A stretch of 32,383 nucleotides of DNA from contig JANXXL010000033.1 in NCBI GenBank assembly GCA_025350625.1, positions 1 through 32,383 on the forward strand. The letters run 5' to 3'. Below, piece by piece: positions 1-32,383 of the stretch. The notes under the pieces were generated by a model. It did no database searches, was not told the DNA's origin, and worked only from the letters and a program-made list of their open reading frames with translations. Position 1 is the first letter of the stretch. Each line of letters begins with the position of its first letter. The position numbers and the translations under genes are program-made. The stretch is from Bryobacterales bacterium. Its GTDB lineage: Bacteria; Acidobacteriota; Terriglobia; Bryobacterales; Bryobacteraceae.

Positions 1-653
1 GGCTGCAAGTAATCCCGCGAGGGGCCACCCACGATCAGCATGGTGCAGTCCTTAGGAATCTCGGACTTCTGCAGCAGGTTGATGCTCTGGGTTTTGTAGT
101 TGTTACTTTCAATCAGCGTCTTCAACTGGCCATAGCCGGTGCGGTCCGCATCGGCGAGCGTATGTTCACCCGCGCCCTCCGCGAAACAGGCCATTTTGTC
201 GCCAGTTTTGAGAGTACGCACCAGCGCTCCGGTAACTTCTTCTTCGGAGAGGCTTTTAGCCTCCTGCGTCTTGCCGCCGGTCTGCACCAGCACCGCGCCA
301 CGCCGCGTGACTCCTGCTGCGCGGGCTTTGGTGATGTTCTTTTCCACGTCTTCGTAGTGGACATCGATCTTGGGGGAAAGGTTCTTATACCGATCGAGCA
401 AATCGTGCGCCGCCTGAAATTGCGTGGGCTGATCCCAATAGGAAATGCTGACGTCCTGCTTCAGACCCTTGGCTATTTTGATGGTTTGATCGGAAAGCGT
501 GAACTGCTTGCTGGTGGTGGTGTCGTAGGTTTTGTTGTAGCGGTTCGCCAGAAAATTCAGGACTCCCACCACCGCCAGTACGATCAGCACATAGACCGCA
601 GTATAGGCTGCGAACTTGGTTTGCCGGGCTTTCATCCAGGAGCTGGTTGCCAT
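1..653 (-). CDS. GldG-like ABC-2 exporter auxiliary protein, partial (N-terminal 217 residues)
   Basis: Third gene of an ABC-2 export operon; it runs off the left edge, so the C-terminus is missing. The ATG lies 3 bases downstream of the permease stop. Reading it gives MATSSWMKARQTKFAAY, then one hydrophobic membrane segment (about residues 18-37), then NRYNKTYDTT and KQFTLSDQT. This layout (short cytoplasmic start, one helix, long extracytoplasmic domain) and the KQFTLSDQT-type motif are typical of the GldG / ABC-type uncharacterised transport auxiliary family, in which the periplasmic domain works with the permease and ATPase. The substrate cannot be told from sequence. In Bacteroidota GldA/F/G is linked to gliding, but homologues in other phyla are simply assigned to export, so no gliding role is claimed. 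Family call is fairly secure; function is inferred. Confidence 0.85.
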   Translation of the reverse strand, partial: MATSSWMKARQTKFAAYTAVYVLIVLAVVGVLNFLANRYNKTYDTTTSKQFTLSDQTIKIAKGLKQDVSISYWDQPTQFQAAHDLLDRYKNLSPKIDVHYEDVEKNITKARAAGVTRRGAVLVQTGGKTQEAKSLSEEEVTGALVRTLKTGDKMACFAEGAGEHTLADADRTGYGQLKTLIESNNYKTQSINLLQKSEIPKDCTMLIVGGPSRDYLQ

Positions 654-656
654 CGC

Positions 657-1421
657 CTAAGCCCTCCACCGCAGCGACTCGAGCGACCGAGCCGTCAGAA
701 ACAACCCAATAAAAATCATCGAGGCATAGTAAAGGATGTCTTTCGCGTCCAGCACTCCTTTTGAAAATGAATCGAAATGTTGGGTTACCGACAGATAGGC
801 CGTGGCTTTGGCCAGCGGCGTATCCTGGAAAGACCCCACCCAGTCGATCACCCATAACATTAAAAGCACGCTGAAAGTTCCCACTGCCGCGACGATCTGG
901 TTGCGGGTGCAGGAGGAAATGTAGGTGCCGATCGCAAGCAAGCACCCGCCCTGCAGCAGCAGACCCAGGTACCCCACCAGTAGCGGACGCCAGTCCGGCT
1001 TGCCATAGGCAAACAGCGTGGCCATGCTCACCAGGGAGATACCCAGCATAGCGGCGTAAAGCACTACGGCGGCCAGCCACTTACCCAGAATGATTTCCAT
1101 GTCGCGCACCGGAGACGTAGCCAGCAGCTCAAACGTCCCGCTGCGTTTTTCTTCCGCGAACAGGCGCATGGTGATAATCGGGATAAAAAATAATCCGATC
1201 ACCGCCAGGTTCGACAGCAGAGGACGAATCATCTGGTCGTTCACGCTCATGGGCGCGCTTTGCCCGGTCATCGAGCTTTGGATGCTGTATTGGACAAACG
1301 ACACCGTGTACACATAGAAGAAATAGCCGGCGATCACCGCGAAAAAGAACATGACACCATAAGCAATAGGCGACCGGAAATAGCTATTGAGTTCCTTGCG
1401 CAAGATGGTAAGTGTGTTCAT
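657..1421 (-). CDS. ABC-2 type transporter permease (GldF-like)
   Basis: Membrane subunit, 254 residues, of the exporter encoded with its ATPase and GldG-like partner. The start MNTLTILRKELNSYFRSPIA is the classic opening of ABC-2 permeases (a cytoplasmic KEL..YF amphipathic stretch before helix 1). Six hydrophobic segments follow. The cytoplasmic loop after helix 2 contains FAEEKRSGTFELLATSPV, the conserved E-E-K-R-x-G-T-x-E-L-L motif of this family, which couples to the ATPase. The start ATG overlaps the ATPase stop (ATGA, 1418-1421), implying translational coupling. Substrate unknown. Confidence 0.93.
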   Translation of the reverse strand: MNTLTILRKELNSYFRSPIAYGVMFFFAVIAGYFFYVYTVSFVQYSIQSSMTGQSAPMSVNDQMIRPLLSNLAVIGLFFIPIITMRLFAEEKRSGTFELLATSPVRDMEIILGKWLAAVVLYAAMLGISLVSMATLFAYGKPDWRPLLVGYLGLLLQGGCLLAIGTYISSCTRNQIVAAVGTFSVLLMLWVIDWVGSFQDTPLAKATAYLSVTQHFDSFSKGVLDAKDILYYASMIFIGLFLTARSLESLRWRA

Positions 1422-2428
1422 TGGTTGCCTCCTGCAAAGCCGCCGACGGTGGTCGCGTGCGGGGCCGTCACATCCGCTTTTGGCGCTCCCGTTAATTCGA
1501 GGAAAATTTCTTCGAGACTCAAGCCCACGGCGTGCAGCTCATTCAAGTTCCAACCGGCCTCGACCACGGCCCGCGCCAGCTCCGGGCGGATGTGTTGGCC
1601 CTGCTCGCTTTCCACCATTAAGGTCAAGTTGCCGTCCCGCGAATCGCGTTCCAGCACGCGGCTCACCCCCGCCACCCGTTCGAGCCTCTCCAGCACATCC
1701 GGAGTGCTCAGCCCCGCACCATTGCGGCCTGTGATCTCGATCGCCACCGTTTCGGCGCCCCGCAACCGGCTGGTGAGGTTTTGGACAGTATCGGTCGCCA
1801 CCAGTTTACCTTTGGCGATGATGATGACGCGTTCGCATAGCTGCTCCACCTCGGGCAGAATATGGGTGGAAAGAATGATGGTGTGTTCGCCGGCTAGCCC
1901 CTTGATGAGGTCGCGTGTTTCGATGATCTGCTGCGGGTCGAGGCCCGAGGTGGGCTCGTCGAGTATCAGCACATCCGGGTTGTGGATAATCGCTTGCGCC
2001 AGCCCGACCCGCTGCCGATATCCCTTTGACAACTTGCCGATTAGCTTGGATTTCACGTCTCCTACGGAGCACTTTTCCGCCGCTTCATCCACTCGGCGCG
2101 CGAGGCTTTCCTTGGGAACGCCCTTCAGGCGCCCAACATATTCCAGATATTCGACAACTTCCATTTCCGGGTATAAGGGGGGCGTCTCCGGCAGGTAGCC
2201 GATGCGTTTCTTGACCTCCATCGGCTGCTCCAGGACGTCAAACTCCGCCACCCGGGCGGTGCCTGAAGTGGGCGGAAGGAAGCAGGTCAGTACCCGCATG
2301 GTAGTGGTCTTGCCGGCCCCGTTGGGCCCGAGGAAACCGACGATCTGCCCTCTTTCTACCGAAAAAGAGATGTTGTCGACGGCGACATGGTTGGCGTACC
2401 GTTTGGTCAATCCTTCGACTGTGATCAT
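1418..2428 (-). CDS. ABC transporter ATP-binding protein (GldA-like)
   Basis: ATPase of the ABC-2 exporter, first gene of the operon, 336 residues from the chosen start. The Walker A motif GPNGAGKTT is at about residues 34-42, the signature LSKGYRQRVGLAQ near 136, and Walker B with D-loop LILDEPTSGLDP near 156, followed by the H-loop STHILPE. The roughly 100-residue C-terminal extension, ending in LSLEEIFLELTG, is typical of exporter ATPases of the CcmA/NatA/GldA group. I chose the ATG at 2428 (MITVEGLTKRY) because the nucleotide-binding fold begins there; the frame stays open to 2527 but the extra residues look non-coding and have no family counterpart. No strong Shine-Dalgarno sequence was seen. 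The gene diverges from the 2526 gene across a 97-base gap that must hold both promoters. Confidence 0.93.
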   Translation of the reverse strand: MITVEGLTKRYANHVAVDNISFSVERGQIVGFLGPNGAGKTTTMRVLTCFLPPTSGTARVAEFDVLEQPMEVKKRIGYLPETPPLYPEMEVVEYLEYVGRLKGVPKESLARRVDEAAEKCSVGDVKSKLIGKLSKGYRQRVGLAQAIIHNPDVLILDEPTSGLDPQQIIETRDLIKGLAGEHTIILSTHILPEVEQLCERVIIIAKGKLVATDTVQNLTSRLRGAETVAIEITGRNGAGLSTPDVLERLERVAGVSRVLERDSRDGNLTLMVESEQGQHIRPELARAVVEAGWNLNELHAVGLSLEEIFLELTGAPKADVTAPHATTVGGFAGGNQ

Positions 2429-2525
2429 AATGATTAAATTGGACGAGTGAGAGCCCTGTCTGGTTAGCAGCTCCGCTTGGTTAGTGTAAACGGCTGGGGC
2501 GCCATTCGGGCACCCGCCGATAATC

Positions 2526-3368
2526 ATGATAGTGGCGATGGTGAGGAAGTGTCAATCGGTGCTAATCGTGCGCTCGACGGCTTGCGGCCTGTTATGGCTG
2601 CTGACGCCGCTAAGCCACGCCGCCCTTCTCGACAGGCCGCTAGCCATACCGCGCGGCACAGCTAATATCACTCTACGCGAGCGCCTTCACGTGAACACCT
2701 TGATCACCGAGCCCGGCACCATCGAAATCGAATGGGACAACCTGTATTCCTATACCAGCGGCAATTTCAACATGCCTTCGGTCATCAAGTACACACCCAC
2801 CGGTAAGAGCATCTTATGGGGCCGGACCGAATTTAGCGCCGCCTTCGATTCAATCGACAGCGTGGCCCAGGCGGGTCAGCGAACCACCCAGTTCAGCGAT
2901 CGCGTGAGTTTCGCAGCCAATGCCGTGTTGAAGGACGGCGAAAAACTGGACATCGCCATTCAGCCTCTTGCCACCTTCTTCCTGCGCGGCCAATCCGGGG
3001 CGCGCCTGGGAGCCACCGCCATTGTCCGGTACGACGTGGGACGCAACAGCATGGGCGCAACCATGAGTTGGACCGGGGCCACTACGCCCTCCCCGGCCAA
3101 TCCTGCGGGAACCTGGGATTTTGGGGGAGGCTTCGGCCGCCGCCTCGCCGCTTCCGGCGCCTGGGGACACCTGACGCCGCACGTCAATGTGGTTTATGAG
3201 CGGTCTACCGGCGCGGAGGGAAATTGGGCGGCCTTCGCCGGCATCGAATACCAGATCACCGAACGCATCGCGGTCGATTTCTCGGGTCAGCGTTTCGGCT
3301 TGGCGGGGGGGAATCCGGACCGGCAAGTGGTGGTCGGCCTAACCATGAACTTCGGCAAAGTTCGATAA
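2526..3368 (+). CDS. Secreted, probably outer-membrane beta-barrel protein of unknown function
   Basis: 280 residues. An N-terminal signal peptide is visible (basic start, hydrophobic core, plausible cleavage after LSHA near residue 32). The mature part alternates polar and hydrophobic residues in strand-like blocks, for example VSFAANAVLKDGEKLDIAIQ and RIAVDFSGQRFGLAGG, and ends LTMNFGKVR, close to the aromatic C-terminal signature of barrels. This resembles small outer-membrane proteins of the 'transporter'/MetA-pathway-like type, but I cannot assign a family. The start is uncertain: ATG 2526, ATG 2538 or GTG 2541 are all possible and none has a clear Shine-Dalgarno sequence. It ends one base from the convergent cupin gene, leaving no room for a terminator. 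Confidence 0.7.
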   Translation: MIVAMVRKCQSVLIVRSTACGLLWLLTPLSHAALLDRPLAIPRGTANITLRERLHVNTLITEPGTIEIEWDNLYSYTSGNFNMPSVIKYTPTGKSILWGRTEFSAAFDSIDSVAQAGQRTTQFSDRVSFAANAVLKDGEKLDIAIQPLATFFLRGQSGARLGATAIVRYDVGRNSMGATMSWTGATTPSPANPAGTWDFGGGFGRRLAASGAWGHLTPHVNVVYERSTGAEGNWAAFAGIEYQITERIAVDFSGQRFGLAGGNPDRQVVVGLTMNFGKVR

Positions 3369-3369
3369 A

Positions 3370-3720
3370 TCACGCGTCCCGATGGACTGTATCTGGCGAG
3401 AACGCCGGCACGCAGATCGCAATATACTCGGCGCCCTCGGGCGTGCTGTAGCGAACCCACTCGCCCTTGTGCGCGATGATCGCCTGGCCGGCATTGACCT
3501 CGATCACGCCAGCCTCATGTTCTACCCGCATCTTGCCCTTTAGCACCACAGTGTACTCATCGAAGTCAGGCCGCTGGCCCGGTTCGGACCAGCCCGCCGG
3601 GCTGCGCATGTGAGCGACGCTCGTTTGGGTGTCGCCCGAGTTTACGCGTCCGATGTATTCGTCGATAATCTTGTTTCCGGGGACCGGAATTTGTGTGGGG
3701 GTGGCGATCAGTTGCGGCAT
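3370..3720 (-). CDS. Small cupin-domain protein
   Basis: 116 residues forming one cupin beta-barrel: PAGWSEPGQRPDFDEYTVVL followed by KGKMRVEHEAGVIEVNAGQA matches cupin motif 1 and the turn into motif 2, with the usual G-x-A-G-x pattern before the last strands. The canonical HxH metal pair of motif 1 is absent; P and F occupy the expected positions next to DEY, so metal-dependent catalysis is doubtful and a binding or sensing role is more likely. Its ATG directly follows the TAA of the LolC-like gene with no spacer, so it is the last gene of the lysS operon and probably depends on translational coupling. No link to lysine charging or lipoprotein release is obvious. Confidence 0.82.
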   Translation of the reverse strand: MPQLIATPTQIPVPGNKIIDEYIGRVNSGDTQTSVAHMRSPAGWSEPGQRPDFDEYTVVLKGKMRVEHEAGVIEVNAGQAIIAHKGEWVRYSTPEGAEYIAICVPAFSPDTVHRDA

Positions 3721-4947
3721 TTACTCATATCGTAACGATTCGACCGGGGCGATGCGGGTGGCGCTGCGCGCGGGGTATAACGTGGCGATGAGGCTCACCG
3801 CCATTGCTGCCGCGGCGATCCAGATCCCATCGAGAGCCCGCGGCTCGAAGGGCACGAAGGGAATAGAGTAGACTTGCTGATCCAGCTTCACCCATTGATA
3901 GCGCTGGGCGAAATAGCATACTCCGTAGCCGATCACAAGACCAACGGCGGTACCCACTGCACCAATCAGCGCGCCTTCGTAGACGAATACTTTGCGGATC
4001 TGGCTGGCCTTGGCGCCCATCGACATCAGGATGGCGATGTCGCGGTGCTTTTCCATCACCATCATGATCAGAGTGATTAGAATGTTCAGAGCCGCCACCA
4101 GTTGTATCAGGCCGATGGTGACCACGGTGACGGTGCGCTCCATCGTCAGAGCGCCCAGTAGTTGCTTATTCTGCTCGCCCCAGGTGGTGGCGGCGAGCTT
4201 GGGCCCGATCAGTTTTTCGGCCACAGAGGCTACCTGGGGCGCTTGGTAAATGTCGTCCAGCATCAATTCGATGCTGTTCACAACGTCCGTCAGATCGAAT
4301 GCCTTTTGTGCGTCGGGAAGCGACAGGAATCCCCAGTTCGCGTCCAGATCGTAGAAGCCGGATTCGAAGGTGCCCGCTACGCGCAGGCGCACATAGCTCG
4401 GGCGCGGTCCGAAAGGCGTTAGCTGGCCGTTGGGAATCACCAGTTGCACCTGCTTGCCGGTGACGGCTCCGATATTTTCCGCCAGGCGCGCACCAAGGAC
4501 GATCCCGGGCAGGTCACCCGCAGCGCGCAGCCCGTCTAGCGATCCGGTCTTCAAATGCCGCAACGTATCGGCCAAAGGCGCGCTCGGGCGCACGTCGATT
4601 CCTTTAATCGCAACGCCCGCTCCCTGCACCGGGCCGCTGACATAGCCGCTTTCATAGAGCGCCGGGGCGGCCGATCGCACGTGCGGTATGCGCGCCAGCT
4701 TGGGAGCCATATCCTCCCAGTGCTCGATGCCCGTGCCGGGCTGCTTTTCGAGGATCGAAACGTGCGCGGTCGCTCCTAATAAATTCCGCTGCAGTGTGTC
4801 GCGAAAGCCGTTGTTGATAGCCAGCGCGATTACCAGGGCCATGACGCCTGCCGCCACACCGATCACCGAAATTGCGGTGATGACGGAGATCACCACTTGC
4901 TTGCGCTTGGCGCGCAGATAGCGGCGGGCAATGAACAGCTCGAACAT
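3721..4947 (-). CDS. lolC: LolC/LolE-type ABC transporter permease
   Basis: 408-residue inner-membrane permease of the LolC/E (FtsX/MacB) superfamily, which with a LolD ATPase releases lipoproteins from the inner membrane for transport to the outer membrane. It begins MFELFIARRYLRAKRKQ, the hallmark start of LolC/E. Helix 1 is at about 18-45, a large periplasmic domain (about 46-265) follows, then three C-terminal helices with the cytoplasmic coupling loop MEKHRDIAILMSMGAKASQI, and the end ARSATRIAPVESLRYE. Its ATG directly follows the lysS stop with zero spacing. No LolD-like ATPase lies next to it in this window; the gene downstream is a cupin, so the ATPase would have to be encoded elsewhere. 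LolC versus LolE cannot be decided from one copy. Confidence 0.88.
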   Translation of the reverse strand: MFELFIARRYLRAKRKQVVISVITAISVIGVAAGVMALVIALAINNGFRDTLQRNLLGATAHVSILEKQPGTGIEHWEDMAPKLARIPHVRSAAPALYESGYVSGPVQGAGVAIKGIDVRPSAPLADTLRHLKTGSLDGLRAAGDLPGIVLGARLAENIGAVTGKQVQLVIPNGQLTPFGPRPSYVRLRVAGTFESGFYDLDANWGFLSLPDAQKAFDLTDVVNSIELMLDDIYQAPQVASVAEKLIGPKLAATTWGEQNKQLLGALTMERTVTVVTIGLIQLVAALNILITLIMMVMEKHRDIAILMSMGAKASQIRKVFVYEGALIGAVGTAVGLVIGYGVCYFAQRYQWVKLDQQVYSIPFVPFEPRALDGIWIAAAAMAVSLIATLYPARSATRIAPVESLRYE

Positions 4948-6384
4948 TTACGGCGCGATCCGGCGCAACTTCTCCGCCAGGCCGATTTCCCCTTCCGGGC
5001 GCAGCAGCGGGAACAGGATCACATCGCGAATCGACCTTGAATTCGTCAGCAGCATGGTTAGCCGGTCGATGCCGATGCCTTCGCCGCCGGTCGGAGGCAT
5101 CCCGTAAGAGAGCGCACGCACGTAATCCTCGTCCATCTGGTGCGCCTCTTCATCGCCCGCGGCTTTCAGCTCCAGTTGCATCTCGAACCGCCGCCGCTGC
5201 TCTTGCGGATCGTTCAACTCGGTATAGGCGTTACCAATTTCCATACCCGCGGCGTAGATTTCGAAGCGCTCGACGAAGGCCGGATCGCTTGCTTTCAGCT
5301 TCGAAAGCGGTGAAACTTCCACGGGGTAGTCGTAGATGATCGTGGGCTCTATCAACGTAGGCTCCACGTTTCTCTCGAATGCCTCCACCAGCGCGTGCCC
5401 CCGCAACGGCACTTCCGCCCCCACCGCCTCCAGCATTGACACGCGGCGGATGTTTGCGAAGTCCAGCGTGTGGCCTTGCCACTCGACCACGGCGGAACCG
5501 GTGGCGTCGACAGCCGTCTGCTTCAGAAGGTCGCAAGTGAAATCCATCAGGCCCTGGTAGTCGGTGTAGGCCTGATAGAACTCCAGCATGGTGAACTCCG
5601 GGTTATGCTGCGTCGATACGCCTTCGTTGCGGAAATTCTTATTGATTTCGTAGACCCGCTCGAGACCGCCTACAATCAGGCGCTTTAGATACAGCTCCGG
5701 CGCGATGCGCAGGTAGAGATCCATGTCGAGCGTATTGTGATGCGTGACGAAGGGGCGCGCGGCGGCGCCTCCATAAAGCGGCTGCATCATCGGCGTTTCT
5801 ACTTCCACGAAGCCGCGCTCCTCCAGTTGCCGGCGCAATGACGAGACGATCCGGGCGCGCGTCACGAAGATTTTTTGCGATTCCGGATTCGCGATCAGGT
5901 CCAGATAGCGCTGCCGGTAACGGATCTCGACGTCTTCGAGGCCGTGCCACTTCTCGGGAAGACTCAGCAGAATCTTCGAAAGGAACGTGAGCTTTTCCGC
6001 GTGGACGCTCAGCTCTCCCGTGCGGGTGCGGAACAGATATCCTTCGACGCCCACGATGTCGCCCATGTCGAGCAACTGGTAGAGGGCATACTCACGCTCG
6101 TTAACAGCATCGCTGCGCACATAGACTTGCAGCCGTTCGCCCCGTTGCATCAGATGAAAGAAACCGGCCTTGCCCATCCGCCGCATGGTCTGGATGCGCC
6201 CCGCGACGCGGACTTGCAGTTTCGAGGCTGCCAGTTCCTCCGCAGTCTTCGCGTTCTCCGCCGCCAGGATCTCCGGCACGGTATGGGTAAAATCAAACCG
6301 CTGTCCGTAGGCCCGGAACCCCAGCGCCTCAATTTCTGCGGTGCGCTTGACGCGCTGCTCCAATAAATCGTCTTCTAGGGACAA
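4948..6384 (-). CDS. lysS: Lysine--tRNA ligase, class II
   Basis: Charges tRNA-Lys with lysine in the cytoplasm; 478 residues from the chosen start, normal for bacterial LysS. An N-terminal OB-fold ([20 protein letters not shown]) binds the anticodon. The class II catalytic core has motif 1 ([16 protein letters not shown]), motif 2 ([19 protein letters not shown]) and motif 3 ([13 protein letters not shown]). I place the start at the TTG at 6384 ([11 protein letters not shown]) because AAAGGAG (6390-6396) sits 5 bases upstream and a TATACT box (6401-6406) lies just before it, which would put the transcription start near 6394. The frame is open back to another TTG at 6420, but that lies upstream of the likely transcript start. 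First gene of the lysS-lolC-cupin operon. Confidence 0.96.
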
Positions 6385-6389
6385 AATGA

Positions 6390-6406
6390 CTCCTTTATGG
6401 AGTATA
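6390..6406 (-). promoter_or_regulatory. Shine-Dalgarno and -10 box that set the lysS start
   Basis: On the minus strand TATACT (6401-6406) is followed by AAAGGAG (6390-6396) and, 5 bases later, TTG. The ribosome site supports the TTG at 6384 strongly. The -10 box is a good match to TATAAT, but no -35 hexamer is visible, so the promoter itself is tentative. Confidence 0.55.
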
Positions 6407-6440
6407 GAGGGCCTTCTCAAAATTGCGCTACCGTAGAATC

Positions 6441-6659
6441 ATGACTGGCCTGCTTGAGATGGCTTTGCGGCGCATGGAGGCTCTCTCAGAAGAGGAGCAG
6501 AATGCGATCGCAACCCAAATCCTGGAGTCTTTGGACGATGAAGAGACCTGGGCCCGGAAGTTTCGCGAGCACCCAGATCTGCTGCATTCCCTCGCTCGCG
6601 AAGCCGTCGAGGAACATAGGCGTGGAGATACTCGCCCTCTTGACGAATCCAGTGGATGA
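6441..6659 (+). CDS. RelB-like type II antitoxin
   Basis: 72 residues, starting at ATG 6441 (MTGLLEMALRRMEALSEEEQ). The pattern 'LSEEEQNAIATQILESLDDE', then a block of charged helix, then AVEEHRRGDTRPLDE at the C-terminus is that of a common antitoxin-like family paired with small RelE-type toxins in cyanobacteria and acidobacteria. The N-terminal half should form the DNA-binding or dimerisation part and the C-terminal tail the toxin-binding arm. Its TGA overlaps the ATG of the next frame (ATGA, 6656-6659), the standard arrangement of such pairs, and that next frame reads as a truncated toxin. It starts 56 bases from the divergent lysS start. The family is recognised by eye, not by search. 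Confidence 0.75.
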   Translation: MTGLLEMALRRMEALSEEEQNAIATQILESLDDEETWARKFREHPDLLHSLAREAVEEHRRGDTRPLDESSG

Positions 6660-6790
6660 AATCGTCCACTACCCGGCGATTTCGGGCAGCTTACGCTGCT
6701 CTTCCTGAGGACGCCCAACGAAAAGCCCGCCTCGCGAATCGGCTCTTCCACGAGCCTGAATTGTGGCGGCTGACAACTAGGAGGAGCTGA
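6656..6790 (+). pseudogene. Truncated RelE-like toxin (44 residues)
   Basis: The reading frame begins at an ATG overlapping the antitoxin stop and gives MKSSTTRRFRAAYAALPEDA then QRKARLANRLFHEP before leaving the family pattern (ELWRLTTRRS) and stopping. The first 34 or so residues match the start of RelE/HigB-like ribosome-dependent mRNA interferases (basic 'TTRRFR', 'ALPEDAQRKAR', 'RLF'). Such toxins are normally about 85-95 residues, so the catalytic beta-sheet and its basic residues are missing. I looked in the other two frames after 6770 and found no convincing continuation. Most likely the toxin is inactivated by an internal deletion while its antitoxin stays intact. Confidence 0.6.
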
Positions 6791-6836
6791 TCTCAGCACA
6801 CGGCGGGAATATACGGCGCGTGCTTCCTTGAGAGTT

Positions 6837-6847
6837 CATTCAGGCCT
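6837..6847 (+). repeat. 11-bp direct repeat CATTCAGGCCT, copy A
   Basis: First of three identical 11-base copies (6837, 7374, 7758). This copy covers the 3' end of the 172-residue gene (its stop begins at 6847). Confidence 0.7.
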
Positions 6848-7365
6848 TACTTCACGTCGATTACAAGGATCTTCCGGTGACGGCCTGCGAGCTTCGTCCC
6901 AACAAATGCGCCGACCCCCATCCCAAGAAAGCCGGCAGTTCTGTGCGCAGTATTACTCGATTCCTGGGTGATGAATGCTCCGACCGCCGCGCCTGTAAGT
7001 GCCCCCAAAACTCCTCCTGTTATTTGCCAACCGCTCCTAGCTCCGAGATCGATCCGGATCGATGCTACTTGCGTGTAAGGAATAGCTCGTGCGCTTGTAG
7101 GCCGGATGCCGACGATGACCCTCAGCCCGTCATCCTCAGCGCTCCCCAATTTGCCAATAACTGCGCTGTTATCTTTCAATTTCACTTCCACGGCATGGAC
7201 ACTGGAAATCCGTTCGGTGATCGCATCTCGGATCTGGCCGGCGTCGACCGACACGTGCGGCTCTGAAGCCTCAACGGAGCTGCCGACCAGGCAGAGCACA
7301 ATCAGCGAGATTAGAGAGTTCCGCAACTTTCGAACGGGTCGGGAACGTAAGGGCAATCTAATCAT
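6847..7365 (-). CDS. Secreted protein with glycine-zipper segment, function unknown
   Basis: 172 residues. The N-terminus has basic residues and a hydrophobic stretch (LISLIVLCLVGSSVEASE), fitting a signal peptide cleaved near residue 34. The middle (about 56-107) reads AVEVKLKDNSAVIGKLGSAE followed by IPYTQVASIRID, a pattern like a small Sm-like or SH3-like beta-barrel. The C-terminal part (about 112-162) has repeated glycines, GGVLGALTGAAVGAF and GFLGMGVGAFVGTK, a glycine zipper that inserts into or associates with membranes. Start ATG 7365 has GGAG 5 bases upstream. It is bracketed by two copies of an 11-bp repeat and lies between two decayed toxin-antitoxin loci. I do not recognise a named family. 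Confidence 0.7.
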   Translation of the reverse strand: MIRLPLRSRPVRKLRNSLISLIVLCLVGSSVEASEPHVSVDAGQIRDAITERISSVHAVEVKLKDNSAVIGKLGSAEDDGLRVIVGIRPTSARAIPYTQVASIRIDLGARSGWQITGGVLGALTGAAVGAFITQESSNTAHRTAGFLGMGVGAFVGTKLAGRHRKILVIDVK

Positions 7366-7373
7366 ATCGTCTC

Positions 7374-7384
7374 CATTCAGGCCT
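7374..7384 (+). repeat. 11-bp direct repeat CATTCAGGCCT, copy B
   Basis: Second identical copy, just upstream of the start of the 172-residue gene. A near copy with one extra base (CATTCAGGACCT) follows at about 7392-7403. Confidence 0.7.
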
Positions 7385-7437
7385 CACAGCTCATTCAGGA
7401 CCTTGGCCCTCAGCGGCTGACGTCTTGTTGTAGTCGC

Positions 7438-7587
7438 TTAGTTGCGTGGCAACAGTTCGGTAGGATCGACCCATATCCCGCGCGCAGAAGCCAGGCCTTC
7501 ATCGCACCCCAGACGCGCCCATGATCGGTACCCTGCGGCTTCGAGTTCTTGCCAAGCCGAGTCCGTCCAACCAACTCTATAAGCTAC
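7438..7587 (-). pseudogene. Decayed ParE-like toxin remnant
   Basis: Directly downstream of the 58-residue antitoxin, in the frame where a toxin would be expected, the sequence reads VAYRVGWTDSAWQELEA. This is the opening of ParE/RelE-superfamily toxins (AYRV.WT.SA..DLE), but the first codon is GTA, not a start. After about 18 residues the pattern is lost (AGYRSWARLGCDEG...) and the frame stops at 7438, about 49 codons in all against the usual 95-100. Start-codon loss plus truncation or frameshift is the simplest reading. The rest of the gap to 7366 holds small palindromes (GTTGCGTGGCAAC; TCAGCGGCTGA) and no gene I can identify. Confidence 0.5.
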
Positions 7588-7760
7588 GGCTTCATCCGCC
7601 GCTCGATTTCGTCCTCACTCAGGATCTTGCCCTCAGCAGCTTCGCTCCGCCCCCATTCAATTCGCTCGCGAACATAAATGGAGTACTGCACATCCTCCCA
7701 GGTCGCGTTATCGGGAAGGCTCTCGATCATCCGCCGAACCTCTTCTTTTACCGTTGCCAT
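7584..7760 (-). CDS. Small antitoxin-like protein (ParD/RelB-type partner), orphaned
   Basis: 58 residues: MATVKEEVRRMIESLPDNAT then WEDVQYSIYVRERIEWGRSE and ending EIERRMKP. The pattern 'V..MI..LPD.ATWEDVQY.IYVRE.IE.G...A..G..LS.DE..RRM' is a widespread small antitoxin-like family next to ParE/RelE toxins. The TAG is followed in the +2 frame by a decayed toxin start, so this looks like the surviving half of a second toxin-antitoxin pair, oriented opposite to the 6441 pair and about 1 kb away. The start ATG at 7760 lies inside the third copy of the 11-bp repeat. Expression is not proven; no clear Shine-Dalgarno sequence is seen apart from GAGG about 5 bases upstream. Confidence 0.68.
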   Translation of the reverse strand: MATVKEEVRRMIESLPDNATWEDVQYSIYVRERIEWGRSEAAEGKILSEDEIERRMKP

Positions 7761-7768
7761 TCAGGCCT
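7758..7768 (+). repeat. 11-bp direct repeat CATTCAGGCCT, copy C
   Basis: Third identical copy; its first three bases are the start codon of the 58-residue antitoxin on the minus strand. Confidence 0.7.
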
Positions 7769-7807
7769 CTGGATTGATTCTAGCCTTAGCCCGGACCGGG
7801 TGCAGCG

Positions 7808-8434
7808 CTAGCGTCTTACAATCACTTCCCGCAGCCGGTCCCGCGTAAGAAAAAACTTCACGGATTGAAAATCCTGAAATAGTTTCTCCAGGCTTCGGTT
7901 GTTGAAAATCTGCGCCGGTCTGCGTTGCGACCGCGATACCATTTGAATGGTCCGATGATCCTGGATACGGTAGGCATAGGTGGGGATGCTTTCAATGCGC
8001 TCTTCGGTATGGAACAGCGCCAACAGACTCGCCCCGGGCCGCAGCATCCGGTGCAGCTTCGCTACCACGGCCTGCAACAGCGGCGAAGCCAGGAACTGCA
8101 AAGAATCCCACACCAGCGCGCCGTCGAAAGCCCCGTCTTCAAAGGTGAGTGCGAGTTCGAAGAAGTCCGACACCAGGGCCGGGTTGGCTTGATTTTCGAA
8201 GAAATCAGCCCCGTTCGCCGCTGCGGGAGCCTGTCCAAACACACGGTCCAGTTGCCGCACGAAATCGTCCGAATACAAGCGGTGCCCGTAGTTGGTGACG
8301 AAACTGATCGTGGCTTGGCTCACGCCCGCGAAGTCCAGGATGGACAAACCGGGACGGTCTTCGAGCGACACGCAGAACTGGTCCAGACCGTGACTCTGCC
8401 GAGTCTCCGGTCCGCCGGACAGTGCTTGGGCCAC
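7808..8434 (-). CDS. Class I SAM-dependent methyltransferase-like protein
   Basis: 208 residues from a GTG start. Motif I region LSILDFAGVSQATISFVTNY resembles the SAM-binding loop, though the usual GxGxG is degenerate (FAGVSQAT). The following acidic YSDD sits at the end of strand 2, FDGALVWDSLQFL fits motif IV, and HRMLRPGASLLALFHTEE is the post-IV strand and turn typical of methyltransf_11/25 proteins. The C-terminal part (YAYRIQDHRTIQMVSRSQRR) has the substrate-domain look of this fold. The target is unknown. The GTG overlaps the bactofilin TAG by one base (TAGTG), so the two are translationally coupled; a role near the bactofilin scaffold is possible but only inferred. Confidence 0.8.
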   Translation of the reverse strand: MAQALSGGPETRQSHGLDQFCVSLEDRPGLSILDFAGVSQATISFVTNYGHRLYSDDFVRQLDRVFGQAPAAANGADFFENQANPALVSDFFELALTFEDGAFDGALVWDSLQFLASPLLQAVVAKLHRMLRPGASLLALFHTEERIESIPTYAYRIQDHRTIQMVSRSQRRPAQIFNNRSLEKLFQDFQSVKFFLTRDRLREVIVRR

Positions 8435-9024
8435 TACCGCTTGACGTCACCCGCGCCCGCGCCAGCCGCTGCCGCCGGGGAGGAAGGTCCAGCCGAGGCC
8501 ACGGGTTGCGGCTTCGGCGCCCCGACCGGCTGTGCTGCGGATTGCGCCGCCGGCTTGGGAGCTTCCGCGCGCACGATGTCGATCGAGCCTTTGAAGTAGG
8601 CTCCGTCCTCAATCACGATGCGTGCCGTGCGGATGTCTCCAACCACTTTGGCTTCCTTGCGGATGTCAATCTTTTCTCGGGCTTCTATGTTGCCGTGTAC
8701 CGTGCCCAGCACCACAATCTCGCGCGCCTTGATCGTCGCCATCACTTTGCCGTTAGGGCCGATCGTCAGCCGGTGCTCCTGCAGTTCCACGGTGCCTTCT
8801 ACTTCGCCATCGATGGTCAGATCTTCGCGGCCGTAAATCTGGCCCTTGAGGACCACGGACTTTCCTATTATGGCGGCGCCTCCGCGCACGGCGTCACTGC
8901 GGGTATCAGTAGGGCGGCTAGGTAAACTGGACATAGGGATTCCTTCCTTGGCGGGTACGGACGAGGTCGGCGGAGCCGGAGTGGTTCTGGGTGCTGGTTC
9001 TTCTTCTTTTCGGCGATTCCACAT
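8434..9024 (-). CDS. Bactofilin (polymer-forming cytoskeletal protein)
   Basis: 196 residues. A proline- and charge-rich N-terminal tail (about 1-48) precedes the bactofilin (DUF583) beta-helix at about 48-150: AAIIGKSVVLKGQIYGREDL, GEVEGTVELQEHRLTIGPNG, AREIVVLGTVHGNIEAREKI and AKVVGDIRTARIVIEDGAYF follow the repeating G-x(2-3)-G/I-V rungs. A low-complexity A/P/G-rich tail closes the protein. Bactofilins polymerise without nucleotide and organise cell-wall or envelope machinery at the inner membrane. ATG 9024 has a strong Shine-Dalgarno sequence (GGAAGGAGG, about 9 bases upstream). It is the first gene of a two-gene operon with the methyltransferase-like gene. Confidence 0.93.
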   Translation of the reverse strand: MWNRRKEEEPAPRTTPAPPTSSVPAKEGIPMSSLPSRPTDTRSDAVRGGAAIIGKSVVLKGQIYGREDLTIDGEVEGTVELQEHRLTIGPNGKVMATIKAREIVVLGTVHGNIEAREKIDIRKEAKVVGDIRTARIVIEDGAYFKGSIDIVRAEAPKPAAQSAAQPVGAPKPQPVASAGPSSPAAAAGAGAGDVKR

Positions 9025-9045
9025 CTGAATGCGCCTCCTTCCGTC

Positions 9046-9075
9046 AGAGTACTTTTTCTATACTACTACGGTCAA
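9046..9075 (-). promoter_or_regulatory. Candidate sigma70-type promoter for the bactofilin operon
   Basis: Minus strand TTGACC (9070-9075), 18-base spacer, then TACTCT (9046-9051), followed by the bactofilin Shine-Dalgarno sequence. The -35 box is a 5/6 match, the -10 box is weak. Confidence 0.35.
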
Positions 9076-9108
9076 TCAGGAGAGAGATGGGGAACCCGGC
9101 GGACTCGT

Positions 9109-9114
9109 TACAAT
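9109..9114 (+). promoter_or_regulatory. TACAAT -10 box immediately before the S55 peptidase start
   Basis: TACAAT ends 6 bases before the GTG at 9121, so transcription would begin at or next to the start codon, leaving no room for a Shine-Dalgarno sequence. No -35 hexamer is obvious. The same box and 6-base spacing precede the rhomboid GTG. Confidence 0.5.
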
Positions 9115-9120
9115 GTTCTT

Positions 9121-10851
9121 GTGATCCGCGTGCGGCAAATCGCGACTTTAGCGGCCGGTCCTGCCTTGCTTCTCATGGTCTTCGCCTCAATGGCGCTCGC
9201 CGCCCCGGACATCTATCCTCTTAAAGACGTCCGTGCGGGGCAGCATGGCGTCGGACGCACCGTGTTTTCCGGCACTCGCGTCGAAGAGTTTCAGGTTGAG
9301 GTGCTCGGCGTCCTCGAAAACCTCGGCCCCCGCGAATCCATCATTTTGGCGCGGTTGAGCGGCGGTCCGCTCGCGTCGACCGGAGTGATGCAGGGCATGA
9401 GCGGCTCCCCGGTTTATATAGATGGCAAACTGCTGGGCGCGGTGGCCATGGGTTTCCCTTTTTCTAAGGAAGCCATTGCCGGTATCCGGCCTATTGAGGA
9501 TATGCTGCGGGCTTCCCCTCAGCCGCCTAAGAATATCGCGGCCGCGACACCTCGCCGGCAGCCCTTTATGTCGGGTGAAAACCGGCTCGAAGAGATCGCC
9601 ACGCCCGTGTCCTTCTCCGGATTCACCGCCGCCACGCTCGAACAATTCGCGCCGCAACTCCGCCGCATGGGTCTCGACCCGCGTCAAGGAGTTTCCGGGG
9701 GCGGCTCCATCCCGGACCGTCTGGGCGATCCCCGCCAGCTTGAGCCCGGCTCGATGATCAGTGTCCAATTGATCTCCGGCGACATGAACGTTGGCGCGGA
9801 GGGAACAGTCACCGCCATCGACGGCGACCGGGTCTACGCTTTCGGGCATCGATTTCTCGGCGAAGGCTCGACCGACCTGCCTTTCGCCCGCGCCGAAGTG
9901 CTGGCTCTGCTGCCGAATCTTTCGAGTTCTTTTAAAATCTCTTCGGCCCGGGAATGGATGGGGTCCATCACTTCGGATCGCGATACCGCTGTTGCCGGAC
10001 TTACGGGCCGCCAAGCCAGTCTGATCCCGGTCGAGATCCGTGTAGGCCCGCACACCTACCGCATGCGCCTGGTCCAGGACCGCGTGATGACACCGCTGCT
10101 GATGCAAATGGCGGTCTTCTCCGCCATCGATTCCACGCAGCGCAGCGTGGGCGGCCAGACTTATTCCGTGCGCGGACGGCTCGATTTTGACGGCGGGCCG
10201 GTAAGCCTCGACGATGTCTATAGCGGCGATGTAGGAGTCGCAGTGATTGCTTCCGCCGGAATCGGCTCCTCAATCTCCTTTGCCTTGCAGAGCGGGTTCG
10301 ACGCCCTCAAACTCAAGAGCGTTGCACTCGAAGTAGCTCCAGTCGAGCGGCGCAGTGAGCAGAAGGTAGTGGATCTGATGGGCGCTCGCACCGTGCGTCC
10401 CGGCGAAGATCTGGAACTGACTGTCGTGCTGGCCGGCGCGAACGGCCAGGAGACTTCGCGCCGTATTAAATATCGCGTTCCCATCGGGACGGAAGCCGGC
10501 ACGCTGAACTTCACTATCGCCGATGCCACCGCCACCAACGTGATCGAATTTCAATCCGCCGTCGCGACGCCGCAGCGCTCGCCCAACCAGGTGTTGGGTC
10601 TCTTGAACGGTCTGCGCTCCAACACCAAAGCGTATGTCCGCGTCTGGCGCGCTGAACCCTCCTACACGGTCGAGGGCCGCGACATCCCGGACCCGCCGCC
10701 CTCGCTCGCCATGGTTCTCAACCGCGCTCAGGCCGGCACTCCGAATTTAGTGAACACCCGTGGCGCAAAAGTCGCCGAAATTGAAGTGCCCGGCGCACCC
10801 GGTTTCGTAGTCACCGGCACCAAGACCATTCAGGTTGAGGTGAAAGAGTGA
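9121..10851 (+). CDS. SpoIVB-like (S55 family) serine peptidase domain protein
   Basis: 576 residues from GTG 9121. A signal peptide (core LAAGPALLLMVFASMALA) predicts a secreted or periplasmic protein. Residues about 31-125 hold the Ser block: VRAGQHGVGRTVFSGTRVEE, then GVMQGMSGSPVYIDGKLLGA, matching the GMSGSP nucleophile motif of S55 peptidases (Ser94 in GMSGS). Residues about 222-260 hold GTVTAIDGDRVYAFGHRFLG, which resembles the GTLTF...ALGHGI His block of SpoIVB (His243 here). In SpoIVB the His block comes first, so the order looks swapped. SpoIVB cuts the SpoIVFA regulator during sporulation; no sporulation is implied here and the substrate is unknown. The C-terminal half (about 400-576) looks beta-rich and non-catalytic. 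The last four bases (GTGA) overlap the next start. Confidence 0.85.
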   Translation: MIRVRQIATLAAGPALLLMVFASMALAAPDIYPLKDVRAGQHGVGRTVFSGTRVEEFQVEVLGVLENLGPRESIILARLSGGPLASTGVMQGMSGSPVYIDGKLLGAVAMGFPFSKEAIAGIRPIEDMLRASPQPPKNIAAATPRRQPFMSGENRLEEIATPVSFSGFTAATLEQFAPQLRRMGLDPRQGVSGGGSIPDRLGDPRQLEPGSMISVQLISGDMNVGAEGTVTAIDGDRVYAFGHRFLGEGSTDLPFARAEVLALLPNLSSSFKISSAREWMGSITSDRDTAVAGLTGRQASLIPVEIRVGPHTYRMRLVQDRVMTPLLMQMAVFSAIDSTQRSVGGQTYSVRGRLDFDGGPVSLDDVYSGDVGVAVIASAGIGSSISFALQSGFDALKLKSVALEVAPVERRSEQKVVDLMGARTVRPGEDLELTVVLAGANGQETSRRIKYRVPIGTEAGTLNFTIADATATNVIEFQSAVATPQRSPNQVLGLLNGLRSNTKAYVRVWRAEPSYTVEGRDIPDPPPSLAMVLNRAQAGTPNLVNTRGAKVAEIEVPGAPGFVVTGTKTIQVEVKE

Positions 10852-13079
10852 CCTTCGCGGCCCGCGTAGCTTTATCCGGCGTCCTAGCGGCTTGCGTCTC
10901 TTTCGCCGCCACTACGGCCACCTGGGAGCTCAACGGCTATCAGGACTTCCTGCGCGGCCGCATGAGCGGCCTTTCGCTCACTCGCGACGGCCTGCTGGTG
11001 CTCGGTCCCAAATTAGACACCGTTTTTGCTTCCGATCAGGCTGAGATATGGAGCGTGGCCGCCGCTTCCGACGGCTCCCTCTACCTCGGCACCGGCAACC
11101 GCGGCCGCCTGCTTAAAGTGGACCCTGCGGGCAACGGCGCCACGGTCTGGACTTCCGATCAGCCTGAAATTTTTGCGGTTGCAATCGATCGCGCGGGCGT
11201 CGTCTATGCCGGCACCTCGCCCGACGGCAAGGTATATCGCATCGAGAACGGCCGTGCGACTGAATTCTTTTCTCCCGGCGAGCGTTACATTTGGGCGCTG
11301 GCCTTTGCTCCCGATGGATCGCTCTACGTAGCCACCGGACAGCAGGGCAAGATCTATCGGGTTACTGCCGCGGGCCGCAGTGAGGTCTATTATGAGACCG
11401 GTCAGTCCCATGTCACCGCGCTGGCTTTCGACCGGGAAGGCCGCCTGCTCGCGGGCAGCGAACCCAACGGAATTCTGTACCGCATCACCGGCGCCCCGGC
11501 TCGCGGCTTCGTGCTCTACGACGCGAACCTGCCGGAAATCCGCAGCATCGTCCCGGCTGCCGACGGTTCCATTTACGCCGCGGCTCTCGGGGGGAGCCTG
11601 GCGAAACGCACCTCCGCCGCATCCAGTTCGTCATCGCTCACCACGCCCACCCTCACCGCTCCGGGCACGAGTATTACGGTCACCGACGCCCAAGCCGGCC
11701 TCACCACCGCGCCCAAGCCCGATCCCACTAAACCCTCGACCGGCACCTCGCCCATCACCGCTCCCGCCACCGCCACCGAAGTTTCCGGAGTCGAGCGCTC
11801 GGCGCTCTATAAGATCCTGCCCGACAATACCGTCGAGACCCTGTGGACTTCAAAGGAAGAAAACATCTACGACGTGGTCGCCGACGCGGGCGGCACCCTT
11901 ACGTTTTTGACGGACGCCCAGGGCCGCGTCTACCGTCTCGACCCGCGCCCGGATCGCACCCGCGACGCCACGCTCATCGCCCAGACCAACGAGGCCGACG
12001 CCACCCGCCTGACCGCCACTTCGCGTGGTCTTTTGGTCGCTACCGGCAACGCCGGAAAAATGTTGCGGTTGGACCCCTCAGCGACGACCGTGGGCTGGTT
12101 CGAGTCACCCGTTCATGATTCCGGAACCGTGGCGCGCTGGGGCCGCCTGGCTTGGGTGGGGAGCAAGGGGGTCGCGTTCAAAACCAGGGCGGGGAACTCT
12201 GCCCGCCCCGACGCCACCTGGAGCGATTGGTCAGAGTCTATCGTCGACCCCGCCAAGTCTCTGATCGCCAGCCCCAACGCGCGCTACATTCAATGGCGTG
12301 CCGAGTTCACCGGCGCTGCCGGCGCTCCGCCGGATCTCGACAGCGTCACCATCGCTTATCGCACGCAGAATACGCCGCCGTCTATCCGCAGCATCACGGT
12401 CTCGGCGCAACCGTCCGCCGCTGGCGCCGCGAAGAATGCGATCTCCGGAGCTTCGTCGGCTTTCACCGTGACTGTCACCGACACGGGAGATGCTACTACC
12501 GCCGCCGGGACGCAGGGACAAACCCTCCCGCGCCCCGCCGGCCAACAGCTCCAGATCTCCTGGCAGGCTGACGACCCCGACGGCGACAAGCTAATTTACA
12601 GCCTCTACTTCCGCGGGGAAGACGAACGCGAATGGATACTGCTGCGCGCCGACATCGCTGAGAACACCTACCTTCTCGATGGCGACGTGCTCGCCGACGG
12701 CCGCTATTACTTCCGCGTCATCGCCTCGGACCGCCCCTCGAATCCCGCCGATCAAGCCCGGCAAGCGGAATTGACCGGACCGCCGGTTTTGATCGACAAC
12801 ACTCCGCCGGTAGTCACCCCCAGCGCCCCGCGCCGCAACGGTGCCGCGGTCGAAATCGATGTCGATGCGCAGGATCGCGGTTCCATACTCCGCCGCTGCG
12901 AATATTCGATGGACGCCCGCCCCTGGGTGCCGGTCGAAGCCGTGGATGGCGTCACCGATTCCGCCCGCGAACAATTTCGCATCCGCATCGAAAACTTCCC
13001 GCCCGGCGAACACCTGATCGTCATCCGCGCGTACGATGTCGCGGGCAACGCTGGACTCGCCAAGGTAGTGGTCCGCTAG
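10848..13079 (+). CDS. Secreted seven-bladed beta-propeller protein with C-terminal Ig-like domains
   Basis: 743 residues from a GTG that overlaps the S55 peptidase stop (GTGA), so the pair is probably translationally coupled. An N-terminal signal peptide ends near VSFAA. About seven propeller repeats follow the pattern I-x-A-x-A-x(3)-G-x-L/V-Y-x-G-T-x-x-x-G-x-V/L-Y-R: examples are SVAAASDGSLYLGTGNRGRL, AVAIDRAGVVYAGTSPDGKV and ALAFAPDGSLYVATGQQGKI. Blades 5 and 6 are split by a Thr/Pro/Ala-rich linker (about 265-315). From about 505 onward the sequence looks like fibronectin/Ig-type beta domains (DDPDGDKLIYSLYF; EHLIVIRAYDVAGN). A binding or scaffolding role outside the cytoplasm is likely; it may present substrates to, or be a partner of, the peptidase, which is inference from the coupling only. 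Confidence 0.82.
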   Translation: MTFAARVALSGVLAACVSFAATTATWELNGYQDFLRGRMSGLSLTRDGLLVLGPKLDTVFASDQAEIWSVAAASDGSLYLGTGNRGRLLKVDPAGNGATVWTSDQPEIFAVAIDRAGVVYAGTSPDGKVYRIENGRATEFFSPGERYIWALAFAPDGSLYVATGQQGKIYRVTAAGRSEVYYETGQSHVTALAFDREGRLLAGSEPNGILYRITGAPARGFVLYDANLPEIRSIVPAADGSIYAAALGGSLAKRTSAASSSSSLTTPTLTAPGTSITVTDAQAGLTTAPKPDPTKPSTGTSPITAPATATEVSGVERSALYKILPDNTVETLWTSKEENIYDVVADAGGTLTFLTDAQGRVYRLDPRPDRTRDATLIAQTNEADATRLTATSRGLLVATGNAGKMLRLDPSATTVGWFESPVHDSGTVARWGRLAWVGSKGVAFKTRAGNSARPDATWSDWSESIVDPAKSLIASPNARYIQWRAEFTGAAGAPPDLDSVTIAYRTQNTPPSIRSITVSAQPSAAGAAKNAISGASSAFTVTVTDTGDATTAAGTQGQTLPRPAGQQLQISWQADDPDGDKLIYSLYFRGEDEREWILLRADIAENTYLLDGDVLADGRYYFRVIASDRPSNPADQARQAELTGPPVLIDNTPPVVTPSAPRRNGAAVEIDVDAQDRGSILRRCEYSMDARPWVPVEAVDGVTDSAREQFRIRIENFPPGEHLIVIRAYDVAGNAGLAKVVVR

Positions 13080-13263
13080 CGCCCGTCCCAATCGATTTGG
13101 ACCTTAGCAGTCTACAAGGACTTGCGTAAGCACTTCCAAACCCAGTCCCAGTACGGAGATACAAAGGGACCTAGGAAAAATCCGGCCAAATAAAGTTAAG
13201 GGTTAGGACAACACGCCGATATGGTCCTGTACGCAAAAATAAACAGGAAGAGACAACAAAAAA
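13080..13263 (+). promoter_or_regulatory. Leader region of the putative chaperone/usher-like operon
   Basis: 184 bases without a gene. Near its end AGGAAGAG (13245-13252) serves as ribosome site for the ATG at 13264. A 6-bp inverted repeat, TCCTGT (13225-13230) and ACAGGA (13243-13248) with a 12-base A-rich loop, overlaps that site. I found no riboswitch core and no clear -35/-10 pair; the promoter is presumed to be here because the upstream gene ends at 13079. Confidence 0.4.
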
Positions 13264-13794
13264 ATGAAAAACAGATTCTTACTTGCAAGTGTATTATCCG
13301 CCTTCGCCCTCACCGGAGTTGCGAACGCTCAGACCGGCTCTGGAACCCTCGGCGTTACCGAAACCGTTGCGGGATCCATCAACTTGACTTTCCTAACCGA
13401 CGCTAGCGGCCTGGCAGTTACAGGTACCGGAACTAGCACCGCTTCCTTGCCGTTTGGAACAGTAAGTATGTATGGCGGTACGGTGCCGGCAAATGTGACC
13501 AAGACGGTCAATGGCACTACGTCATTTAGCGTAGCCACGCCGTTCGACGTTAAGGTAGATCTGGCCAATTCCGCGAGCGCGACCTTTATTCTGACTGCTA
13601 CGCTGGCCACGCCGGATGCCACCAATGTTTGGTTAATTGGTGCAACTGATATCTCCGACGGTGGCGCGGCCCAACTGACTGCGACTGGCGCGTACGCGAC
13701 AGCCGCCCCTTACACTCTGCACCTCACCACACCGCGTACCGCAGCGGCTGGTCTGATCTCGAACTCAATCGGCTTCACCGCGGTCGGCAACTAA
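13264..13794 (+). CDS. Secreted fimbrial/coat-like subunit 1
   Basis: 176 residues. Clear signal peptide MKNRFLLASVLSAFALTGVA with cleavage after ANA. The mature protein is small, Thr/Ala/Ser-rich, cysteine-free and predicted all-beta. It aligns by eye with the 13857 product: ASLPFGTVSMYGGT versus ASLDLGRVSYFRGT, FSVATPFDVKVD versus FVISTRFALKVD, and C-termini AAGLISNSIGFTAVGN versus PAGTIGSTVAFAATLNR. The alternating hydrophobic final strand fits a pilin-like or spore-coat-U-like subunit, but the sequence is not close to a named family I can state. It opens an operon with a second subunit, a PapD-like chaperone and a large barrel. A strong hairpin after its stop suggests it is made in excess over the downstream genes, as expected of a major structural subunit. 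Confidence 0.72.
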   Translation: MKNRFLLASVLSAFALTGVANAQTGSGTLGVTETVAGSINLTFLTDASGLAVTGTGTSTASLPFGTVSMYGGTVPANVTKTVNGTTSFSVATPFDVKVDLANSASATFILTATLATPDATNVWLIGATDISDGGAAQLTATGAYATAAPYTLHLTTPRTAAAGLISNSIGFTAVGN

Positions 13795-13815
13795 TTCGAT
13801 TCCGCAAAAACGCAT

Positions 13816-13845
13816 ACTGGCTGGGCCAAAACAGGTCTAGCCAGT
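13816..13845 (+). terminator. Strong hairpin between the two subunit genes (partial terminator or stabiliser)
   Basis: Arms 13816-13827 (ACTGGCTGGGCC) and 13834-13845 (GGTCTAGCCAGT) pair over 12 bp with two G-U wobbles around a 6-base loop, followed by TTGGTGTTT. The tail is only moderately T-rich, so attenuation or 3'-end protection of the subunit 1 message is as likely as full termination. The next gene starts 11 bases later. Confidence 0.65.
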
Positions 13846-13856
13846 TTGGTGTTTGG

Positions 13857-14399
13857 ATGACCTCCCAGTGCGCGACTCTATTTCGAGTAGCAATGTTTGC
13901 GCTGCTTGCCAACTCCGGGGCATTCGGCCAACCAGCCGGTACCCCGCGAATGGTTACACCGGTGGTAGTAAATCCCGCAGCGCCCACGATTACGATTCTC
14001 CCAGCCGCGACCGGCGCGATGCTGCGAAACCAGGGAACCCGGAATGCCTCGCTCGACCTCGGGCGAGTTTCCTACTTCCGAGGGACTTCGGCGCCGGGGC
14101 AGAGCATCCGGAAGCAGCCCGGTGCGTTCGTGATCTCCACGCGGTTTGCGCTCAAGGTCGATTGTCCGGGAAGTTCGTCATCGTCGAGAGTGAATGTGAC
14201 TATGTCGCGGCTGGATGCTGCCGACTTGCACGCAATCAGCATCGACGGGACCCCGGTAAGATCCTCGGAGCAGACGCTAGTACAATCCATGCCCTGCGGC
14301 TCCGCAGGCGAGCACCGGCTGGAGGTGGCGGTTCCGGTTTCCACGCCCGCTGGAACGATAGGCAGTACCGTCGCCTTCGCGGCGACTCTCAATAGGTGA
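13857..14399 (+). CDS. Secreted fimbrial/coat-like subunit 2 (paralogue of the 13264 product)
   Basis: 180 residues; signal peptide with core VAMFALLANSGAFG and likely cleavage before QPAG. The mature part shares the scaffold of subunit 1 (ASL..G.VS...GT, F...T.F..KVD, and a closing beta-strand with the A-G-x-I pattern). Unlike subunit 1 it carries two mature cysteines (in KVDCPGSS and SMPCGSAGEH), which could form a disulfide in the periplasm. The N-terminal mature extension (VTPVVVNPAAPTITILPAA) is beta-prone and might act as a donor strand, which is inference. It has no good Shine-Dalgarno sequence; initiation at ATG 13857 or ATG 13893 is possible. It sits 3 bases before the chaperone-like gene. 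A minor or tip subunit is a plausible role. Confidence 0.68.
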   Translation: MTSQCATLFRVAMFALLANSGAFGQPAGTPRMVTPVVVNPAAPTITILPAATGAMLRNQGTRNASLDLGRVSYFRGTSAPGQSIRKQPGAFVISTRFALKVDCPGSSSSSRVNVTMSRLDAADLHAISIDGTPVRSSEQTLVQSMPCGSAGEHRLEVAVPVSTPAGTIGSTVAFAATLNR

Positions 14400-14402
14400 C
14401 TT

Positions 14403-15215
14403 ATGAAACTAACAACTACGACTGCATTGATATCTTTTGCTGCGCTGTGGCCTATCGCAACCGCACAGGCACCGGCGGACGCGCCCGCCGATGAGTCCGC
14501 CCGGCCACAAGCGTCCCTGGCGCTGACGCCCGCCATCATTATGGTGCGCGGAAGGCCGGGGCAGAGCAGCACCCAAACCCTGACCATCGTGAATCATACA
14601 GCCAACGAAGTCCGCTTCAAGCTGGTGACCGAAGATGTGGTGGTGAAGGACGGGAAGCGGTCGTTCTCCGCCGCCGGGCTGATCGCCGATGGCATCGCGG
14701 CGAGTTCGGTGGCATCGCCCGCTTCCGTAGTCGTGAAAGCCGGCGAAGAGGCATCGGTGCAAGTGACTCTCACTCTTCCACCTCAGACCGGGCAGCGCGC
14801 CGTCGTCACTTTCTTTCGGGGCGGCTTGGTTGATCCGGGCAACGGCGCGATCGGCCTGGGCGCTTCCCTGGGAACGCTGATTACCTTTAACGTATCGAGC
14901 GATTACCAGGTGGCAGCAGGACCCGTCGCAGCCTCGCTCCAAACCCCTGCGGCAAATGTGATTCTTTCCGAAGAGCTGCGCAACATCGGCTCTGAACCGG
15001 TCGTGCCCCTGGGGGTAATCGTGATTCTGAATGCGTCCGGGAAGCGGGTGGCCAAAGCGTCTTTCACTCCGCAGCGCCTGTTGCCGGGCGAGCGATTGAC
15101 TTTTGCCGCCACCAATCCGGCGCAATTGCCGCCCGGTCGTTATCGAACGCTGTCTTCTTTTGAATTTGAGGGGAAAGTTATGACGAGTGCCGGGGAATTT
15201 GCAATTCCGGAATAA
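14403..15215 (+). CDS. PapD-like periplasmic chaperone
   Basis: 270 residues with an N-terminal signal peptide ending near TAQA. Residues about 38-140 read like the first Ig domain of pilus chaperones: SLALTPAIIMVRGRPGQSST, QTLTIVNHTANEVRFKLVTE, then ASPASVVVKAGEEASVQVTL and GQRAVVTFFRGGL. These correspond to the 'v.P.rv.l..g......l.v.N....p....v...' and 'sP....l.pg....vri' blocks. Residues about 155-265 form a second beta domain (RNIGSEPVVPLGVIVILNAS, LLPGERLTFAATNPAQLPPG). The role would be to cap and stabilise the two subunits encoded just upstream before assembly. ATG 14403 has AGGTGA right upstream, shared with the preceding stop. The conserved Arg/Lys pair of classical chaperones cannot be assigned with certainty by eye. 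Confidence 0.72.
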   Translation: MKLTTTTALISFAALWPIATAQAPADAPADESARPQASLALTPAIIMVRGRPGQSSTQTLTIVNHTANEVRFKLVTEDVVVKDGKRSFSAAGLIADGIAASSVASPASVVVKAGEEASVQVTLTLPPQTGQRAVVTFFRGGLVDPGNGAIGLGASLGTLITFNVSSDYQVAAGPVAASLQTPAANVILSEELRNIGSEPVVPLGVIVILNASGKRVAKASFTPQRLLPGERLTFAATNPAQLPPGRYRTLSSFEFEGKVMTSAGEFAIPE

Positions 15216-18200
15216 ACGGCCGGGTCCTTTAGGATTCGTTTCGCTGTGGCTGGTCGCGTGTTGCTTCACGCTGCCGGCGCAGGTTGTTCATAAAGTCGAT
15301 CCGCAAAAGACCGTCACCTTTGAAGTGGCCGGGGCCAGCGCCGCTTACAGTCTCGACGGCTCGCTCGCGGAAGCCAACGCCGAGAAGGGCGTAGTCTCGG
15401 TGACGGGCAAGCAACCCGGCGCTACCCATGTGGTGGTGGTCACGCCAGCGGGAGTCCAAACCTTTGAAGTCCAGGTGACCACGCCGCCCCCGCATTATCC
15501 CCCCGGCTTCGAGATGCCGGTAAGCGGCGCAGAGGGGGCCCAGAGCGGATATGTTGAAGGCCGCTACTATTCCACCCCGGCACAGATTCAAACGCAGCTC
15601 GACTTCGTCAAGATTCACGGCGACGACCGCACCCATGTGCACCTGGTAGAAACCAATTTGCTGGAGCCGCTTGACCAGGATCGGTCCCGAATCGCACTAT
15701 CCTCCGCCAGCTATCAAATCGTTACGCCGCGCCGTGACATCACACTGTTCGATAAGTATCTGGACGAATCCCAGCTCACCATTAATGGTTCGATCGTCCG
15801 CGGACTCCACTTTGCCCAGGACAACTGGTTTGTGCACGCGGGCTACACCAGCATCGCGACCTTTGAAGGGCTGTTTCTGCCTACCCAGCCCGAGCTGGTT
15901 ATCGGCGGCGGATACCGTAAGACGCTCACCGCGAATTCTTCGCTCACCGGTTCCTTTTATCAAGTGCGAATTCCCGCGTCGGATCTGTTGGGGCATTCCG
16001 GAAGCATCGGCGATGTGAGATACAAGTACGCTCCACGGGAAAACTTCTGGTTCACTGCGGATCTCGGCATCAGCCGCGGAATCGCAGGCGCAGGGCAGCT
16101 CTATTACCGGACCGAGCGCGATAGTATCACAGCCTTGGTCCGCTACATGCCGGAACAGTTTGCGTCCCTGGGCGCTAACAATTTTCGAGGCCTCCATACT
16201 GACGTTTCCTGGACCCGGCACGCCACCCCCAAATTCGAGTCGACGGCCACGTTCTACAACAACAATGTAGTGCTTCCGAATTTAAAGGAGACCACCATAT
16301 CAGGCGCGCTCAACCTGCGCTATCAGCTCACGCGGCGCTGGGCGGTTACCGGAGGCGCGATCGCGTCGACCTTCCAAACCCAGCTCCCACCGAGCGCCGC
16401 GATTCGAAGTTTCACATTACCCGCAGGGCTCGCTTTCCAGTCGCGGCATTTCGGGGCCAGCGGCCAATACCAGTTCGCGGTGACGCCCGGTCGCGAAAAC
16501 GGCAGCCAGCAGTCGCGGGTTTCCCTACATTCCGGATGGGGGGCGTTCAACTTCACCGGCTACGGCGAGCGCGATACCAACGCCCCAACGTTGAGTTTCA
16601 TCTTCGGCCAGGTAGCGGGATTGCAGCAGCTTCTGGCCCAGCAGGGCATTCAGGCGATCACTGTCCAGCAAATAGACCAGCTTTTGTCCAGCAACTCATA
16701 TCTGATCGCGGCCGGTTACATCAAGGGCGCCAGCATCAATCTGGTTCCGGTGCGAACCCAGCTCGGCGGAACGGCGGATTGGTCCAGCCGGGGCGCGCAT
16801 CGGAAGCAATTGAGTTACAGCGTTCTTTACAACAACAATCAGATGCTGCAGGGAAGCACGCAAGACCTGATCCATACGATTTCCTACTCTCAAAGGATCA
16901 CGCGCGCGGACGATATCTCGGCGGCGTGTTCGCTGCAGGGAGTGAAGAATCCCGGCAGCCCCCTGTTATATACGCCGGTCTGCTTCGTTGCCTGGAGGCA
17001 CCAGTTCGAACACGTTCCTTATTTGATAATCCCCGAACGCCGGGGCACCATCGCAGGAAAGATTTTTCGGGACGACCGTTCCTCGGGAGCTTGGGAGCCG
17101 GGCATGCCTCCCGTCGCCGAAGTCGAGGTGATGCTCGACGATCACCGGACAGTGTTGACCCGCGCTGACGGGTCTTACCGGTTCTCTAACGTGACCCGCG
17201 GGACCCACAGAATCGCGGCCAAATACCACTCGACGAAGCCGTTTTTCTTCACCACCGCTGCCGACACCAGCGTGGCGGAAAACGCCACCGTAAATTTCGG
17301 GATCGGCTACTCGCTATCCGGTTTAACAGCGCAGGTGCTGAACGACGCTGGTCAAGGGGTGCCCGGTGTCACGGTGTTGATCGCGGGAAAAGGACGAAAG
17401 TGGAGCGCGGTGACGGAGGGGGACGGCAGCTTTTTCCTGTCGGCGCTCGAAGCCGGCGACTACGGCGCGCAGGTCGATGAGGATTCGCTGCCTGTGGGTT
17501 ATTCCACGAAAGCGCTCATCGATCTGCCCAGCGTAACCGTGGGCGCTTCTTCGCCGGGCCGGGCCGCGTTCACGGTGCGCGCGCTCCGCAGCATTTCGGG
17601 AAGAGTTGTGCGCTACGACACTACGGCCTCCACTTACGTTCCCGTGGTGGACGCGAAAGTAGGTTTGCGGGAACCCGGTTTAACCGCCACCACCGACGTC
17701 GCTGGACGATATCTCTTCCGCGACCTGCCAATGGGAACGTACACCATATCCGTTCAGAATCAGGATGCCACGCCAGCCCGCACCGTTCGGCTGGGCGCGC
17801 TGCCGGTCGATTTGCAAAATATCGATTTTCAGATCAGCAAGCCCGGCACTCCTGATATACCGGCTGCCACAGTTGTACCTTCGGTCCGAACCGCAACCGC
17901 GCCCGCCAGACTCTCGGCGCAACAACACAATTCCGTGGGGCGCCAGCTCATTACAGCGGGCCGGTACGCGGAGGCCATCTCCGAACTGACCAAGGCCCTT
18001 CGCGTCGACCCGGATTTTGCCAAGGCACTGAACGCCCGCGGCTTTGCGCTCGCACTAACGCATGACTGGACCGGCGCCCTTGCCGATCTCAACCGCGCGA
18101 TTCAGGTTGATCCGCGATATGGGGACGCCTACAAGATTCGTGCAAACGTCAGGAGAAGCATGGGCGATGCGGCCGGCGCCGTGGCGGACTTAAGGAATTC

Positions 18201-18219
18201 TCAACAACTGGGCCGTTGA
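15187..18219 (+). CDS. Large outer-membrane barrel with pilus-assembly N-terminal domain, Cna-B-like repeats and TPRs (usher-like)
   Basis: 1010 residues from GTG 15187 (29-base overlap with the chaperone gene; TTG 15199 is an alternative). A signal peptide (LGFVSLWLVACCFTLPAQ) is followed at about 35-100 by a beta domain like the T2SS/T3SS pilus-assembly N-terminal domain of secretins: KTVTFEVAGASAAYSLDGSL, GVVSVTGKQPGATHVVVVTP, AGVQTFEVQVT. Residues about 110-615 alternate aromatic and polar residues like a large barrel. Three carboxypeptidase-regulatory/Cna-B-like domains follow (about 618-700, 708-795 and 802-880; for example TRADGSYRFSNVTRGTHRIA). TPR helices close the protein (about 910-1008; GRYAEAISELTKALRVDPDF). 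Position after chaperone and subunits matches an usher, but the sequence is not that of the FimD/PapC family as far as I can see. An alternative is a general surface-layer or adhesin exporter. Confidence 0.65.
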   Translation: MPGNLQFRNKRPGPLGFVSLWLVACCFTLPAQVVHKVDPQKTVTFEVAGASAAYSLDGSLAEANAEKGVVSVTGKQPGATHVVVVTPAGVQTFEVQVTTPPPHYPPGFEMPVSGAEGAQSGYVEGRYYSTPAQIQTQLDFVKIHGDDRTHVHLVETNLLEPLDQDRSRIALSSASYQIVTPRRDITLFDKYLDESQLTINGSIVRGLHFAQDNWFVHAGYTSIATFEGLFLPTQPELVIGGGYRKTLTANSSLTGSFYQVRIPASDLLGHSGSIGDVRYKYAPRENFWFTADLGISRGIAGAGQLYYRTERDSITALVRYMPEQFASLGANNFRGLHTDVSWTRHATPKFESTATFYNNNVVLPNLKETTISGALNLRYQLTRRWAVTGGAIASTFQTQLPPSAAIRSFTLPAGLAFQSRHFGASGQYQFAVTPGRENGSQQSRVSLHSGWGAFNFTGYGERDTNAPTLSFIFGQVAGLQQLLAQQGIQAITVQQIDQLLSSNSYLIAAGYIKGASINLVPVRTQLGGTADWSSRGAHRKQLSYSVLYNNNQMLQGSTQDLIHTISYSQRITRADDISAACSLQGVKNPGSPLLYTPVCFVAWRHQFEHVPYLIIPERRGTIAGKIFRDDRSSGAWEPGMPPVAEVEVMLDDHRTVLTRADGSYRFSNVTRGTHRIAAKYHSTKPFFFTTAADTSVAENATVNFGIGYSLSGLTAQVLNDAGQGVPGVTVLIAGKGRKWSAVTEGDGSFFLSALEAGDYGAQVDEDSLPVGYSTKALIDLPSVTVGASSPGRAAFTVRALRSISGRVVRYDTTASTYVPVVDAKVGLREPGLTATTDVAGRYLFRDLPMGTYTISVQNQDATPARTVRLGALPVDLQNIDFQISKPGTPDIPAATVVPSVRTATAPARLSAQQHNSVGRQLITAGRYAEAISELTKALRVDPDFAKALNARGFALALTHDWTGALADLNRAIQVDPRYGDAYKIRANVRRSMGDAAGAVADLRNSQQLGR

Positions 18220-18260
18220 AATCGCTTGCCTTTGTTCCCCTGAATCGGCTAAAGTTCTTC

Positions 18261-18755
18261 ATGCTCAAATTTTCCGTTGTCCCCTTGACCGGCCTCCTGC
18301 TGTTGGCGGGCTGCAATAGCGCTCCTCCGCCAGCCGCGGCTCCAGCGGTGGATGTGGCCGCCGAGCAGTCCAAAATCCGCGACATCGAATCCGGCTGGGT
18401 GCGGGAAGCCGCCGCCAAAGATGTCGAAAAGGCTGCGGGGCACTACACCGATGATGCTGTCTTAATCATCAGCGGTTCGCCCGCTGCCAAAGGTAAGGAC
18501 GCCATCCGGGGCGCTTGGAAGGCGTTGCTCGAAGACCCCAACGTCAAACTTACCTTTTCAGCCGACCGTGTCGAGCTCAGCGCGTCGGGCGACATGGCCA
18601 CTACCAAGGGCTCTTACACTTTGACTGTCACCAATCCTAAGACCAAGAAGCCCATCGAGGACAAAGGCAGCTACCTGACGGTCTATAAGAAGCAGGCCGA
18701 TGGCAGTTGGAAGGTGATCGAGGACGTGACAGCTTCGGAAATAGCGCCCAAATAG
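18261..18755 (+). CDS. Lipoprotein with SnoaL/DUF4440-like domain
   Basis: 164 residues from ATG 18261. The N-terminus MLKFSVVPLTGLLLLAGCNS is a textbook lipoprotein signal with lipobox LAGC. A short Pro/Ala linker leads to an NTF2-like fold: IRDIESGWVREAAAKDVEKA, HYTDDAVLIISGSPAAKGKD and AIRGAWKALLEDP, then YLTVYKKQADGSWKVIEDV at the end, the DUF4440/SnoaL pattern. Such domains bind small ligands, often without known catalysis. The frame is open back to TTG 18216, overlapping the barrel gene, but only the ATG gives the lipobox at a normal position. It follows the barrel gene by 41 bases and may be co-transcribed with it. Confidence 0.85.
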   Translation: MLKFSVVPLTGLLLLAGCNSAPPPAAAPAVDVAAEQSKIRDIESGWVREAAAKDVEKAAGHYTDDAVLIISGSPAAKGKDAIRGAWKALLEDPNVKLTFSADRVELSASGDMATTKGSYTLTVTNPKTKKPIEDKGSYLTVYKKQADGSWKVIEDVTASEIAPK

Positions 18756-18771
18756 CGCTTCTGGCCGGGCA

Positions 18772-19590
18772 CTACAAGTTATTCGCCGTCATCATCCAGC
18801 GGAACATGAATCCGAAGGCGATCGCCGTAAGCGCCACCGCCGCCATGCCGCCGATCCGCCAAATCTGTTCCGCCGAGCCCGTCAGGCGGGGCGTGCCGGC
18901 GATGTATGCCATCACGAATCCACCCGTGACGCCGCCGACGTGCGCAGCGTTATCGGTCGCCGGAAACAACGCCGACAAGATCAGCGCGTAAATCCCCCAC
19001 TGTAAATAGTGGGCCCGGATCGCCGCGCCATAGGATGACTTGTCCCGCACGCCCAGCGCGATCATCGCTCCTAGCAATCCAAAAATGCCCGCGGAGGAAC
19101 CCACAGACGCGATTCCCGGATTCCACAGGTAGCTCGCATAGAATCCCGTGATGGTGGATACAAAATAAAACACCAGGTAGCGGCTGGTTCCATAGCTTTC
19201 CTCCGTCGCCGCACCCAAATCGAACAGGACCCACGAATTCATCAGCAGGTGCAGAATCCCGCCATGTAGAAAACCGGCTGTCAGCAGCCGCCACCACTGC
19301 CCCTCCTGAATGAGAGGACCGAACTTCGCGCCAGCCTGAAACAGCGGAAGACCTCGGGCACCGGCGCCGGAAATTAACCCTGGCAGCTCCTCCGCCAGAT
19401 AGAAGCTGGCGTTGATCAGCAGGATCACGATGGTGGTGAACCGCGCGTGCGGGATCAAGCCGCCCAGAATTTCGGCGGGAGCGCGGCGGGCCGCGGCCGG
19501 AGCTTGCAGCTTTATCTCGCAATACGGGCAGACCTTGTCACTAGTGGTGATAAAGGCCCGGCAGTTGGGGCACATCCGGCGGGTTTCCAC
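18772..19590 (-). CDS. Rhomboid-family intramembrane serine protease with N-terminal zinc ribbon
   Basis: 272 residues from GTG 19590. A zinc ribbon, CPNC (residues 7-10) and CPYC (21-24), precedes six or seven membrane helices. The catalytic elements are visible: Asn118 in HLLMNSW of helix 2, the nucleophile Ser166 in VGSSAGIFGLLG of helix 4, and His217 in NAAHVGGVTGG of helix 6. It would cleave membrane-protein segments within the inner membrane; the substrate is unknown. The frame is open to a TTG at 19641, but the GTG is preferred because a TACAAT box (19597-19602) lies 6 bases before it, which would exclude the longer form. It ends 16 bases from the convergent lipoprotein gene and is divergent from the Mop fragment. 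Confidence 0.92.
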   Translation of the reverse strand: METRRMCPNCRAFITTSDKVCPYCEIKLQAPAAARRAPAEILGGLIPHARFTTIVILLINASFYLAEELPGLISGAGARGLPLFQAGAKFGPLIQEGQWWRLLTAGFLHGGILHLLMNSWVLFDLGAATEESYGTSRYLVFYFVSTITGFYASYLWNPGIASVGSSAGIFGLLGAMIALGVRDKSSYGAAIRAHYLQWGIYALILSALFPATDNAAHVGGVTGGFVMAYIAGTPRLTGSAEQIWRIGGMAAVALTAIAFGFMFRWMMTANNL

Positions 19591-19596
19591 GCACTC

Positions 19597-19602
19597 ATTG
19601 TA
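19597..19602 (-). promoter_or_regulatory. TACAAT -10 box immediately before the rhomboid start
   Basis: On the minus strand TACAAT is followed by GAGTGC and then GTG, the same 6-base spacing as at 9109-9121. It implies a leaderless or near-leaderless transcript. No -35 match is visible. Confidence 0.45.
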
Positions 19603-19625
19603 ACGGTCTCCGGGGTTTTCCCGGA

Positions 19626-19763
19626 ATGACTCTCGTGGCAACCTTAGAAAGCCAGGTCGAAAGTGTGATCACCCGCCGCAGCGCGGAAGACCTGGGCCTA
19701 AAGAAACGAGACAAAATCACCGTCGTCATCAAGTCGACCGAAGTGATGTTGCAAAAGAGCTAG
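19626..19763 (+). CDS. Short Mop/TOBE-like molybdate-binding domain, N-terminally incomplete
   Basis: 45 residues: MTLVATLESQVESVITRRSA then EDLGLKKRDKITVVIKSTEV and MLQKS. The stretch S-V-I-T-x-x-S-A-E-D-L-G-L-K then V-V-I-K-S-T-E-V-M-L is the characteristic C-terminal two thirds of molbindin (Mop) domains, which bind molybdate or tungstate oxyanions as oligomers. A full Mop domain is about 65-70 residues; the N-terminal strand with the 'ARN...G.V' pattern is missing and no in-frame upstream sequence restores it. No Shine-Dalgarno sequence is evident, and the region upstream is the divergent rhomboid start. It is either a remnant of a ModE- or ModC-type gene or a truncated molbindin. Confidence 0.6.
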   Translation: MTLVATLESQVESVITRRSAEDLGLKKRDKITVVIKSTEVMLQKS

Positions 19764-19783
19764 GTCGTTTCGCGCCCTTACAG

Positions 19784-19812
19784 AAAAAGGGCCGGGCAGA
19801 ACCCGACCCTTT
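19784..19812 (-). terminator. Intrinsic terminator of the htrA gene
   Basis: Arms 19802-19812 and 19786-19796 pair over 11 positions with one mismatch (AAAGGGTCGGG with CCCGGCCCTTT read on the minus strand) around a 5-base loop, and the minus strand continues into a run of five T. It lies 28 bases after the protease stop; it may also help stop readthrough from the other strand. Confidence 0.8.
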
Positions 19813-19839
19813 CACCTACCAGCCTTGCAGCGCCAGCCG

Positions 19840-21324
19840 TTACTTCGCTTGCACCGCGATATAGAACGTGTTGTCGCCGCGCTTCACCAGCAACAGCGTT
19901 GCAGCGTTGCTGACGTTGCGCATTGCGCGGTCGAAGTCCGCCACGCTCGAAACGCTAGCGCGATTCACTTCGAGGATGGTATCTCCCTCGCGCAAGCCGG
20001 CCACCGAAGCCGGGCTGCCTTGGTCCACATCGGTCACCACCACACCGCGGCCGCCCTTGGAAGACTCTACTGAGACGCCTTCGAGACTGCTGGTGGCGCC
20101 GCCGCCGCTTTCGTTGCCCTTCTCTGCGGCCTGGCCCAGGTTGGCCGGCATCTCCGCCAGCTTCACCGCCACATTCTTCTCCACGCCGTCATGCAACACG
20201 CGCATGTGAACCGTGGTTCCGGGAGCCGTCAGTGAAACCCGCATACGCAGTTGATTGCTGTCCTCCACCTTCTGCCCATTCAGATCGAGAATCATATCGC
20301 CGCGCTGCAAACCAGCCGCCGCTGCCGGAGCCCCCGCAGTCACATCGCCGACCAGGACGCCTTCGGTTTGCTTCGAGTGCAATGCCTGAGCCATCGCGGG
20401 CGTAATATCCTGCGGCAGCAAGCCCAGATAGCCACGCACCACTTTGCCGTGCTCCATTACTTGCGTCATCACGCTGCGGGCCAGGTTTGCCGGAACCGCG
20501 AAGCCGACGCCCTGGTTACCGCCGTTGTTGGCGAGAATAGCGGTGTTAATGCCGATCAGCTCACCGTGGGTGTTGAGCAGCGCCCCGCCGGAATTGCCCG
20601 GATTGATCGACGCATCCGTCTGGATAAAATCTTCATAATCTTCGATGCCCAATCCAGTGCGTCCCCGCGCGCTGACGATCCCCATGGTCACGGTCTGCTT
20701 CAGGCCGAACGGGCTGCCCATAGCCAGCACGACGTCGCCTACCCGCGCCTGCGATGAATCCGACAATGGAATCGTCGGCAAGTTAGTGGCGTCAACTTTT
20801 AACACCGCAATGTCGGTTTTCGAATCCGTGCCGATTAGCTTGGCCTTCATCTCCCGTTTGTTGTCGAACGTCACGGTGATGTCATCGGCCCCGTCAATCA
20901 CGTGATTATTGGTCAAGATGTAGCCGTCCGACCGCACGACCACGCCTGAACCCAAGCTGCGCTCATACTGTTTGCGCGGAGTGTTCGAGCCACGGCCCCG
21001 GTTGCGTCCGCTGTCAGGGCCTTCGAATTCCTGGCCGAAGAACTGTTTGAAGAACTGATCCATCTGCGGCAGGCCCTGGGCGCTCACCTTGCTTGCCTTG
21101 GATGAAGATATGTTCACCACCGCTGGCAGAGCTCTTTCTACGACGGGGGCGAAACTGGTTTCAATCGAGCCGGGTGTTACCACCGAAGGGGCGGCGGCGG
21201 CCACCGGCGCAAGTGCGGGAGGATGCGCGGCCCAGCCGCCGGAGCCGATCGCGGCCCCTACTCCTGCCGACACTAAACAAAATGCAAAGATCCTGCTTTC
21301 TTTCCAGAAGGTTTCAAATTTCAT
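19840..21324 (-). CDS. Periplasmic Do-like serine protease (DegQ/HtrA type)
   Basis: 494 residues. An N-terminal hydrophobic segment (FAFCLVSAGVGAAIGSGGWA) serves as signal or anchor. The trypsin-like domain shows His141 (ILTNNHVIDGADD), Asp171 (SKTDIAVLKVD) and Ser245 (NPGNSGGALLN). Two PDZ domains follow, about 290-385 (GYLGLLPQDITP, AAAGLQRGDMILDLNGQ) and about 405-490 (ASVAGLREGDTILEVNRAS). This is the normal size and layout of Do/DegQ proteases, which degrade or refold damaged envelope proteins. The gene is divergent from the tripartite exporter across 197 bases. ATG 21324 has AGAGGAG about 14 bases upstream, longer than usual. A clean terminator ends the gene, which is monocistronic. 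Confidence 0.95.
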   Translation of the reverse strand: MKFETFWKESRIFAFCLVSAGVGAAIGSGGWAAHPPALAPVAAAAPSVVTPGSIETSFAPVVERALPAVVNISSSKASKVSAQGLPQMDQFFKQFFGQEFEGPDSGRNRGRGSNTPRKQYERSLGSGVVVRSDGYILTNNHVIDGADDITVTFDNKREMKAKLIGTDSKTDIAVLKVDATNLPTIPLSDSSQARVGDVVLAMGSPFGLKQTVTMGIVSARGRTGLGIEDYEDFIQTDASINPGNSGGALLNTHGELIGINTAILANNGGNQGVGFAVPANLARSVMTQVMEHGKVVRGYLGLLPQDITPAMAQALHSKQTEGVLVGDVTAGAPAAAAGLQRGDMILDLNGQKVEDSNQLRMRVSLTAPGTTVHMRVLHDGVEKNVAVKLAEMPANLGQAAEKGNESGGGATSSLEGVSVESSKGGRGVVVTDVDQGSPASVAGLREGDTILEVNRASVSSVADFDRAMRNVSNAATLLLVKRGDNTFYIAVQAK

Positions 21325-21521
21325 GGTGTGGATGTCGCTCCTCTATCCAACCATTCAGACGAAACATCGCAATTTTGGTCACGCGATAAAAATAAAGCCC
21401 CCGTCCGCGGGGTAGGCCGCGCATCCCCAAGGCTCTGAACGCATCTAATAATGGCGGGTCTATCCACGAGGAGATTATCGCGTTCGACGAATCGGTGCTA
21501 GGTTGGTTTTAAGGGACTTGA
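21325..21521. promoter_or_regulatory. Divergent promoter region between htrA and the exporter operon
   Basis: 197 bases without a gene, serving both directions. It holds AAGGGA 7 bases before the TolC-like start, an AT-rich stretch (about 21383-21400), and a short inverted repeat CCCCG-4-CGGGG near 21406. I could not fix -35/-10 pairs or an operator for a local regulator, and no regulator gene is adjacent. Confidence 0.4.
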
Positions 21522-22847
21522 ATGCACAAACTTTTCATTTATATAGCTTTAGCGGGTCTTGGGCCACTCCTGGCGCAAACGCACCCCTCTCCGCGGAAGC
21601 TCTCTCTCGACGAAGCGATTCAGCTCGGTTTGAAGAATAATCTGCGCGCTTTGCAGGCCGAAACCAACAACAGTTCGGCGCGGATTGAGCGCATCCGCGC
21701 GCTGAGCGCTTTGCTGCCCACGGTGAACGGGAGCCTGGGCGAATACGTCCAGGAAAATAACCTGGCGACTTTCGGATTCCGTTTCCCTGGAGTTCCCAAT
21801 ATTATCGGTCCCTTTGGCTATTCCGACATCCGCGCGTCGGCTTCGATGAATCTTGTCGATTGGTCGGCGCGCAAGAATCTGCAAGCAGCCGGGCAGAATC
21901 AAAAGGCCACGGAACTCACTGCCCAAGACGCGCGCGACCTGGTAGTGGAGGCGGTAGCCAATTCCTACCTGAGCATCATTGCCGCCGGCGCGCGCGTCGA
22001 GGCGGCCCGCTCGGAGGTTTCCACCGCCCAAGCGCTCTATGAGCGCGCCCGCGATCAACACGCCGCCGGAGTCTCGCCCGCCATTGACGAGTTGCGTTCG
22101 CAAGTGGAGTGGCAAGCTCGCCAGCAGCAGCTATTGGCCTCCCAGAATCAGTTTGCGAAAGATAAACTTGCGCTCGCTCGCGTCACCGGCCTGCCGCCTG
22201 CGCAGGACTTCGACTTATCCGACACGGCGCCTTATGGTCCGCTCGAAGACCTCGCGCCCGAGCAGATGCTCGATCGCGCGCACCAGTCGCGCGGCGATTA
22301 TCTCAGCCTGAAGGCGCAGATCCAAGCCGCAGAAACCGCCCGCGAAGCCGCCCTCGCTGAGCGCTATCCCAAGCTTGCGCTCGAAGGAAACTACGGGGCC
22401 AATGGCGTGAACGTAGCCCAGTTGCATCCTACTTTCGCCTTCGCCGGATCGATCAAAGTCAACGTTTTCGACGGCGGCCGTATCCACGCCGATATTGCAC
22501 AATCCGATGTAACGATTCGCCAGCGCGAAGACGAAATCGCGGACCTGGACCGAAAGATCGACGTCGACATCCGCTCGGCATTGCTGGATCTTAAGTCGAC
22601 TCAGGAACAGGTTGCTGTGGCCCAACGCAATCTGGAAGTCGCTAGCGAAGCCCTGACCCAGGCGCGCGACCGCTTCGTCGCCGGGGTTACCGATAACATC
22701 GAGGTGGTTCAGACGCAGGACGCTGTCGCCAACGCCCAGGAAACTGTCATTTCCAGCATGTATGCGCACAATCTGGGGAAAGTCGCACTCGCGCGCGCCA
22801 TCGGGATGACCGAAATGAATTTGAAGCAGTTTATGGGGACCAAGTAA
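21522..22847 (+). CDS. TolC-family outer membrane efflux protein
   Basis: 441 residues with a signal peptide (MHKLFIYIALAGLGPLLAQ). The start of the mature protein, KLSLDEAIQLGLKNNLRALQ, is the standard outer-membrane-efflux motif. Long alternating helices follow with two pseudo-repeats (about 25-220 and 235-435), including AAETAREAALAERYPKLALE and the second-half helix SEALTQARDRFVAGVTDNIE. It would form the trimeric outer-membrane duct of a tripartite pump. AAGGGA lies 7 bases upstream of ATG. Its TAA is directly followed by the ATG of the fusion-protein gene, so duct, adaptor and pump are encoded in order as one operon. Confidence 0.95.
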   Translation: MHKLFIYIALAGLGPLLAQTHPSPRKLSLDEAIQLGLKNNLRALQAETNNSSARIERIRALSALLPTVNGSLGEYVQENNLATFGFRFPGVPNIIGPFGYSDIRASASMNLVDWSARKNLQAAGQNQKATELTAQDARDLVVEAVANSYLSIIAAGARVEAARSEVSTAQALYERARDQHAAGVSPAIDELRSQVEWQARQQQLLASQNQFAKDKLALARVTGLPPAQDFDLSDTAPYGPLEDLAPEQMLDRAHQSRGDYLSLKAQIQAAETAREAALAERYPKLALEGNYGANGVNVAQLHPTFAFAGSIKVNVFDGGRIHADIAQSDVTIRQREDEIADLDRKIDVDIRSALLDLKSTQEQVAVAQRNLEVASEALTQARDRFVAGVTDNIEVVQTQDAVANAQETVISSMYAHNLGKVALARAIGMTEMNLKQFMGTK

Positions 22848-24041
22848 ATGAAAAAGATCATCGGACTGGCAGTCGTGGCGATTCTGATCGGCGGCGGGTA
22901 CTACGTATGGCAGGAAATGCAAAAAAGCGAGAGCACGGACGACGCCGAAATCGATGGAAACGTCATCTCTATCAGCGCACGTGTGCCCGGTCACGTGACC
23001 GAAGTCCTGGTCGAGGACGAGCAGTTTGTTAACAAAGGCGATGTGCTGGTAAAACTCGATCCCAAGGATTTCGAGATTGCCGTCGAACGCGCCCAAGCCG
23101 ACTTGAACAATGAGCTCGCCAACCTGCAAACTTCGCGCAGCGATGTGCCGCTGGCCACTGCTACCACCGGTAGCGCGTTAAATGGAGCCAAATCCACCAG
23201 GCAGGAGGCTGCCGAAGCCATTACCTGGGCGGAACAGCAGCAGAGCGTTGCGCAGGCTCGTGTGAGTTCCGCGCAAGCCAATGTAAAAGTGGCGGAAGCC
23301 AATGCTACCAAGGCCGCGCAGGATGTCCAGCGCTATCAGGCCCTGGTCGCGAAGGACGAAATTTCAAAGCAGCAGTACGACCAAGCGGTAGCGGCTTCGG
23401 AAGCCGCCAAGGCTACGGTGGAGGCGCAGAAAGCGGCCGTGGTCGAAGCGCAACATGGAATCTCCGCGGCGGGAATCGCGATCGAGCAGGCTCGCGCGAA
23501 ACTGGGACACGCTGACGCCGAAGTGCAAAGCGCCATGACCGGTTCGCAGCAGGTCGCGATCACTCAAACCAAAGTTTCGGTGGCGCAGGCGAAAGTAGCG
23601 CAGCGCCAGGCGGATCTCGACCAGGCCCGTTTGAATCTCGAATACACCAGCATTGTTGCGCCTGCCAGCGGCATCATCGGCAAGAAGAACATCAACGTGG
23701 GACAGAACGTGGCCGCCGGCCAGCAGATGATGGCCATTGTTCCCATCGACAATCTGTGGGTCACTGCGAACTTCAAGGAAACGCAGCTCAAGAACATGCG
23801 GACGGGGCAAAAAGTAAAACTTAGTGTGGACGCTTACGGGCGCGATTATAGCGGAACCATCGAGCGTATCGCCGGCGCGAGCGGAGCCAAGTTCAGCCTG
23901 CTTCCGCCCGAAAACGCCACCGGAAACTTCGTAAAAGTTGTCCAGCGCATCCCCGTGCGCATCGCTTTCGATCCCGGCCAGGACCAGGATCATATCCTGC
24001 GCCCCGGAATGTCGGTGGTGCCTTCGGTACGTGTGCGCTAA
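22848..24041 (+). CDS. emrA: Membrane fusion protein, HlyD/EmrA family
   Basis: 397 residues. One N-terminal membrane helix (IIGLAVVAILIGGGYYVW) is followed by STDDAEIDGNVISISARVPG, the signature of EmrA-type adaptors (T-D-D-A-x-V/I-x-G). The first lipoyl half ends at KGDVLVKLDPKDFEIAVERA, a long Ala/Gln-rich coiled-coil hairpin spans about 80-250, and the second lipoyl half and beta-barrel include YTSIVAPASGIIGKKNINVG and NLWVTANFKETQLKNMRTGQ. It links the inner-membrane pump to the TolC-like duct. The ATG abuts the previous stop; the next gene follows after 6 bases. Confidence 0.95.
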   Translation: MKKIIGLAVVAILIGGGYYVWQEMQKSESTDDAEIDGNVISISARVPGHVTEVLVEDEQFVNKGDVLVKLDPKDFEIAVERAQADLNNELANLQTSRSDVPLATATTGSALNGAKSTRQEAAEAITWAEQQQSVAQARVSSAQANVKVAEANATKAAQDVQRYQALVAKDEISKQQYDQAVAASEAAKATVEAQKAAVVEAQHGISAAGIAIEQARAKLGHADAEVQSAMTGSQQVAITQTKVSVAQAKVAQRQADLDQARLNLEYTSIVAPASGIIGKKNINVGQNVAAGQQMMAIVPIDNLWVTANFKETQLKNMRTGQKVKLSVDAYGRDYSGTIERIAGASGAKFSLLPPENATGNFVKVVQRIPVRIAFDPGQDQDHILRPGMSVVPSVRVR

Positions 24042-24047
24042 CGTCGC

Positions 24048-25646
24048 ATGAGCACTGTCGCCGACCCCATCGAAATCGCCGCTGTGCCCGAGTGGCGCCC
24101 GCGCTTTAACCCGTGGGCCATCGCCATGACGGTTACGCTCGCAACCTTCATGGAGGTGCTCGATACCAGCATCGCCAACGTAGCCTTGCCGCACATCGCC
24201 GGCAATCTTTCGATCAGCCAGGATGAAGCCGCTTGGGTGCTTACTTCGTACCTGGTGGCCAACGCGGTTATTCTGCCGATCAGCGCGTGGCTCTCGACAA
24301 AGTTCGGTCGCAAACGCTTTTACATGACGTGCGTGGTGCTGTTTGGCATCAGTTCGCTGATGTGCGGGCTGGCTCCGAACCTGCCTGTGCTAGTCTTCTT
24401 CCGAATCTTGCAGGGATTGGGGGGCGGCGGCCTCGCGCCCACTGAACAAGCCATCCTGGCCGACACCTTCCCTCCCGAAAAGCGCGGACAGGCATTTTCG
24501 GTGTACGCGATGGCAGTGGTGGTGGCGCCAGTGATTGGTCCCACGCTTGGCGGCTATATCACCGACAACTTCAGTTGGCGCTGGCTGTTTCTAATCAACG
24601 TGCCGGTGGCCATCGTATCGCTGGTGCTGAGCGCGCGCATGCTCGAAGACCCGCCATTTCTTGAGAAGATGCGCAAAAAAATGTTCTCGGTGGATTACGT
24701 CGGCCTGGGCCTGCTCGCCACTGGAATCGGCTGCCTGCAAGTGGCGCTCGATAAGGGCGAGCGCGAAGATTGGTTCGCTTCGAGCTTCATCGTCAGCTTC
24801 TCCGTGATCGCCTTGGTGGCGCTGGTAACCGCGATTATCTGGGAATATCATCACCCCAACCCCGTGCTCGACGTGCGCCTCTTCAAGAGCAGGAATTTCT
24901 CGGTCGCCTGCATCATGATGTTCATGCTGGGCGCGTCCTTATATGGCGCGACCGTGCTGATCCCGCAGCTTCTGCAAACGCTTATGGGTTACACCGCGCA
25001 GCAGGCCGGTATGGTGCTTTCACCCGGAGGTTTGGTGATCATCGCGACCATGCCCTTTATCGGCTGGCTGCTCAGCAAAATGGACGGGCGCTGGCTGATC
25101 TTGTTCGGCTTCTCCAGCACGGCCCTGGCTCTCTACCACATGACCAACTGGACGCTCGAAATCGATTTCAAGACCGCCATGATGTATCGCGTTTACCAGT
25201 CGATTGGCATGGGTTTTCTGTTTGTGCCGATCCAGACTCTGTGTTATATCGGCATTCCGCAGGAAAAGAACAACAATGTAAGCGGCATGACGAATCTCGC
25301 GCGCAACCTGGGCGGCAGCCTGGGTATTTCCGCGATCTCTGTGATCGTTTCGCGGCGCGCGCAATATCACCAAAGCGTGCTGGCTTCGCATACCAGCCAG
25401 TACGACTCCACCTTCCAGCAAAGCGTATCGGGGCTCACGCAAACTTTTCAGACGCTGGGCTCGGACGTGACCCACGCCACCACCATGGCGCACCAGATGC
25501 TTTATAACGCAATGCAGCGCCAAGCCGCGCTGTCAGGGTACATCGATGCGATCTTCGTTTTCTCAATAATCTGCGCTGTGATGGCCCCCGCCGCGTTCTT
25601 GATGCAGAAGCCCCAGAAGGGCGTGAAAGCGCGGAGCGGGCACTAA
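24048..25646 (+). CDS. emrB: DHA2-family MFS drug exporter, EmrB-like
   Basis: 532 residues with about 14 membrane helices, the DHA2 (14-TMS) layout. Motifs: FMEVLDTSIANVALPHIAGN in helix 1, SAWLSTKFGRKRFYMTCVVL as MFS motif A between helices 2 and 3, RILQGLGGGGLAPTEQAILA in helix 4, and PVIGPTLGGYITDNFSWRWL as motif C in helix 5. A hydrophilic loop before the last helix (about 455-500) is typical of EmrB. Driven by the proton gradient, it would expel hydrophobic drugs or toxins through the adaptor and duct encoded upstream. Its stop overlaps by 3 bases the stop of a convergent HicB-like frame. Confidence 0.95.
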   Translation: MSTVADPIEIAAVPEWRPRFNPWAIAMTVTLATFMEVLDTSIANVALPHIAGNLSISQDEAAWVLTSYLVANAVILPISAWLSTKFGRKRFYMTCVVLFGISSLMCGLAPNLPVLVFFRILQGLGGGGLAPTEQAILADTFPPEKRGQAFSVYAMAVVVAPVIGPTLGGYITDNFSWRWLFLINVPVAIVSLVLSARMLEDPPFLEKMRKKMFSVDYVGLGLLATGIGCLQVALDKGEREDWFASSFIVSFSVIALVALVTAIIWEYHHPNPVLDVRLFKSRNFSVACIMMFMLGASLYGATVLIPQLLQTLMGYTAQQAGMVLSPGGLVIIATMPFIGWLLSKMDGRWLILFGFSSTALALYHMTNWTLEIDFKTAMMYRVYQSIGMGFLFVPIQTLCYIGIPQEKNNNVSGMTNLARNLGGSLGISAISVIVSRRAQYHQSVLASHTSQYDSTFQQSVSGLTQTFQTLGSDVTHATTMAHQMLYNAMQRQAALSGYIDAIFVFSIICAVMAPAAFLMQKPQKGVKARSGH

Positions 25647-25792
25647 GCGCCACCTGTAATGAGCGCGATTGCTTCTCGAAGATTAAACAGGCACTTTTCG
25701 CGAGTCTTGCCTTGACCGTTTGCTGCCGGCTCTTCGGCACAGTAAGCGATAAACCACGCGCCATCCTGTTCGACGATTGCTGCTACTTCCAC
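25643..25792 (-). CDS. HicB-like antitoxin fragment or orphan
   Basis: 49 residues from GTG 25792: MEVAAIVEQDGAWFIAYCAE then EPAANGQGKTREKCLFNLRE and AIALITGGA. The pattern 'V.IEQD.....A.C.E.PAANGQGKTREECL.NLREAI.L' is the partial RNase H-like fold of HicB antitoxins. Typical HicB proteins are longer, and many carry a C-terminal DNA-binding part that is absent here. No HicA-like frame lies next to it: upstream is the DinB-like gene, which it overlaps by 10 bases, and downstream is emrB, convergent and overlapping by 3 bases. GGGG lies just before the GTG but spacing is tight. It may be an unpartnered survivor or a stand-alone HicB-fold protein. Confidence 0.6.
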   Translation of the reverse strand: MEVAAIVEQDGAWFIAYCAEEPAANGQGKTREKCLFNLREAIALITGGA

Positions 25793-26259
25793 GCCCCTAA
25801 CAATCGCAGCACCGTAACCAGCGCTCCCAAATGATAGGCGTTGTGGTCGGCCACCATCAGCGCTTCCCGCAGGATGGTCTGGCCTTCGCCATGCGGAATC
25901 GGGGCGTAGAGGTCGGTGGATTTATCCGCCACCAGTGCGTTCAGCGCGGCATGGTCGGCGAGGAACGCGCGCACGCTCTGGTTCCAGGCATTGCGATTGG
26001 GCGGCGCGGAGGTCTGCGGCCAATAACCGCTCGGCCATTCCGGCGAAACATGTTTCGCGTTGCGGCTGAATTCCAAAATATCCCATTGGGCGAAGCGCAT
26101 ATGTTCGAGAATTTCCCACGGAGAATGTGCCACGCCCTTCGGCCGTTTGCCGCGCAATGCCACAGGCGTTTTCTTTACTGCAGTTTCGAAGTCGACATGG
26201 GCGCTCCGGCCCTCCAGCAGCTTAAGGATGTGTTGGCGAAGGGCTTCCTCTTTGACCAT
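25783..26259 (-). CDS. DinB-family protein (DinB/YfiT four-helix metalloenzyme fold)
   Basis: 158 residues. Three histidines sit at the usual DinB metal positions: His53 in WEILEHMRFAQWDI, and His139 and His143 in MVADHNAYHLGALVTVLRLL. The rest is helical, as expected of the four-helix bundle. DinB/DfsB-like proteins include thiol-dependent S-transferases and many uncharacterised members, so the reaction is not assigned. Start ATG 26259; the 45-base gap to the divergent TonB-dependent receptor must hold promoters for both. The 3' end overlaps the HicB-like frame. Confidence 0.85.
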   Translation of the reverse strand: MVKEEALRQHILKLLEGRSAHVDFETAVKKTPVALRGKRPKGVAHSPWEILEHMRFAQWDILEFSRNAKHVSPEWPSGYWPQTSAPPNRNAWNQSVRAFLADHAALNALVADKSTDLYAPIPHGEGQTILREALMVADHNAYHLGALVTVLRLLGAWK

Positions 26260-26290
26260 GTTTTGTTACTCAAATGTTACCCAAGCATAG

Positions 26291-26296
26291 TACAAT
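26291..26296 (+). promoter_or_regulatory. TACAAT -10 box before the TonB-dependent receptor
   Basis: TACAAT ends 8 bases before the ATG at 26305, in a 45-base divergent gap. No Shine-Dalgarno sequence is present between it and the start. No -35 match at normal spacing. Confidence 0.45.
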
Positions 26297-26304
26297 CACA
26301 CGAT

Positions 26305-29247
26305 ATGCTACTGAAATTTGCGAGGGCTGTATTGGGGATTAGTTTGTTCACGGGGTTGTCATTCGGCCAACAAATTGGCGGAGCGACGCTAAATGGAAAG
26401 GTGACGGATCAAAGCGGGGCTGTGGTGGCCAACGCCAAAGTAACCGCGAATCAACCGGCTACCGGACTAACCCGAGCTACGGAAACCACCAGTTCCGGCC
26501 TTTATTCCTTTGCTTCCCTTCCTGCCGGTTTGTATACGGTGTCGATTGAAAAAACCGGTTTCGGTTCGGTGAAGGCGGAAAACGTCGAGTTATCGGTGGG
26601 CGCAAGCGCTACCGTGGATTTCAAGCTGCAGGTGGGGTCGACTGCCGAGTCGGTGACCGTTACATCCGACGCTCCGGTGGTGGAAACCACCCGGTCGCAG
26701 ACATCGACCATTGTCACTAGCGCGGCCGTGGAACAGCTCCCCGTGAACAACCGCAATATCTTGGATATCGCTCTGACCACGCCGGGCGTGGTGCGCGACC
26801 CCACGCGGCCGGGCGATTTCTCCTTCGGTGGCCAGCGCGGAACTTCCAACAGCCTGCAGGTGGATGGATCGGACGCCAACAATAGTTTTTTCGGCCAGTC
26901 GATGGGGCGCGCCGGAACCGGCCGCAGTCCCTACACTTTCAGCCAGGACGCCGTTCAGGAATACCAGGTGTCGACCAACGGGTACGCGGCTGAAATCGGA
27001 CGCGCCGGAGGCGGGGTGCTCAACGTAATCACCAAAAGCGGGACCAACGACTTTCACGGAACGCTGTTCGAGTTTTTCCGGGACAAATCCCTCAACGCCA
27101 ATAGCTGGGAAAACAATAGAGCCCACCTCCCGAAAAGGAATTACCACTTCAACCAGTTCGGCGGGAACATCGGTGGCCCGGTCGTCAAGAACAAGCTCTT
27201 CTTTTTCTTCGATTACGACGGGCAACGCAATCAGGAGCCGATTACGGTGATTCCAGGAGTAGCTGCTCCCGCCGATGCCGCTTCTCAAGGGGGGCTGGCG
27301 CTGGTTCAGCAATACTTTGCCGCTTATAACCGCGGGTTGAATAACAATGTTTACCTGGGCAAGGTGGATTGGAATATTTCGGATAAGCAGCGCCTCACCG
27401 TGCGCTACAACGCGAATCGTTTCACGGGATTGAACTACGAGAATTCGGGCTCGACCAGCGCCCTGAGTCATACCGGAAATGCCACCGTCACCACCGACAA
27501 CATATCCGGCACTCATACCCTGGTGATTTCGCCCGCGACCCTGCTCGAATCTCGCTTCACTTACAGCCGCGACAACGAACCGGGCGATGCGAACTCGACC
27601 GCGCCCGAGGTTGTTCTAAAGCAAGGCGGCAACAATGTAATCAGCTTCGGCCGGAACAATTTCAGCCCGCGCTTCACCAACGCCAAGACCCTGCAATGGG
27701 CGGAGAGCTTGTCGCACGTGCGCGGAAGCCACAGCTACAAACTAGGATCGGACCTGATCTGGCAACGGATCGACAACTTCTTTCCGGGCCTGTTCAGCGG
27801 TTCTTTCACATTCAACAGCTATGCGGATTTCTTCAACAACAACCCGTTCCAATATCAGCAAAACTTCGCCGGTGCGGGCACCGCCGGCCCGCTCTCCCAG
27901 CCGAATGTAAATGAAATCGCCTTCTACGCGCAGGATTCGTGGCGAGTCACCGACCGGCTGACGCTGAACTACGGAGTCCGTTATGATCTCTTCGATTATG
28001 CAAACCCAAAGGTGAAGAATCCGGATCCCGGTCTGGCTGCGGCGGGACTCGACACCAGCCATATCAATCTCGACACCAACAATATCGCCGGGCGCTTCGG
28101 CTTCGCGTACAAAATATCGAACCAAGGCAACCTGGTGATTCGCGGTGGGTACGGAAATTTCTACGGCCGCACGCCGGCCATTATGACAGGGACAAGCTTC
28201 ACGTTGAACGGCATTCAAGTGCAGGGCTTCACGCTGAATTCCGGTATCCCGAAGTACCCGAATATTCTATCGGCGCCGCCGGCCGTCAACCGGACACCGG
28301 ACATATTTGTGTTCGATCCGACCTACGTTCAGCCAGTGACACATCAATGGAGCCTCAACCTGGAGCGTCAATTCGGGCGCGACTTTGCCGTAACACTCGG
28401 ATACTTAGGCGTTCGCGGGGAGCACCTCAGCCGCACGCGTGACATCAACCTGCTGCCCGCGGTAGCCACCCAGGGCAGCCTGTTGAATGGCACCCCGGTG
28501 ACATATTTCCGGCATCCGGGCCGTGTGAACCCGGCGTTTGGGCGCATCAGCCTGTTCGATAGCGGCGCGGATTCGATTTATCACGGAGGATTCATTCAAC
28601 TCACCAAGCGCATGTCGCGAAGCTTTCAGGTGCAGACTTCCTACACGTTTTCGCATGCCATCGATGACCGGCCCGACTTCACTTCCGTAGTGGTCGGCGC
28701 CGACGACAGCAAAAACGCTCAGGACACGCTGAACCCCAACGCCGAGCGTGGCCGCGCGAACGCCGACATCCGCCACCGTTTCGTCATCTCGGGGGTCTGG
28801 GATATCAACTACGGCGCTTCGCTGCAAAATCGCGCGATGAAGGCGTTCCTGCGCGGTTACCAGTTCTCGCTGTTGACGACGCTCCAAAGCGGCCGTCCGC
28901 TGAGTGAGGCGGTGGGCAGCGGCGATCCCAATGGCGACCAGAACAGCGGGACCGACCGCTTTCCCGGCGTGGGGCGCAATACGATCGAGGCGCCTGGCTT
29001 CGTGCAGTTGGATATCCGTTTTTCGCGAAATATTATGCTCTACAAGGAGCGGGTGGCATTACGCCTGATCTTTGAGGCGTTCAACTTGACCAATCGCGTG
29101 AACTTCGCGAGCCTGCTCACGTCGCAATATACTTTCAGCAACGCGACCAAGATATTCACGCCGGTCGCCACCTATCTCTCGCCGCCATCTTCGAACGCCA
29201 CGCTGGACCCGCGCATTCTACAACTGGCTGCGAAGATTACGTTCTGA
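26305..29247 (+). CDS. Oar-like TonB-dependent receptor with carboxypeptidase-regulatory domain
   Basis: 980 residues from ATG 26305, which gives a proper signal peptide (LLKFARAVLGISLFTGLSFG). An N-terminal carboxypeptidase-regulatory-like domain (about 25-110; GGATLNGKVTDQSGAVVANA, SSGLYSFASLPAGLYTVSIE) precedes the plug (about 125-235; SAAVEQLPVNNRNILDIALT, AEIGRAGGGVLNVITKSGTN). The rest is a long barrel with DGQRN, YAQDSWRVTDRLTLNYGVRY and a C-terminal aromatic residue (AAKITF). These proteins are massively expanded in Acidobacteriota and are thought to import glycans or peptides, or to act in the envelope. No TonB box could be singled out. The frame is open further upstream (to 25831) but that part lies opposite the DinB-like gene and is not coding. 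It ends 2 bases from the convergent 29250 gene. Confidence 0.93.
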   Translation: MLLKFARAVLGISLFTGLSFGQQIGGATLNGKVTDQSGAVVANAKVTANQPATGLTRATETTSSGLYSFASLPAGLYTVSIEKTGFGSVKAENVELSVGASATVDFKLQVGSTAESVTVTSDAPVVETTRSQTSTIVTSAAVEQLPVNNRNILDIALTTPGVVRDPTRPGDFSFGGQRGTSNSLQVDGSDANNSFFGQSMGRAGTGRSPYTFSQDAVQEYQVSTNGYAAEIGRAGGGVLNVITKSGTNDFHGTLFEFFRDKSLNANSWENNRAHLPKRNYHFNQFGGNIGGPVVKNKLFFFFDYDGQRNQEPITVIPGVAAPADAASQGGLALVQQYFAAYNRGLNNNVYLGKVDWNISDKQRLTVRYNANRFTGLNYENSGSTSALSHTGNATVTTDNISGTHTLVISPATLLESRFTYSRDNEPGDANSTAPEVVLKQGGNNVISFGRNNFSPRFTNAKTLQWAESLSHVRGSHSYKLGSDLIWQRIDNFFPGLFSGSFTFNSYADFFNNNPFQYQQNFAGAGTAGPLSQPNVNEIAFYAQDSWRVTDRLTLNYGVRYDLFDYANPKVKNPDPGLAAAGLDTSHINLDTNNIAGRFGFAYKISNQGNLVIRGGYGNFYGRTPAIMTGTSFTLNGIQVQGFTLNSGIPKYPNILSAPPAVNRTPDIFVFDPTYVQPVTHQWSLNLERQFGRDFAVTLGYLGVRGEHLSRTRDINLLPAVATQGSLLNGTPVTYFRHPGRVNPAFGRISLFDSGADSIYHGGFIQLTKRMSRSFQVQTSYTFSHAIDDRPDFTSVVVGADDSKNAQDTLNPNAERGRANADIRHRFVISGVWDINYGASLQNRAMKAFLRGYQFSLLTTLQSGRPLSEAVGSGDPNGDQNSGTDRFPGVGRNTIEAPGFVQLDIRFSRNIMLYKERVALRLIFEAFNLTNRVNFASLLTSQYTFSNATKIFTPVATYLSPPSSNATLDPRILQLAAKITF

Positions 29248-29249
29248 GG

Positions 29250-30053
29250 TTACCGGGACACTTCGTGGCGAAGGTCCTTCTCGTTCTCGCAAATATATTC
29301 GATCAGGTCGGCGTTGGGGATCAGATTGAAATGCACGGTGAAGTTCCAAGGTTTGGTGTACATTTTAGGATCGTCAATGGTGCCGTCCATTCGCATGTGG
29401 CCCGCGTCGACACGCTGAAACCGTTCGGTCTCGCGCATTTCGGTCGAATGCGGCAAGCCTAGTCCATCAAGCCACGTTTGGTCATTGAATCCCGCGGTTT
29501 CTACCACGAATGTGTCGCCGTCCCACTTTCCGATCGAGTATCCGTACCAGGCTGGATTCATCGAGCTTGGATGCTTGCGGCCGTCCGTGAAAATTTGCCG
29601 GTAATCCACCCAGTCTTCATAAAGGATTAAGCTGAGCCCGGGGGTTTGAATGAATTTGAACGGCGTAGGAGGCAGGTACCCGGCCGGAATCCCATGCGGA
29701 AGGCAGTGCTCGGAGGGGCGTCCGCCGCCGTCGCGCGCCGCGCGTTCCTTGAAGATCGCCTCCGCCTCGGGGCGGAGTGGAATCTCCGCGTTTTTCGGCA
29801 TCCACCAAGCCAGACTAAACCCCTGCCCAAGGTCGGACTTCGGGGTGTTCTCACCGGCCACGCGAATCCAGACGCCCGAGAGATCCGGCTTGCCATCGGG
29901 CGTTCTGGGCGCTTTCGCGGTCAGCATCGGCTTGCCGTCCTTCCCTCGAGGAACGCGGGGATCCGGCTGATCGAGCCATTGCGCGGAAACCGGCGCGACA
30001 ATCAGCAGGAATGCAAGGAGTACCGTACCCGGCGTCAGGATTTTAGGTCGCAT
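29250..30053 (-). CDS. Secreted protein of the acidobacterial PDLSGVW type, function unknown
   Basis: 267 residues from ATG 30053, which has GGAGG 10 bases upstream and yields a clean signal peptide (TVLLAFLLIVAPVSAQ). The mature start contains TAKAPRTPDGKPDLSGVWIR, a motif shared by many secreted proteins of unknown function in Acidobacteriota and related soil bacteria. Other conserved-looking blocks are EHCLPHGIPAGYLPPTPFKF, GYSIGKWDGDTFVVETAGFN, HSTEMRETERFQRVDAGHM and YICENEKDLRHE. The frame is open to 30287 but upstream residues look non-coding. It converges on the TonB-dependent receptor with only 2 bases between the stops; in this phylum such proteins are often seen near TonB receptors, which is a general impression, not tested. 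Confidence 0.8.
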   Translation of the reverse strand: MRPKILTPGTVLLAFLLIVAPVSAQWLDQPDPRVPRGKDGKPMLTAKAPRTPDGKPDLSGVWIRVAGENTPKSDLGQGFSLAWWMPKNAEIPLRPEAEAIFKERAARDGGGRPSEHCLPHGIPAGYLPPTPFKFIQTPGLSLILYEDWVDYRQIFTDGRKHPSSMNPAWYGYSIGKWDGDTFVVETAGFNDQTWLDGLGLPHSTEMRETERFQRVDAGHMRMDGTIDDPKMYTKPWNFTVHFNLIPNADLIEYICENEKDLRHEVSR

Positions 30054-30295
30054 CTCGAACTCGCCTCCAGTTCTGAAGCTTACAACAACGCGCGGCATAA
30101 AGCACGGGGGTGTCTCGACGACGGGAATAGCCACAATATTGGCCGGAGGAAGTGCCCGGCCTCTGAAGGTAATGGCCGTGACGAGTAAATCTCGCCGTTC
30201 AGCTATGAAACGAATGGTGTTTGCATTGTTTCTGCCTACTGTTCCCGCCATCGCCCGCCGATTTGGAATAGTGTAGGGAGAGAGCACCTAGCGGC
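30054..30295. other. Intergenic region between divergent genes
   Basis: 242 bases between the PDLSGVW gene and the fused membrane/SpeE-like gene. It contains GGGAGAG about 13 bases before the plus-strand ATG at 30296 and GGAGG for the minus-strand gene. I see no RNA gene, repeat or convincing promoter pair. Confidence 0.4.
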
Positions 30296-32383
30296 ATGAT
30301 TGTCTTTTTCGGATTCTTCTTTCTGTCGGGCTTCTGCAGCCTGGTCTATCAGGTGGTATGGCTGCGCGTAGCGATGGCGGGCTTCGGCGTTACCACGCCC
30401 ATGGTTTCGATCGTTTTATCGATTTTCATGGCCGGATTGGCTCTAGGAAGTTGGGCTGGCGGCCGCCTGGTGCGGTCCTTCGAACACCGTTCGGCGGGAT
30501 TCTTTATTTCTCTCTACGGTGTCATCGAGCTGATCGTGGGCATTTCCGGCTTGTCAGTCGCACCCCTGCTGCGCGCGGGACGAACATTACTGTCGGATCA
30601 GGGTGCATCCTGGGGTTCCCCCGGTTACTATCTTGCTTCCGCCGCCTGGGTGGCTTGCGTGATGCTTCCGTTTTGTACCTGCATGGGCGCGACATTTCCG
30701 CTGGCGATGGCCGGGATACGGGCCAGTTTCCGCGCGAAATCCTCGACGTCATTCAGTTATTTGTACCTGGCAAACGTATTAGGAGCGATGGCAGGAACGC
30801 TAGCATCGGCTTTTGTGTTTATCGAGATTCTGGGATTCTCGAAGACGCTGTCGCTGGCCGCGGCGCTCAACGCAGCCATTGCAGTTGCGGCTTTCACGAT
30901 GGCATTCGTGTGGAGAGCGTCAGGCGGCAGGTCCGAAGCGGCGCCGGTCTCCAGTTTGAACGCGCCCGCCCAGGCTATGGATTCCGCGCCGTCCAGCCCG
31001 ATTATACTGCCGCTGCTCTTTACATCCGGTTTGGCCAGTCTGGGGATGGAGGTCATCTGGACGCGCCAATTTATGCCGATCCTGGGGCCGGTGGTGTATT
31101 CGTTCGCCACCATGCTGGCGGTATATCTGGGTGCGACGGCGCTCGGCTCAAGAGGTTACCGAATCTGGATCCGGCGGGCCAGCGCCAACAGCGAAAACCT
31201 TGCTAGCGGCGTGACTGCTATTCTTGCGGCGGCCTGCGCGTTTCTTCCCTTGCTGGTGACGGACCCGCGCATTCGCCAGCAACTCCACTTGAATCATGTC
31301 CTGCTGATTCTCTATGGGATTGGACCGTTTTGCGCCGTGGCGGGATTCATGACACCGATGCTGGTCGACCGGTGGTCGCGGGGGAATCCGGATCGCGCGG
31401 GAAGAGCCTACGCGGTTAACGCGGTGGGCTGCATTCTGGGCCCGCTGCTGGCAGGATTCGTATTGCTGCCGTTAGCCGGGGAACGCTGGTCATTGCTGGC
31501 TCTCGCGCTACCGTTTTTCGGCTTTGGCTTGTGGTCTTTGATCCCCGGGAGCGGCGCCGAAAGGGCGGGCAAAAGCCGCGCTGGCCTGGCCCCGCTGCTC
31601 GCTGCCGCATCCATCGCGTCGCTTTTGATAATGACATTTACGCGCGACTTCGAAACTCTTTTCCCGGAGGGACGCATCCGGCGCGATTACACGGCTACCT
31701 CGATTGCTGTTGGCAAAGGCATGGCGCGAATGCTGCTCATCAATGGTGTCGGGATCACGAGCCTGACTCCTATCACCAAGATGATGGCTCACCTGCCGCT
31801 TGCGTCCTTGCCGGCGCCCCCACGCAACGTTTTAGTTTTATGCTTTGGCATGGGAACGTCTTTCCGGTCGGCATTGACGTGGGACGTGCCGGTGACTGTA
31901 GCAGAACTGGTGCCCAGCGTGCCTTCGCTCTTCGGTTATTTCCATGCCGACGCGGGCCAGGTGATCCGGTCCCCGCACGCGACGGTGGTTATCGACGACG
32001 CCCGGCGGTTCCTCGAGCGCACGCGAGAGTCGTTTGATGTAATCATTATTGATCCGCCGCCCCCGGTCGAGTCGGCAGGCTCCAGCCTCCTTTATTCCAC
32101 GGAGTTTTACCAGGTGGCGCTTGGCCATCTCCGTCCAGGAGGGATTCTGCAACAGTGGCTGCCTACAGGTGACGCCACCGTCACTTCGGCCTTCGCGCAA
32201 TCCTTGCGGCAAAGCTTCGCTGACGTCAGGGTGTTTCAATCGATCGAAGGATGGGGCTATCACTTCTTGGCCAGTGCCTCGCCCATGAAGAAGCTTTCGG
32301 CGGCGACGCTCGCCGGGCGTTTGCCGGCGGCGGCGGCGCGGGATCTGATTGAGTGGGGCCCGTCCTCAAGTGCCCTGAGCCAG
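30296..32383 (+). CDS. Fused membrane (MFS-like) / spermidine synthase-like protein, 3' end cut
   Basis: The frame is open from ATG 30296 to the window edge (696 codons), so the C-terminus is missing. Residues 1 to about 500 form many membrane helices, opening MIVFFGFFFLSGFCSLVYQV, the standard start of the fused MFS/spermidine synthase family. The region NVLVLCFGMGTSFRSAL (starting near residue 511), ELVPSVPSLF, VVIDDARRFLERTRESFDV and IIIDPPPPVESAG is a SpeE-like Rossmann domain: SAM-site loop, acidic strand-2 residue and active-site segment. The catalytic D-x-x motif of true spermidine synthases is replaced by DPPPP, common in this family, whose substrate is mostly unknown. ATG choice rests on the motif and GGGAGAG upstream. 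Confidence 0.88.
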   Translation, partial: MIVFFGFFFLSGFCSLVYQVVWLRVAMAGFGVTTPMVSIVLSIFMAGLALGSWAGGRLVRSFEHRSAGFFISLYGVIELIVGISGLSVAPLLRAGRTLLSDQGASWGSPGYYLASAAWVACVMLPFCTCMGATFPLAMAGIRASFRAKSSTSFSYLYLANVLGAMAGTLASAFVFIEILGFSKTLSLAAALNAAIAVAAFTMAFVWRASGGRSEAAPVSSLNAPAQAMDSAPSSPIILPLLFTSGLASLGMEVIWTRQFMPILGPVVYSFATMLAVYLGATALGSRGYRIWIRRASANSENLASGVTAILAAACAFLPLLVTDPRIRQQLHLNHVLLILYGIGPFCAVAGFMTPMLVDRWSRGNPDRAGRAYAVNAVGCILGPLLAGFVLLPLAGERWSLLALALPFFGFGLWSLIPGSGAERAGKSRAGLAPLLAAASIASLLIMTFTRDFETLFPEGRIRRDYTATSIAVGKGMARMLLINGVGITSLTPITKMMAHLPLASLPAPPRNVLVLCFGMGTSFRSALTWDVPVTVAELVPSVPSLFGYFHADAGQVIRSPHATVVIDDARRFLERTRESFDVIIIDPPPPVESAGSSLLYSTEFYQVALGHLRPGGILQQWLPTGDATVTSAFAQSLRQSFADVRVFQSIEGWGYHFLASASPMKKLSAATLAGRLPAAAARDLIEWGPSSSALSQ

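Follow-up and report, generated by a model that had tools for sequence, protein, structure and literature searches.

A four-gene operon of an Acidobacteriota bacterium as a probable divergent branch of the chaperone-usher pathway

Usher loci are commonly found through the Pfam model PF00577, and the known systems closest to the locus presented here are the archaic (sigma-type, Csu-like) and classical (FimC/FimD) chaperone-usher systems and the WxL/WxLIP (DUF916-DUF3324) cluster of Gram-positives. For the latter, PMC10599100 gives a prediction that WxLIP itself inserts a strand into WxL. The open-licence literature did not return usher, DUF4402 and chaperone together, and for usher, carboxypeptidase regulatory domain and chaperone it offered, going by titles, only type IX secretion. 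Four plus-strand genes at positions 13264-18219 of a 32,383-nucleotide stretch of DNA from an Acidobacteriota bacterium (hereafter, the window) encode two exported beta-proteins, a PapD-like chaperone and a putative barrel. Based on sequence comparisons, we consider that this operon probably represents a divergent branch of the chaperone-usher pathway that would make a donor-strand-linked fibre.

Gene order and layout of the locus

The open reading frames bear out the initial annotation, which had described four consecutive plus-strand genes in these places. Features, in window positions, are:

13264..13794, plus strand: subunit 1, stalk-type (A), 176 aa, exported, probably Ig-like
13339..13374, plus strand: residues 26-37 of subunit 1, SGTLGVTETVAG, the putative N-terminal donor strand
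13857..14399, plus strand: subunit 2, tip-type (B), 180 aa, a paralogue without the donor-strand pattern
14403..15215, plus strand: two-domain PapD-like periplasmic chaperone, 270 aa, matching canonical archaic chaperones
14844..14888, plus strand: chaperone segment with an alternating pattern read from the sequence (A1 conserved region), its putative role suggested by PapD homology
15187..18219, plus strand: predicted usher-like outer-membrane barrel protein, 1010 aa
15274..15486, plus strand: N-terminal domain, PF13629-like pilus/secretin N, approximately residues 30-100, where ushers have their NTD
15499..17040, plus strand: predicted beta-barrel region, residues 105-618, from a crude strand count
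16585..16755, plus strand: conserved helix-like insert in the barrel, a candidate gate, residues 467-523
17029..17322, plus strand: residues 615-712, D1, the first of the CarboxypepD_reg-like sandwiches and an addition in comparison with ushers
17308..17832, plus strand: D2-D3, counterpart of usher CTD1-CTD2 by a collinear hhalign match, residues 708-882
17899..18201, plus strand: C-terminal TPRs, accessory, approximately residues 905-1005

The barrel gene has a GTG start and overlaps the chaperone gene by 29 bases; the protein start that this gives, MPGN, is common to L014 and L015, and L016 has MRGN. The order of subunits, chaperone and barrel that had been proposed is also the one kept in relatives, i.e., at least two subunit genes precede the chaperone in all 16 close loci and the barrel gene follows it in all 15 that have enough DNA. 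The flanks vary (138 flanking ORFs from 14 loci gave six cross-locus matching pairs at 1e-10), and given that the 16 close loci keep this order while their flanks differ, the grouping of the four genes exceeds chance. The six matching pairs were, by eye, mostly response regulators. Chaperone and barrel distances correlate over 13 loci (r 0.91; 0 of 5000 permutations), a mirror-tree correlation that is confounded by shared descent.

The barrel protein and its relation to ushers

In Pfam, the barrel protein of the window matches CarboxypepD_reg (5.6e-18) in three stretches, as expected from the three Cna-B/carboxypeptidase-regulatory domains originally described, and TPRs (1.1e-10). A secretin-like pilus-assembly N-domain had also been claimed, and it stands at the level of the family, where eight of the 13 members match PF13629 ("pilus formation protein N") at E 0.1 (above the Pfam cut-off in four, best 1.4e-7), and is weak in the window protein (0.02). 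The C-terminal TPRs, present in the window barrel, do not hold as a general trait: only three of 13 barrels have them (SPOR is found in three others), and we thus regard them as an accessory of one sub-lineage and rejected them as a defining part. Residues 105-618 are predicted to form the barrel on the grounds of family relation and of 24 strands in a crude count; at the threshold used, canonical archaic ushers also give 24, or 23 when FimD is included. The insert within it, whose helical character was judged by eye, is 57 residues long in 12 of the 13 members and 56 in L042.

The description of the barrel as not of a recognisable usher type was correct at the level of Pfam, as none of the 13 members matches Usher (PF00577), PapC_N or PapC_C (window protein searched to E 1, the others to E 0.1). 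Sequence searches of the PDB gave nothing convincing (best E 0.057, 0.19 and 0.011, one search empty). The barrel-protein profile matches archaic ushers together with K-12 FimD (prob 96.6, E 5.3e-10; controls: reversed 0.17, TonB receptor 0.21), and D2-D3 align collinearly with usher CTD1-CTD2 by hhalign (P 1.3e-9 over 150 columns; reversed 0.35). This C-terminal signal is partly generic, since ordinary CarboxypepD_reg domains of the same genome, taken as control, match usher CTD2 at P 4e-6 (CTD1 at 0.027), and the whole barrel alignment (A5) reaches only P 0.0034 against CTD1 alone. The barrel-only profile is weak against ushers (P 0.0016), the barrel profile does not match FimD alone (P 0.13), and FimD taken singly fails to reach archaic CTD2 (0.066). 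The usher NTD was not detected by profile comparison (P 0.3), a blunt test given that K-12 FimD, the positive control, itself reaches just 0.0016, nor was the plug detected in the barrel (P 0.07; K-12 FimD, P 5e-8). The D123 profile, made from A5 only, matches four of seven canonical usher loci (2.1e-6 to 1.9e-7) and misses the ushers of L063, L064 and L066. Two loci, L144 and L147, are intermediates, with hits to the C-terminal-domain profile as well as to that of canonical ushers. Owing to these intermediates and to the profile ties with archaic systems (chaperone, E 3.4e-12; D2-D3, P 1.3e-9), the "separate type" of assembly system that had been suggested is replaced here by a very divergent branch.

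A plain archaic (spore-coat-U type) operon that underwent sequence drift and nothing more would share the homology of the chaperone and C-terminal domains to archaic systems, as well as a donor strand like that of archaic subunits. However, PF00577 ushers of the same phylum (8 of 119 Acidobacteriota genomes, a smaller sample than that used below) are recognised by Pfam and this barrel family is not, and with the usher NTD and plug undetected we consider simple drift improbable. Far less credible still is a conventional porin or TonB-type receptor placed by chance beside a chaperone operon. CarboxypepD_reg domains abound in the genome (76 matches), the TonB-like protein of the window combines one with a receptor barrel and the L017 barrel has a weak OMP_b-brl match (0.053), but the sandwiches of the protein described here are C-terminal and its gene adjoins the chaperone gene in each of the 15 close loci with room. 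The TonB receptor reading, against which the barrel was checked, was rejected, as none of the 13 members matches the receptor barrel or plug models of Pfam and the barrel profile does not match the TonB-like protein of the window (P 0.25).

Chaperone, subunits and a proposed assembly route

The chaperone family profile matches six canonical archaic chaperones (prob 97.6, E 3.4e-12; reversed P 0.63), in agreement with the PapD-like two-domain chaperone initially recognised. This signal needs the family profile: singly, the window chaperone reaches only P 0.014 against canonical chaperones, and the core 17 do not match FimC alone (P 0.3). The broad HMM A12 matches five of seven canonical chaperone loci at 1e-3 (L061 1.3e-11, L067 3e-9, L068 1.7e-8, L062 5.2e-7 and L064 4.2e-4) and fails on L063 and L066.

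That the two secreted beta-rich subunits are paralogous is confirmed by their family profiles (A vs B, P 1.4e-19; reversed control 0.14), the window proteins sharing 23% identity. The signal peptide of subunit 1 ends, by eye, at about residue 23. An N-terminal donor-strand-like pattern of alternating strong hydrophobics is found in 19 of 22 A (stalk-type) rows, being absent from the other three, and in 0 of 13 B (tip-type) rows, and the archaic subunit N-termini of L061, L063 and L064 have a layout similar to the putative donor strand. Matches of the subunits to archaic subunit profiles are weak (best P 3e-5, in part via the signal peptide), and none of the 10 subunits scanned at E 1 matches SCPU (spore-coat-U) in Pfam. 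In L014, an A-type subunit precedes a second chaperone.

Some remote chaperones call to mind a WxL/WxLIP-like coat, in which the two-domain protein would hold single subunits on the surface or peptidoglycan, the barrel would serve as anchor or exporter, and no polymer would form. WxLIP_PGBD (PF06030), which occurs in remote relatives only and not in the window chaperone, matches L100 (3.2e-6, above the cut-off) and, below it, L029 (3e-5) and L103 (4.2e-5), WxLIP_HBD is weak in L027 (0.17) and L103 (0.035), and contact with peptidoglycan is suggested by an AMIN match in the chaperone of L100 and by SPOR in several of the barrels; the strand insertion predicted for WxLIP also agrees with it. However, the segment matching WxLIP_PGBD matches PapD_N as well (L103 3.9e-4, L100 0.01), and the chaperones of L144, L150 and L151 have a PapD_N match and no WxLIP match. 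The window chaperone stops at the second domain, no helix being visible by eye at its C-terminus, and no WxL Pfam match was found among the subunits scanned. The donor-like strand of the A subunits would be most simply explained by polymerisation, and we regard such a coat as unlikely.

For a donor-strand-linked fibre, we postulate that the subunits reach the periplasm via their signal peptides (seen by eye), where each, as an Ig-like domain, would be held by the G1 strand of the PapD-like chaperone, by homology. The outer-membrane barrel protein would recruit the chaperone-subunit complexes through its periplasmic domains and then secrete the fibre, with D2-D3 taking the role of usher CTD1-CTD2, the pilus-N-like domain replacing the usher NTD and the conserved helix-like insert possibly replacing the plug. 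Subunit 2, without a donor strand, could begin the fibre as its tip, and copies of subunit 1 would follow, each donating the strand at its N-terminus to the subunit before it. More tentatively, and with the odds against it, PapD and WxLIP may form one donor-strand chaperone superfamily, with this operon as part of a large diderm intermediate branch whose ushers carry a pilus-N-like domain in place of the NTD and a helical gate in place of the plug, with SPOR, AMIN or other tails linking the pore to peptidoglycan.

Spread in Acidobacteriota and comparison with known systems

Chaperones matching the broad profile were recovered from 26 of 297 sampled Acidobacteriota genomes (28 loci), and 24 of these 28 loci have a same-strand, non-canonical, D123-positive ORF. 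The weakest of the 24 is L146, its D123 ORF lying 971 bases upstream and matching CarboxypepD_reg only weakly (6.5e-5). Of the 24 barrels adjoining broad-profile chaperones, 22 escape the canonical usher profile (A8), and none of the 18 put through Pfam matches Usher. The window barrel as a single-sequence query against genome contigs found no relative. Two of eight genomes from the phylum, G208 (L030) and G442 (L031), were dropped, no such operon being present on their short contigs, and as L044 (5.8-kb contig of a Moraxellaceae-named bin) and L048 (4.6-kb contig of a Ramlibacter-named bin) may be misbinned, we do not claim Moraxellaceae or Ramlibacter as hosts. The locus suggests that surface-fibre machinery has a large and so far undescribed branch; if these loci do assemble fibres, many such systems are unannotated in Acidobacteriota, and the branch could show the origin of the chaperone-usher machine and its relation to WxLIP.

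With the WxL/WxLIP cluster, the operon shares two tandem Ig-like domains with small beta-protein partners, some of its remote relatives match PF06030, and a strand insertion like the one predicted for WxLIP is proposed for it as well; it differs in its putative outer-membrane barrel and in a window chaperone without a visible C-terminal transmembrane helix (by eye). With the classical FimC/FimD type 1 system it has in common the general plan and a PapD-family chaperone, but the single FimC and FimD sequences are not matched by the profiles of its families. The archaic pathway has the same order of subunits, chaperone and usher, a PapD-like chaperone, donor-strand-like subunit N-termini and two C-terminal sandwiches after the barrel, whereas the operon described here lacks a PF00577 match, a detectable usher NTD and plug, and a spore-coat-U Pfam match in its subunits, and has instead a pilus-N-like domain at the N-terminus, a helix-like insert within the barrel, the extra sandwich D1 and an optional TPR or SPOR tail.

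The operon and its neighbourhood

The four plus-strand open reading frames proposed in the initial annotation at 13264-18219 (subunit 1, subunit 2, chaperone and barrel) proved to be real and to lie at exactly these coordinates. A Pfam scan of the window proteins gave no informative name for the subunits, weak Ig-like domains alone for the chaperone (fn3_5 7.2e-5, below the cut-off), and CarboxypepD_reg, SdrD_B and TPR for the barrel protein. The barrel gene is single-copy in its own genome (417 contigs, 89% complete), where the remaining matches are TPR or sandwich pieces and CarboxypepD_reg matches number 76.

A SnoaL/DUF4440 gene (18216-18755, plus strand; lipoprotein-like leader by eye) overlaps the end of the barrel gene by 4 bases and is possibly co-transcribed with the operon. 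Directly 5' of the operon lie a SpoIVB-peptidase-like protein (9121-10851, plus strand; S55, 5.1e-7) and, overlapping it, a beta-propeller-like protein (10848-13079, plus strand). The window also holds an efflux set of consecutive OEP, HlyD-type and MFS proteins (21522-25646, plus strand) and a TonB-like receptor of 1138 aa (25831-29247, plus strand) with an N-terminal CarboxypepD_reg and an OMP_b-brl_4 barrel.

Comparison with chaperones and ushers

A profile of 20 chaperones matched six canonical archaic chaperones, taken from usher-bearing loci, over 216 columns (probability 97.6, E 3.4e-12, hhalign values being computed for a database of one; reversed control P 0.63). The match persisted at E 1.9e-6 after removal of three remote members and at E 5.9e-6 for the six close chaperones alone. 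Given that the window chaperone as a single sequence reached only P 0.014 against canonical chaperones, and the core family P 0.3 against FimC alone (canonical profile, 7.5e-5), the link depends on the family profile. A12, a wider chaperone profile with remote members, finds canonical chaperones directly at 1e-3 in five of seven loci.

The chaperones of the remote loci L100 and L103 match WxLIP_PGBD (3.2e-6 and 4.2e-5, respectively) and PapD_N (0.01 and 3.9e-4) over the same segment; PF06030 exceeds its cut-off in 1 of 149 Acidobacteriota genomes. In the parts of the WxLIP (WxL-interacting protein) paper covered here, a hairpin strand is predicted to insert into WxL, and the terms “chaperone” and “donor strand” are absent (PMC10599100). 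The shared segment is a lead towards, not proof of, common descent of PapD and WxLIP.

The barrel-protein profile matched archaic ushers at E 2.1e-7, and archaic ushers plus K-12 FimD over 580 columns (probability 96.6, E 5.3e-10; reversed control 0.17). The signal sits in residues 708-882, collinear with usher CTD1-CTD2 (P 1.3e-9); the second C-terminal sandwich, D2, matched CTD1 at 1.3e-4, and the barrel region alone matched ushers at P 0.0016. A control set of 20 CarboxypepD_reg domains, drawn from 30 loci of the same genome, gave P 4e-6 against CTD2 and 0.027 against CTD1, and thus the resemblance to CTD2 is partly generic. Slice-wise profile comparison detected neither usher NTD nor plug in the barrel protein; with single-sequence FimD as positive control, the NTD was found at 0.0016 and the plug at 5e-8, and CTD2 was missed (0.066). 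Pfam, with all families shown, gave no usher or TonB model in 13/13 barrels. A crude count of 24 strands, at a threshold giving 24 for canonical archaic ushers and 23 with FimD, is weakly suggestive of an usher-sized barrel. A 57-residue helix-like stretch inside the barrel is conserved, free of gaps, in 12 of 13 members, and the C-terminal tails carry TPR in 3/13 and SPOR in 3/13.

Distribution and gene order

Within its own family the operon has a rare and patchy distribution: own genome counted, the barrel is present in 4/150 genomes and chaperone profile A1 matches in 4/237. Across the phylum the figures, again including the own genome, are 2/247 and 8/396, two of the eight (G208, G442) showing no operon of this kind on their short contigs. 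The chaperone alignment found 13 loci in named genomes, three of which (L036, L040, L046) duplicate contigs already in the set; ten are labelled as Acidobacteria groups and L042 as Eremiobacterota, whilst L044 and L048, both short contigs, belong to bins named Moraxellaceae and Ramlibacter.

All 16 non-redundant close loci (window, L014, L015, L016, L017, L026, L037, L038, L039, L041, L042, L043, L044, L045, L047, L048) have at least two subunit genes 5' of the chaperone, and the barrel gene lies 3' of a chaperone in 15/15 with enough DNA (the barrels of L047 and L048 run off the contig; L038 has 421 bases left). Additional genes are a subunit-chaperone pair in L014 and a subunit 3' of the barrel in L016, and L037 and L038 have four subunits each. 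Among the 138 ORFs that flank 14 of the loci, matches at 1e-10 link six pairs from different loci, and a response regulator, NarL-type by eye, is common to L014, L016 and L043.

A12 gave 28 matches in 26/297 phylum genomes. All 28 loci were examined, and 26 have a same-strand ORF positive for D123, the profile of the three C-terminal sandwiches; canonical ushers account for two of them (L061, L067), leaving 24 non-canonical, window included. The D123-negative loci are L150 (SdrD_B and CarboxypepD_reg, weak in Pfam) and L149, a truncated contig. Pfam found an Usher match in 0/18 of the 24 non-canonical barrels scanned, the check for L133-L136, L141 and L142 being by canonical usher profile A8 only. 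L144 and L147, two of the 24, also match A8 (8.4e-6, 6.9e-4); grouped with L145, they align with ushers over 694 columns (P 2.1e-6) and match the barrel-protein alignment A5 in the C-terminal domains (3.3e-7), with no match to its barrel region (P 0.15); against slices of the ushers, no clear match appeared for the NTD (0.17) or the plug (0.066). Variant architectures are listed below; in L139 and L140 the PF07833-like domain is N-terminal, in place of the pilus-N domain.

Variant genes in comparison loci
L139, 3289-5838, minus strand: barrel with copper-amine-oxidase-N-like domain (PF07833 1e-7)
L140, 7255-10413, plus strand: barrel with copper-amine-oxidase-N-like domain (PF07833 0.0085)
L151, 1649-5587, minus strand: 1312-aa barrel with four SPOR stretches, adjoining a PapD-like chaperone and a DUF4402 subunit
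L102, 2570-4213, minus strand: apparently short barrel ORF, 547 aa, 541 bases from the chaperone
L100, 412-1869 (same gene: L102, 4754-6211), minus strand: chaperone-like protein in which an AMIN domain (1.2e-10) follows the PapD/WxLIP segment

Subunits and overall reading

We divided the subunits, by position and similarity, into A (stalk-type, like subunit 1) and B (tip-type, like subunit 2). A rows carry, directly after the signal peptide, a strand in which three alternate positions are rich in strong hydrophobics (0.95, 0.86, 0.91, versus 0.38, 0.15, 0.15 in B rows), and the strict donor-strand pattern occurs in 19/22 A rows and 0/13 B rows. A fibre tip subunit requires no donor strand. 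L045:7379, the last before its chaperone, was grouped as A and fails the pattern; the chaperone-adjacent subunits of L042 and L047, outside the alignment, are without it by eye. A similar N-terminal start is seen in canonical archaic subunits of the phylum (L061, L063, L064). In Csu pili, a subunit's N-terminal Gd strand is donated to the preceding subunit, and the base is held by usher CTD1-CTD2 (PMC9452303).

In remote L027 a 380-aa protein (7475-8614, minus strand) stands in the place of the tip subunit; by eye, it and L042 6360-7385 (plus strand) are subunits with two domains and, between these, a donor-like strand, resembling two-domain tip adhesins.

Tests for PF00577, NTD, plug and SCPU, features of the archaic chaperone-usher class, detected none of them, and for this reason we keep the operon outside that class, as one that most likely works like a chaperone-usher pathway.
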